Positions 1 through 64,000 of a stretch of 64,000 nt of DNA are shown here, piece after piece. Position numbers and translations under genes: made by a program. The stretch comes from Paramacrobiotus metropolitanus (Eukaryota; Tardigrada; Eutardigrada; Parachela; Macrobiotidae), in the NCBI RefSeq assembly GCF_019649055.1, contig NW_026570247.1, positions 434,001 through 498,000 on the forward strand. The letters run 5' to 3'. Below the pieces are notes generated by a model. It was not told where the DNA came from. It worked only from the letters and a program-made list of their open reading frames with translations, and ran no database searches. Numbering within the stretch: position 1 is the first letter of the stretch; each line of letters opens with the position of its first letter.

Positions 1-512
1 CCTGGCTTCGGGTGGCTGTTCTTCCGCGTAAAGAGAGACGGTTGATGGTGCGACTCAACACGACGCCCTCGCCCTTAGCCATCGACCGGATGCAGTTCAC
101 CCTCGACAGCGTGGCATTCCCATGCGACACGAACGAGAAGGTCATGGCCAGCCGCTTCATGTGGCTCCTCAATGCGCAATGTCCGCCGGTCAGCGATGAC
201 CTTTACGCTAAAGTGGCGCAGGTACACCAGCGGTGGGTGAGCAGCCTGGTTTATCCTGGGCAATGGTACGGGATTCGGCTGTATCTTAACATGTAAGTCA
301 GCGCCTCACCGCTGCGCAAGGCAACTCGCTGTTTGTGCTGTTTCTGTCGCACAGTGATCCTTATAACTGTCTTCGCTGAAATTGGCAGATTCAGTGGATT
401 CCGCGGCGACGGGACAGTGCGGTGTTTTGATGATGTCGACTTGCGGACGCTGGATGTTTGTCAGCTGAGTAAGTTGACAGTGTGGGGCATCAGCGAGGTC
501 TTCCATGTCTGA
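1..512 (+). CDS. F-box family gene, subtype A, 3' part (exons 3-4)
   Basis: The gene is cut by the window edge. Exon 3 runs from the edge to 292 and exon 4 is 389-512, joined in phase 2 (donor GTAAGT at 293, acceptor CAG ending at 388), stop TGA at 510-512. The visible exon 3 part reads W-L-R-V-A-V-L-P then a region with F-P-C-D-T, S-R-F-M-W and R-W-V-S-S-L-V-Y-P-G-Q-W, the signature C-terminal domain of the array. Exon 4 starts F-S-G-F-R-G-D-G-T and ends I-S-E-V-F-H-V. No lesion is seen in this part, but exons 1-2 lie outside. Its last exon and 3' flank reappear inverted at 12350-12988. Function is inferred from family membership: likely an SCF ubiquitin-ligase adaptor. Confidence 0.8.
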
Positions 513-1283
513 CGGATACGCCGAACCGTTTCTGCGCTGTCCTTGTCTTACGTCACTTCCTGCCGTTAAGTACTGTATTGCAGTGGTCGATGTTTTGGCG
601 ATGGTCTTCATGGCTATTTTCGGTTTTGTGCGTTTGCTCGATATAATACGTTTTCTCTGTTTATTGGTTAACATATTTATGTTAAATGACCTTTTGTAGT
701 GCCACTGGCCAAATTGTGACGTGGATTGTAGTGACCATCGTGTTTTTTTGTGAAGTGTAGTGGCATTATCCCAGGCTATTAAAAAAATAGCCAAAGTCAT
801 GATTATCAACAACTTATTGGTGAATATGCTTGCTGCAAGTCGAATTCGATTTGTCGAAACTTACCTGCGCTGTAAGGGTTTGGAAAGGTGAACAGTAAAA
901 TCAGTTGAATATAAATCTCCAGTTCGGCAGACATTGTTACCTCCCACACAGCCCCATGCGAATTATCCCAAAACAACGCCTGGCGCAAACGAGATTTGTA
1001 GGCACAAGGACAACTGACAGGGTATCAGTAATACCGATGGACGCAACTTGATAAGATTTGAATCGATAGATTTCCAGTCTTTTCTGCAAAATCTCTTTCA
1101 CCATTTTAATACTTTTCCGATCTTATCTGCTTCTCGGCCTATAGTGTTCTTATGGCTTTTGCATAACTTGTAGAAAAATGCACTCGACCAGGGCCCATTG
1201 TCTAGCCCACTGGCTCGGTTAGACGGCTACTTATGTCGATGCATACTGCTTCTGCTCTCTGCCGTCTTTACTTCTGCTTTTAA
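513..1283. other. Intergenic, 3' flank of first gene
   Basis: No gene is seen. The segment 513-800 is matched by the reverse complement of 12350-12873, so it belongs to a duplicated 3' flank. The short open frames here have no family features. Confidence 0.5.
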
Positions 1284-1335
1284 CCCACATAAAGCGCTTC
1301 GAACGTCGCTCAGCAAGAAAATCGTTTTTCTCTTG
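1284..1335 (+). promoter_or_regulatory. Conserved upstream block of subtype A genes
   Basis: The motif CCCACATAAAGCGCTTC (1284-1300), followed by an AGCAAGAAAA...TTTTTC stretch, recurs about 225-300 bases upstream of the start codon in the subtype A copies starting at 1525, 15676 (minus strand, motif at 15928-15943) and 30559 (motif at 30245-30261). Conservation in otherwise diverged flanks suggests a core promoter or a 5' UTR element. The A/T-rich ATAAA could be a TATA-like box; that is inference. Confidence 0.45.
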
Positions 1336-1524
1336 AGCAACGGAAAGTGCTCAAACAGCACAGCCATGCACTCACAGTGCTGTAAGATGTACAACTGAAC
1401 GTACTCCATATCCAGTGAGAAGCCACCATACTGCACTAAAGAAATCCCTTTGGATTCTAAAAGATTAGTACCGTATAAAACTGGCTGTGCAAAGTGCGGC
1501 AACGAGCTAGCACGTAAGCAAGCC

Positions 1525-3303
1525 ATGGTTATTCATGCAGCACTGCCGCCGTTCCGGCGGATGTTGACGGCAGTCGATGGGCGTTCATTTGGTTATCAGA
1601 ACACGGTAATCGTGCGGAATCCCTGTGACGCAGGTCCTCATTGGCTGGGCTACATTCAGGACATCTCTGACGACGGTGCTAACGTTCTGGTTGACTTTGA
1701 TATTCAGCGGACGGGTGCGTGTTGGATGCAAGCCGGTCGCGTTTGGCCGACGTTGTTCGTGGGTGATGTTCCCTCGGACAGCCAGTCACCGGTGCTGGTA
1801 GCGCTGCGGGATGAGGACCACGGACCTTTCAGCTACCGCGCGGCGGTTGTAAAGGGCAGGATCATAGATCATAAACCCAGCACAATCTTCTTCGTAAGCT
1901 GGCCCCCCGCGGCGATGGATGGTTCGCTGGCAGCTGATGTCAGCGCCGGATTCGAAGTGGTCGACGGTTGTCAGCTCCTTACCGAATTACCGTGGGCCCG
2001 AACAACTGGCGTCAACGACAGCCGTGGCGTTCACTACGTCAAGCACGTTATTCCTTTTCCCGGGGCGCCGGTGATGCTGCGAAGCTTCGCTGATCGCTGC
2101 TGTCTCGTCCAAAGTCTCCGTGACGCTTTGAGCTGCCAAAACCACCAGACGAAGCTGCGCGATTGTTGTCGCTTCCACCTGCGCTTCGCAGCCGACAACT
2201 GTACCTTCATCGTGTTAAGCGCACCGACGAACGTCATACCACCCGGATGGATGCCCGCCACGTTGCTGCGGGTGCTGCAACAGCATAGCGCCGACCGGAC
2301 AAAGGACGGACCATCTCCAATCTATCCTGCGTCACGGGATCACAGTAAGTCGACCATGTGCAACACCGCACAATCTCTTTACCGACTGACCAGTCTCTTA
2401 GGTGTTATAGTTTCTTATGATTTCTTGTTGCCAGCAGATACCGCAATCGCGGAACGAGCGACCGCCCTCGTTTGGCTGCCCCTCCCGCTGTTGACCGAGG
2501 TCCTCCTCCACATGGACCTCCGGGCGCAGGCAACCGCTAAAAGGTCAGCCAGTTTTTGAAAGGTCTTTAGGCAAACAGTAAAAACATGACAGATGACCTT
2601 TAAATGTCGCACAGAGTCTGTGCATTGTGGCAGCAGATTCTCAGCGATAACCGCAGCACGCACCACATTATCGTCCGTTGCCGTTTCTGTCCTTCTGGCG
2701 TATCACAATGCCTCAGTCGGCGCTACCAGGCAGAGCTATTCCTTCTGGTTCGCTCCATCCGCTCCACCACGAAAAGCCTGACGCTGACCAGTCCGCATCC
2801 GCACTGCCAAGTAGCATACCTTTGCTTGAACTTGTTCTGGGCGTAGCAACCCCGTCTCCCGCTGCTCATTTTACGGGATTTCCACCTGGACTTTGGCGCC
2901 TGCGGCCGCGAGAATGTCTTTGCCTTCCACGTCACGAAATTTCGCGACTTTTGCCATCGCATCATCATTCGCAATTGGACGCTGAGCGACTTGTGGGGCT
3001 GTGTCATGTACGGGGTGCGCTGCAGATTCCCTTGGCATCATGGAAGTTTTCTCCCGCTAGATGTGACGCCATCAGCTCCAGCCATTGGTTTTATGGAGAT
3101 CAACCTGGACAGCGTGGCTTTCAACTGTGACACGGGAGACAGCGCCATGTTCCGCCGCTTCATGTGGGCCGTCAACGCCCACTGCCCGCCGGTTACCGAT
3201 GACCTTTACGCTTTGGCAGCGAAAGTGCACGAACATTGGGTGGGCAGTCTGGTCTATCCTGAGCAATGGTACGGGATTCGGCGGTATCTGAACTACCGAC
3301 TAT
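1525..3303 (+). pseudogene. F-box family gene, subtype A, with in-frame TAG and no last exon
   Basis: Exons are 1525-2344, 2438-2543 and 2615 to about 3303; junctions are phase 1 (GTAAGT/CAG) and phase 2 (GTCAGC/CAG). The start ATG has a good context (AGCCATGG) and aligns with the other A copies. Exon 1 carries A-L-P-P-F-R-R-M-L-T and W-L-G-Y-I-Q-D-I-S-D-D; exon 2 carries the F-box core L-P-L-P-L-L-T-E-V-L-L-H-M-D-L. Exon 3 opens V-C-A-L-W-Q-Q-I-L but has an in-frame TAG at 2844-2846, where paralogs have Trp in F-R-A-W-R-P (a TGG to TAG change). The frame then stays open through the rest of exon 3. The exon 3 end has lost its normal donor: the nearest GTAAAA is in the wrong phase, and no plus-strand exon 4 follows. 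Two independent lesions make this a probable pseudogene. Confidence 0.75.
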
Positions 3304-3869
3304 GTAAAACGGTTCGAAGGATAAACCTTGGGATGAACAAAGCAAGACAGTGAGCGGAAACGCGGATTTGTACCTGAGACAGCCTTCTCTGCTGATTACA
3401 ATCAGCGGCCACCAGATGGAGGATGAGAAGTGCGTGAAGTATTTGGGGATCTACATACTGTACACCGCAACCTGAAGCGGAGAATTGTTTCATCCTCATC
3501 TTGAGGGTTGTCTTAATGATGCACAGCCGCGCGGTGGCATCGATTGCCATCCATTCCTCTCCGGCGAATCGTATCTCATACTCATTTCCTTAAAATGTTA
3601 GCAAGTTTCGCATGCATGACGGCGTGCTATATGACCAGTCAATTAATCTACCATTGCAGTTGGTTTCGAATATGAACTGTTCAGACTGCAGCAACCTCAG
3701 GAAAGCAATGAACAGTGAAAACGGATGCAAAACCGAGAGCAGAAAGCATCAGAGTTGCTATTGAAGCCCCATCGAATACAAATCAACTACTGCAATCGTG
3801 CAGAGCGTAATAATATGGATCGATTAAGATAAGTTTTTTAACTATCTGTAAACACGGTCGGCATATCTG
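3304..3869. other. Intergenic, nothing recognised
   Basis: This is the stretch between the broken 3' end of the subtype A copy and the inverted orphan exon. No coding, RNA or repeat signal was recognised. Confidence 0.4.
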
Positions 3870-3993
3870 TCAGAGACGAAAGGTCTGGCTGATGCCCCAC
3901 ACCGCCAACTTGCTCAGCTGACGCACATCCATCGCCGGCAAGTTCACATCATCCCAGAGCCGCGCTGTCCCGTCGTCATGGAATCCGCTGAAC
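3870..3993 (-). pseudogene. Orphan last exon (exon 4) of a subtype A copy
   Basis: On the minus strand an acceptor CAG is followed by a 124-base exon with the same length and start phase as exon 4 of the first gene. It reads F-S-G-F-H-D-D-G-T, then L-S-K-L-A-V-W-G-I-S, ending F-R-L and TGA. No exons 1-3 lie upstream on the minus strand, where the minisatellite begins. It is an inverted fragment, possibly the missing last exon of the adjacent plus-strand copy after a local inversion. Confidence 0.7.
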
Positions 3994-4369
3994 CTGCCAA
4001 TTACATACAGCACAGCCTTTATAAGGGTCATTAGGCATCGGGAGCAACACATGTTTATGCTGTTGACTTACACTGACCTCCCCGTTTGGATTTCAGCAGT
4101 CGACAGGCAGCGAGCGTGCACTGTCTGGACTAGCTTTAGCTTTTTACCGACTGTGGTATGACACAGCAAGAAAGTATAATCTTGTACAAGCACAGCGCGC
4201 GGCGCTAACGCGCCGCGCTGCAGTGCAAAGGTGATTTCAGTCAGCTGCATTTTTCCCTGAATGGATTCCAGTTAGAAGGTTTAAAAAGCTTGGTAGGTTT
4301 TAGTAAAAGCGAAATAAGGTCAGTTAGGACCAGGCTAAACCAAGAGGCTTCAGTTACAAAGGCTAAAGC

Positions 4370-5115
4370 AGTGGGTACCTCACGCGTGGTTATCGGTAAC
4401 AAAAAGCTTAAAAGGCCATCGGTGACCGAAGGCTTAATAAGGTCTTCGTTGACCGAAGGCTTAATAAGGCGGGTGCCGCACGCGTGGCCTTCGGTGTCTA
4501 AAACCTTAAATGTCCTTCGGTGTCCAAAAGCTTAAAAGGCCTTCCGCTACCTAATTAAGCAGGTACCGCACGCGTGGCCTTTGGTGACCAAAGGTTTAAA
4601 AAAGCGGGTACCGCACGCGTGGCCTTCGGTGACCAAAGGCATAAAACGGAGGGTATCGCACGCGTGGCCTTCGGTGACCAAAGGTTTAAAAAAGCAGGTT
4701 CCGCACGCGTGGCCTTCGGAGACCAAAGGCTTCAAAGGGCGGGTACCGCACGCGTGGCCTTCGGTGACCAAAGGCATAAAAGGGAGGGTATCGCACGCGT
4801 GGCCTTCGGTGACAAAAGGTTAAAAACACCTTGGGTGACCAAAGGCTTAAAAAAACGGGTACCGCACGCGTGGCCTTCAGTGACCAAAGGCTTAAAAAGG
4901 TGGGTACCGCACGCGTGGCCTTCGGCAACCAAAGTTTTATAAGGCCTTCGGTAACTTAAAGCTTAATAAGGCGAGTGCCGCACGCGTGACTTTCGGTGGC
5001 CAAAGGTTTAATACGGCAGGTGCCGCACGCGTGGCCTTCGGTGACCAAAGGCTTAATAAGGCGGGTACCGCACGCGTGGCATTCGGTGACCAAAGGCTTA
5101 AAGGGTGGGTGCCGC
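4370..5115. repeat. 45-bp minisatellite, about 14 units
   Basis: The core CCGCACGCGTGGCCTTCGG recurs, usually at 45-base spacing, followed by GTGACCAAAGG and a CTTAAAA stretch. Each unit contains an MluI-type ACGCGT. The period is a multiple of three, so long open frames appear on both strands (for example repeats of A-R-V-A-F-G-D-Q-R), but they change with small indels and show no start or splice context. Edges are degenerate. Confidence 0.9.
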
Positions 5116-5339
5116 AAAGTTTGTTAAGGCAATTAACACTATCAGGTTTGTTAAAACACTATGGTCTTGAAGCTTAGTAAGAAATAAAGCTAAATTCGCA
5201 ATAAAGCTAAGCTATTGTGAGATTCGGTTTATCAGGTGAAGGTTTTACAGGTAAAGGCAGGCACTAAATTTCAAAAGCTTAGTAAGGATAAGGCGTAACA
5301 GCACAGGTTTAAGGGGCTGCAAAAGCTTAAACGTCGCTA

Positions 5340-6433
5340 GGCGGGTTCCAGCCAATCCGCCTGCGTGGCGTCAAGCTTCCTTGCCAGTGCGTTGCGGTGG
5401 ACTTGGTATCCGACGGGTTGATGAATTATCATTGCCGGCCTATTTGGCTTCGATTCATGCTACCCGTAGTCTGGTTTCCAAACTACTGCCACACTCAACA
5501 GGAGTTGACGCGGATGACCACATTGCACTTTGGAGCTATCTCTCTGACGACGCTTCGCCGCCTCTCCCCGAAAGCAGACACTTACAACGTGCTAGGGATA
5601 CGCCTTACTGTTTAGCAGAGCAGGCAACTCTGCTGTACGAAGCATCAGATTCCACCAACAAGGCACGGCTGCTGGCTGTTTCAACACCAGAGTCCGGTGT
5701 ATGGACCCACGCACTACCCTCATCCTCCATCGGTAATCTCCTGGACGACGAATCCTTCCGCATCGCCGTTGCCATTCGTCTGGGCGCACCTGTTTCTGCC
5801 GAACACCAGTGCAGGTGTGGTACCGATGTCGCCGCTAACGGCCACCATGGTTTAAGTTGCAAATTTTCTGCTGGAAGACGGCCAAGACACGACTGCATCA
5901 ACGATATTTTGCGTCGGGCTTTGGGTTCGGCAGGCATCCCCGCGCGAACGGAACCTAGAGGTATGCACTACGAAAATGACACACGCCCAGATGGAATCAC
6001 TACCTTCCCTTGGGCCCGTGGGTTATGCTTAGCATGGGATGTAACCTGCGTCGACACTGTCGCCCGCTCTTATTTGGATCAAACCAGCGTAAAGGCCGGA
6101 GCGGCAGCCGATCATGCTGAAGCGGAAAAAATGAAGAAGTACAGCTTCCTGTCAGGACGATATGAGTTTGCTGCCGTCGGTTTCGAGACTTTTGGTAGTT
6201 TTGGTACATCGGCTAAGAAGCTGCTCAGAGAAGTCGGAAAGAGGATCGAGTCACAAACCGGCGAGATAAGAAGCCATGAGTTTTTAAGGCAGAATATTTC
6301 ATTAGCAATTCAAAGGGGTAATGCCGCTTCTGTTACTGGTACGGTTGAAAATGTTGATTTCTTCAACCGAAACTGATTCTTGATATTGTTATCGCGTTGT
6401 TGGAAATAAAGTAATTACGCAAAAAAAAAAAAA
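5340..6433 (+). mobile_element. 5'-truncated R2-like LINE (C-terminal pol fragment)
   Basis: A frame from about 5340 to the stop at 6376 encodes the C-terminal part of a non-LTR retrotransposon protein. It starts in the thumb motif C-G-G-L-G-I-R. A CCHC-type finger (C-R-C-G...H-H-G-L-S-C) follows, then R-P-D-G...W-D-V-T, the P-D-x(n)-D spacing of the restriction-like endonuclease of R2/R4-type elements. The end matches the minus-strand copy at 22820-24569 (shared I-Q-R-G-N-A-A-S-V). The 3' end has an A run at 6421-6433. The reverse transcriptase core is absent, so this is a dead 5' truncation, typical of target-primed insertion. Confidence 0.85.
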
Positions 6434-6940
6434 TCAGAAACGTAAGGCTGTTCTAGCCATATAGAACGTTTTGGAGGCGGGAGCGTTCCGGAATCAGATC
6501 TCTGCTTTAATATATAGGAGGATCCTTGTTTGATTTAGGATTATCGCAGAATGGCAACACTGTTACTGTCTGTGGTTCTGTACAGTATGTAGCTTGCGTA
6601 GAACAGCACTGCCTCCATACGGTCTGTGGAAATTCGAAACGTGGTTTTGCTGGGATTCCCGAAACACAGCTACATTTCACTAGGAGGTTTTTTCTTTGCA
6701 TATTGAATTGTGTGTAGTTTTCCACTTCAGTGTTTCCTTTGATGCAAACGCCCCGATTTTGCAGAGTCCGTGACCAGTTTTGCGCTGTACAAACTGAGCA
6801 CTAAAGCGCCACTTGTAGATGCCGTAGTTCCAAGCTTCCAGCCAACCGTTTTTATTATTAAAATAACTGCCACTATACTGCAAAGTTGGCCTTTTCGTCT
6901 GAGCTAGATCGTATGCGTATAACTGCAACAAAGGAATAAC
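6434..6940. other. 5' flank of the intact subtype B gene
   Basis: No gene is recognised. This is the presumed promoter and 5' UTR of the gene starting at 6941; no confident core element was identified. Confidence 0.4.
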
Positions 6941-9900
6941 ATGAACACACCGATGCCACCGTTCCGACGGCTGCTGCCGGGCGCCCATCAGATGTGCTAC
7001 CAGAACACGGTGGCTGTCCATGTCAACGGCGCCATGTGGCTGGGATTTATTCAGGATATCGACGGAGACCGCGTGTTCATCGATTTCGACTCGAAGAAAG
7101 CCGAAGCCAGATGGTTCGAAGCAGCGTGCGTGTATATTCTGCCGTCGTATTATCAGTACCAGAACCGCCAGCGCGACCGACCCATCTACGCGGCACTCCG
7201 CGACGAAGACGACGGTCCGTTCCGCTTTCAGTCGGTTGTTGTACTGCATGCAATCGCGCAGGGTATGTATTACGTCAGAACCAATGCCCAGTGCATTACC
7301 AGCAGTAATTCAGTCGGGGTTCGCACTGAATTGGTGGACGAATGCCAGATCCTCGGTCCGGAGTGGTTTACTGCGCCGACGATGGTGCAGCGCGGGAGGG
7401 GGCTGCTGTATACGAAGTATTTCGTTCCCTTCATGGCGATGGCCCACCAAGTGCTCAGCGAACCGGCCGATCGCTCGCGGATTATTAAACATTTTCGCGA
7501 CGCCTTTGGGTCTGATGGCGGGCTAGGGAACCTGACGGATTGCTGCCGGTTTCACCTGCGCGTCCTAGCCAACGGCTGCGTGTTTGTGGTGATCGGCGTC
7601 GGAAGGAGCGCGGACGCACAGCGGATGACGTTCATGAAGCTGGCGATAATGTTGCCGAGGCATGTATGGAGCCGGGCCGGTCTGCTGCCAATTCGTTTTG
7701 ATGATGGCTCCAGCATCGGCATCGACGGTAGGCTGTGACTGCTGGAGTTTTCTCTTGCGAGCGCTTTCAAACTTAATATCGGCAAGCGTCAGGCATTCGT
7801 TGTGCCGCTTCGAAGTACCCCGCCGCACAATTTTCTCAACAAAATGCGTACTTCGACGGTTTTCGCCTTCTCCGACATTTTCACAGTATGAATTATGAGT
7901 TCGTACATACCAGAGACGTATTGTCTCCGCGTCGCTCCACAGGACAACAACTTTTCAAAATTGAATATATATACTTTATAGTACAGATATTTATTTTAAT
8001 TTACAAATCTTGTACAGTACATGAGACTAAAAATTATCAAGTTTTCTAATGTGAAACAGTTTAGAGGATACCCTGACTCTGCTGTGTCGATTGCGATTCG
8101 CGAATCCGTATTATGAAAGCGTCCGGAACGCGATAAATGTAGAAGGGCATAGTTACAGATACAGCTTTTACCTGCAGATACCGTAATTATCGAATTTGAA
8201 GCCCCCCCCAAAATACAAGCCCCCCCGTAATTAGAGCCCACCCCTAAGGTCGTTTGAAAGTTATAAGCCCCCCCCGAAATAGAGGCCCATGGGCTTAATT
8301 AAATGCCGTAAAGCCCATATTAAAAAATGCCAAAAAGCTGGTTTGAAAAATTGAAGCCCCCCCCTAAATACAAGCCCATGCCCGTAATTGGAGCCCACCC
8401 CGTGGGTCATTTGAACTATTTGTAGCCCTGGGCTTCTAATTCGATAAATACGGTACGTTGACGATAAAGAGTGTTCATGTTGTGGTTTTGACGATTACTG
8501 TAGTGACGGTCACAAGTTAGACCACAGAGTACGTTTACCGGAAAAATGAACACTGTATATACCCACGCTGCACGGGCAAAATTCACGATATTTCACCAGC
8601 AAACTAAAATCGGAATTCCTTGAGCAACCTTCATGTTTTAACATTTTATTTTAACTAATTAGTAATCTCTGAAAGTCCAAAATCACCTATTAACTTGGAA
8701 GGCTGAAAAGTAAAGCATACAAACTCGAGCTCCGATTTACCGTGTTGGTTTGTTGTGGTTTTTGGGGTGATGCCCCTGCGAGGGGGGACGGTTTGTGTTC
8801 AGCACTGGGATTGACAGTGAATATCTTTACAAGAGGGGAAGTGACGATTGTTTTCAGAGCTCTGATAATAAGGAAGATATGGGTGAAATAGTTAAAAACT
8901 GAAATCACATGGAAATTTGCTATCTGAACTCTGAAGTAAGAAAAGTAAAATGCGATGCAGGCCGTGAAAAATGCCCGTGCAGCGTGGGTGTATCCATGCG
9001 CAGTTTTCCGGTATACGAACTCTGTGGTCTAACTTGTGAACGTCACTACAGTAATAGTATTTAGCGTACTAATATTATTTAGCGTATTGATATTATTAAT
9101 ATTATTTAGCGTACCATCAGGTGCACCTCTGGAATGTAGGTGGCGGTTTGCCGTGCAGATAGAATATAATAATTATACTTCTTGAATGATTCTCAAATCT
9201 GAACTACCTATTTGAACCGGATGCTAATAGTCATTGAATGATTACAGACCCATGATAATTTTCCCCCAATTACTGCATGATTATCTACTTGATCCACCGC
9301 AGACAATTTTTATGAACTGGTAGTACGTACTTATTAGTTTGCTGCATAATTTAGACTTCCGAATGGAGTCATCGTGTTCAGCAACGTGCCTTGGTTATCT
9401 GCCGCATTGGATCTTCAGTGAAATCTTTTCTTACCTGGATCTGCATTCACACATGAAGCTCCAGCGGTACGTTCTTGCACTTAATGTCAACTTCATGATG
9501 CTGTACTTGAAATGGTATCTATAGATTCATTCATCCCTACGTCTTTATTCCCAGAAAATTCACTCCTAATTCCTGATTAAACTTTTCAAATTACATAATT
9601 TTTATAAAATAGCTTATGCCTTATAATATGTAGATTCCAGCTAGTGGGTGGTTTTGCAAAAGTTTGATTAGTCTGAGATTCAAAAAGTTTTTGAAACTTA
9701 GTACTCTGACATTGTAGAATGTTTTAAAAAGGTCATTAACAGCAGCACATTTGTTGTTTTTCGCTTTCCCGAAATAAAAGTACTCGTACTCAGCAACAAC
9801 AAGATAATACACAGTATTCAGTACGATATTGATGCTTAATGTACGGCACTTCATCAATGACAGCTCCGTCATACTCATATTGTAGAATTTTAAATGTTTC

Positions 9901-11565
9901 CAAACATTTTGAAATAGCATTCATTACCTTTACCTCTATATTTTAATTTTTTCTATACTTTAGAAAGATTTCTAAACATTTCAAAGGTTTTTGAATCTGG
10001 CCCCGCACAGCGCGGCTAATAGCTCGATATTTTAGCATTTCTACGCTTAAAAAATGTTGGAAATAAAATTTAGAAAAATTCCAATCAATACGTCCCCGCA
10101 CCTAGTTTCACAATTATGATTCCTTACCTTAAACGCAACTGGTCGCGCGCTAGCACGACCAACACTTGTAATATCTATATTATTGCACTGTCTCTGTTGA
10201 GCTAAGTTTAAGGTCGAGGCGAAGGGTATGCCCATTTTACGTGCATTTATACGAATAGGCCATGTCGGACCGGAAGCGTTACCGCTATCTGGCAACTTAG
10301 CTTTTCCAGAATGTTGCGTACATTTGTGGTAGAGAATTTTCTTATTAGTGCCGCTCTTTATACGATAAACCAGGCGGTGTATACATTGGGGTGCAAATTT
10401 TGTATTTCGGTTCTTGCTGACGAAACGACAAAATCAAGTTGCGGTATGATGGTTTGAGCAGGGTGTGCGCATTATGGCACGAACTGCTGCGCCATCCCCG
10501 CGCCACCGAGCACATTCGCGTGTGTTTGGACAGCATGACCAGAAAAACCACGTCCGACAACTGCAACGCCTTCCGAGTGGCAATGCTGCTGATGTGCTCC
10601 ATCAAAGCCGCGACCAAAAGCTTGACGGTGATCACGCGCTCTTTGGGCGATCACGAGTGCTTCCTGGTCTCCTTACTGAAGGCCATGGAAGCCGTGGAGG
10701 TTCACCTACCCCTGCTGATACTCAAGAACTTCACCGTTGACCGCCGCGGACGTAGTGTCCGGGACGAGGACTTCAAGATGGTGCCATCTACAGATATGAC
10801 AGCCGATGTCGTGTTGTTTGAAGAGAGCTGTGAACGGATTGTGCTGCACAACTGGAAAGTCAGTCACCTGTTTGGCCGGGTGATGTACAAAATCTTTGTT
10901 GACAATCGATTCAATTTTCGCAATCTGCATCCCTTGCCACGTCGGGAAAGGGACTTGATGCGGCCTCTCGGGTGGGGCCATGTGCTGGCCATTGATCATT
11001 CAGAGATCACGGTGCCGCGAGTGGTTCTCGACTGCCGCGAAGGCCAGCCCAACATGGTCAGCCGCATCCTGTGGGCCGTCAACGAACACTTTCCGCCGGT
11101 TACCCAGGAGATGCATACAAAGGTCAGGGCTATTTACGCTCGTTGGGTGCGTTGCCTGGCATATCCGGCCGAGTGGGAAACCGTTCGCTGCTACCTTTCA
11201 CGGTAAGGCTCTCTTCGATTTTGTAATGGTAGTAGAGGAATAACGCCATTCTAGTGATGTGAATAAATTCTTCATGATAAAGTTATTCTCTATTTCATTT
11301 CGAAGCTGACCCACACTCTTCTGGCTTCTGGTACCCGGCTTTACTAAGTCAACCGAAAGATATACGATGCCGGGAAAATACTGTAATGGCAGTAATAATG
11401 CTACGGTAGCATAATACTGGGAGGCGCAATTACAGGTTTAGTGGCTTTCATTCGGACGGCACACCGCGATCATGGGTTAACGTCGATTTGCGACTGGTGG
11501 ACCCCGGCGACCTGAGCAAAATGGCACTACACGGGATCAACGAAGTATTCCTGGTTGGCCACTAG
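6941..11565 (+). CDS. F-box family gene, subtype B, intact (589 codons)
   Basis: Exons are 6941-7727, 9355-9466, 10462-11202 and 11436-11565; the summed length is a multiple of three, with intron phases 1, 2, 2 and GT-AG ends throughout. Exon 1 holds the two-part N-terminal domain: M-P-P-F-R-R-L-L, Y-Q-N-T-V-A-V, W-L-G-F-I-Q-D-I-D-G-D, F-D-S-K, then A-L-R-D-E-D-D-G-P-F-R-F and C-C-R-F-H-L-R. The first half resembles a Tudor/agenet barrel (inference). Exon 2 has the F-box Y-L-P-H-W-I-F-S-E-I-F-S-Y-L-D-L, completed across the intron by R-V-C-A-L-W-H-E-L-L in exon 3. Exon 3 ends E-W-E-T-V-R-C-Y-L-S; exon 4 is F-S-G-F-H-S-D-G-T to V-G-H. No lesion is seen. The first intron (1.6 kb) carries two inverted-repeat elements. 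Probable SCF substrate adaptor; substrate unknown. Confidence 0.85.
8181..8453. mobile_element. TA-flanked miniature inverted-repeat element
   Basis: The ends match as inverted repeats: CCGTAATTATCGAATT at 8181 against the reverse complement of the right end, CCGTATTTATCGAATT, extending to GAAGCCC. TA lies on both sides (8179-8180, 8454-8455). Inside are C-rich blocks (AAGCCCCCCC) and GAGCCCACCCC motifs. It has no coding capacity and sits in the first intron of the gene at 6941. A one-ended relic of the same terminus is at 54601-54626. Confidence 0.75.
8494..9055. mobile_element. 562-bp inverted-repeat element with ~95-bp arms
   Basis: The left arm (8494-8588) and the reverse complement of the right arm (8961-9055) share ATTACTGTAGTGACG, then CACAAGTTAGACCACAGAG, CCGGAAAA and CCCACGCTGCACGGGCA. 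The first 15 bases are perfect. There is no open frame of note, so it is a non-autonomous DNA transposon. It lies in the first intron of the gene at 6941. A decayed single arm is at 29150-29225. Confidence 0.8.
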
Positions 11566-12349
11566 CCACGCATACGTGTTGGGACACTGCATCGCTTCCG
11601 AATTGCGTATTCTCGCTGTTTGCCTTAGGTAATGTACTGAAGGACGTAGCTGACTGTTCAACGGATTTAGAATTTCCATGTGAGATATTTATTGCTTAGG
11701 GATGTTGTTTCAGGAGTTCGCTCTGAAAACTGTTGATCGGCTTTGACTCTCCTTTATAGGCTCTGTGGCTTTATAAGGCACTTATTCTTGAATTTGTTGT
11801 TACCAGTAGCATTAAACGACCGTTTATTACTGACAAAAATCGTAGTTTCCCATAACGCTTCCCTGTTAATTACTTGAGTAGGAAATACCCTTAAAGGATT
11901 GAAAATACAAGGCAGCATCCGTTGCACGGGAAATACACAGCTGCTGTTAAGTAATCAGCGATGATGTACAACCCCCTCCGGGAATTTAACACACTGAGGT
12001 ATGCCGAATGTTGTCACTGCCCACGCCATCAAATGCATTCGTATCTCTTCCCGGCCACCGCAAAACCGCCAAGTCTGCATACAGTACGAGTGTACTGTAT
12101 GCAGCGTGCGATTGAGCGAATAAGAGCCCTATAATCATCTCAAATCCGCGCACGTGAGATAAGTTGCTCCTTATGCGTACTTCAGCCGTAATTCGAAGTA
12201 CAATAGAGATCCTACAACATTCGCAGAAAACGTTCATATACGACTCAGTGTTGCGATGACATTTTTGTTGTAATTCTTCAAAGAATCCACGCGAGTGCCG
12301 TCGTAAAAGACTCTGTATTGGGGTTGTTTAACCAGGTTGTTTTTTTTAG
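11566..12349. other. 3' flank of the intact subtype B gene
   Basis: No gene is recognised. The region is A/T-rich with short unsupported open frames on both strands. Confidence 0.4.
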
Positions 12350-12988
12350 CTTGGGATACTGCCACTACGGTTCACAACAAAACACCACAGTGCACATCTC
12401 AACCTGGCTAATGGCACTACAAAAGGTCATTTGACTTTTAATACATACTGTGTACTGCGGGACGTAGTGGAATGATTCACTACAGTCATGTAGTGGTCTA
12501 AACATAAATAAAGAGATGGATGAATCAATCATAAACAGAGAAAACGTATTTTATCGAGCAAGCGCACGAAATCAAAGATATCCTGGAAGACCAGTGCCAA
12601 AACATCGACTACTGCGATACAGAAAGCAACAGCAAGGGTCAATTAATGCACCGACGTAATGAAAGACGCTTACACTACAGTGTGAGGAGATGTTTATCCT
12701 AAAGGATGCTTGCCGCAGTAGTAGCTTTGCAGTGGTTAGTCGTTCGGCTATAGACGCAGCTGTCGCGGGTTCGATTCCCGCCTGTGGCGCGTTTTTTGGG
12801 AACGTCGCTTTTCACACAAACGACGCTTCTTGCAGTAAGTCAAGGATAGCGCAGACACAGTTCGGCGTGTCCGTCAGACATGGAAGACCTCGCTGATGCC
12901 CAACACCGCCACTTACCCAGCTGACCCACAACCACCGTCCGCAAGTCCACATCATCAAAACACCGCACTGTCCCGTCGCCGCGGTATA
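12350..12988 (-). pseudogene. Inverted duplicate of the 3' end of the first gene (relic exon 4 plus flank)
   Basis: The minus strand from about 12988 down matches exon 4 of the first gene: D-G-T-V-R-C-F-D-D-V-D-L-R, with the stop TGA at 12874-12876. It contains a small indel that breaks the middle of the exon. The following flank also matches (GACGGACACGCCGAACTGTG beside GACGGATACGCCGAACCGTT at 511), and 12350-12640 matches 570-780 inverted. It is therefore a segmental inverted duplication of about 0.6 kb, with the tRNA-like sequence at 12712 inside it. Confidence 0.7.
12712..12789 (+). tRNA. tRNA-like gene or tRNA pseudogene
   Basis: The 5' GCCGCAG pairs with the 3' CTGTGGC as a 7-bp acceptor stem. 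The T arm CGCGG-GTTCGAT-TCCCGC type holds a perfect B box, GGTTCGATTCC. A T run (GTTTTTT) follows at 12791-12796, as expected for a Pol III terminator. The anticodon region (GGCTATAGAC) would give loop CTATAGA with anticodon ATA, but the anticodon stem pairs poorly and the A box is weak. It may be a decayed tRNA or a tRNA-derived repeat. Confidence 0.45.
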
Positions 12989-13244
12989 AAATTGCCAGAC
13001 TTACTGTAAACATGTGTTGGTATTAAAGATTACCCCCCAGCAAGATCAGTAAACAGTTTATAAAGAAACAAACACAGAACCATGAAACGCACAAATTTAG
13101 CGATAATGAGTGGATGTTGTTCGTGTGGCACAAATGTCGGTTACTGCAGTAACATCATGACTGTAGGGATCGCTTCTTGGCGGTTGATATCAAAGCAAAG
13201 TCCGGCGAAGCAGATCGCAGTTCGCATGCATATTTGTATTTCCG

Positions 13245-15676
13245 TCAGACGCGGAAGACCTCGCTGATGCCCATCACCGCCAATTTGCTTAACTCGCACA
13301 CATCCATTGTCCGCAAGTCAATCTCGTCCCACAGGTGTTGCGTCCCGTCGCCATGGAATCCACTGAACCTGCCAAAAGCATCGGAATTCAATTTCACGTC
13401 ATTGCACAGCGAGAATAACCTGAACACGCGAGTGTCTCATTTCGGCCGCTTACACTGGGAGATATTGCCGAATCCCGTCCCACTGCTCGGGATAGACCAG
13501 GCTGCTGACCCAGCGCTGGTGCACCTGCGCCACTTTGGCGTAAAGGTGATCGTTGACCGGTGGGCAGCGGGCGTTGACGGCCCACATGAAGCGGCTGGCC
13601 ATGGCGTCTTCGTCCGTGTCGCAGTGGAATTCCACGTTGGCCAGGGTAATCTGGATCAGGTCGATGGACAGTGTTGAAGGTCCCATCGTCAGCGGGATCA
13701 TCATCTGCTTCTCCGTCGACGGTAGGTCGCGAAACAACTCGTGCATGGCGCGGCCATATAGATCGCACACTGTCCAGTTGCGGACCATGATGCGCTGACA
13801 GTATTTGCGAAAGCTGCGGACTGTCCAGGTAAAGCGATGCACCTGGTTGTAGCCGCCGAAATTCAGGTGGAACTCCTGCGGGATAAGCAGCGGTAGACAA
13901 GGTTTCCACACCCGGAACAGCCTGGAACAGATACGGGATAAACAGCAATTGGGATGCGGACGGACCAGCGTCAGACTTTCCGTGTGGGAGTGGAAAGAGC
14001 GCATTAGGAGGGGCAGTGGCGCGTGGTTCCGTTCACTCCGGCATTCTATAGCGCCACGGTTGCAGAATTGGCAGCGGACGATGGGGTATTTGCGAAAGCA
14101 TTCCAAGCGGGAGAGGTTTTGAAAGAAATGAATACTATCTGGCCGGGTTTTCGACTACGGGCTTTCAGAATATAATATTGGTTTGGCTTAGTCTTTTCTG
14201 GTTTGCCGGCTCTGGTGTATCCCATTCGTGGCTATATAGATCTGAATTAGGATATTGTTTGGTGCTCGCTGAGCTTCTAGCCATTGCTTGTTTGGAGGTC
14301 CATCTGCAAAAGGATCGTGGTCCACAGCGGAAGCGGCAGACGACTGAATCTGATCGTTCGATCGTTCCGCCGATGTACTAGCTGCGAGTGGTAGATCGAA
14401 TAGTGCAGATCTTGACCTTATGTGCATGTAAGCGGACATGATTTATATGAAGATCGTTTTACAATCCAGTAAGATTAAGCCGTTCTTTTAACCCATAATA
14501 ATGAAGATCGTTCTACCGCTGTTTTAAAAATTATAAAATAAATTTCTAAATTCACTCTAAAACTGGCTGTTTGAAACTTAATTTCAGTTCGGTGTACAAA
14601 CGATCTTGATGCAAGCTCTACTCTCTATGTTTTGTAATAAGTGCATTTACTGATATGAGAACTAAAGGAAGATCAGTCCATTACAAGACATTTTGGAAAT
14701 CTAGCTCAGCCAAACTCCCTACCCGAATTATACTGTACATGCGCAAAATCACTTGTCTAGCAACAACTTAGTCGATAGTTTTTTAGCCTTACCGCCCTTA
14801 CGGTGCGCTGCAGTGTGACATATGGCAGGAACACTGTCACCGGCCGCGCATCGGTTCATGAACGCAGGATCGGTCGGTTGCGCGGTGAGCGCCGTCTGAC
14901 CGGCGCGATGCTGCTGCAGCACCCGTAATAACACTGGGCTCGTCCACTCCGCCGACAAGACCTCCGTCGGGGCGCATAACACGATGAAAGTGCAGCTGTC
15001 CGTGCCGATGCGCAGATGGAAGCGACAGCAATCGCGTAGGTCATTCAAGTGGGCGTTGCCGCTCAGAGCACCACGGACACGCTGGACGCGACGGCTGCGG
15101 TCGGCGCTTCTTTGAATGATTTCCCAAGCACGTTATTCCACCGGGAAATGGAATAACGTGCTTGGTGTAATGAAGGTCATTGCCGGCGGTGGCATGTGGC
15201 GTTTGGGTGGACGGCAATTCGGGAATGACTTGACACCGGTCGACCACTTCCAGGCCTACGACAACGTCCCGCTTGCGCTTCCCCGTCATGGGTGGCGTGC
15301 TGACAAAAAACATGCTGATGTCACTGACGGTGTCCTTAATGACCGCCGCTCGGAAGCGGAACGGCCCGTCGTCCTCATCCCGCAGCGCCACCTGCACCGA
15401 CGTTGACGGGAACCAGGTGTCATCCGTGGGCATCTCACCGGCAGACAGCGCCAGCCACACGCGACTGTCTTCAATCCAACACACATTCTTCCGCTTGGAG
15501 TCAAAGGCAACCAGAATACTATCGCCGCTGTCGGTGATGTCCAGGATGTATCCCAGCCAATAGGAATTGTCGACGCTGTCAGTCCGCACGACCACCGTGT
15601 TCTGGTAGCCAATGGCACGTCCGTCCGCTGCAGTTAACATCCGCCGGAACGGCGGCAAGGCTGCAGACGAGGCCAT
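13245..15676 (-). pseudogene. F-box family gene, subtype A, decayed
   Basis: Pieces in order on the minus strand: exon 1 15676-14802 (start ATGGCCTC, phase-1 donor GTAAGG), exon 2 relic about 14390-14271, exon 3 relic about 14140-13454, exon 4 13368-13245 (124 bases, TGA). Lesions: (i) a 17-bp inverted duplication in exon 1 (15124-15165) shifts the frame after H-V-I-P-F-P-G-G; (ii) the F-box L-P-L-P-L-W-T-T-I-L-L-Q-M-D-L has an indel near its end and its donor is changed from GGTCAG to GCTCAG; (iii) the first part of exon 3 (V-C-A-L-W...) is missing, the first recognisable residues being R-K-Y-P-I-V-R-C. The C-terminal domain and last exon stay open. Its 3' flank resembles that of the neighbour at 17481, so the two are tandem duplicates. 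Confidence 0.75.
15124..15165. repeat. 17-bp perfect palindrome inside exon 1
   Basis: The arm CCAAGCACGTTATTCCA (15124-15140) is the exact reverse complement of 15149-15165, with an 8-base spacer. The arm at 15149-15165, read on the minus strand, is the conserved coding sequence for K-H-V-I-P; the other arm is extra and causes the frame change. Confidence 0.9.
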
Positions 15677-15884
15677 GATTCTGCCCACGTTAAAATTGTT
15701 GTACAGTCGATAAAAAACCAAGGAGATTTTTATGCAATTAATGATTCTGCTCACGTTGAAGTTGTGGCACAATTCTATAGGTGTAGTATCATGCGGTGTC
15801 TACTCAGTACTCACTGGATAGAGAATACCTTCAGTTGTGCATCTTATAGCGCTGTGCGCATGCATGTGCTGTTGCAGCACTCTC

Positions 15885-15990
15885 CTTGGCCCAAAACGAA
15901 AAAGGTTTTCTTGCTGATCGAAGTGTGAAGCGCTTTATTTGGGTCGAGGAAGGAGCAGAGACTGCAGAGCGCGGCAGCAGTATGCCTCAA
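15885..15990 (-). promoter_or_regulatory. Conserved upstream block of subtype A copy
   Basis: Read on the minus strand, this matches 30200-30270 and 1240-1335: GCGCTCTGCAGTCTCTG, then GACCCAAATAAAGCGCTTC, then AGCAAGAAAACC. It lies about 250 bases upstream of the start codon at 15676. Confidence 0.45.
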
Positions 15991-16151
15991 CAGCTATCTA
16001 ACCGGGCCAGTGGGTTAAACAAATGCCTGCTAGACTGCATTTTTCTCTGTCTGCTAGTTATTGCAAAGCCTTCTCGACAGGAAAGGGAGGCAACGCAGAA
16101 ACACTGTGCGAATATTGATTCATTAACTGGTCTTTGAACCTAAATAAACAT

Positions 16152-16218
16152 CACCGATGACCGGAATCGAACCCGTGTCAGCTGCGCCTCTTATCAGTTA
16201 TCACTGAACAACACCGGC
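16152..16218 (-). tRNA. tRNA-like relic
   Basis: On the minus strand the 5' GCCGGTG can pair with the 3' CATCGGT, and a B box GGTTCGATTCC is present. The length (about 67) is short, the T stem has a mismatch and no convincing anticodon arm is seen. It is probably a tRNA pseudogene or tRNA-derived repeat. Confidence 0.3.
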
Positions 16219-16949
16219 TGCATTAGCAAATTTTTAGTGATTTTCGTCGCTGTATCTGAACTAAATCTCCATATCTGAGATTCGTACTGAATTTCCCAAT
16301 CAAATGGAAATGGTAACGCACAGCGCAAATGCCACCTAAGCTCCCACCTAAAAGTATTTTTCTCAAGTGAAAATGTTGGAAGAAATTTCTTAAAAAGAAA
16401 CAAATTTTACTAAAGAAATCAGGCAAGATCAAACTATATAATTGTATATGTGCCAGTAGCCAAACTGCCTGGAAGAGTATTTGTTAGGCTTTGCTAAGAA
16501 AACCTTCGAAATATTTTGTGGACAAAATAGCAATGGGGAATATCCGGATTACATGACCGTGTAACCGTCGAAACGTCACGGCGGACAACGGAAAAAGCTG
16601 TCGGTCTGAACAGTACAAGTATGCACATCGATGACATCGTGACCTTTGTACCTACACCACTGTGCACAGCCGGCGGAAGTCATGTACAGGGTGTCACGCA
16701 AAACCTGTATCCCGATAACCTTGCTGTGTGCCGGGACCCGGCGCTTCTAATAACTGACAGAAACGAATGTACAGGGAACTCCAGATCGTTTATGCGGATT
16801 TACGCCCGTTTCCGACGTGCACATGTAATATAACCAGAAATACAACATAAGAAGCAAAAGTCAGAGTCACAGCCGTGATTGTGGCTTCACACAACCCTAC
16901 AAGTTACAGTATTTTAAGACAGAAGTACTACCGCTCCGTGACATACGAG

Positions 16950-17138
16950 GGGATGTCAGTAGCGCACCTAGATAATCCCCTGTATTGCTGCCGTCACCCG
17001 CCTGGAGAGTGCCGTTACGGCAATACTTACGGTTAAATCTGGCGCGGTACATAAGCACCATGTACAGCCACAACGTCATGCTCCAGCCGGCTGACGGCAG
17101 CAAGTACAGGGATTATCGAGGTGAGCCACTGACATCCC
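16950..17138. repeat. Fold-back element with ~57-bp imperfect arms
   Basis: GGGATGTCAGTAGCGCACCT with AGATAATCCCCTGTA and TGCTGCCGTCA at 16950-17006 recur inverted at 17081-17138 with a few substitutions. There is no coding capacity. It lies between two inverted subtype A copies. Confidence 0.65.
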
Positions 17139-17480
17139 TTCTTATTATGCTAGTTGATGTTTCTCGAGAATACGTTACGCACAGAGCGTGCTGGACGCCA
17201 AATGTTCTAAATTCCACGAATAGTTTACAGAAAACAGTATACTCTGGTATTAACGAATCCGGAATCCAGCAAGCACAATAAACAGGTCAACAGAGAAAAG
17301 TGAACGCAAAACAGGAGCCCAAATTAAAGAATGGCTGCTATGTGTGGCGTACAAGAGTCGGTTACTGCCGTAACAAAATCACTCTAAAAATCGCTTGCAG
17401 TACTGGATGGTGGCTGGTATCAAAGTAAATTGCAGGACAGGACAGCTGGGGAAACGGTTGGCATAACTCTCGTCCTTCCC

Positions 17481-19601
17481 TCAGACGCGAAAGCCCTCGC
17501 CAATGCCCAGCACCGCCAACTTGCTCCACTGACACACCTCCGTTCGCAAGTCCACATCATCCCACGACAGCACTGTCCCGTCGCAACGGAAGGGGCTGAA
17601 CCTGTCAAATGCAGCGGAAATCACATAAAAATTATTTTGCAGCGAAGATAACAGCACCGATGTCATTTCGACGCTCGGCCACTTACACATTGAGGTAACT
17701 CCGAATTCCGGACCACTCCCCGGGATAGATCAGACTGCGTACCCAGCGCTGGTGCACCTGCGCCACCTTGGCGTAAAGGTCATCGCTGACCGGTGGACAG
17801 CGGGCGTTGACGGTCCACATGAAACGACTGGCCATGGCGTTCTCGTCCGCGTCGCAGTGGAATTCCTCTTTAGCCACAATAATCGGGATCTTGTCGATGG
17901 ATAATGTTGGCGATCCTACTGTCAGCGGGACCATCAACTTTTTGTCCGTCGGCGGCATGTCACGGAACAGCTGGTGCGTGGCAGGGCCGACCCAGTTCCA
18001 CAGCTTCCAGTTGCGGATGATGATGCGCTGGAAGTATTTGCGAAAGCCTCGCACTTGCTGTGCAAAGATATCCAACCGCTCGCTGCAAGCGAAATTCATA
18101 TAGAAATCATGCAGGATAAGCAACGGGATAGGGGGTCTCCATGCGCGGAACAGTCTGGAGCAGATGCGGGATAGATCGCAGTCCCGATGGGAGAGGAACA
18201 GCGCCAGGCTTTGCGTGTGGAGATGGACAGAGCGCACCAGGAGAAGCAGCGGCGCGTGGTCTCGGTGACTGGCGCATTCGGCAGCACCGTGACTGCAGGA
18301 TGTGCAGCGGAAGATAAGATGCTGGGTGCTGCGGGGGTCGCTGAGGATCTGCTGCCACAGAGCACACACGCTACACACAAAGAAACGGTCATCTGCCGTA
18401 TTGACACCATACTTCTTTAGTGCCCAGTGCTAACTGACCTTTTGGCAACTGCCTGTGTGTGTAGGTCCAGTTGAAGGAGAATGGCGGTCCACAGCGGAGG
18501 CGGCAGATAACAGCCGCCGGTCATTCGTTCGGCCGATTTTAGAGGTGCTTAAAAAAACTAATTTTTAAAAGGATCACAGCTTCTCTATAACTGTCTTAAA
18601 CATCCGCGTGCCGCCCCAACGACCGCCTAAATTTTGACCACGCAGCGTTTTTACTACTTGGAACTTTATCTGACGGATGCTGCGCGCACAAAGTCAACTT
18701 CCCGTGGGAAGAAATTAATCGATATTTTAACTAGTCTTACCCACGGCGGTGTGAAACATCATGCGGGCCCTGTCGGCAGCCACCATTAACGCTGAACGGG
18801 CCAGGTGCGCGGTGATCCCCGCCTGATCGGCGCGATGCTGGTGCAGCAGCTGCAGAAGCGTGGCGGTCGTCCACTCCGCCGGCATGACTTCCCTCGGGGC
18901 GCTTAAGACGACGAATGTGCAGCTGTCCGTCCCGACGCGTAGGTGGAAGTGACAGCAGTCGCGCAGTTCCTTCAGTGGCGCGCCGTTCAAGGCAGTACGG
19001 ACACGATGGACGAGCCGACCTCGGTCAGCGGTGCCTTGGAGGACGGCCGACGCCCCGGGAAATGGAATGACGTACTTGGCATAAAGGAGGCCGTGGCCAG
19101 CGGTGGCGTATGGTGTTTGGGCGGACGGCAGTTCGGCGATGACCTGACACCGGTCGACCACTTCCACATCCGCGCCAACGTCCCCCTCGTGTCTCCCCGT
19201 CACGGGTAGTATCCTGACGAAAAACATGCTGACGTCATCACCGTGCGGCCGGATGGTGTACTTTATGGCCGCCGCTCGGAAGCGGAACGGCCGTCGTCCT
19301 CATCCCGCAGCGCCACCTGCACCGACGTTTTTGGGAACCAGCTGTTATCCGTGCGAAGCTCGCCGGAAGACAGTGCCAGCCACACGCGACTGGCCTCGAT
19401 CCAACACGCATCTATCCGCTTTGAGTCAAAGTCAACTAGAATACGATCGCCGTTGTCGGAGATGTCCAGGATGTATCCCAGCCAATAGGAATTAGCGTCT
19501 CTGTCACTCCGCACCACCACCGTATTCTGGTAGCCGAAGGAACGTCCATCGGCTGCAGTCAACATCCGCCGGAACGGCGGCAATGCTGCAGGGGAGGCCA
19601 T
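17481..19601 (-). pseudogene. F-box family gene, subtype A, one-base frameshift only
   Basis: Exons on the minus strand: 19601-18741, 18547-18439, 18370-17687 and 17601-17481. Phases are 1, 2, 2 with GT-AG ends; introns are 193, 68 and 85 bases. The start ATGGCC has a strong context. Exon 1 is normal up to A-L-R-D-E-D-D-G, where paralogs read GGCCCGTTCC but this copy has GGCCGTTCC: one C is missing near 19290. Adding that base restores both the frame and the phase-1 exon end. The rest is open: F-box L-P-P-P-L-W-T-A-I-L-L-Q-L-D-L, exon 3 from S-V-C-A-L-W-Q-Q-I-L to R-S-Y-L-N, and exon 4 with F-S-P-F-R-C-D-G-T. A recent inactivation, an assembly error or a heterozygous allele are all possible; the single lesion is the only reason for the pseudogene call. 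Confidence 0.7.
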
Positions 19602-21439
19602 GGTTCTGCTCACGTTGAAATTGTTAGCAGTCGATAAAAAAGCCAGAGGGCTTTTATGCAGTTAATGCGGTGATGGCTCTTCTATTTAACTGAAAACTCA
19701 CTGGCTAAACTTTTGAATGTTGTTAGACCGTGTTACGGCGCCGTTGGCAGTTTCAGCAGTAGCAACTTCACTGCTGCAGCAGTTTCAAATATCGAGAGCA
19801 GATAAGTATTTAACTTTTATGTAGGTCAAATGATGAAGCAGGCTGCAGACAGTATAGAGCGCACAACAAGGAGGCGTCAACAATGGCATACGACTGAACC
19901 ACTCGAACAGATAACTGACCATCGCTCGTCTTGACCATCGCTCGTCTTGACCATCGCATAGTCTTGACCACCGCTCGCACCGTGCTGCACGTTTTCGGTT
20001 AGACTGACTTAACTTCGCGATTTGCTTGTGTGATTACCAAATATTCGGCGTTTCCGACGGAAATTTGCCAGTATTCCACCCCGATCACCCTTGCTCTCCA
20101 ACTGTGACCATCAGACCGGATTTTAAACCTTAAAGTGTTTTTTAAACGAGTATTTATTATTTATATGCAAAAATGGCTTCCGCTTCTCTCCGTATCGTGA
20201 ATTACAGTATTGAAAGTGTTGATGATTTATATAAATTAATATCAGGTATCATTGCTAATGACCAACTCTCACCGAGTATCGACCAGATATCTCAGGAAAA
20301 CTGTTCCCGGCCGAAGATCGTCACACCGGACTGTGACTCGCTCCCTTCAGAAGTAGCCGTCAGGTTTGAAAATTTCCTTGGTGATATTACTTCTCGGCTT
20401 AAGAGTGCTGAATTACTGGGTCAGATTTCTGCGTCTAATGTTATTGAACTGTCAACCTGGTCTTTAGCTAATTATTTAATTAAAATTCTTAACTGTAATA
20501 CTGTTTCAAATTCGACTTTTTTTGATAAAATTATGAAACGATCCGTCCCCCGTGAGTTAATCGATGAAAAATTTAAGATTGCCGGACGCATTACTAAAAT
20601 TACTCGTAAACTTAGGCGGCTACAAGCGCGTGGTTTTCATTTGCCTAAAGAGGATGTGTTGGCGCTGCAGCATCTCCGTGTCCTTAACATGAGATTAGAG
20701 AATGAGATTTCCGAACTGAGAAAAGCGTCCGAGTTGCAGACTAATGAAAAATTTTTTCTTAAAAATCGTTATGTATTCATAAACGAAAAATTTTCGAAAT
20801 CCAGCGGCACCAGCTCTAATGTCCTCAGTAAAGCTGAGATCAAATCCCACTTTGAGAAAACATATAACCCGGATGCATGTAAATCGCTGAATTTGTCATG
20901 GCTTAATAAACTTAAGGTGGCGGTTATTCGCCCGGGACTCCGGGCGAGAAGCCAAATGGCTATTCGCCCGGGATCGATCCCGGGCAAGAAGCCAAACGGC
21001 TATTCGCCCGGGTTTGGACTTTCACCTCTTGCAGGTGGTATCATAATAGAAACAAAAGATCACAGACAGCGACGGCGAGCGACACTTTCCCGTGATCTGT
21101 CTGTTCCTTTTAAAGCAGTAACTAGGCCATCTTCCGTAATTTCCCCGTAAGACAATTCAAAGAACACAGACAAACAAGATTTCTCACTTTCTTGCGATCA
21201 GTAACCACTGGCCAGTTAACAAAAGTGCCATCGAATAAGTTATTCGTTTCCTCAACACGCAAGCGACACATTCATTTGGAATAAAACTACCTGCATTCAA
21301 ATTGTCACTTTCGCTGGTTGAAATTTTATCCAGGTAAATACTTATTCATTGTAGTTAACCGCTTACAACGTTTTTTTACGGCTGCCATTCACTGCAATTT
21401 CGTTTTTATTCCGCTAATCAAACACCGAGGTTAGTAAAA

Positions 21440-21877
21440 ATGATACTGTATAAGCCGTTAGCGATTGAAGTCAAAGTTTATACATGTATTTTTCCTTTCG
21501 AGTTTACTTTTTGTTATACTGCATTGACCGATGTCCATAATACAGCAGTAATCCGAAAACGAATTGACGGTGTGCCAGTTTACAACCACGACATGGACAT
21601 TGTTCTGAAGCTTGGGAAGCTCATTGACATGAGAGTGGTTAATGCGTTCTGCTGTCTGCTAAACCGAACAGTTCGTGCGAACGAAAATCCGACATGTGCG
21701 GAAATCGCAAACCTGTCTCACATTTTGAAATGCCAGCCGAATTACGGAGTAATTGATACAGTAAGAAAGCAGATTGACGGCGGTCGCATCCTGGTACAGC
21801 CTTTGTACGACCACTCCTGTCACTTTGTCACCATCAAGTACAACCCAAAAGACCAAGTATGCTACAAACGTTTCTGA
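21440..21877 (+). CDS. Ulp1-like (C48 family) protease fragment within the TIR element
   Basis: The 145-residue frame contains L-G-K-L-I-D-M-R-V-V-N-A-F-C-C-L-L followed about 75 residues later by I-L-V-Q-P-L-Y-D-H-S-C-H-F-V-T-I-K-Y. This is the layout of transposon-borne Ulp1-like domains, where a helix of the L-x-D...I-N-A type precedes a strand with the catalytic His in H-[WF]-V. The downstream Asp and Cys of the triad lie beyond the stop, so the domain is incomplete here. Ulp1-like genes are often carried by Mutator-like and other cut-and-paste elements, which fits its position. It could also be the first exon of a spliced gene. Confidence 0.5.
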   Translation: MILYKPLAIEVKVYTCIFPFEFTFCYTALTDVHNTAVIRKRIDGVPVYNHDMDIVLKLGKLIDMRVVNAFCCLLNRTVRANENPTCAEIANLSHILKCQPNYGVIDTVRKQIDGGRILVQPLYDHSCHFVTIKYNPKDQVCYKRF

Positions 21878-22175
21878 TCAGAATAGCATAATAAAATGTT
21901 TTGATATTAATACTTTTTAGTGCGTCTTCGTCTTTGACCCTCTTGGCTGGGCGCAGAATAATTGGATAAAAATTCAAATTTGGACTCTGTGCGGAAGGAA
22001 CGAGCCGCTAAACGTGCGTGTGGTGTAAATTGCATCCACAAGGCGGAGCATCGAACAGCTGTGCTATTTACGCTTGTGCGTACGCGTACATGTGCATTAT
22101 GAAACCTGATGTACAGCTTGATGCAATTAAGTTCAAATGCGGAAACGCCTTCAGGCAAGTACTTTCTAAACTGCA

Positions 22176-22457
22176 TTGATATACAGGACAGAGATAACAC
22201 AGATAAAAGGACAGAATAACACAGGACATAAAGTTCAGATTTTACAATATTATTGGTTTAGGCAGTGGATGCATACTGCAATTGATTCGGAAATACTGGC
22301 TGAACCTATCACTACATCTCCAAGAATTCGTACCGGCTGGACGAAGCCGAGCGTGCCTGAGTTTGTTTTGACGGAAGCATCAGTTAATCGCCTTCGTGAA
22401 GTGGAGAAGATTCCAGTTCTTGACGTTTTACATGAAAACGACGGATGTCCTGCATAA
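22176..22457 (+). CDS. Hypothetical small frame inside the TIR element
   Basis: A 93-residue frame not recognised as any family. It has a basic N-terminus and a Trp-containing middle (Q-Y-Y-W-F-R-Q-W-M-H). It may be a further exon of element-borne sequence following the Ulp1-like piece, or noise. Confidence 0.2.
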   Translation: MIYRTEITQIKGQNNTGHKVQILQYYWFRQWMHTAIDSEILAEPITTSPRIRTGWTKPSVPEFVLTEASVNRLREVEKIPVLDVLHENDGCPA

Positions 22458-22819
22458 TAGCAACTACCAAAGTAATCCATAACAAATTATGATTTTTTTA
22501 CATTGATTATATCAAAATTCAAAGCATGCTTTTGCGTTTGCAGAATGAGAACTTTGGAACCTTCAGGACGGCACATGTGGAATAATGTGACTTGTGAAAT
22601 GCATGCTGCGCCTCCGCCACAGTGACAATTTTTCGCCTTTGATTTCCTCGCGTTGTTTGTTTTGATTTTTACTTGGAATGTCGTCGTTAACTGGCTGGAG
22701 TACTTCATTTAAGCTGTTTACTGTACTGTAGCTGTTTACATATACTGCGTTTGATTACTTTTTATTTCATACTTGTACAAGCAAATGCCATTTAACACTT
22801 AGACAAATATTTCCAAAAA

Positions 22820-24569
22820 CTAGAACAAGTAAAATATCTCTTCTAGCTCTGTAGAACAGCCGACAGTTCCTAAAACAGAAGCCGCGTTTCCGCGCTGGAT
22901 TTCCACACTAATACGTTGCCACAGGAAATCGGTAGCTCGCGGTTCCCCTGTTTGTTCTGTGATACGTCGGCCAATTTCACTGATGAACTGACGGGTGCTA
23001 ACGCCGCAACTTCCCGTAGTTTCGAAAGCCACAGGCTGGAAAAAATAACGATCAGTCAGCTCCGCATAGTTGCTCCGCTTTCGATCTTCTGCATCTTCCG
23101 CTGCCGATCCTGCCGCTACAGATGACCCGGCAATGTAAGACATGGCGAATGTGTCGCAAACCGTCACATCCCATATCAAGGGCTGGCCATTTTTCCAAGG
23201 AAACAGTGATAGTCCATCAGGCCGCTTTCCATTCGATCTACTTAAGCCAGGAGGCTCCAAGATTGCCGGCACCTTTGCTGATCCCAGGCCGCGTTGAATC
23301 ACGCTATTTAAACTCGCATGTCGCCTGTACCTTCCCTGACTTTTTAAGCATGACAAACCATGCAAGCCGCGAGCATCGACTATTTCCCCACAACGGCATT
23401 TATGCTCCTTGCAAATCTGTGCCCCCATACGTAAAGCAACAGCGATCCGTAGACCAGCGTCGTCTAGCAGTGTACCAAGGCTAGCAACCGGCAATGCAAA
23501 CAACCACGCACTGGCGTCCCTAGAAGCAGCCAACAGACGAGCAGAGGTAATAACGTCGGCGTTCTTTTTAAGGCTTCCAGTTTAGCGGCAGTCAGCATGT
23601 CCGACCACAAACGTTGTCTGCACCGATCTTCCATCGCAGGAGCAGCTTTTCCCGTGCTTTCTTCCCAGCGTACTTCAACGTCTGACCGGTCGTCGGGGCA
23701 ATCTTCAGGCACAATAGTGCATACCAATTCGTCAGTGGAATACAGCGAGGAGAGATAAGCCGGTGTTGCAATTTCCTCTGCTTTAGGCAATCCCAAACCC
23801 CCAGACTTCACCGGTAAGGAGGCCTGGGCGTATGAGCTCTCATCCATTTTAACATTCGTTATTTCTTCGGCTTTGGACCTAATAGCGTGATCAAACTCCT
23901 TTAGCTTCTCGGGATATTTATGACACGGGGCCGATCGTAGGGTGTACATAAGGCGCGGGAGTGAAAGACTGTTTCGCAGCAAAAATAGCCCCTGCTGTGC
24001 CGGTAAAACACCCAAAGAATCGGTTAACTTTTTGATCTGGCTAATCTTACTGTCCAGGCAACGGCCGATTGACCAGTCAGTGAGGGGAGCACCGAGCAAA
24101 TCCAGTGTTTCAGCAGTTAATCTTTGAATGCCCTGTGCAACTGCAGCAAAACGGTCGTAGATGCTCTGCTGTTCCGCTTCAGACCCGCCATAAACGTACA
24201 GTTCACACTTGGCAAAGTTGAGTTCCAGGCCAATTCTTGACGCGTCATCACGTACTCGGGTGAAGTCGTTTAAAACTACTTCGGGGTCTCCCCTGCCGTC
24301 CCATCGTCCAGGAACCAGGCGTTGAGTTCGCACTGGAGGTTTCTTGACAGCTTGTTAGAAGCGAGGCAAAACAGCAACGGGCCAAGCGGATCGCCCTGCT
24401 GCACTCCATGGGATGACGGCATCGTAGTTTCACCGCAGAACAAAGTAGAAGAATTTCTGTAACACTGAGAAACAAAATGAAAGTACTGCGGTAATTTCTC
24501 AGCAGCCTGTTCCAGGACTACATCACGCCGAACAGTGTTGAAAGCGTTTCGAAAATCGAGCTTCAACAA
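22820..24569 (-). mobile_element. 5'-truncated, frameshifted R2-like LINE nested in the TIR element
   Basis: Three overlapping minus-strand frames make one degraded pol. 24569-24276 has RT motifs L-D-F-R-N-A-F-N-T-V, G-V-Q-Q-G-D-P-L-G-P-L-L-F and F-L-D-D (usual F-A-D-D). 24333-23464 has the thumb with S-G-G-L-G-L-P. 23533-22820 has the CCHC finger (C-R-C-G...H-G-L-S-C) and R-P-D-G...W-D-V-T endonuclease motif. It belongs to the same family as 5340-6433 but is not identical. The RT fingers and N-terminus are missing. Confidence 0.85.
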
Positions 24570-26793
24570 AACAGTAGGGCTGGCTGGGTGAGCTCGTACT
24601 GCGTTTGATTGTTTACTGGGTTTGATTGTAGCTGTTTTAAATATTAACTTGTATTTGAATGCACGTTCAGTTTTTCACGTTTTTTACGCTTTGTAATAAA
24701 ACCGTGAAATGTAGCTGAGGTCTTTGTCATCCGATACGGTACGACTATCTGGTCAGCATAATTACGGCTGACTACCACTTCCGTTCTGCTAGAGCGGCAT
24801 AAGTTGAAGACCACGTAAACACCGGTTACACTTAAAAATAGCCGGGCGAATAGTCTTTTGGCTTCTCGCCCGGAGTCCCGGGCGAATAGCCATTTCGTAA
24901 ACTTAAATCGCCAGAAATTGCTGTGCCTTTTAATGATTCTCCGATTTTGGGCAGGGAAGTCAACGATGCTCTTAAGAAAAAATCGGGGCGTACTGGGTCA
25001 GGTCTCGATGGATTAGGATACGGAGTTTTCAAAAATTTCCTTGTATTACATAATTTTTTAGCGGCTATGTACAATAAAATCATCTCTTCCGCTTCTCCAC
25101 CAGCTTCCTGGAAAGTCGGTCGCACTATTCTTCTATATAAAGCCGGTGACGCTAGTAATTGCTGTAACTATCGTCCGATTACCCTTACGAGCTGCTGCGC
25201 AAAAATTTTGCATACTGTGATTTCGAACCGTACTCTTTCTTTCGTGCAGAAAAAAAATATTATTGATGTTTCTGTGCAGAAGGGTTTCATTGAGTGCATG
25301 AACGGCTGTGAGCAACATGCGCTTAAATTGCAACATATCATAGAAAAACAGCGCAAACTTAAGCGCGCTTTGCATGTTGCGTGGCTCGATATTGCGAATG
25401 CCTACAGCTCAGTAAGACATGAATTACTGAAAGAAGCCCTCTCTCGATACGGAATCAGCGCGTCCTACATGAATTATTTTTTAGCCTATTACGATGGCTT
25501 AACTGTTAAAGTGCAAAACAATGATTTTATTACTGATCCCATCCCTTTTAAAGTTGGCCTATTTCAAGGAGACTCAATAAGCTGTATGCATTTTCTGTTA
25601 TGTTTTAACCCGGTGCTGCAATACTTGAAGATTAATAATAAAGCCGGCATTGAAATCGATAACGTGAAAGTAGTAGCCCTCGCTTTTGCCGATGATTTGA
25701 CTTTGATAACAAACAATAAGCGTTCCATGAATAAACTCTTACGCGAAGTTAATACTCGAATGGTAAATATGGGCCTTCATCTGAAAGTTTCGAAATGCAG
25801 ATCCTTTTCCTTGAAAAGTGGTACTGCTTCTGATTGTGAATTTTTTGTTAATGGAATCGCTGTGCCTAACATCAAAACAGAACCAATGAAATTACCTTGG
25901 TTCTTATGTTTTTTCAAATAACCAGCGTTGCAACGCTCATAAAAGTATTCATAATTGCTTAATGGATTTGCTTTTGAAAACCGATCAACTGTCTTTGCGT
26001 GACGAATACAAGCTGTGGATTTATAATAATTATGTCGTTCAGTCTGTCTGCTTCCTGTTAACTGTGCATGACCTAACCACGACTGCAGTAGATAATTTAC
26101 AAACTCTGACCAACAAGTTTTTACGTAAGTGGCTTCGCCTGCCCCTCTGTGCCAACACCGATTCTTTGTTTCTGCCGCAGGGCGCTAATTTTAAATCCAT
26201 CAAAAACATTTACCACCAAGCCAGAGGTGGTCTTATTGTTGATTGTTTGATCTCAAGTACTGACCCAGTAGTTCAGTGTGCTGCCGAAGAAGCATTACAA
26301 GCACCTGCTAATCCCATGCACCAGTTTGCCCCTGTTATCCAGTCTGCAGCCGAGACCGCGCGTGCTGCGGTTGTGGCCAGTGATGGCAGCACCGCTGCTA
26401 TTAATAAAGCCCGTACCGCAGCCAAAGAAAATGTGTCATCCCATGCTTACTCCATCCTAACACTGGAGCGTGAGCAACACGTGGCCAGTCTTGTTCAACA
26501 AGGTGCACGGTTGCGTGTTGTTAATGAGGAAGACGCCGATAATTATTGGTCTTCCATTAAATTCGATCTGCCCCGCACTACATGTTCGCTTCTCACCAAA
26601 GCACGACTTAATGTCGCCCCCTCGTTTACTAACCTTCATAAATGGGGCAAACTGGTGACTTCTAATTGTTCCTTATGTGACCATGCCGCAGGCACACCTG
26701 GCCATATACTAAACGGGTGCCCAGTCTCTTTACAATCGGCACGCTTTACTTGGAGGCACAACAGCATCGTCAGAGCAGTGGCTGATGGATTAA

Positions 26794-27736
26794 GGGGGAC
26801 TAATTTATAGCAGGAACCCGATTTTATAAATTACCGATTTTCTGAATTGTCTTTATCCTTGTAAAACAATCATTTCTCTACTTGAAACATGTAAGATATC
26901 GGAAAACGGATGAGTCGTTCAATTCTTATGCATTTTTTTGCGAAGGCTGTCATAAAAGTTACAACTGGCGCAGCTGATAATTTAACAGCGCGCGATTGAT
27001 TGTTTGTCTGTTTCCTGTCGAGCAGTCAGACAAGCGATGGCAGCTTTCCATTGTCAGCCGTCGGTCTGGTCCTGTCTGGACACTGCGGGCTGAAAGGCGC
27101 AGACACTGGACACTACAGGCACTGGACAAAGAGCAAGTGACTGTATGCGCTGCTATTTAGTTTAGCCTTCGCGATCCAGTATCGATAGACAGCCAAACAC
27201 TTTACATGCTTCTTTTGAAAAGTGCAGTTTTTTACCTTTTTTATTGTACTCCTCTCACAGAACATTAACAACCTAGAAACGCTATACACTGTTTTGTAGC
27301 CAATTCTTTCCTCTAAAAACGTAAGAGATTGGATTTTGGCGACCTGTTTCATGTTTTTGTAAAAGTGGGCTGTTAGGTCGGTAAAGTGATGAAATTGGTA
27401 CCTACGAACACTTTAAATTCAGTTTAAAATCATCTGTTTGTGGTCGCCGAAATCCGCTTCTTACCATTTTGGAACATAGTATGCTATACCAGTTAAGGCC
27501 ATTTTTGGGATGATCAGGTACTGTTTGTAAAACAAGTATATTAAAATGTATGTTTTTCAACTTTTTAAATTTTAAAGTTTAAAATGCACCATTTTAAATT
27601 TTGGTGTAGTGGATGCGATAAAGGAAAAAATATGCTATCTGATAGCACTTTCACTTATGGCGTAACTATGATCGTACAATTAGCAGTTTAGTCGAAAGTG
27701 AAGGACTTTTATGTAATTATTATAAATTAGTCCCCC
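26794..27736. mobile_element. 943-bp TTAA-flanked inverted-repeat element (piggyBac-like, non-autonomous)
   Basis: TTAA lies on each side (26790-26793, 27737-27740). The perfect 16-base terminal inverted repeat is GGGGGACTAATTTATA. There is no transposase frame. It interrupts the R2-like LINE after A-D-G-L, and collapsing one TTAA rejoins the frame. A TTAA duplication is characteristic of piggyBac transposition. Confidence 0.85.
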
Positions 27737-28280
27737 TTAATTGCGGCAATCAAAGACACCGACAAAAACACCGAAGTCTTGTGTGACTAAGCGCCTGACT
27801 CCTACTCCTCGCATTTTGACACTATTCCTGCTGACATTCTTTCAACTAACGTCTTCCCAGATATTACTGAAATTAACAAATCGTTGAAGCTTATTGATTT
27901 GGTTGAAGTAACAGTACCTTTTGAAACGGTGAGAAGCTTTCGTAACGCTGAGTCAAGGAAAAACACGCGATATGCCAGCTTTCAAAACGATCTTGCAGGA
28001 TTAGGTTGGACAGTAAAGCAACATCATATTGCTGTGGGATCTTTGGGAATGATCCCCAGGAGCACCAGCCATAATTTAACGTGTTTGCTAAAACAGATCT
28101 CTGGTTCTAATTCAAGCACTTCTTCTTTAATTTGTAAGAAAATGGCTAAGATTGCTGTATGCTGTAGTTTTGCAATTTAATAAGCGATCTGATAAACTGT
28201 GGCTTCCACCTGGTCCAGCTAAGCTTTTTACCGTTTAATAAGTGCATAATAAATTTAATACTTAATTAATCATAACTAAT

Positions 28281-29149
28281 AAAAATTTGATTTTTTTTCG
28301 AAAACTTACTGGAGTCAAATTTCTAGTACCGTACAAAGGTCTGATAGTTAAATCTGGAAAATGTTGATGTTTTCATAACTTTTTGTGAAATTTTTATGTT
28401 TGGGTTTTGCATCCAAAATAAATCGTTTATAGTGATATTAACTGGTTTGCGAAAGCTTAATCGTATCAACCGCGAGTCGAAGTCAGGTATAGTTTCTGCA
28501 TCCACCATGATCTAAATCTCGACTACTCGCTCTCTCTCTGCACTGCATCTCTCTCGTTTTCACGATGACTCTTTTCCTGCTGAGATTTCACTTTACCCTC
28601 TGTCATTAAGGTTGTACAATGCGACATGCCAGCCCTCCTTCAATATGAATGCATGAGTTTATGTTCCATAAGAAAATGTTCATTTTGTATGTGGTTGGTG
28701 TGTGTTGCATTGTAGCTTGCCATACATCCCGCATAATTTGTATTGTGATTGTCTTTTCTTACTCTTAACATCTATAATCTCTGTCTTATATACTGTACAT
28801 TCTTATAGAAAATACCAAAAAAAAGATTCATGTGAAAAGTAGAGGAGAGCAAGCGGTCTTTTTACCTTATTGTTGCTTCCGTTGCATAAGTTTTGTTTAC
28901 AAAACTTTAAAAAAGAATAGGTTATGCGTGCCTTTTCCCCTAATTTGTAATAGGGGTTTTTTGCCGCATAACAGCGAACGGAACTCAATAAAGGTTGCTA
29001 TATATAAAACTGGCCGTTGGAACAGCATAGACCGAGACACAAACGGTTAGGTATATACATCATAAACATAAACATAAGGCTTGATCACAAAAACATAAAC
29101 ATAAAGCCGAACTTCATAAAATCTATATTGCATACTGTATTCGCTCGCA
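28281..29149. other. Intergenic, A/T-rich
   Basis: No gene is recognised. It contains a short CTCTCTCTCT tract near 28530 and repeated CATAAACATAAA near 29060-29105. Confidence 0.4.
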
Positions 29150-29225
29150 CATCTTGAACCACAGAGTGAAGTGTACGGGAAAAAAACGTACTCAATATAC
29201 ACACGCTAACGGGGTAAAATGCACG
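29150..29225 (+). repeat. Decayed single arm of the 562-bp inverted-repeat element
   Basis: ACCACAGAGTG...TACGGGAAAA...ATATACACACGCT resembles the left arm at 8525-8585. The matching right arm is not seen nearby. Confidence 0.45.
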
Positions 29226-29394
29226 GTTACAAATTACGAATAATTTTACTTCTGGATTTCTTTCTAAATTTATTTCATAAATCACTCTGATAAACCGTAA
29301 GTATCGTGCTGAGCATTCATTAGTAAAATACCGCTCGTGTACTGAATCAAAAGTAGCTATATAAAGATTTTCTTCTTTCGCTTAGATGACTGCA

Positions 29395-29560
29395 AAGCTT
29401 CCGCTACAGTTACCGCCTCGACAACAACAACTACGACACCAACAACCACAACAACTACAATGGCAACCACAAGTACAACAACAACTACCACCACTAGTAC
29501 TAGGACGACAACCACAACACCAACAACTACTACATCAACTACAACGTCGTTATCATCGAA
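29395..29560. repeat. CAA/CAC-type simple repeat
   Basis: A compound ACA/ACC/ACT trinucleotide tract. All three plus frames and the complementary Val-rich frame are open because of composition. A Thr-rich reading continues to 29723 with I-I-S-D-A-L-L-S-T-A, but no splice or start support is seen. Confidence 0.75.
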
Positions 29561-29723
29561 GGTTATCGGCATTGGGCGTACTCCAGCCACAAACGAACGT
29601 ATCATGTACAGAGTGGGGCGTAGTGGGTCGTGGTATGAAACCAAGCGAACCCATAAATCTATAATTAGCGATGCTTTGCTCAGTACGGCACGTACTGTTT
29701 CAGTTCTGAGAAACCATCTATAA

Positions 29724-30199
29724 ACATCCTTTGCTCATCTTAATAATTATTATCATTAATTGTCGCATTCGAGATAACGCGTACAAGATTCTTGTTATCA
29801 GTTAAGCAACTGTTTACCACCGATAACAAATGTGCTCGTTTCAGACAGCGCAGGCGGCAGGTGCATCACACGACAGAGAAACCGTTGAAGATGAGCAAAT
29901 CCAAAGGAAAACTTTCAAGTTTCTGTTTCTAATAATTAATATACAACTTCGAAAATTAAAGTGGAAAACACTATCAATACATTATTAAACGTTCAAGCTT
30001 TAAACTATCTTTATACTATACATTATATAGTATAAATTTCCCGGTTACTTAATAATCACGTTATTTTGTACTTTATGTTTATGTGATACAGTAATTTTAT
30101 GAGAAGTATTCTCAGCAGCTCGGTGAAGAAAGCAGCGAGACCGGGTCAAGATGCCAGCGCTCTGTCCTGTAACCCGGTCACACTGCCGTTGAAGACAAC
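29724..30199. other. Intergenic, nothing recognised
   Basis: A/T-rich sequence upstream of the conserved promoter block; no gene or repeat recognised. Confidence 0.4.
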
Positions 30200-30330
30200 T
30201 ACACTAAGCGCGCTCTGCAGTCTGCAGTCTGTTCCTTCGACTGACCCAAATAAAAAGCTTCACTTTTAGCTCACTCACCCATCGCCCTACTCAAGGCGCT
30301 TCACTGTATTATATACAGTGAATTGTGTTG
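30200..30330 (+). promoter_or_regulatory. Conserved upstream region of the intact subtype A gene
   Basis: It contains GCGCTCTGCAGTCTGCAG, CCCAAATAAAAAGCTTC (30245-30261) and then a palindromic CACTGTATTATATACAGTG (30303-30321) that includes a TATA-like core. The first two motifs recur upstream of other subtype A copies. Confidence 0.45.
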
Positions 30331-30558
30331 TATGAAATACAATAAAGCTCCTGGAGAACCGCATTGGCTCACCATTAAACCTCTCACTCAACTTTCAGCC
30401 ATTTAAACAGAAATGCGACGACGACGTTGTTTTATGTACCTGCACGCATATAGCCAGTGACGTTCACCATAAAAGCGTTAATTTCGCTGTTTCGCTGGCT
30501 TTTCATCGACTTTGAATACTCGAGCAGTGTAAAACGTGAAACCCGCGCGAACACGACC

Positions 30559-32558
30559 ATGGCTCCCGGAGCAGCATTGCCGCCATTTCGGCGGATGCTA
30601 CCGGCGGCTGATGGGCGTTCCTTGGGCTATCAGAATACGGTGGTGGTGCGGAGCGCTAGGGACGCCGATAATTATTTTCTTGGCTACATTCATGACATCT
30701 CCGACGACGGCAAATATATTCTGGTTGACTTTGACTCGAAACTGGTGGATGCTTGCTGGATGGAGGCCAGCAGTGTGTGGCTAGCGCAGTTTTTGGGCAA
30801 TGTACCTGAAGACTATCGCTGGAACAATGAAATGTCGCGGCAGGTGGCGCTGCGCGATGTAGACAACGGGCCTTTCCGCTTCCGAACGGCGGCATTTCAG
30901 TACAGCATCGGTGACAACTATAACAAAATTTATTTCGTCACGACGGCTCCCGCGGCGGATGGCTGCTGGCTGGGCTTTGGTAGCGAGGCGAGCGTTGAAG
31001 TGGTCGACCGTTGCCAGGTCATCACGGAACTACCGCCGGTCGCCACACCCAGCGCCAGCGCCACCGATGGCTTCCATTACGCTAAGCACGTTATTCCGTT
31101 TCCCGGCACGCTGTCTGTCCTCCTAACAGCCGCTAATCGGGACCGTCTCGTCCAGTGTTTTCGTGATGCCTTGAATGGTCATGCGTCGCTAAAGGGGATG
31201 ACGGACAGCTGTCGTTTCCACTTGCGTATTGGAACGGACAGCTGCACCTTCATCGTGTTGAGCGCCCCGACGGAGGTTATGCCGGCGGAATGGACACGAA
31301 CCACTTTACTGCAGGTGCTGCAACAGTATTGCGCACATCAGGCGGGAGAAACCCCCGAAATGACGATTCCGGCGGTGACGGAGCAATGGTGTCCTAACGG
31401 CAAGGACGGAGACTGGTGCGAGGATGCCGGAAAGTGTAAGCGAAATACCTAACCGTTGAGTAGTAACACACTTAACTCGTTGTCTCCCTAACATTAGCAG
31501 TTTCTTCGTCGGCCGATCTCGAAGGTACCGACTTCGGTCATCTGCCACCTTCGCTCTGGACTGCCGTCGTCCTTCACCTGGACCTCCACACGCCAGCCAT
31601 TGCCAAAAGGTCAGTAGTTCGTCGTTGGGCAGAGGAACGACGGAATACATTAACCGTTAACTCTTCGCAGAGTGTGCGCACTGTGGCAGCAGATCCTCAG
31701 CGACCCGCGCAACACACAGCACATCGTCTTCCGCTGCCAGTCCTGCAGCCACGGCGCAGTCCGCTGCCGCAGCCAACGCGACCGCGCCGCGCTGATGTTG
31801 TTAACCCGCTCCCTCACCGCCGCCACGAAAAGCCTGACGATCAGTCAGCCCCGCGAGCACTGCCAGGTCTCCTCCGTCTGCTTCGACTTGTTCTGGGCCT
31901 TGAGGCCCCGCCTACCGCTGCTCATTCTGCGCGACTACGGGCTGGTCGGCGGCGTGGAGCTTCCCTCTTTTACGGACATCCAAATATCGCGCTACTACGC
32001 CCAGCGTATCATCATCCGCAACTGGAAGCTGTGCAATCTCTTCGGCTGCACGATGCATCGGCTGTTCTCTGCGCCGTTCCAGCCTAACGCCAAGATCCCG
32101 CCGGGCAACCGGACACTGACGTTGGCCGTCGAACGCCTCGAATTCACACTAGAAAATGTGGCGTTCCCTGGCGACACGGACGACGACGCCATGTTCTGCC
32201 GTTTCATGTGGGCCGTTGACGCCGCGTGTCCGCCGGTCGGCGATGACCTTTATGAAACAGTGGCGCAGGTGCACCGGGGTTGGGTGCGCAGTGGGCTCTA
32301 TCCTGATCAGTGGGAAAGGATCCGGGAATATCTCGATCTGTGAGTCGTCGAAATCGAAATGCACAGAGCTGACTGTGAGATACGCGCGTGTTATTCCTGT
32401 GTTTTTAATTAATCTGTGGTGCGATTGTTAGGTTCAGCCCGTTTCGTGGCGATGGGACAGCACGCCGGTGGAAAAACGTGGACCTGTTGACGGTGGACGT
32501 GCGGCAGCTGAGCAAACTGGCGGTGCTGGGCATCAGCGAAGTCTTCGCAAGGCGATAG
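30559..32558 (+). CDS. F-box family gene, subtype A, intact (593 codons)
   Basis: Exons are 30559-31435, 31501-31609, 31671-32339 and 32432-32558; the sum is divisible by three, with phases 1, 2, 2 and introns of 65, 61 and 92 bases. The start ATGGCT at 30559 aligns with the ATGGCC starts of the other A copies. Exon 1: A-L-P-P-F-R-R-M-L, G-Y-Q-N-T-V-V-V, F-L-G-Y-I-H-D-I-S-D-D, V-D-F-D-S-K; then a second block with A-L-R-D and C-R-F-H-L-R-I-G-T-D. Exon 2: F-box L-P-P-S-L-W-T-A-V-V-L-H-L-D-L, joined by R-V-C-A-L-W-Q-Q-I-L. Exon 3 ends I-R-E-Y-L-D-L; exon 4 reads F-S-P-F-R-G-D-G-T to F-A-R-R. It is the best reference for the subtype. Role inferred: SCF adaptor; the N-terminal Tudor-like block may bind a ligand or substrate. 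Confidence 0.88.
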
Positions 32559-33583
32559 ACACGCGGTCACCTAGATTCGCTCCCCGCTTTCTTCGCTTAA
32601 ACTGTCGACGTTTCGTTTATGTCTTAGGGCATGTCAAATACTAGAAAAATCCACTAATGTTTTGCGGGCACTGCGCGACCGAACGGAAGTAGAACTTCAA
32701 TGGTTCACCCAACTTTTCTTGCCCGTTTCAATATTAGGAAGTGTCCGGGCCAGAATGTTTACTCAGATCGTTTTGCAGATTAGTTCGTTAGCAGTAGGAC
32801 TGTTGTTTTTCTTTTTTATATTATTTCTTGTGTTTTGGTGGGTATATGGTATTTTTAACCAAATTGTTTTGTGAAAGCCCTCCAACCCGGACACACACTG
32901 CTTCACTCCAGCAACGGTTCTCGTACGGTTTTCTGGCTGGTCGCAAGCGTTCAAATTCCGCAGTGGGTGTCTTGCATGTTCTCTGGACCGATAATCTACA
33001 AAATTTCTGTTCTACAATATTTTCGGCATATTCTAGCTTGGTAATGTTGCCAAACGATTTGGCTTTAGAACCGTTTGTGTACGCAATAACTGGTTGGGGA
33101 GTTAGTTATCACTCAAACTTTTACTCCGAGAGGGAGTCAGTTAGTTAGTTTTAAAAGCCATAACTCACCTATGGATGACTATAGGAAAAACTCCATAAAG
33201 TTTAAATGCATTTAGGTGTACCAAAAGTCTCACTACGGGCCGTTCTTTTTTAATTTTACATAAGAAGCTTTTACATAAGGATGAAGATCGTTCTCACATC
33301 GATCCATTGTTCTAGCGAGCTTTCAAATAAGAAAGCGATTTTTAAAAACTGTAAAACTTATGTGGCGCAGTGGACCTTGATATTTTTGTTCATTTCTAGT
33401 TTTCCATGCACTCTGACAAGACCTGTCCATATTTCGGCATTTGGTAAGAAATGTGTTTAAATTTTTCGAAGTTTTCTTACAGTCATAATTTCAAAAGCGG
33501 AAATTGCGTAAAATATGGTTTTTCCGACAATGTATTCAGAACATTTGGCTACACAGTGCATGAAACAATAATGCAAAAAGGTG
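32559..33583. other. Intergenic
   Basis: No gene is recognised; T-rich stretches occur near 32800-32870. The region separates the intact A gene from the miniature LTR element. Confidence 0.4.
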
Positions 33584-33630
33584 TCTAAGCAGGGCGCAAT
33601 CCGAGGGAAACCGAGAAACGGCTGAAAAAG

Positions 33631-33700
33631 GCGCCGATGGGGAATCGAACCCCGGCTACGTCGTTAGATCAGCGTAGGCAATACCATTGCACCACGGCGC
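33631..33700 (-). repeat. tRNA-like Pol III unit inside the 3' LTR
   Basis: Minus strand: GCGCCG...CGGCGC acceptor-like ends, A box TGGTGCAATGG and B box GGTTCGATTCC. The anticodon arm CTACG...CGTAG encloses about 12 bases, so a functional isotype cannot be assigned. Confidence 0.65.
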
Positions 33701-33992
33701 AATACGTTGAAATCCTTTGAAAGACTTTATCGCTGTACGTGAGCCGCTTCTCCGCGCACACCCCCTTTGCAGCTTTCGCTACGTCCTCGTAGCATGATGA
33801 AGCGATCCTTCAAGCGGCGGCTCAGGCTCACCGCATCATCCATTCATTTTATCGTTTTATTCGTTTTTGCTCTGTTCCTCCCGTTCGAGGTTAGCACACC
33901 AGTCTCATAGGCGAAGTGGACGTACCGAACCACGCTCTGCTACCATCTAAGCAGGGCGCAATCCGAGGGAAACCGAGAAACGGCTGAAAAAG

Positions 33993-34063
33993 GCGCCGAT
34001 GGGGGAATCGAACCCCGGCTACGTCGTTAGATCCGCGTAGGCAATACCATTGCACCACGGCGC
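33993..34063 (-). repeat. tRNA-like Pol III unit inside the 5' LTR
   Basis: Same unit as in the partner LTR, with one extra base in the T arm. It has A box TGGTGCAATGG and B box GGTTCGATTCC on the minus strand. Confidence 0.65.
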
Positions 34064-34323
34064 AATACGTTGAAATATTTTGAGACTTTATCGCTGTACA
34101 GCCTGTACGTAAGCCGTTTCTCCGCTCACAGGTGTTAAGGACTGCGAAAGCGAAAATGTACATGCATGCACCGACTCACAGTAGCAGAGAGTTTTCTCAT
34201 TATTGCCGTTTTTTCATCAGACGGTAAACCAGTCTGGTACTCCCGTGCCAATGCCGTTTCCGTTGATTTCCGTTTCACTAATCCATAACATAATCATTTT
34301 TTAAGCTATTACGGTTCGAACAG

Positions 34324-35437
34324 AGCGTGCGCGTTATGGTGCGAACTGCTGTGCAGTCCCCGCACGACCTACCGCATCCGCATATGTTTGAACAGCGTGA
34401 TACGAAAAACCATGTCAGACAACTGCAACGTCTTCCGACTAGCATCACTGCTCACGCGCACCATCATCTCCGCGACCAAAAGCCGGAAGGTGATCACGCG
34501 CTCTTTGGACGACCGCGAGTGCTGGCTAGTTTACTTACTGGAAACCGTGCAGGTTCCCGTGCCCCTGATAATACTCAAGAACTTCATCGTGGACCACCGA
34601 AGACGTGGCGTCAGGGACGAAGACCTCAACATGGTGTAATCTTTGACAGCAGATATCACGCTGTTTGAAGACAGCTGTGAACTGTGAAGGGATTGTCCTG
34701 CACAACTGGAACATCAGTCGCCTTTATGGCGGAGCAATGTACGAAGTATTTGTCGAGAGTCCGTCAAATTTTCGGTATCTGCATGCCTTACCACGCCGGG
34801 AAAGGGATTTAATGGGGCCTCTCGGAAGGGACCACGCGCTGGCGATTGATCAGCTCGTAATCACGCTGCCGCGATTGGTTCTCACTTTTTGCGCGATGGC
34901 CGGCCTAACACGGCCAGCCGGTTTCTGTGGACCGTCGACGCACACTTCCCACCGGTTACGGAGGAAATGCGGGCTAAGGTCAAGACCATTTATGCTCATT
35001 GGGTACGTGGCCTGGTCTATCCGAGGGAGTGGGAAACCATTCGCTGCTACCTTTCACTGTAAGTCCTCTCCTCGACTACTTTACTTTAAGACAGGAATAG
35101 CATCATTTTGATGATCTGATTAATTTTTTCTCAGTATGTTATCAACCCGCTTGTTTTCAAATCCGATCCACTGTCCTTCTGTGTTTTGATATCCTACTTT
35201 TATGGGTCATCATGATAATTTACGATGCCAGTAAAATTCCGTAATGCCGGCAATAAACACTACAGTAACTGAGATTGGTATTGCAGGTTTAGTGGCTTTC
35301 ATTCGGGCGGCACACCGCGATCATGGATGGACGTGAATCTGCGACAGGAAGAACCTGACGGACTGAGCAAAATGGCCCTACACAGGATCAACGAAGTGGT
35401 CCAGGTTGACCACTATCCTCGCATACTAGCCGCATAG
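34324..35437 (+). pseudogene. F-box family gene, subtype B, 3' half only
   Basis: Only exon 3 (34324 to about 35060, ending CT before GTAAGT) and exon 4 (35287-35437) exist; no N-terminal or F-box exon lies upstream, where the miniature LTR element sits. Exon 3 opens A-C-A-L-W-C-E-L-L but has an in-frame TAA at 34637-34639, a second stop with a small indel near 34685, and a frameshift near 34895 between L-V-L and D-G-R-P-N. The tail resumes S-R-F-L-W-T-V to E-T-I-R-C-Y-L-S-L. Exon 4 is open: F-S-G-F-H-S-G-G-T, ending L-A-A. A truncated, decayed copy. Confidence 0.8.
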
Positions 35438-36263
35438 TGTTTCTGTGACACGTCATCGCTTCGATTGGATGATTCACGCTGGTCGCCTCTGCCAGTTGAC
35501 TAAAGAACCTTCTTGACTGTTGAACGGATTGAGAAAATCCTTATTATAAAATACACATTTTAGCGGTGTTGGCTCTGTCACGTTTGCTCTGACAACTGTG
35601 ATCTGCTTTAGCTCTCTCCAGTGCACTGTGGCCCAGTGTATGTACCTTAAGTATTCTCTCACATAATTTGCACTGTGCAGTCTGTGCTACCAACTTTATT
35701 CAGCTAACCAGTAATCGTTGCCGACGAAAATTAATGTTTCGGCAACTAAACTTGTTAGCCTTGGTCAGCAGCGTTAACATCGAAAAATTCAGTACATTAT
35801 TTAACTAATCATTTCCCCATTAATTCTTGATTTTCAAATTTGCAGCTTTGCAGAGAGACAGGTTTGACGAAAGCGCAAACATCAAAACAATGGAGATAAA
35901 AAAAAGTCCAAACCAATGTGGAATCACGCTGATAAACCGATAAACCCGGCGCTGCCAACTAATTAAATTGCCATACATGTTGATGTTGCGCTTCGGAAGC
36001 CCATAAACGTTGTTCGTTTTCACGAGTAGACGGCCTTGACCTTTGCATGCATGCGTTCCAGTTTCCAACATCATCCAACAGCGCACCCTCCGTGGTCCAC
36101 GAATTTCTGCTTTTGTCAGATTGCTCTGAATCACTAATTGTAAGTTCCGCTCCGTAAAGTATTGGCTCAGCATTTGCATGTATGATTACTAATACACACT
36201 TAACTTCAACTGTGATCGGCAGACTTCCAGACTGGATTTTTCTAGGTCTGACCGTAAAATAGT

Positions 36264-38889
36264 ATGGCAAATATGAATTCCGCGACCGGACCGATGCCTC
36301 CGTTCCGGCGGCTGCTAGCTGGTGTCAACCAGATGGGCTATCAGAACACTGTTGCTGTTCCCGTCAATGGCGCAGTGTGGCTGGGATTTATTCAGCATAC
36401 TGACGGAGAGCACGTGTTTGTCGATTTCGACTCGAAGAAGGTCGAAGCCAGATGGATCCCTGCAGCCAGTATATATCCGATGCCGTGGTACGACCATTTC
36501 GAAAATCACCAACGCCACCGGCCTCTGTATGCGGCACTGCGCGACAAAGACGACGGCCCGTTCCGGTTTCAGCCGGTTTTTCTGTCATATGCTCTGGCGG
36601 CAGGTCCGCAGGCTTACATGTATTACGTCAAGACCGATGTCCAAGGCGGAGGTTCTGCCAGCGCTCGCATCGAACTGGTGGATCATTTTCAGGTCCTCGG
36701 TCTGGAGTGGTTTACGGAGCCAGCGTTGGTGCAGCGCAATCACGGGCTGTTGTATACGAAATACTTCGTCCCCTGTGCCATGTCCACGCAGGTGCTCGAC
36801 GAGCCGGTCGACAGATCGCGCGTCATTAAGCAATTTCGCGAAGCGTTTGCTGATGACAAGACGTTGACCGACCTGACGGATGCCTGCCGGTTTCACTTGC
36901 GTATCGTAGCGGAGGGGTGTGTGTTTCTGGTCATCGGCATCGGAACGAGTGCGAATGTGCAGCAGACGACGTTGGCAAAGCTCTTGATAATGTTGGAGAG
37001 ACATCTAGCCATCCGGACGGGTCTGCTACCGATTCGTTTCGACACTTGCCCCGGCACTGAGACTAGCATTGGCACGAAAGATAGGATCAGTAGCTCCACG
37101 CGTTAGTGAATCTAGAAAAAATTCAGTTCCTACAGGTCTAACGTAATTCTCACTGAACTGATGTCTAGATCGTCTGCTTCTTTGGTCCTTAGTAAATGCG
37201 CAGATATTTTCCGTACCGTATAAAGAAGCTCTTGACCGATGACTACTTATCCATGAAATTTTTATTTCATTTTTGTGTTCATGATGTAGGCATCCGAATG
37301 GAGCCATCGTGTTCGGCAGCCTTGTTTCGCCACCTGCCTTACTGGATCTTCAGTGAAATCTTTTCTTACCTGGATCTGCATTCCATGATGACGCTCAAGC
37401 GGTACGCTGTCCCAATAAAAATACATGCAAATGGCGAAAATCGTAGTAGCGAATTTCCGAGTTTTTGCAGTTTCACTATGACAACTCCGGTTGTGCATTC
37501 GTGCAAATTCCCGTTTCCGTTGCTCAAAATTACTCACTGTTTGCTCATTTCTCTGATACAGAGTGTGCGCATTATGGCAAGACCTGCTGAGCAGTCCCTG
37601 CGTATACGAGCACGTCCGGGTATGTTTGGACGCCATGACCAGGGAAACCACGTCCGACAACTACAACTCCTTCCGTGTGGCAGCGCTACTCACGCGCACC
37701 ATCAACTCCGCCACCAAAAGCTTGACGATGATAACACGCTCTTTTGGCGATTGCGCGATATTCACGGTTTTTTTGCTGTATGCCATGGAAGCCGTGGCGG
37801 TTTACGTGCCCCTGATAATACTCAAGGACGTCATCGAGGACAGCCTTGGGTCAGGTTTTAAGGGCCAAATACTGATTCATTCTATGACCGTAGATGCAAC
37901 GCTGTTTGAATACAATTGTCAACGGATTGTGCTGCACAACTGGAAGGTCAGCCACCTGTTTGGCCGGGCAATGTACAAAATTTTTAGCGATGATCCAGCC
38001 ATGACATTCTATACAAATCTGCATCCCTTGCCACGCCGGGAAAGGGAGTTAATGGTGCCTCTCGGGAGGGAAAAGGCGCTGGCCATTGATCAGTTAGTGA
38101 TCACACTGCCGCGGCTGGTTCTGCACTGCCACGAAGGCCAGTCTAACATGGTCTCCCGCATCATGAAGGCCGTCAATGAGCACTTTCCGCCGGTTACCCA
38201 GGAGATGCATACAAAGGTCAGGGCTATTTACGCACGTTGGGTGCGTGACCTGGTGTATCCGTCCGAGTGGGAAACCATTCGCTGCTACCTTTCACTGTAA
38301 GTCTTCTCTGCAAATCCGTGACGGTAATACAGGAGTGACGTGGTTCTAATGATGCGAGATGTTCTTCCCATCCTAGTTTTCCTTCCGGGAGATACTTTAC
38401 GGAATAAAGTGCCATCGGTTGCCGAACGTAGAACTCAGAAATTTTTGAACAAAGCTATAATAATATGCATTCTATCTGTGTACTTCGGAATTATGGTGGC
38501 GGGAAATATTCTGCAAAGTTCTCTCTAAGGGCAGCTCCAGGTAGTACGTAAAATGCGTAAAAAACGAAAAAATGCTGCTCAGGATAGCGCGCGCGCAGAT
38601 AGTGCAAGGAGGGAGGCAGTGCACAAGGTTTAGTGAAATATAGTGCGCGCAGTAATCATCATAATAATTTACAATGCCGGTAAACGGTGAAATGCCGTAA
38701 GGACAGTTATATAACTTATAATACTACGGTAACACAGCATTTGAGATGCCAAATTACAGGTTTAGCGGCTTTTATTCGGACGGCACACCTCGATCATGGG
38801 TGGATGTCGATTTGCGACTGGTGGATCCCGGCGACCTGAGCAAAATGGCGCTCCACGGGATCCACGAAGTATTCCTGGTTGGCCACTAA
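36264..38889 (+). CDS. F-box family gene, subtype B, nearly intact with altered first donor
   Basis: Exons are 36264 to 37080 or 37089, 37290-37401, 37562-38296 and 38760-38889. Exon 1 holds M-P-P-F-R-R-L-L-A-G-V-N-Q, G-Y-Q-N-T-V-A-V, W-L-G-F-I-Q and F-D-S-K-K-V-E-A-R-W, then A-L-R-D-K-D-D-G-P-F-R-F. Exon 2: F-box L-P-Y-W-I-F-S-E-I-F-S-Y-L-D-L. Exon 3: V-C-A-L-W-Q-D-L-L to C-Y-L-S-L; exon 4: F-S-G-F-Y-S-D-G-T to V-G-H, TAA at 38887-38889. The donor that paralogs use (AAAG/GTAGGC) reads AAAG/ATAGGA here. A GTAGCT nine bases downstream keeps phase 1 and adds three codons, so the gene may still be spliced (598 or 601 codons with the stop). Without splicing, the frame stops at TAG 37104-37106, before the F-box. 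Confidence 0.75.
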
Positions 38890-39424
38890 CCACGAAAACT
38901 GTCTTCCAAAGTGCCTTTACATGATTGCATCATATTATGATTGACGCTGCTCGCTACTGCCAGTTGGATGGAGGACGTGTGTTGACTGTGGAACGGACAA
39001 AGAAATTTCGTATGAGATATTCATTTTGTTAGCGGTAACTGGCTTTTTTAAGTTTGTTCTGAAAACTGTTGATCTGCTTTGAATCTCCTTCATATTGTGC
39101 ACTGTGGCTGTAGTTGCACTCACTGTTATTAGCGACTAGCGATAGCACTTAGCGACCGTGTTGTACCGACGATACTGAAGTTCTCGATATCGCTCTCCTA
39201 CTAACTAGTAAATTAGTTTAGGCGATAAACACAAAATAAAATAAATAATAAAAGGCAGCTACACCTGTATGTACTAAATTTTTATTGTAAAATATATCTA
39301 CTGCCAACGAACTGACCACTGACAGCAAGATGACCTTTGTTACATTTTTTGCAATACTGACTAGGTCTTTTTTAAGGAATAAACCGGCATGAGTACGTAC
39401 AATTTTGTCAAATTGCTTGTTATA
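38890..39424. other. 3' flank of subtype B gene
   Basis: A/T-rich sequence with no recognised gene. The 3' flank resembles that after other B copies in composition only. Confidence 0.4.
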
Positions 39425-39850
39425 AAAAGACTACTACGCGTAACGCGGTTCCGCTTTAGTTGAAACAGTACAGAAAGGCGATTACGTGCGAAAGTGTCCT
39501 TGCTTTCCTTTTCTCCACGACTTCCTTTTAAAAATTCTTTTTGAAACTTAATCAATTTAGCTATACGTGAGTTTTGGTTTTATCCATCGAACCCAGCGCG
39601 ATCGTTTCATTCTCATTTTTGTTTTCCACAATAGCGTAATTTATCGCAACCAAAATATGAGAAAATATTCATTTCCGCCTCTACGCATCCTGATGTTACT
39701 GCTGCTGACTAATTTGGAGTGATTATTGCTGATTGTGCTTACATTTTTCAGTGTTTCGTATTAAATTGTTGTAAAGACTTGTGTTTTCTGTAGCCTAGAG
39801 GGTGCGACTGCACTGTGACTGTGCAAAGAACAGTAAACACTACTGGCGTA
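39425..39850 (+). mobile_element. 3' end relic of a CR1/L2-like LINE
   Basis: It matches 45110-45540, the 3' tail of the LINE starting at 40879: GCGATTACGTGCG...AAGTGTCCTTGCTTTCC, CAGCGCGATCGT, then TGTAGCCTAGAGGGTG and CAGTAAAC. No coding region remains. Confidence 0.6.
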
Positions 39851-39989
39851 CAATCTGCAGGTTGTAGCTATTCGCTGCGTGTATGTCGAGCGGTCGTTTT
39901 CTGGGAAGGCGATGGCCAGTGGCTACCTGTCATGGCGTCTCACGGAGCAGATGTACGTTTAAATTTGTGGCATTTTGTTTTTATATGGG

Positions 39990-40120
39990 TTTGCCTTCTA
40001 ACAAATGAAACCGAAAACTGTATGTCTGTTTTCACGACTGTTGTCTGTAGCCTAGAGGGGGGCAAATGCTCCGTGCAAAGGACAATAAACTTCCATTATT
40101 GTTGTTATCATTAATATTTA
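39990..40120 (+). mobile_element. Second 3' tail relic of the same LINE family
   Basis: CACGACTGTTGTCTGTAGCC, then CTCCGTGCAAAGGACAATAA and an ATT-type tail, nearly the same as 45478-45556. Confidence 0.6.
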
Positions 40121-40878
40121 TTATGTAAAAATATCAGCTCGCTGTAGAACAGTAGAAGTATGTACAAGTATACGTGCATAATTTTAACACCCAGACCAAG
40201 AAAAGTTAGTGTGAAAAATGAACGTTAGCCAATGCAGCTGCCGGGTACCGACACTTCAGGCTGCAGCATGCATTCTCGCATCTGGACAGCTGCACTTATA
40301 ATATTGTGAACGCGAGATTGAGTGTTTCTTTTGTAAACGCCGTTTTGTTCTGGTGCATAGTTTGTACTCGTACCATGATACTTATCAAAGGTTATTATCA
40401 TATTGTGAACGTTCTTTTGTTGCAGATCTGTGCTATTTTGCAGAAAAGAGGCGACCTATTGTGAGGTATGTCGTGCGAGTCAAACTGAAGAGGATATCTG
40501 GGCTGCCTCTATAGCTTGCCTACGGTTATACTGTCTGTCTAATGGTGTGTCTCTTTGCCTTACGGCCCTTACCAATCCGGGTTGCAGAGTAGGCTTATGA
40601 TTTCTCTGGCTGTGCAGAAAATTCTAGAGCAGCCCATAACGCCATAAGTGAAATTTTCAGTAAGCCGTTGCGGTCTCAAAGACTACTCTCAAAGACTACA
40701 TTCTTGCTTGGACAGCTCATTCTTGCTTGGACAGCTTGCAGACTGCCCAATAAATTTAGAACTTTTCTCTCTGCAGCCTTTAGCCTACATTCAGCCCATT
40801 CCACAGTATACATAGTCGAACATCTTGACTAAGTATATGACATGTAAATTACGGTGACCTTTAAAGTTTTGACAACAC
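40121..40878. other. Intergenic, with block resembling a subtype B promoter region
   Basis: Parts of 40430-40640 (GTGCGAGTCAAACTGAAGAG, GGGCTGCCTCT, GCTGTGCAGAAAATT) resemble 55670-56000 upstream of the subtype B copy at 56128. Before the LINE inserted, this may have been the 5' flank of the subtype B gene whose ATG is now at 45656. Confidence 0.4.
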
Positions 40879-42039
40879 TTGCAAGGCATGATGCCTGATT
40901 CTGAAGACAGTGGAGGTTTTGTTCAAGAGGATTTGTCTGATTTGCCGTTTGTTGATTTGGCAAAGAAACTATCCAGTATTCTGCAGGAAGTGTATGCAAA
41001 TTTACCACCCAAGAATCACAAACTCCGCCCGATCCTCACTAAGAACAAAGATGTCCTGATGCAAATCCCATCTTTACTGAAAGATCACCACATCCGATTA
41101 TATGAAAATGCCCTAAAGACGGAAACCGAACTGATCCATGAAAAGGAGCGCACAAGACAACTTACTAGTGCCCGTGTTGAAGATACCGGCACCCTTACCG
41201 ATGACCACCACGACAAGCCGCGAAAAACTTATGCCGCCATCACGAAAGAACCTGTGCCGGCAGTCATCCTCCAGCCGAAGAAGACAGAGCCACTACCTCC
41301 TCCCAGATCCCGCACAACAACAAGTGAGCTCACCAAACTATCCAATGCTCTCAACACTGCTCTCCCTGCTGGTGCCGCTGATCTGAACGTGACCGACATC
41401 CGTCCCATTGGTGGTAAGCGTGTTCTACTTCGTTTTAAGAATGCCGACAGTGCCGCAAATGGTAAGTCAATCTTGGAAAGCCATTCAGAAGCTTTGGGTT
41501 ATGATGTGGTCAGTACTAAACCCAAAACGTCAAGGGTTATTGTTCGCCGAGTCCCAAAAACACTGTCTAATGACGATTTCTTGAAAGAATTACGCGTTAA
41601 AGTAAACATCCCACCCAATTCAGTGCTTAAAATTGTCACCCGGTTGACCAGTCAAAGAGAGGAAGTATCCACGTGTGCAATTGTTTTCGAGGTCAGCCAG
41701 GATGTTCGCAATATCCTGACTGACCAACGGTTCTTAATGATTCAGTGGTCCCGATGTCCTATAGAGGACCATGTTTACGTACCACAATGTACTAGATGTT
41801 GTGCCTACGGTCACACTTCGACAAAGTGTGAAAAATCCCCTCGCTGTGCGTTTTGTGCTAAATCCCATCACACTAACGACTGCACGGAGAATGCTGATTT
41901 TCGATTCATTTGCGCAAATTGTAGTGATAGCGGTGTTTATTCTCCGACAAACTACCATACGGCGTATGACCACTTTTATTGCTCTGTCTTCAAAAATTCG
42001 CGATACTTTTACAACCGAAATTTCCCAAAAAACCGGTAA
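40879..42039 (+). CDS. LINE ORF1 protein with zinc knuckles
   Basis: A 386-residue open frame. After an N-terminal helix-rich half there is an R-V-I-V-R-R-V-P region and, in the last quarter, cysteine-rich knuckles: C-T-R-C-C-A-Y-G-H...C, C-A-F-C...H-H-T-N-D-C and C-A-N-C. This is the gag-like nucleic-acid-binding protein of CR1/L2/I-type LINEs, which coats the element RNA. It overlaps the start of ORF2 by about 60 bases in another frame. It has no internal stop, but its ORF2 is dead. Confidence 0.75.
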   Translation: MQGMMPDSEDSGGFVQEDLSDLPFVDLAKKLSSILQEVYANLPPKNHKLRPILTKNKDVLMQIPSLLKDHHIRLYENALKTETELIHEKERTRQLTSARVEDTGTLTDDHHDKPRKTYAAITKEPVPAVILQPKKTEPLPPPRSRTTTSELTKLSNALNTALPAGAADLNVTDIRPIGGKRVLLRFKNADSAANGKSILESHSEALGYDVVSTKPKTSRVIVRRVPKTLSNDDFLKELRVKVNIPPNSVLKIVTRLTSQREEVSTCAIVFEVSQDVRNILTDQRFLMIQWSRCPIEDHVYVPQCTRCCAYGHTSTKCEKSPRCAFCAKSHHTNDCTENADFRFICANCSDSGVYSPTNYHTAYDHFYCSVFKNSRYFYNRNFPKNR

Positions 42040-45000
42040 ACGCTAACGAAATTTTAATTAACAACCAGGCTGTGCCAAATAATTGTTCGACAATGCTTAA
42101 CGATGAAAATTTGTCCAGTAACGATATTGGCTACCCGACCGTAAATAGTCGACAACCGAAACATCCTGTTCTTCTTGAGAACATCCGCATACGATGTTGT
42201 AATGTCAGAAGCGTCAAGAACAAACGTGAAGAAGTGAAATTGTTTTGCTCGGACAGTGATGTGACCGTTCTTACTGAAACATATGATAGACCATTTATGA
42301 CAGGTTCTGATTTTGCTGACCTGGATAACTACAATGTCTTTCGAAATGGTAGAGCTGATGGTCGTGGTGGTGTTGCTGTTGTTATCAGAAAATCTCTTTG
42401 TGCTTTTCCCATGCCAGAGCTTAATACTCCTTCCCTTGAAATTTTGTGCGTTGAGTCTCGTGCTATTGATCGTATTTTTATTGCTTTCTATGCGCCCCCT
42501 GATAAAAGTATTCATCTTGTGCCTGCCCTGATTAAACACCTGCGTTCTAATTTCTCTCTTGGTCTATTAGCAAAATGCATAATCATGGGTGATTTCAATC
42601 GGCCTGACATAAATTGGTCTAATAAAACCGCAAGAAAACCAGCCAGTCGTGAGCTGCTGTCCGCTATCAAAGAATTCGAGATGATACAGCTAGTCAACTT
42701 TCCAACCAGGAAGAACAATTGTCTTGACTTGTGTCTCATCAGTGCCAACTCGCTTTTTCACCAGCAGTTCCCATCAGCCCGCCCTCCTCTACCAACGATC
42801 ATATCGGTTTTGAATTTTCTCTGAAACTAAAGAAATATCGCAGAAAATTTCGTACTGTTAAGCGATGGAAAATCGAAAGCAATAATGTTGGTCAGTTCAT
42901 CGACGCGTTAAATGTTGTCAACTGGGAAAGTTTATTTTGCAATTTAAACGTTAATGAAAGAGCAGATAAATTTGAAAATGTTTTTCTCGAAACAGCAAAA
43001 GCATATTTTGAATTTAGTGACGTGAAAATTCGGATTGGTGCAGTGAAATATCCTAGAAATATTAAAAAAGTAATAAATTCAAGAGATCTTGCTTTTCGTA
43101 AATACCGACAGATAAATCTACCGAATTTGAAAACTAAATGGAAAAAGTTGTCAAAGAAATTAAGTGTGCTGCTAAGAAAATTTGAAAAACACAGACTTTC
43201 TGATATTTCCACTGCACACAGAAACAATCCATCCAAATTTTGGCGGTATATGAAATCGATGAATGACCGCATCGGTATGCCACCTCTCAAAAGGCCGGAT
43301 GGCACGACGGCAGCTACAGATAACGAAAAGCTAATCTACTGAACGCTCTGTACCGCGAGTCTCAGTCGACCTGCAACGCGCACTGTACTGGCTCTGATTT
43401 AAATTTAATTTGCGGCAACGAAGAAAGGTGGGAAATCTCGGAGCTTTTGATTTTTGAACAACTTGCGAAAATTTCTGTAACAACTTCAAGTGGCAAGTAC
43501 GAAATCACTAACAAACTTCTGAAAATTGCTGCTCCAGGCATTCTTGCTCCGCTCAGATTAATTTTTAATGCCGCTATCAATGAAGGTGTGTTTCCGGTGA
43601 AGTGGAAGCATTCGTTTATAACAGCAGTACCGAAAATCTCTGCAGATCACAGATTGCCGGGTAGCTATCGACCAGTTTCAATGTTGAACCCAGTTTCAAA
43701 AATTTTTGAACGTTGTCTTGATCAATTAATTCGTGAACATTTGAACAAAAAATTCAATACTTCTGGATCACCAGTTTGCTTACCGGCATAAAAGGTCTAC
43801 TGAGCTACAGCTATTTCTTTTGTCAAGTCTTTGAACGATTTCAACACAAGCGGCATTGCTGTAGATGCAGTATTCTTGGACTGCTCAAAAGCTTTTGATA
43901 AGCTTTCCACGAATCCATCATAAACGCGCTGATCGAAATGAATCTTCCCAGTCACATCGTACATTTGGTCTCTGATTACTTGAAAGATCGAACACAATGT
44001 GTGACAGTTGGAAATGAGTTTGCTCATTCGTTACCCGTTAACAGTGGTGTACCGCAGGGTTCAGTTTTAGGGCCACTACTGTTCATTTGTGTCTTAAATT
44101 TCATTCTCCGCGCATTAAAAAACGGTAGCGCCGCTCTCGTTTTGCAGATGACGTAGTTATTTTTCGCCCCATTACTGAAACAGGTGACAGTCAGCTGTTG
44201 CAGGAAGATCTTACTTCTCTCAATGAATGGCTTGCTAGCAAAAGCTCAGTCTAAACGCTGCTAAGTCTGCCCACGTTCACTTCTCAAAACAGAAATCCTC
44301 GGTCTGCCCATATTATTACAGTATCGATAATGTTACGATTCCAAATTGTGATCATGTCAAACACTTGGGCATATTCGTTGACCGAAAACTAAATTTTAAA
44401 TTAAATAGTGAAAATGTAGCAAAAAATGCAACCGAAAAATCAGCTACATTAATCACATTTTCCGTTATACTGATTGCGGTGCTCGCATACGACTTTTTGA
44501 GTCTCTTGTCCTCTCGGTCATCGATTACTGTTGCTCCATCACGCACCCGTTATTCAAACAGTCCGCTGATCTCTTAGAACGTTGCCAGAGAAGATTCACT
44601 AAATCCTTGCGACTCGGCAACAATGTTCTAAATTATGGTGCACGGCTAAAAGAGCTTAAATGGGATGATTTAATTACTCGCCGTTTAAAAAAAGCGCTGT
44701 TGTTTTTGTATAAATTGGTCTTTCGGGTGATTCCTATGGGTGATCAAATCGTAACTCCTCTTACGTTTTCGGTCTCTGCGTTTGAGTCTGTTGCAGGAAA
44801 CACAAGATCATCCGAGCGTCTAATGAAACATCCATGTCCTATAAAACCTGCCGCGACGACCTTTTGTGGGATAACAGTGACTACTGACCACCTGTCCTAT
44901 ATAAACACCCTCGCCTCCATCTGGAACGAGCTTCCTTTGCAGCCAGTAGCCTATGTCACATTAAAAGCCTTTTCGGAAGCCCTGGAAACCGTGAAATTGA

Positions 45001-45556
45001 ATGTGCTGCCGTCGGTTGAAATCTTAAAAGCCAATCTTTACTCTAAATAAATGCTTATCTGCGCTTTTTCTTTGCTATCCTTGTAGGTAATGGGTACTTT
45101 ATTGAGTGTGTACTGTTACGCATAAACGGCTGCGACTAGTTGAAATAGTACAGTACAGAAAGGCGATTACGTGCGTAAGTGTCCTTGCTTTCCTTTTCCC
45201 ACGATTTCTTTTGGAATACTTTTTGAAAATTTGAATTAATTTAGCTGTACGTGGGTTTTGGTTTTATGCATCGACCCCAGCGCGATCGTCTCCCTCCCTT
45301 TTTTCCACAGTAATATAGCGTCAACTTATCGCAACCGAAAAAATAATGTTTATTTCCATCTCTATGTCTCTTAATGTTACTGCATCTGATCAGTCGTTTG
45401 GTTGATGTTTTTGTGTTTTGCTGAAGAATGCTTTGTGTTTTGTTTTTGCGATCTTCATTGTTGTACTCCAATGTCGTTTCACGACTGTTGTCTGTAGCCT
45501 AGAGGGGGCTAATGCTCCGTGCAAAGGACAATAAACTTCCATTATTATTATTATTA
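40879..45556 (+). mobile_element. CR1/L2-like LINE, two ORFs, degraded ORF2
   Basis: ORF1 (40879-42039) is open. ORF2 begins near 41979 with an APE-type endonuclease (I-R-C-C-N-V-R-S, T-E-T-Y, M-G-D-F-N-R-P-D-I) and continues into reverse transcriptase (Y-R-P-V-S-M-L-N-P, N-S-G-V-P-Q-G-S-V-L-G-P-L-L-F). It is broken near 42810, 43340, 43790, 44150 and 44580. The C-terminal part is open to 45050, and the 3' UTR ends in CAATAAACTTCC plus an ATT repeat at 45541-45556, a short-repeat tail typical of this group. The 5' limit is unknown. It lies directly upstream of the F-box copy at 45656. Confidence 0.85.
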
Positions 45557-46360
45557 TTACTCGAAAACAAATCAAATCTGATTGCCGATTGCTATCCGCA
45601 CTTGGTGGCAGCTCCGCATGATCGTTGATTGTTTTTTTGTAGATTCTTATGTAAAATGAATGCCGTTGCAAACTCTACGCCTCCGTTGCGGCGGCTGCTG
45701 GCTGGTAGCCATCAGATGAGCTACCAGAACACGGTTGCCGTTAGTGATAAGGGCGCAATGTGGCTGGGATTTATACAGGATATCGACGGGGATCGCGTGT
45801 TCGTCGATTTCGACTCGAACAAGGTCGCAGCCCGGTGGATCCATGCGGGAAGTGTTTATCCAAATCAAAATCGGCATCAAAATCGGCATCCAAATCAACA
45901 ACCCAGCGGACTATTCCGGAACTCCTTGACACCTTTAAAGATGAACTCGCGAAGTGTACATCAGCGAACTATAAAAACTTGAAGTCAGCCATGGAAGAAT
46001 TGTTGCCCTTTATGAGTCGCATCGTTAGCCAAAACATCGAGCAACACAATCGTATTCTCGACCTAGAGCGAGAAGTCCACCTGCTGAAGAAGAATCAACC
46101 TCCGGCTACGCCGATTACCATTCCTCGTGTCCCTCAAAATACGGCAACCGCAGCTACATTTCCCAGAGAAGACACTTTAGCCTCCCGGGATATTCCGAAA
46201 TCGTACGCACTTGTCGTCTCAGCCGATAAAACTCGGGCCGATGAAGGCAGTGCAAAAGATTTTGTGGATGAAATTGAAAGAAAGCTCCCCCAGTGCATCC
46301 CGAATGCCAGTGAACGGTTTAACATGGATCAAGTTCGCCGTACTCAGAATAACAACATTA

Positions 46361-46783
46361 GCCTATTTCAGATTGCACGGTTTGTGCTCCATTCGGCTCC
46401 GGTTCCATATGGAACCTTCGGTTGCGGGTTGTTTTACGTCCGTTCGCGACGTTAGCAGCTGTAACCTAGCGTCGTGCGGTGACGCGTAAAAACTATCTGC
46501 CTTACGCGGATGCTTGCAACGGCTCAAACACATGAGTGAATGGTAGGCCAGCGTATGCTACCCGTGGATCTTTTTTGAGCACTCAGACCGCCGACCGTTA
46601 GCAGGGTGGTCACGTCCTCGCGCGCACTCGACTCGATTAATTTTTTCGTTGCTGTACTCTGTACGTGACCAAAGTGTAACCGCACAAAGATCTGAAGCAG
46701 TTTTCATCCTGCCAACGTACTGCTTATCTGACGCCGTGCGATTCTATGTACGGAGCCTCTACCGTATGCAATCTGAAATAGGC
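46361..46783. mobile_element. 423-bp TA-flanked inverted-repeat element
   Basis: The terminal repeat GCCTATTTCAGATTGCA is perfect over 17 bases, and CGGT follows on both sides after a small gap. TA lies on each side (46359-46360, 46784-46785). It interrupts ORF1 of the LINE; collapse to one TA leaves the frame N-N-N-I-I-V-I-R-F-H. A TA target fits a Tc1/mariner-type non-autonomous element. It has no coding capacity of its own; frames across it are chance fusions. Confidence 0.8.
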
Positions 46784-47757
46784 TATTGTCATCCGGTTTC
46801 ACGACGAGAAGGATCGGGAGGCCGCGCGAGCCAGAACTGGACAAACACAAAGAAGACCTAGGAATAACTGTGAGTGAAGCGCGAAAACGTGTAATTAAGC
46901 TCATAATAAAGCGCGTACCGAGAGAAATGACTGTCGAAAATTTTCATAAAATTGTGTCGGCTAAAGTACCAGAAGCCTGTCACGTAAAAGTGGTTAAAAA
47001 ACTGACTGGCAAATCTGAAAATGTGAAAACGTGCGCTATGGTTATTGAAACATCTCAAGATGGCAGAGAATTTTTCGAAAAAACTGGTTGCATTCGTTTT
47101 GATTTTTGCATTTGTCCGGTAGAGCGCTACGTGGTTCGCTGTTTTAACTGCGGTAACATCGGTCATGTAGCTAAGTTTTGCAAATCACCTTGTCGTCAAG
47201 TTACCGAAAATGGTGTGGCACCCACCGGGAGCTCAAAAACGGGTAGAGTTTGCTGATGTGACTAATTATGTTACCAATTCTGATTGTGTTATTGAAAATT
47301 TGCAAAAAGTTAAAATAAGATGCTGTAATATAAACGGAATTCCGTGTAAATACAGTAATGTTAAACACTTTTGTTCCGAGGCAGATATCACCGCATTAAC
47401 CGAAACTTTTGACAGAGCAGATTGTAACGATAATCTGTTTACCAACTTGAATAATTTTAATGTTTTTCGTAAATGGCGGAAATCTGACGTTTTCGATGAC
47501 AATCATGGTGGAGTGGCGTTAGTAATGTCTCATAAGTTCAGTGGAAAAAGACGGTCTGACCTCGAGTGTGATGAATTGGAAATTTTGTTCGTAGAGTCAA
47601 CTTCGCTCGATTGTATTTTTGGTGTATTCTATGCACGACCAATTTTTAAAACTATTGTTGTCCCTCGCCTAATTGAGCATCTACAAGAGAAATTTCCAGT
47701 TGAACTACGTAATAAACTTATTCTAATGGGCGATTTCAACTTACCGGATATTTGCTG

Positions 47758-47935
47758 TGTGAGCGGAGAAGCGGCTCACGTACAGCGACAAAATCTTTCA
47801 AAGGATTTCAACGTATTGCGCCGTGGTGCAGTGGTACTGCCTACGCGGATCTAACGACGTAGCCGGGGTTCGATTCCCCCATCGGCGCCTTTTTCAGCCG
47901 TTTCTCGGTTTCCTTCGGATTGCGCCCTGCTTACA
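47758..47935 (+). repeat. 5' LTR of miniature element
   Basis: It contains the tRNA-like unit at 47818-47888: A box TGGTGCAGTGG (47824-47834), B box GGTTCGATTCC (47867-47877), ends GCGCCG/CGGCGC, and CCTTTTTC just after as a possible weak Pol III stop. Confidence 0.85.
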
Positions 47936-48120
47936 TGGTAGCAGATCGTGGTTCGGTACGTCCACTTCGCCTATGAGACTGGTGTGCTAACCTCGAACGG
48001 GAGGAACAGAGCAAAAAAGAATAAAAAGATAAAATGAATAGAGGATGCGGTGAGCCGGAGCCGCCGCTTAAAGGATCGCTTAGGCTCGCTACGAGGACGT
48101 AGCGAAAGCTGCAAAGGGGG

Positions 48121-48298
48121 TGTGAGCGGAGAAGCGGCTCACGTACAGCGACAAAATCTTTCAAAGGATTTCAACGTATTGCGCCGTGGTGCAGTGGTAC
48201 TGCCTACGCGGATCTAACGACGTAGCCGGGGTTCGATTCCCCCATCGGCGCCTTTTTCAGCCGTTTCTCGGTTTCCCTCGGATTGCGCCCTGCTTAGA
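48121..48298 (+). repeat. 3' LTR of miniature element
   Basis: Same as the 5' LTR except for two positions; tRNA-like unit at 48181-48251. Confidence 0.85.
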
Positions 48299-51200
48299 GC
48301 TGGAATGCAATGAGCGCCTCTAGCTGTACTTCTCATAAACTGCTGAGAGCGTTAAAAGAATTCAATTTTCGTCAAATAATAGATTCTCCAACTAGAAAAA
48401 ACAACATCCTGGATCTTTGTTTCGTTTCCACTTATCGTTTAGTTACGGATGTTGAAATTATTTCGCCTCCTTCAGCAACAAATGACCACTCTGCGTTTCA
48501 GTTTTGCTTGCACACCGAATCCTGTTTAGCTGAGACAAAGTATGTGAAGGAAACGTGGAAAATACCGTCTGCTAAAATCGTGCCCTTTCAGGATGCTTTA
48601 GGTCCTGTTGATTGGTCTGCTGTTCTGATTGATCCCGATCCCTCTGTTTTAGCTTCACGCTTTGACCAAACGCTGATTAAAACTGCTGAACTTTTTTTTC
48701 GGTTTGGAAAACATAACCCTAAAAAAATTCGAAAATACCCCGCCCGAATACAAAAGGCAGTTAATGCTCGCGACAGATTGCATAAAAGGTCTTTGAAAGA
48801 AATTTTCCCCGTTGAAAAAGAACGCGTAAAACGGCTGTGGAAAACTGCGTCGAAAAATGTAGATGCTGTTTTGCGTACCTATGAAAGGCATAATATTCTT
48901 GAAGTAGCCACGTCTACACGTAATAACCCAAAAAAATTTTGGCAGTATGTTAAGCGTACAGTTGATCGAAAACCGTTTCTTTCTATTAAAACTCCGGATG
49001 GTAAAATTCTGATTTCTGATGCTGAAAAAGCGAATGCGTTTAACAAGCTGTTTTTGGAATCTCAAAACGTTTGTCTAAGACACTGTTCCGGTACTTTACC
49101 AGCAAAAGACACTTCCGTGACCTTTGTGATTACTGAAGACGATGTCACCCGTGCAATGGGTCAAACCTCTTTTTCCTCTTTGTCGGGACTTTTAAAATTT
49201 CAAACTCTTTGTTAAAGGCGTGCGGGCTTAAGATTGTTGCTCCTTTGGTTAAATTGTTCAATGTTTGTATTCAAAGCGGCATATATCCGTCAGTCTGGAA
49301 AACTTCTTTTATTTCGCCCCTCCCAAAATCTTCTTGTAATCAAACTGTATTAAATAATTACCGTCCAATTACCGTCCAATTGCTATCCTGTATCCAAAAT
49401 TTTCGAACGATGCTTGGCTAATTATTTAACGTTTTTTCTAGAAACTAACGGGTTGTTGAGTGATAATCAATTTGGGTATCGAGCAAAAAGAAGTACAGAA
49501 CTACAGTCGTTGCTTTTTACAAAATTCATAAAAAATTTTATTGGAAGTGGCTACGAAGTGGATGCCCTGTTTTTTTGACTGTTCAAAGGCGTTTGACCGA
49601 GTGGACCATGCATCACTGCTTGAAATACTCGCTTCGTTCTCCGTACCTCCTGATGTCGTACGGCTATTCAGCAACTATTTAACGCATCGGCGACAAGTGG
49701 TAGTTGTAAATGGCAAGGTTTCTGAGAGCGGTATTGTAACCAGCGGCGTACCACAGGGATCCATAGTTGGCCCTATTTTTTGCAACTGCGAATTGAGCGG
49801 CCAGCCAGCTGTCTTGCCTAATGGAAGTAAAATTTTTATCTTTGCAGATGACGTTTTTTTATGTAGGCCAATAGTTGGGGACGATGATCGCGAAAAGTTA
49901 CAGGAAGATATTAATTCGGTTTCCGATTATGCAGCGAAGAAAACCTAAGTTTTAATCCAAAAAAATTTGTGTTTATACGTTTTTCTTTGAAGCGTGATTT
50001 GACATCTGTCCCTTAATATTATTTGAACAACGTAGAGGTTGAACAGAAAAATATTACAAAATATTTGGGGTTGTTTGATGATAGACATCTGCGTTGGAGT
50101 GAACATACCAGTAATCTGTGTATGAAAGTCCGCAAACGAATTGGCTACCTGTTTTCGATGTTCGATAGTTATGATTCTGCGGCGCTAATATGTTTATTCA
50201 AAGCTCTTGTCCTACCCATCTTTGATTATTGCAGTCCCGTAGTAAATCCTTTTTTTAAAACACCCAGGGATGCCCTTGAAAAGTGCGCATTCAAATTTCT
50301 CAAGCGTTTACGCTTAGGAAATGCCGCTGATGACTACTGTGGTCGTCTCCGAGAATGCGGCTGGGATAGTGTACAGCTACGTCGCATAAAGCGTTCATTG
50401 ACTGTAGCTTATAAAATGTTATTTGGTATTACTCCTTTTTGCGATAATTTTTTCGTTGTTTATGAATCCGTTACTGCCGTTAGTACTGTTGCAGGTAACA
50501 CGCGGAATGCCACTCGTATGGCTCAACATCCATTCCCGATCCAAGCGGCTAACACAACCTTTTGTGGCACAACTGTACCGGCAAATGAAAACGAATTTTC
50601 CAACCGGACCGCCAAACTATGGAATGACCTCAACTTGAATGAAAGCGCTTATCGGTCTTTACGGACCTTTGAGAAGGCATTGGACAGCGTTTCATGGGAG
50701 CATATTCCTTGGATAAAAGAGCTGTTACCTTGTTAATACCTTCTTTCCCGTCTCTGTTTTTAATCAACGACATATTTCATTGGAGAATATGTGTTTGAAT
50801 TTCATTGTTTCTGATTTGGTTGTCTGTAGATCTCGATAAGGAGCGATTCCTTGTATCTAGAGACGTTAAGCAATAAACCTAAACCTAATCCGATGCCGTG
50901 GTATAATCATAACGACTTCGAGAATCGCCCAGGCAAGCGGCCCTTCTATGCGGCTCTCCGCGACGAAGACGACGGTCCGTTTCGGTTTCAGTCGGTTTTT
51001 CTATCATTTGCTTTTGGGGCATGTAAGCGCTGTTGTTTATATTACGTCAAAACCAATTACAAAAGTATTACGAGTCACACGAGCCAAGTTTCTGCAAGCG
51101 CTCGCATCGAACTGATCTGTAACTGCCAGATCCTCGGTGTGGACTGGTTTAGTAGGCCACCGTTGCTGTACAGCCTCAGTGGGCTGATGTGCAGGAAATA

Positions 51201-51434
51201 TTTTATTCCCTGTGCCAAAGCCAGCCAGGTTCTCGCAGAACCAGCGGAGAAATCGCGAATTATTAAGCATTTTCGCGAAGCTTTTGAGGACGATGCGGCT
51301 GGAGCCAGCTTGCGGCCGGACTGCTGCCTGTTTCATCTGCGTGCCGAAGCCAACGGCTGTATGGTCGTGGTCATCAGCGTCGAAACGGGCGCGGATAATA
51401 TGGAGGCGATGGTTGCGAAACTGGCGAGAATGGT

Positions 51435-51665
51435 GGTGATACATGGTGGTTTGCGTTAGCGTTTATTAACCATGTATTGCTCAGTCGTTAGGCTGCATAG
51501 CGATATTGCATAATGGTGCAGTAGTCGGCTTATATACAGAATAGCATATCGGTAATGAGGACGCATAGACGTGAACTTGTAAACAAGATGTGAACTAGCA
51601 TAACGGAAATGTTATGTCGGAACTGCTCAAGGGCATATTTATGATAAGCATTCATTACTATCGTA
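51435..51665. other. ~230-bp insertion of unknown nature in exon 1 of the disrupted gene
   Basis: The coding sequence breaks after L-A-R-M-V and resumes with V-E-K-H-L-A-T-R at about 51670. No terminal repeats or coding signal were recognised; GTG occurs at both edges. It could be a small mobile element or filler DNA. Confidence 0.45.
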
Positions 51666-52232
51666 ACAGTGGAGAAACATCTGGCCACCCGGGCCGATTT
51701 GCTACCGTTATATATGGACAACGCCTCCATCAGAGAAACCGATATCAGCACAAAAGGTAGGCTCGATACTTCGACGTTTTTCGCATTTTGAGCTTTTTCA
51801 CAGTGTAAATTCGCGTACCGGACGCCAAAAACCCGGTATTCTCCGCGTTGTTCCACATTAGGAAACTTGCTAATTTATTATTGATTTCGCGTATAAGCGT
51901 GTAAACAAACAAATCTTTATCCCGTAATCATCTTTTCTACATTTTTCGTTATAATATTATGGAACGCGGAGCATACCGTGTCTCTGGGGTGCTTTAAGCC
52001 AACATCAATACTTCAAGTATTGTGCAAAATTGCGGAATGCGAAAAACGTCGATGTTGTTGGGTACTGATATTTGCGCATGCAACCACTAATAACAGTACT
52101 ACACTTCAGAGGTTCAAATAGGGCTATCGTGTTCAGAAGCCATTTGTTACCCATGTTTTGTTACCTGCCTCACTGGATCTTCAGTGAAATCTTTTCTTAC
52201 CTGGATCTGCATTCCATGATGACGCTCAAGCG

Positions 52233-53268
52233 GTACATTTTCATAACTGAATTAAAGACACGCCGGAAGTGACCCGGTTACCGGTGTATGGTATCAGATA
52301 CGTATCTAAAGAAGCACGAAACCTTTCGCATTTCCGCTGTCCAAAGCACTTCCGCACAGTTCTATGACATTTTGCAGCCACATGGCTCGCATATATTGGC
52401 ATGAAAATATAATATTGGCGTTTGCATGCTTAACATGCGATTGGGGGAGTTATGGGCGACATCCCAGAAAGTTCAAATTATGGACCGATCAAAAGTATAA
52501 TTATGGACCGATCTTCTTCGAATTTCGAACGTACACGTAGAATACGATCGCTCGGACTGCGGACACGGCACTACAGTTTCGATACGATATTCTTAACACA
52601 TTTTAATTGCATAACCTAGTGGTACGGAATGCTGTGGTGTGCCTCTGTTTTCCGTACAAATCAAACTGTACTAGGGTTCACCTTTACCAGTTGTATCCCC
52701 AATACAATCAGATTTTCAAAACAGCACAAAAATGGTTAAATTAATGTTTTGTTTAGTTCGACAGTAGAGTTGTTTAGATTCGGTTGTCTACGAGTAATTA
52801 AAGTCAAACAAAATTGGCCGGTCGCCACTGGGTGGGCATCTTACCCACATTCTGACCACCTTAGCAGTAACTGTCATGGCCTGTGAAACACTTATGCACG
52901 GGTTTAGCTGCTAAGAAATGTGTAGCTGCTAACGCGGCTTTTTACTCGAGGCGGTTGCCAGCCCCATACCAAAGAATGATCACTTTGGTAGCTGAAGCTG
53001 TGCTTTTGAAGAGTTTTTTAGACAGCGACTCTCTCTACGAGTACAAATACAACGGGGGAGTGCGTTTTGTGTAATGGGTACAATTCCCGATCAGGATAGC
53101 ATTGAGGAAGTTTTTCTGTTATAAATGTTTTCTAACTTTGTGCTTATGACATGATACTTATTAAAGGTGCAGTCATTCAGTTCTGAAATGTAGTCGGTTA
53201 TGTAATAATCTCCAAGCTAGTGATAGAGTTGGCCGGATAAGTGCACTGACCGGTCTGATTGTGTGCAG
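52233..53268. other. Intron 2 of the disrupted subtype B gene
   Basis: Long A/T-rich intron; no separate gene or element was recognised. Confidence 0.5.
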
Positions 53269-54642
53269 GGTGTGCCCATCATGGCGCGACATGCTGGACA
53301 ATCCCCACACCACGGAGCACATTCGCGTATACTTTGACGGCATGATTCAAGAGACCACATCCGGCAACGACAACTGCTTCCAGCTGGCTGCGCTGCTAAC
53401 GCGCACCATCAACGCCGCGACCAAAAGCCTGACAATCATAACGAAATCTCTCGGCAGTAACGCGTCTTTTTTGGTGTTTTTGCTGCTGGCTAAGAAAATA
53501 GCCGGGGAAGTTTTCATGCCCATAATCGTATTGAAGGACTATATGCTGGACACATATGACCGCAATTCGCTTAAGGAAATATTCGTTAAGGGAATAACAA
53601 CCAGTGTCTGGGAACATCCTTTGACGACAGATCCATGAAGGCTGGAACGCCGTTGTGAGCGGATCGTACTGCATAACTGGAAAGTCAGCCGTCTGTTTGG
53701 CCGACCAGTGTACGAAGTTTTTCTTAAGGAGGAAGATGTAAATTGGCTGTTCCCACAAAGATCGCTGCCAGCTCGGGAAAAGGAATTATTGCGGCCTCTG
53801 GGCTGGGACCATGTGCTGGCTATCGATCAGTTACAGATCACCATCGATCGGCTACAGATCAGGCTACCGCCAGTCATTTTGGAAGAGGAAAAGGAGGATC
53901 GCGGAGTTAACATAGTCAGCCGCATCATGTGGGCCGTCAACGCAAACTTTCCGCCGGTTACGGAGGAAATGCTGGCAAAGGTCAAGGCTGTCTACGCTCG
54001 TTGGGTGCGGGACCTGGTTTACCCGACAGACTGGTTACCCATTCGCCGATACCTTTCACTGTAAGTCGTTTCCCTACCAAGAAGTCTTTGCACTGTAAGT
54101 CTTTTCCCTATCAACAACCCTACCAAGAACTTACTATAGCTGTGAGGACCGGGAACGCACTGCGCAACGGTAGATTACGGCATCACTGTCGCATACAGAA
54201 AGCACGGATGCGCAAATGCTTACCATAGTCCCACAGACCTTGTTGTCCCTTTTTAAAGAAACTCTGACATTTCTTTCTCACGAAAAGCTTTCTGTGATTT
54301 TGATAGTTCATATTGATCATAGAAATCCCAATTTGGGGAATTTTAATAGAAGTGAATCTGTTGAGAAAACTGATAAAAACCGTGGAAAACGCGCAACTGT
54401 CACCATGGCAGCCGCCGTCACCTTTATGCGAGAGTGCTGAAGTCAAACGGTTGGTTACCAGTTCTTCTGTAGTAAGTACTATTTATAAAAACAGCAAAGC
54501 CATTTACGGTCGATAGTTTATTGGCTAGCTAAATGGTTTATTGCGGTACGGTTTATTGCGGTACGCGGAACTTCGAAAACTGCAGTGATACCGTCTATGT
54601 ACCGTAATTATCAAATTGTCAGCCCTGAGACGTAAATACAGG

Positions 54643-54975
54643 TGTAACCGTCCAAAACGTCCGGACGTCTGAGACGTCCGGCGGACGTTTTGGCGCCTAA
54701 ACCGTCCAAAACGTCCGGGGGCCGCCAAAACGTCCGCCGTAAATTTTGCCCACCCGATTTTTTTTTGTGTTTGCGTCGGATCGCAGCCGGACGTTTCTGC
54801 CTGACCGGTTATTCGTAGCCGGCTACGAATTGACAGTCAGGCAGAAACGTCCGGCTACGAATAACCGGTCAGGCAGAAACGTCCGGCTGCGATCCGACGC
54901 AAACACAAAAAAAATCGGGTGGGCAAAATTTACGGCGGACGTTTTGGCGGCCCCCGGACGTTTTGGACGGTTACA
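54643..54975. mobile_element. 333-bp fold-back element
   Basis: Outer ends TGTAACCGTCCAAAACGTCC and its complement at 54956-54975; arms of about 120 bases (54701-54823 against 54851-54971) are nearly perfect and include GTTTGCGTCGGATCGCAGCC and CCGCCAAAACGTCCGCCG. Flanks TACAGG and TACGGG may be a worn target duplication. It sits in intron 3 of the F-box copy at 45656-55168, 63 bases before exon 4. Confidence 0.8.
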
Positions 54976-55168
54976 TACGGGTACTTGGCATGTCTCTTTG
55001 AAAGGACTCTAGTTACGGGCATGGGGTGCGCATTACAGATTCAATGGCTTCCACTCTGACGGCACACCTCGATCATGGCGTGGCGTGGATTTGCGATTGG
55101 TGGATACTGCCGAACTGAGCACCATGGCACTGTACGGGATTAACGAAGTATTCCTGGTTGACCCCTAG

Positions 55169-56127
55169 CCACGCTATGCATACCGTGTTGCACAATCTTG
55201 GCGCTGACACCACACCGTGGTCGGAGGGTTTGCGCGGTTTCTGCAGCGGGCATTCTTAGTTTGTTTTCTGAATCGTATAAAAAACTGCTGATGTTGCGAT
55301 TTTGTTGTTTGTATTTAGCACTGTTGTACTATGCATCGTCATCCCCACCCACTGTTAACTGCAAAGCGAAACATGATTCTGAATTTTTTTACTTCGACAT
55401 TCTTCGCGCCGGGGTCTTTACTTCGACAGTTTCCACCTGAATGACGCTAGGGACTTTAATGTTTTTTTTTTAATGTTCGAAGCGTTTAGTTGTGTAGTAT
55501 CGCCGCGATTGCACCTGTCTGTTATTCTGGCGGCTGTTGCCTAATAAAAATTATTGATTCTTGGATAAGGCAGGGTATATCCGGAAATTTTGGGATGTGT
55601 CCATAATATATATCTATCAGGATATTCTTTATATCTAACTCTTTGGTCTTCTTCTTCACACCTGTGGTTTTACGCAGAGAAGACGCCATTTCGCGTTCCA
55701 CTGACCATTGTACGAGTCAACTGAAGCAGGATGCAAGGCTGCCTCTTCGGCTTGGGCCAAACTGAAGAAGCAGTCCAGCAACTTGCACGGAATGCAGATG
55801 TACAGTGTGCCGTCTGTCTGTTTTCCTTTCAAATCTAAACTTGATTGTTACTATGAGATGTTTGCACTTCACACTCAACATTAAGCAAACAAGGAGAATG
55901 TACAGTGTCCGAAGTTTTCTGTAATTACCAAGCTTACATTTCCCATTTCTCTCCGAACGTGGGATGAATTTAGCGCTTCTCCAGCTGTGCAGAAAATTTC
56001 AGTTCCCAAAAGCGGTTTAGCCAGTCGTCTCTAACTCAGGTAATCTTGGACTTTTACTAAATTAGGATGATTGTCGATTGCTGTTGAGCATGGTACACGA
56101 CGGCCTGACCTTACGTTCTAGCGTAGA
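55169..56127. other. Intergenic and 5' flank of the next copy
   Basis: No gene is seen. The part near 55670-56000 resembles 40430-40640 and is probably the upstream region shared by subtype B copies. Confidence 0.4.
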
Positions 56128-58805
56128 ATGAATTCCGTGGCGATTTCGATGCCTCCATTCCGGCGGCTGCTGACTGGCGTCAACCAGATGAGCTACGTTG
56201 CCGTCAGTGTCAAGGACGAAATGTGGCTGGGATTCCTCCTGGATATCAACGGTGACCGCGTGTTCGTCGATTTCGACTCGGAGAATTTCACTCCGCGACG
56301 AAGACGACGGTCCGTTCCGGTTCCAGCCGGTTTCTTATGTGTACGCTCTGGCAGCATGCAAGCGGTGTTATATGTATTTCGTCAAGATCAATGCCCAAGG
56401 CACCACGACTAACACGGCTGAGGATCCGGCTCGCTCTCGCATCGAACTGATGGATCATCCGCAAATCCTAGGTCTGGAGTGGTTTACTGAGCCGCCGTTG
56501 CTGCATCGCAACAGCGGACTGTTATGTACGAAATACTTTATTCCGTGTACAATGGCCAGCCAGGTTCTCGGAGAACCAGCCGACCGATCGCGAATTATTA
56601 AGCACTTTCGCGAAGCTTTTGAGAGTGATCCGGTGCTGGCTGTCCTGCGGCCGGATCTCTGTAGGTTTCATCTGCGCATCGAAATGAATGGCTGTACGTT
56701 CGTGGTCATTAGCTCTGAAACAAACGCAGATACAAGAGAGATGATGGTTGCAAAGCTGACGACAGTAGTGGAGAAGCATCTAACGACGCGCACCGGTTTG
56801 ATGCCGGTATGTTTTGGGAATGGCGCTAGCCCCGCTACCATCGACTCTGAAATCTACACAGCAGGTGGGCAATAACAAGCAAAATTGCAATTAGGTGGGC
56901 AATTTTGTTTACCAATATCAACAAAACCCAACTTCAGTAAATAAATTTAAAGGAAATTTGAAAAGGTAAAGTTTGAGCGTTGTGCTAATATTATTCATAT
57001 TAATTTAGACAACCGAATGGAGTCAGAATCCTTGTTTGGTTATCTCCCTCACTGGATCTTCAGTGAAATTTTTTCTTACTTGGACCTGCATTCTCATGCA
57101 AAACTCAATCGGTACGTTCTCTCATTACGAGCCCGAAATTACATGTTTCGCATATTTTGGTAGCCTTATCTAAGCAAAACGTTAGGAAAATATCGATTTT
57201 ATTCGTGAAACGGAACTGCTATCATCAGTTAATCGGCAATCTACAGTAACTGCGGAGCGCATTAAGGCATTGCCATAAGCGTGGTGTAACGGTCATCAAT
57301 GATCACTCAAGCGACAACTTCGCGCTAATATGGTTCTACCTGTACCTTTACATGCTCAGTTTTTTTTTAAGATTCCTTCTTTATTTACAATAATAACAAA
57401 ATCCCAGCAGAGCTGCCAAGAAAAACTACATGCTCGGTTTGTCGACAAGCCTGTATGTTTACTGACCGTTGCTTCGTACAGGGTGTGCGCTTTATGGCAC
57501 ATGTTGCTAAGCAGCCCCCACACAACCAAACACATCCGCGTATGTTTGGACAGCCTGACAAGTGGGACCACGTCGGACAACTACAACTGCTTCCGAGTGG
57601 TATCTCTGCTCACGCGCACCATCAACGTCTACACCCAAAGCCTGACAGTAATAACGAGCTCTCTCGGCGATGGCTATTTTTTTCTGGTTAACTTCTTGCT
57701 GGCCTTGGAATTAGTAGTAGAAGTCTGTGTACCACTGATAACGTTGAAGGACAATATTTTCAACGGCTGTAAAACGAAACGAGGGCTGACCAATGGAAGC
57801 TATGGAACGCTTTACTTGGAACATTCTTTGACGAGAGATGCAGTGCTGCTGGAGAACAGGCGCTGTGAGTGGATCGTTCTGCATAACTGGACAGTCAGCC
57901 ATATCTTTGGTAAGCCCATGTACGAGATCTTTCTCGAGAAAAGATTTCACCTCCTGCGGCCTCTGCCACCTCCGGAGAAGAATTTCATGATGCCTCTCGG
58001 GTGGGACCACGTGCTGGCCATTGATCACATCGAGGTCACGGTGCCGCGAGTTGTTCTGTACTGGGAGGATGACCGTGCTACCATGGTCAGCCGCATGATG
58101 TGCGCCGTCAACGAACACTTTCCGCCGGTAACGCAGGAAATGCTGGCCAAAGTCGGGACCATTTACGCTCGCTGGGTGCGGGACCTGGTCTATCCGACGG
58201 AATGGGAAACCATTCGCACTTATCTTGCATTGTAAGTTCCTTTCACCAAGCATCGGACGGTAAGGCAATGCTGTGAATAAAGTTTTCCTACTTGGCTAAG
58301 TAATTACCTACTTGCTTTAATTAAAATCTGAGTACACACTGCTTCGCGCTTCGTTTGCCGGACATCACTGGCTCTCAGTCTCCTTGTGTTTTGTCTTTTT
58401 TTCGGTAATTGTTGATTCATGTTGGCATGCGTGAACGTGCAGTAGTACCGTGTGTATATACCTACGTGATTAATCGTTGCCGGCGATGTGCAGACATATT
58501 CAAAAATCAGTAGCGGTTCAAGTAAAATATTGTACTGAAATAGAAAATGAAATTAGGAATTGAGTTGAATACTGTGTACTAGTATTACCTTGCATAATAC
58601 TGGCATGCGCATTATCAGGTTCAGTGGCTTTTACGCAGACGGCACACCGCGATCATGGAGGGACGTTGATCTGCGACTGCTGGATCCTGGCGAACTGAGC
58701 AAATTGGCGCTATACGGAATCCACGAGGTGTTCCAGGTTGACTACTTGGTCAGCATGCGGTGCCGCAGGAAGCATTGGCGTGACACTGCACCGCATCCGG
58801 CTTGA
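56128..58805 (+). pseudogene. F-box family gene, subtype B, with internal deletion in exon 1
   Basis: Exons are 56128-56864, 57009-57111, 57482-58231 and 58619-58805. Exon 1 starts M-N-S-V-A-I-S-M-P-P-F-R-R-L-L but lacks Q-N-T after M-S-Y (9 bases, in frame), then jumps from F-D-S-E-N to the A-L-R-D-E-D-D-G-P-F block, losing roughly 100 bases and shifting the frame; from L-R-D-E-D-D-G it is open to a phase-1 donor GTGGGC. Exons 2-4 are clean: F-box L-P-H-W-I-F-S-E-I-F-S-Y-L-D-L, R-V-C-A-L-W-H-M-L-L to I-R-T-Y-L-A-L, and F-S-G-F-Y-A-D-G-T. The last exon is longer than usual (62 codons including stop, against about 43), ending D-T-A-P-H-P-A. A protein with the F-box part alone could still be made from an internal start. 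Confidence 0.7.
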
Positions 58806-59039
58806 TGGTTCTCCTGTTCGCCAGCTGCCCAAAAGACGTTTCTGCAGCTAGCTAAGAATTTAAATGTGGCATAATCGGTTGGCTATGGCAGTGTTATGGG
58901 CCAAGACGTCTTTGGAAACTGTGGATCTACTTCAGTAATGACCTCACTTTTACAATTTTATTAGCAATTTCTTTTGCCGTCTTTGTTTAGCGATGAAACA
59001 AGCAAGTTCGCGTTATTAAACGCTCTTCCATCCTCAGAA
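58806..59039. other. 3' flank, nothing recognised
   Basis: Short non-coding stretch after the last exon of the preceding copy. Confidence 0.4.
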
Positions 59040-60140
59040 ATTAGATATAATGTACGTTCGCCTTTCGCCCAAAAAAAAACTGGGAGGAAAACTGCTTTCT
59101 CAGTGTCGTTCCACATTAGAATACTTGCCATTTTTTGTTAATCTCATGTAAAATCTTGAATAAAAGCATTGATAATCACTTAATCAATTTGTAAGCATTT
59201 TTTGCCATCTGGAACCGTCTTCACCTAATCAGTGTTTTCACTCATGACACAGGAATGGTGAAACGAGTGCATTGATATAAACAGGAAACCTCTGACAGAA
59301 GCATTTCTTGACCTTTAGTCCTTCCCAGAGCAGTAACTTACTAAATCGCTTGCAATTTAAAATATAACAATTTGCGCCATATATACTAAAACGATGCTCT
59401 TAAAGCATCTCAACTGGAGTTGCTTATACAGCGCTTCCAGGGGAGCAATCGACTGTTCAGGTTGGAGAAGGATGTAAGGTCACGAAACAGCTGTGATTAC
59501 GATTACCAGAATCGAGAAACACCAATTCACTGTGCGGCCAGATCCCAGGCCTAACTTTATTATTACGTCCCGTACGAACGGACGAAAGTCCAAAACTAAA
59601 ATCAGGTTTAGAAACAGAATGGGCAGCTTCCGATAAATGTGTCTAGTCATGCTACGCTCATGGTGAGCTGGTCAGAACAGGTAGTCACACATGGTGAACC
59701 GCTTAGACAACATTCATACACTTTAATACAGAGTAAATTATTTTTTTGTCTGCCAAAACTTTCCAGCGTCTAAATGTAGATAAATTTAACGGAGGAACAC
59801 AGTGTTGAAAACAAAGAACAGCAATACGTGCGCTGTAAAAAACCCATGTAGGACTCTTCAATCCAAGTCACGCGATTTAAAATACATGTAATGTAGAACG
59901 AGGTTTCTTCATTAAGCAACAAAGGTAAAGATTGTTTTTATACCAATAAAATCTCAGTTAATCCTTCCGGGCCCTCCATTGTCTCAGAAACGGTTTCCGC
60001 ACTTCCCTTTTGAATTCCAGAGGAAAAGCGTTTGCTACATCTCGGGCTGGGCCACGTACTGGTCGTTGACCAGATGGAGATCACCGTGTCGATCATGGAT
60101 ATCCGCATCACCGATGCGCGCTTAATGAATAGCTGCTGAT
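59040..60140 (+). pseudogene. Relic of a further subtype B copy
   Basis: 59050-59160 (GTTCCACATTAGAATACTTG...) matches the start of intron 1 in the disrupted copy (51830-51900). At about 60005-60100 the reading E-E-K-R-L-L then G-H-V-L-V-V-D-Q-M-E-I-T-V matches the middle of exon 3 (paralogs E-K-E-L-L-R-P-L-G-W-D-H-V-L-A-I-D). Nothing else of the gene is left between or after, so the copy is nearly erased. Confidence 0.5.
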
Positions 60141-61122
60141 CGACTCTTTTTGATTCGTTTTCACCTCCCTGTAATCACTAAGCCAAAACTGAAAGTAGTG
60201 GAATTTGAAATTTGCAAACGCGAAAAGCGGTTCTTTTCTTGCTGAGTCGGGCTTTTAATATTGGGCCGGCTTCCGCTCTTTTTTGAGGGCCGCGCGGATC
60301 TCACCCGGGCCGTGACCCGCAATGGACGTTATACAAGGAAAAAGACGTAGAAAAACAAAAATTTCATTGAGGTTAATTGAAATTCAGTATTTTTTGACGA
60401 GGTTCTCGTAATTCTTGCAGCAGTAAACATTTTCTAGACGAATAATCCACCTTTTTTTGTCTATTGACATAGTCTCTTTGGCCGCTCGCATAACGACATC
60501 GGAGAACGAAATAATACTGTGCCACAAGATGGCCCGGGCCGTGTAAACGAAGCTCTGGCCCTCTTGCTCGGACCGCGCTGCGCCTGGCCAGGCCAACCTA
60601 GCACTACTTTTACATCGCACGCTGTCATTTGGCTTTTTTATGGAAATTCTGTCTTGTTTATTCTTCGAAATTCATGAGCGAAGTTTTCAGTAAAAAAACC
60701 ATTCATTTCCGACATTTTTGTTTATCCGAAAGTTTAAACACCAGGTGACCGAAATATGAAACGAAACGAAGTACCGTTATAACTGTAAAGGTAAGCTGAT
60801 TAAGATACTTATGGTACGCTCAGCGCCAGCAGTGTGATTGTGGTGGCCCACGACAACTGTTCACTGCTCGTACGCAGCTCAAACGGCATACGACGTGCTC
60901 GACTTCCAAAGACTACCATGCAGAAATTCTGGAAGCATATTAATTTTACTACTTAGAATGTATTTTCCTCGATTGGATCTAAAAATAATAATTATAACAC
61001 CAAGTCACCAAGTTATGTATTAAAAATTAATATAACTTGGTGACTTGTCGGTGTTGTCCTCACGGAAATAAATAATAAAATGAAGTCAGCGGACTCATAA
61101 TCAAATGATTTCCTGGGCCATT
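60141..61122. other. Intergenic with a short hairpin
   Basis: No gene is seen. AAGTCACCAAGTTAT (61002-61016) is a perfect inverted repeat of 61032-61046; it could be a small hairpin or relic of an inverted-repeat element. The rest is unremarkable. Confidence 0.4.
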
Positions 61123-63642
61123 ATGGATTCGTCCGGGATTACGATGCCGCGGTATCGACCGCTGGTGGCGGCTGTCAACCAAATTAGCTACCAGAATACG
61201 GTCATCGTCCGTAATCCCGATGACTCGTGGTGGCTGGGATATATCCAGGATATGGACGGCGACCGCGCCTTCATCCACTTTGACTCCGCAAAAGCCAACG
61301 CGCGATGGATCCACGTGGGCAGCGTCTGGCCGCTGCTCTTCTTGAAGGAGGGGCCCGGATATGTCGGTTGCGACAATGTCCCAGCGTACGTGGCACTGCG
61401 CGATGAAGACGACGGCCCGTCGTCTTCATCGCGCAGTTGTGCTTCCGCGCCACCGTCGTCTTGGGTTTCCTTACTAGCTGCAAAAACTGTCACATGTTCT
61501 GCATCCAATCCGCTGCGGCCAACAGCAGCGCCCACGCAGCCACCGCTTCCGTAGAAGTGGTGGAAATTGGTCAAGTGGCCGCTTACTTGCCGCTCTTGCC
61601 GTCCCTGATGGGGCGCCGCAACGGAATTATCTATTCGAAATACGTTATTCCCTCACCCCGTGCATCCAGTGTCCTGTGCGATGCCTCGAACAAATTCCGC
61701 ATCATCAAACACTTCCACGATGCTTTCGATCGCAACGAGCGGTTGTGCCACCTAACCGACCGTTGTCGCTTTCATCTGCGCATCGAGCGGGATGGCTGCA
61801 TGTTCATAACCATCAACGTCGCCCAACAGCGGTGGGACACGCCGGGGGATCACGGCGCCGGTCTTGTCGCAAGTGCTGGACACGCATCTGGCCACCCGGG
61901 GATACTTTACCGGCCATCGGCTGCGGACGATTGCGTGAAAGCGAGAGTCCCTCTTGCGCAGCCGGTTAGTTTAATCCATAGTTTTATTCATTAGTGTCTA
62001 TTAGCGCGGGCTTGTAGTTATGTTATCTTTCGCGGGGGAGGGGGCAGATAAACCTTCGCTTAGCGCCGGTCCACCCTCTCCATTATGGCCGCTCGCAGCC
62101 GTGACGCGATGATGTGATTATAATCGCAGAGCGTGTGGAATAACAATTACAATGCAGGACTGCAAAAGTGACTTTAACGTTGGCCGATATAGCCGTTTGC
62201 GCTGGTTCGATCCGATGTAAGAGTCGCTTCTGCTGTCTCACAAAAATCCACCCACGTTTTGCCATGTGACGCAGAATTCCTGCGAGAATTCTTTATTAAG
62301 CTAATGATTCGCAGTTTAGCTTTCACGCTGTCATCGTTGCGCAGGTTGGGAAAACGACGCAGTGCAGCCGGCCGCCCACATCGGTCAGCTGACGCCGTGG
62401 CTCATCAGCAACATCCTGGCACATCTGGATCTGCAATCACAAATGAGTGCCAAACGGTAAGCGTTATTGGAGGTCTTGCTCAGATCTGCGGAACTAACAG
62501 AATGGTTTATCCCGAGTTGATCTAAGTCGGTGCAATGAGGTCACCAGTAGTCAGCTCCGGGGAAGAACTCTTGTGCGCCATTTGGTCGGACGATACCACC
62601 AGGCAGAGCGGAAGTTGGGAAGAAAAGCGCGGCAGTTGTTCTTATGTTGGCTAATCTGCTGCTTAATACCGTCGCTCTTCCACAGGGTGTGCGCTCTGTG
62701 GCAGTTGCTGTTGAGTAGTCCGCAGATGACAGAACACATCAGCATCAGCATGGAAAGCTGCTATTGGCTGCAGACGCACAGCAACAACTGCTTCAAACTG
62801 GCGGCGCTGCTCTGCCGCTCGATCCATTCCACCACCATCAGCCTCACCTTCCTCAACGTCTTCCCGCCGATGTTCTGGCTGTTTATGAGGCCGTTGCTGA
62901 AAATCCTGGGAATCCGACTGCCGTTGATTGTCTTCAAAGTATGCCAGATAGTCTCCGAGCGCGGGAACCAAACGGGCCTGAACGGACAGAGGGAGCAGCG
63001 GCTGAAGCACCCGGCAATAAATATCCCAACGGCGTGTAAGGACAACTGCGAAGTCGTGGCGCTGTTCAACTGGAGAGTGTGCGAACTGTTCGGCTCGGCC
63101 ATGCACGAACTGTTTCGGTTCTTAAGAACGGAAAGTTTCGGTGTCGTTCGCTGCTTGCTAGAACACGAGTTGGCGTTTATGAAGCACCTCTCGAGGGGGT
63201 CGCACGAACTGGCCATCGACAGAATGCCGATCCGCATTCCGCGGCTCCTCCTGCGATGCAGCGACGGCCGCATGCACATGACCAGTCGCTTCATGTGCGC
63301 CGTCAACGACTGCTTCCCGCCGGTCACCGCGGAGATGCTGGCAAAGGTCACGGCGGTACATGCGCGCTGGGTGCGGACTCTGGCCTATCCGGAGGACTGG
63401 CAGACCGTTCGCAACTACCTTCTGGTGTACGTAGTTTATGGCCAGTGTAATAAAACATCAGTCTAAATTGCGCGCTGCTCAGTTTCTTCGTAAGATCAAG
63501 TTCCCCCATGCTTTGTAGGTTTAACGGCTTCCATGCCGACGGCAGCCCGCGATCATGGGAGGATGTGGATTTACGGCTCGTGGACATCTCCACACTTAGC
63601 AAACTGGCCATCTATGGTATCAATGAAGTATTCGCTGTGTGA
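61123..63642 (+). pseudogene. F-box family gene, divergent third subtype, exon 1 frame broken by a palindrome
   Basis: The start ATG at 61123 (M-D-S-S-G-I-T-M-P-R-Y-R-P-L) aligns with other starts; a further ATG lies at 61105. Exon 1 has W-L-G-Y-I-Q-D-M-D-G-D and A-L-R-D-E-D-D-G-P, then an extra inverted copy (61419-61436) shifts the frame before C-F-R-A-T-V-V. Another shift lies near 61830-61860, before V-L-S-Q-V-L-D-T-H-L-A-T-R. Exons 2-4 are clean: 62345-62456 (F-box L-T-P-W-L-I-S-N-I-L-A-H-L-D-L), 62686-63426 (R-V-C-A-L-W-Q-L-L-L to V-R-N-Y-L-L-V) and 63519-63642 (F-N-G-F-H-A-D-G-S to F-A-V). Phases are 2 and 2 for the last two introns. Sequence mixes A-like (V-I-V-R-N) and B-like (D-M-D-G-D) traits. 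Confidence 0.7.
61396..61436. repeat. 18-bp perfect palindrome inside exon 1
   Basis: CTGCGCGATGAAGACGAC (61396-61413) and its exact reverse complement (61419-61436) are separated by GGCCC. The left arm is the conserved coding sequence L-R-D-E-D-D; the right arm is extra. Confidence 0.92.
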
Positions 63643-64000
63643 CGTGACACAAAAGGATCATCGCGCTCTCCCTTTGGATTCTGGGTTAAATCTCTTGTTC
63701 AGAAAATGCCTCAAGCTTGTGAAAACACACTAACTTTGTATATCATATTTGTAACGACGCAGTTACGCCCATATGCGGTATTTTAAGGCTGCCCTGCTGC
63801 ATCATGTACTTTGTACCAATACTATGATCTCTGATAAGCTTCGGTTGTGTCTTCTGCTTTTTCTTCTGGTTTTCTTCTTCTTTGGCTTTTCGGCCTTATT
63901 CATGTAAATCAGCCTATTTCTTTCAATAGACATTTGCGGAAAAAAATTTTCAACGTCAAAATGATCAGAACAGAACTTTTAAAATACCGTACGACGCTTC
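63643..64000. other. 3' flank to window end
   Basis: T-rich non-coding sequence; nothing recognised. Confidence 0.4.

Follow-up and report, generated by a model that had tools for sequence, protein, structure and literature searches.

A Helenus-type TRIM retrotransposon with a tRNA-like unit in each LTR in the tardigrade Paramacrobiotus metropolitanus

What kind of mobile element carries a tRNA-like unit, with the A and B boxes of RNA polymerase III (Pol III), in each of its long terminal repeats (LTRs); what does this unit do there; and which other element could mobilise it? These questions are raised by a 541-bp element of the tardigrade Paramacrobiotus metropolitanus, located at positions 47758-48298 of a stretch of 64,000 nucleotides (assembly GCF_019649055.1, contig NW_026570247.1, positions 434,001 to 498,000 of the forward strand), hereafter the window.

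The sequence and a repeat scan both identify this element as a TRIM, i.e., a miniature LTR retrotransposon (Table 1). The preliminary description had recognized 178-bp direct repeats starting with TG, a GCTG target duplication, a primer binding site (PBS) directly after the 5′ LTR, a purine tract (PPT) directly before the 3′ LTR, the lack of coding capacity and, in each LTR, A and B boxes with tRNA spacing. All these features are indeed present, the duplication on both sides and the boxes in both LTRs (those of the 3′ LTR start at 48187 and 48230), and a run of five T (T5) stands behind each unit. The two LTRs of the window copy show two differences, at LTR positions 157 and 177. Such an observation is far beyond chance. 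At the insertion site, a 195-aa open reading frame ends at the element and a 304-aa frame lies beyond it, each read alone. A Pfam search with the downstream frame gave no match; another frame, at 41970-42824, shares a similar motif and gave a match to a non-LTR endonuclease, so that the TRIM probably sits in a LINE. Finally, the hairpin located ahead of the PPT, a possible packaging or priming signal, displays a single paired change, from T-A to C-G, in two loci (L036 and L039); in each of two others (L018 and L040), one pair is broken.

Table 1. Features of the TRIM, of related copies and of the candidate partner (window positions unless a contig is named)
Feature	Position	Strand	Basis or remark
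Target site duplication GCTG, left	47754-47757		sequence, flank comparison
5′ LTR, 178 bp, TGTGAG...CTTACA	47758-47935	+	repeat scan
tRNA-like unit of 5′ LTR, 72 nt	47818-47889	+	Rfam, alignment with metazoan tRNAs, fold
A box TGGTGCAGTGG, 5′ LTR	47824-47834	+	sequence
B box GGTTCGATTCC, 5′ LTR	47867-47877	+	sequence
T5, Pol III terminator-like run, 5′ LTR	47890-47894	+	in 37/38 LTR-to-LTR spans
PBS TGGTAGCAGA	47936-47945	+	sequence; complementarity to metazoan tRNA-iMet
Leader, possible degenerate antisense tRNA-Met copy (suggestive only)	47946-47995	+	shuffles
Hairpin CGCTACG-AGGA-CGTAGCG ahead of PPT	48087-48104	+	motif in 39/40 loci
PPT GCAAAGGGGG	48111-48120	+	sequence
3′ LTR, 178 bp, TGTGAG...CTTAGA	48121-48298	+	repeat scan
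tRNA-like unit of 3′ LTR	48181-48252	+	sequence
T5 run, 3′ LTR	48253-48257	+	sequence
Target site duplication GCTG, right	48299-48302		sequence, flank comparison
Another full-length copy of this TRIM family (L023)	33584-34130	-	genome search, flanks; duplication CACC
Second family, solo LTR TGAAAG...TTGCA, 175 bp	12660-12834	+	duplication GTAA, 12656-12659 and 12835-12838
Giant element	C56:318258-342401		~24.1 kb; duplication GGTT
Giant element	C160:156181-180455		~24.3 kb; duplication GGGC

The genome searched comprises 169,799,020 bases in 533 contigs (4,484,719 bases for contig C1). A lipocalin-family protein, considered as a marker of the host, proved to be a common fatty-acid-binding protein that says nothing on this point. 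Searching it with the whole element, we obtained at least 48 matches, the copy counts being lower bounds because 40 of the 347 candidates were scored; the count proposed in the preliminary description thus reveals many copies, full, solo and in tandem arrays. Moreover, a 23-nt piece of the tRNA-like unit has 134 exact occurrences in the genome and its reversed control none. Thirty loci were cut out, corresponding to 27 distinct insertions (L005, L017 and L020 form one array, L008 and L009 another). When the last four bases before the element were compared with the first four after it, 24 of the 27 proved to have an exact 4-bp target duplication. L021 fails this test and has CGCTG on both sides, i.e., a 5-bp match, while L025 and L030, without duplication by the same test, are cut short at one end. 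All rows but one (29 of 30) have the exact PBS, the exception being L029 with TGGTAGCACA, and GCAAAGG stands ahead of the 3′ LTR in all 30. Among 13 lower-scoring places (L035-L047), exact 4-bp duplications were seen in L035, L037, L039 and L045, the rest being truncated, nested or arrays, and arrays of three and four LTRs lie inside single target duplications on C56 and C60. Solo LTRs were sampled at 20 places without a listed neighbour at LTR spacing, from the first 100 matches listed, a non-random sample coming mostly from the lowest-numbered contigs; in the 0.6-0.9 kb retrieved, all 20 show a single LTR without any internal region, and 14 of these 20 are flanked by an exact 4-bp duplication. 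Most cut copies start with TGTGAG, and the last LTR of 59 loci (20 of them picked through an exact unit match) ends with CTTAGA (32), CTTATT (6), GTTTTA (5), CTGATT (4), CTTATA (3) or other sequences (9). The TG start noticed at first holds in most copies, and the canonical TG..CA pair does not, most LTR ends being different.

To which known kind does this element belong? tRNA-derived SINEs have no LTRs and follow the non-LTR (LINE) mode of insertion. A retrozyme carries a hammerhead ribozyme in its LTR, and no Rfam ribozyme matches positions 47700-48400 at E up to 1. In plants, Cassandra is a TRIM with 5S rRNA in its LTRs; it shares with the present element a Pol III-type small-RNA sequence in TRIM LTRs, and no Rfam match to 5S rRNA was found in the same interval, again at E up to 1. 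Ajax, described in nemerteans in Kojima 2024 (PMC10886601), is also a TRIM with a Pol III promoter sequence in its LTR; it derives from 5S and has 5-bp duplications, whereas the TRIM studied here is tRNA-like with 4-bp duplications. The same source names Helenus the TRIMs with tRNA-like LTRs, found in fungi, in animals of six phyla and in a plant. The idea that a tRNA-based version in an animal would be a new arrangement must thus be given up. The TRIM is a member of Helenus: the kind is known and the tardigrade member is new. Indeed, our literature search found no report of a Helenus-type TRIM in a tardigrade, and the consulted part of a paper on tardigrade transposons (PMC11071193) does not mention tRNA, nor, in its main text, TRIM elements.

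The tRNA-like nature of the unit was assessed in several ways. Aligned with a panel of 21 metazoan tRNAs, used as a yardstick, it is closest to tRNA-Gly (score 48), followed by Glu (43) and Asp (42); 300 shuffles reached 35 at most. A covariance scan with Rfam returns tRNA-Sec as the best Rfam match (22 bits, E = 0.086), a tRNA assignment that stays under the gathering score of 47. The window contains no tRNA according to ARAGORN, which, with introns allowed, reads the unit of L054 as a tRNA-Val. The minimum-energy fold is four-way and cloverleaf-like, modestly better than shuffles (z = -1.70); by inspection, the T stem is mismatched and the anticodon loop too long. Separately, ARAGORN calls a tRNA-Val (CAC) at positions 10-83 of L013, with a TRIM copy about 1.4 kb away, and a further B-box-like site, in a tRNA-like context and with no T run directly behind, is located at window position 16173 on the minus strand.

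The way in which the unit varies between copies may indicate how it has been maintained. Among the 40 loci from the similarity search, we considered as shared any variant present in three or more loci. The ratio of shared to private variants is 2:41 in the unit and T5 and 18:39 in the LTR flanks (Fisher p = 0.0008, a guide because of the common ancestry of the loci), the last six LTR bases (5 shared, 2 private) being omitted. Private variants hit the unit about as much as the flanks and shared ones are rare in it, which argues that the moving lineages hardly changed the unit. Between the two LTRs of an element (31 pairs), divergence per site reaches 0.034 in the 5′ part, 0.030 in the unit and 0.041 in the 3′ part, against 0.0065 in T5 (a single difference) and 0.081 over the last six bases. 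Compared with the window copy, mean divergence amounts to 0.012 in the A box, 0.019 in the B box, 0.020 between the boxes, 0.063-0.077 in the flanks and 0.197 in the last eight bases, figures that follow the same trend and are biased downward in the unit since 20 loci were chosen by an exact unit match. Taken at the level of sequence, these results suggest past selection on the entire tRNA-like unit with its terminator, beyond the boxes alone. The only LTR-to-LTR span without T5 behind the unit, that of L028, has T4 (arrays contribute more than one span). Between the two units, 33 of the 38 spans are devoid of TTTT; the exceptions are L015, L029, L040 and both spans of L041, and in L029 and L040, which belong to one subfamily, TTTT stands directly before the PBS. 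Overall, the spans contain 7 runs of four or more T vs 132 of four or more A, for base fractions of 0.21 T and 0.28 A in typical copies. The spans being related, this scarcity is not a proof, and is consistent with an avoidance of terminators between units.

A second LTR family of the same genome also bears a tRNA-like unit. Its window copy, a solo LTR in which the tRNA-like part is followed by T6, had been delimited at 12681-12856; these limits were rejected, the homology beginning upstream. We found this family at ten places in the genome (10 of 10 candidates scored), all single and three of them partial matches. Six were cut: five have both ends, all five with exact 4-bp duplications, and L092 is without an end. 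A T-run stands behind the unit in most copies read. ARAGORN, applied to L088 and L089 alone, recognizes both units as tRNAs with different anticodons; the window unit folds with a z of -1.18. In L089, the second-family copy is inserted in the unit of the first family (around 1500-1700) and hence landed later. Elsewhere in the window, frames 1399-2559, 6923-7738, 15041-15799, 30454-31452 and 36258-37106 look by eye like paralogues with the motif PPFRR..YQNTV, and frames 10421-11206, 57303-58235 and 62498-63466 like a second such family; the one frame tested in each (30454 and 57303) has no Pfam match.

The PBS can pair with the 3′ end of metazoan tRNA-iMet. Within one subfamily (L039, L042 and the second internal region of L036), a similarity to antisense tRNA-Met extends through the anticodon. 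Its score, when the maximum is taken over the 21 tRNAs, was reached by 2, 0 and 1 of 300 shuffles for L039, L042 and L036, respectively, the L042 query having the slight advantage of starting two bases early. Met is also best for L043 (3/300) and for the window type (10/300); tested against initiator Met alone, L039 was equalled by 0 and the window type by 46 of 1000 shuffles. Other leader types prefer Pro (L035, 4/300) or Trp or Asn (L040, 9/300, whose sense strand scores above the antisense against initiator Met), or have no preferred tRNA (L045, 177/300; L068, 81/300). An antisense tRNA-Met leader was therefore rejected as a family-wide feature: it is best in the L039 type and fails in some types. 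The leader may be, suggestively, the relic of a primer copied too far. Searches for tRNA-Met genes of the host with initiator and elongator patterns gave none that was convincing (0, 1 and 1 matches, the last two with 3 and 2 mismatches), and these genes may be divergent.

Which element could then provide the proteins that the TRIM lacks? Using the pattern TANA followed by the PBS, with most TRIM continuations excluded, we obtained 25 places vs 3 for the control. They led to a family of giant elements present at C56, C131, C160 and other places. At C56, the LTR (325 bp) starts with TGTGAGCGCAGG and ends with CGTCTTATA; at C160, the LTRs start with TATGAGCGC and the last one ends with CGTCTTAGA. 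The terminal CTTATA of C56 and CTTAGA of C160 are those of 3 and 32 of the 59 TRIM loci, and the PBS of the TRIM is also present behind the giant LTR at C56 and C131; the C160 start, TATGAG, is unlike the TGTGAG of the TRIM. With the first TG dropped, the LTR starts of the TRIM and C56 align with a score of 25, which none of 5000 shuffles reached; the 3′ parts, with the last two bases dropped, are at chance level (1656/5000 as good). The C56 copy contains reverse transcriptase, RNase H, H2C2 and integrase domains in the Gypsy order, and looks interrupted since its reverse transcriptase match is split across two frames. The PPT of the giants, CCCAGAGGCA, is unlike that of the TRIM, and a piece-by-piece comparison revealed nothing in common beyond the PBS except short matches, 14-23 bases long and scattered (the best in antisense, E 0.002). 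The giants having been found through a TRIM-like end and PBS, independent support comes solely from the similarity of the LTR starts, from the length of the duplications and from the LTR end at C160. For the autonomous partner that the preliminary description called for, this ~24-kb Gypsy-type family, which matches the TRIM in LTR start, unusual ends, PBS and 4-bp duplications and not in PPT or internal sequence, is a plausible and the best candidate. So sparse a homology fits the view, expressed in the consulted part of Kojima 2024 (PMC10886601), that LTR homology is unnecessary; beyond PBS similarity, one fungal Helenus is reported there to be internally similar to an autonomous element.

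The C56 giant also has a long gag-like frame without Pfam match and, past the integrase, a frame across two pieces, of 918 aa in L085 and of 825 aa in L086, with a weak Pfam match to linker histone. Other candidate partners were rejected. In the L068 family on C98 (433-bp LTR, TGTCAG..TTACA), the PBS matches and the LTR start is at chance level (2671/5000 shuffles), the 3′ part being nearer to the TRIM (429/5000); in L070, the PBS matches, but no clear coding lies by it. On C98, two 433-bp LTRs, 100% identical (rounded), lie 29.8 kb apart (28863-58665) within a GTAT duplication and enclose a retroviral-type protease match; they form a candidate giant LTR element, with possible nested insertions. 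Compared by size and type only, the giants recall the planarian Burro elements, which are Gypsy elements of more than 20 kb according to the consulted part of PMC6431247, and differ from them by their host and by LTRs of 325 and 433 bp.

Taken as a whole, these data are very probably best explained by the TRIM anatomy read above, combined with a genomic RNA produced by Pol III and with proteins supplied in trans by a Gypsy element. We infer that Pol III transcribes the TRIM: it would start at the unit of the 5′ LTR, pass the first T5 in some rounds, traverse the short internal region, where T4 runs are mostly absent, and end at the second T5, located in the 3′ LTR. A tRNA-like unit would thereby stand at both ends of the genomic RNA and form its repeat R; a Met-type tRNA would prime reverse transcription at the PBS; and a Ty3/Gypsy element, the best candidate being the ~24-kb C56/C160 family, would provide reverse transcriptase and integrase in trans. 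Since T5 lies directly behind the unit, Pol III must read through the first one to make this RNA, and T5 should halt much of the Pol III before the PBS is transcribed.

It can also be envisaged that the unit works as an RNA: Pol III would mostly halt at T5, the RNA that is reverse-transcribed being a rare read-through product, and every LTR, solo ones included, would release a tRNA-like small RNA, selected for itself or as the processed end of the genomic RNA. We consider this possible, though not probable. The conservation covers the whole unit, the part between the boxes (0.020) included, in figures that comprise the 20 loci selected by exact unit match. The unit has a cloverleaf-like fold, yet with a modest z in both families and with the defects of T stem and anticodon loop mentioned above. 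The ARAGORN calls in L054 (introns allowed) and in the second-family units of L088 and L089 contrast with the consulted part of Kojima 2024 (PMC10886601), which judges Helenus tRNAs mostly non-functional. Rather doubtful is the proposal in which the unit would be more than a promoter: it would constitute the R of the genomic RNA, whose ends would be set by the Pol III start and T5, every LTR would emit a short tRNA-like RNA, and the TRIM would ride the 24-kb Gypsy element through its LTR tips and PBS, its Pol II promoter having been replaced by a Pol III one.

That the unit is a passive SINE relic, left by an insertion into an LTR, the RNA being made by Pol II from the 60 bp upstream, seems unlikely to us. 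An origin by SINE insertion is proposed for Helenus in the consulted text of Kojima 2024 (PMC10886601), neither ARAGORN nor Rfam calls a true tRNA in the window, and T5 behind the unit is awkward for a Pol III genomic RNA. However, shared variants are far fewer in the unit and T5 than in the flanks while private and within-element ones are about equal, T5 differs once in 31 pairs, and the second LTR family of the same genome also bears such a unit, behind which most copies read have a T-run. As for a dimeric tRNA-derived SINE without LTR mechanism, the rival named in the preliminary description, its small size and tRNA-type boxes are all that recommend it, and it can be discarded with near certainty: PBS and PPT lie at the internal borders, 4-bp duplications are exact, arrays alternate LTR and internal regions, and solo LTRs with 4-bp duplications refute it.

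With Pol III transcription and Gypsy trans-supply as the preferred reading, the tardigrade element can be set beside its relatives. According to the consulted part of Kojima 2024 (PMC10886601), it resembles Helenus by its TRIM size, A and B boxes in both LTRs, PBS, PPT, solo LTRs and tandem arrays, as well as by the 4-bp duplications of animal members and, through its candidate partner, by their Gypsy link. It differs by its host, Tardigrada being absent from the phyla given there, and by its Met-type PBS, which is not given there for animals (hymenopteran, vertebrate and bivalve types are Lys, Leu, Trp, Arg, His, Ile, Pro, Glu and Ser). Its A box reads TGGTG instead of the TRGCY of most Helenus. 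Two further differences are that its LTR start and unusual ends are common to a giant Gypsy-type family and that the conservation spans the whole unit and T5. Helenus thus appears to reach a seventh animal phylum, in which a concrete candidate partner shares LTR tips with the TRIM, and the signs of selection on the unit and its terminator open the Pol III hypothesis to a direct test in a tardigrade in culture.
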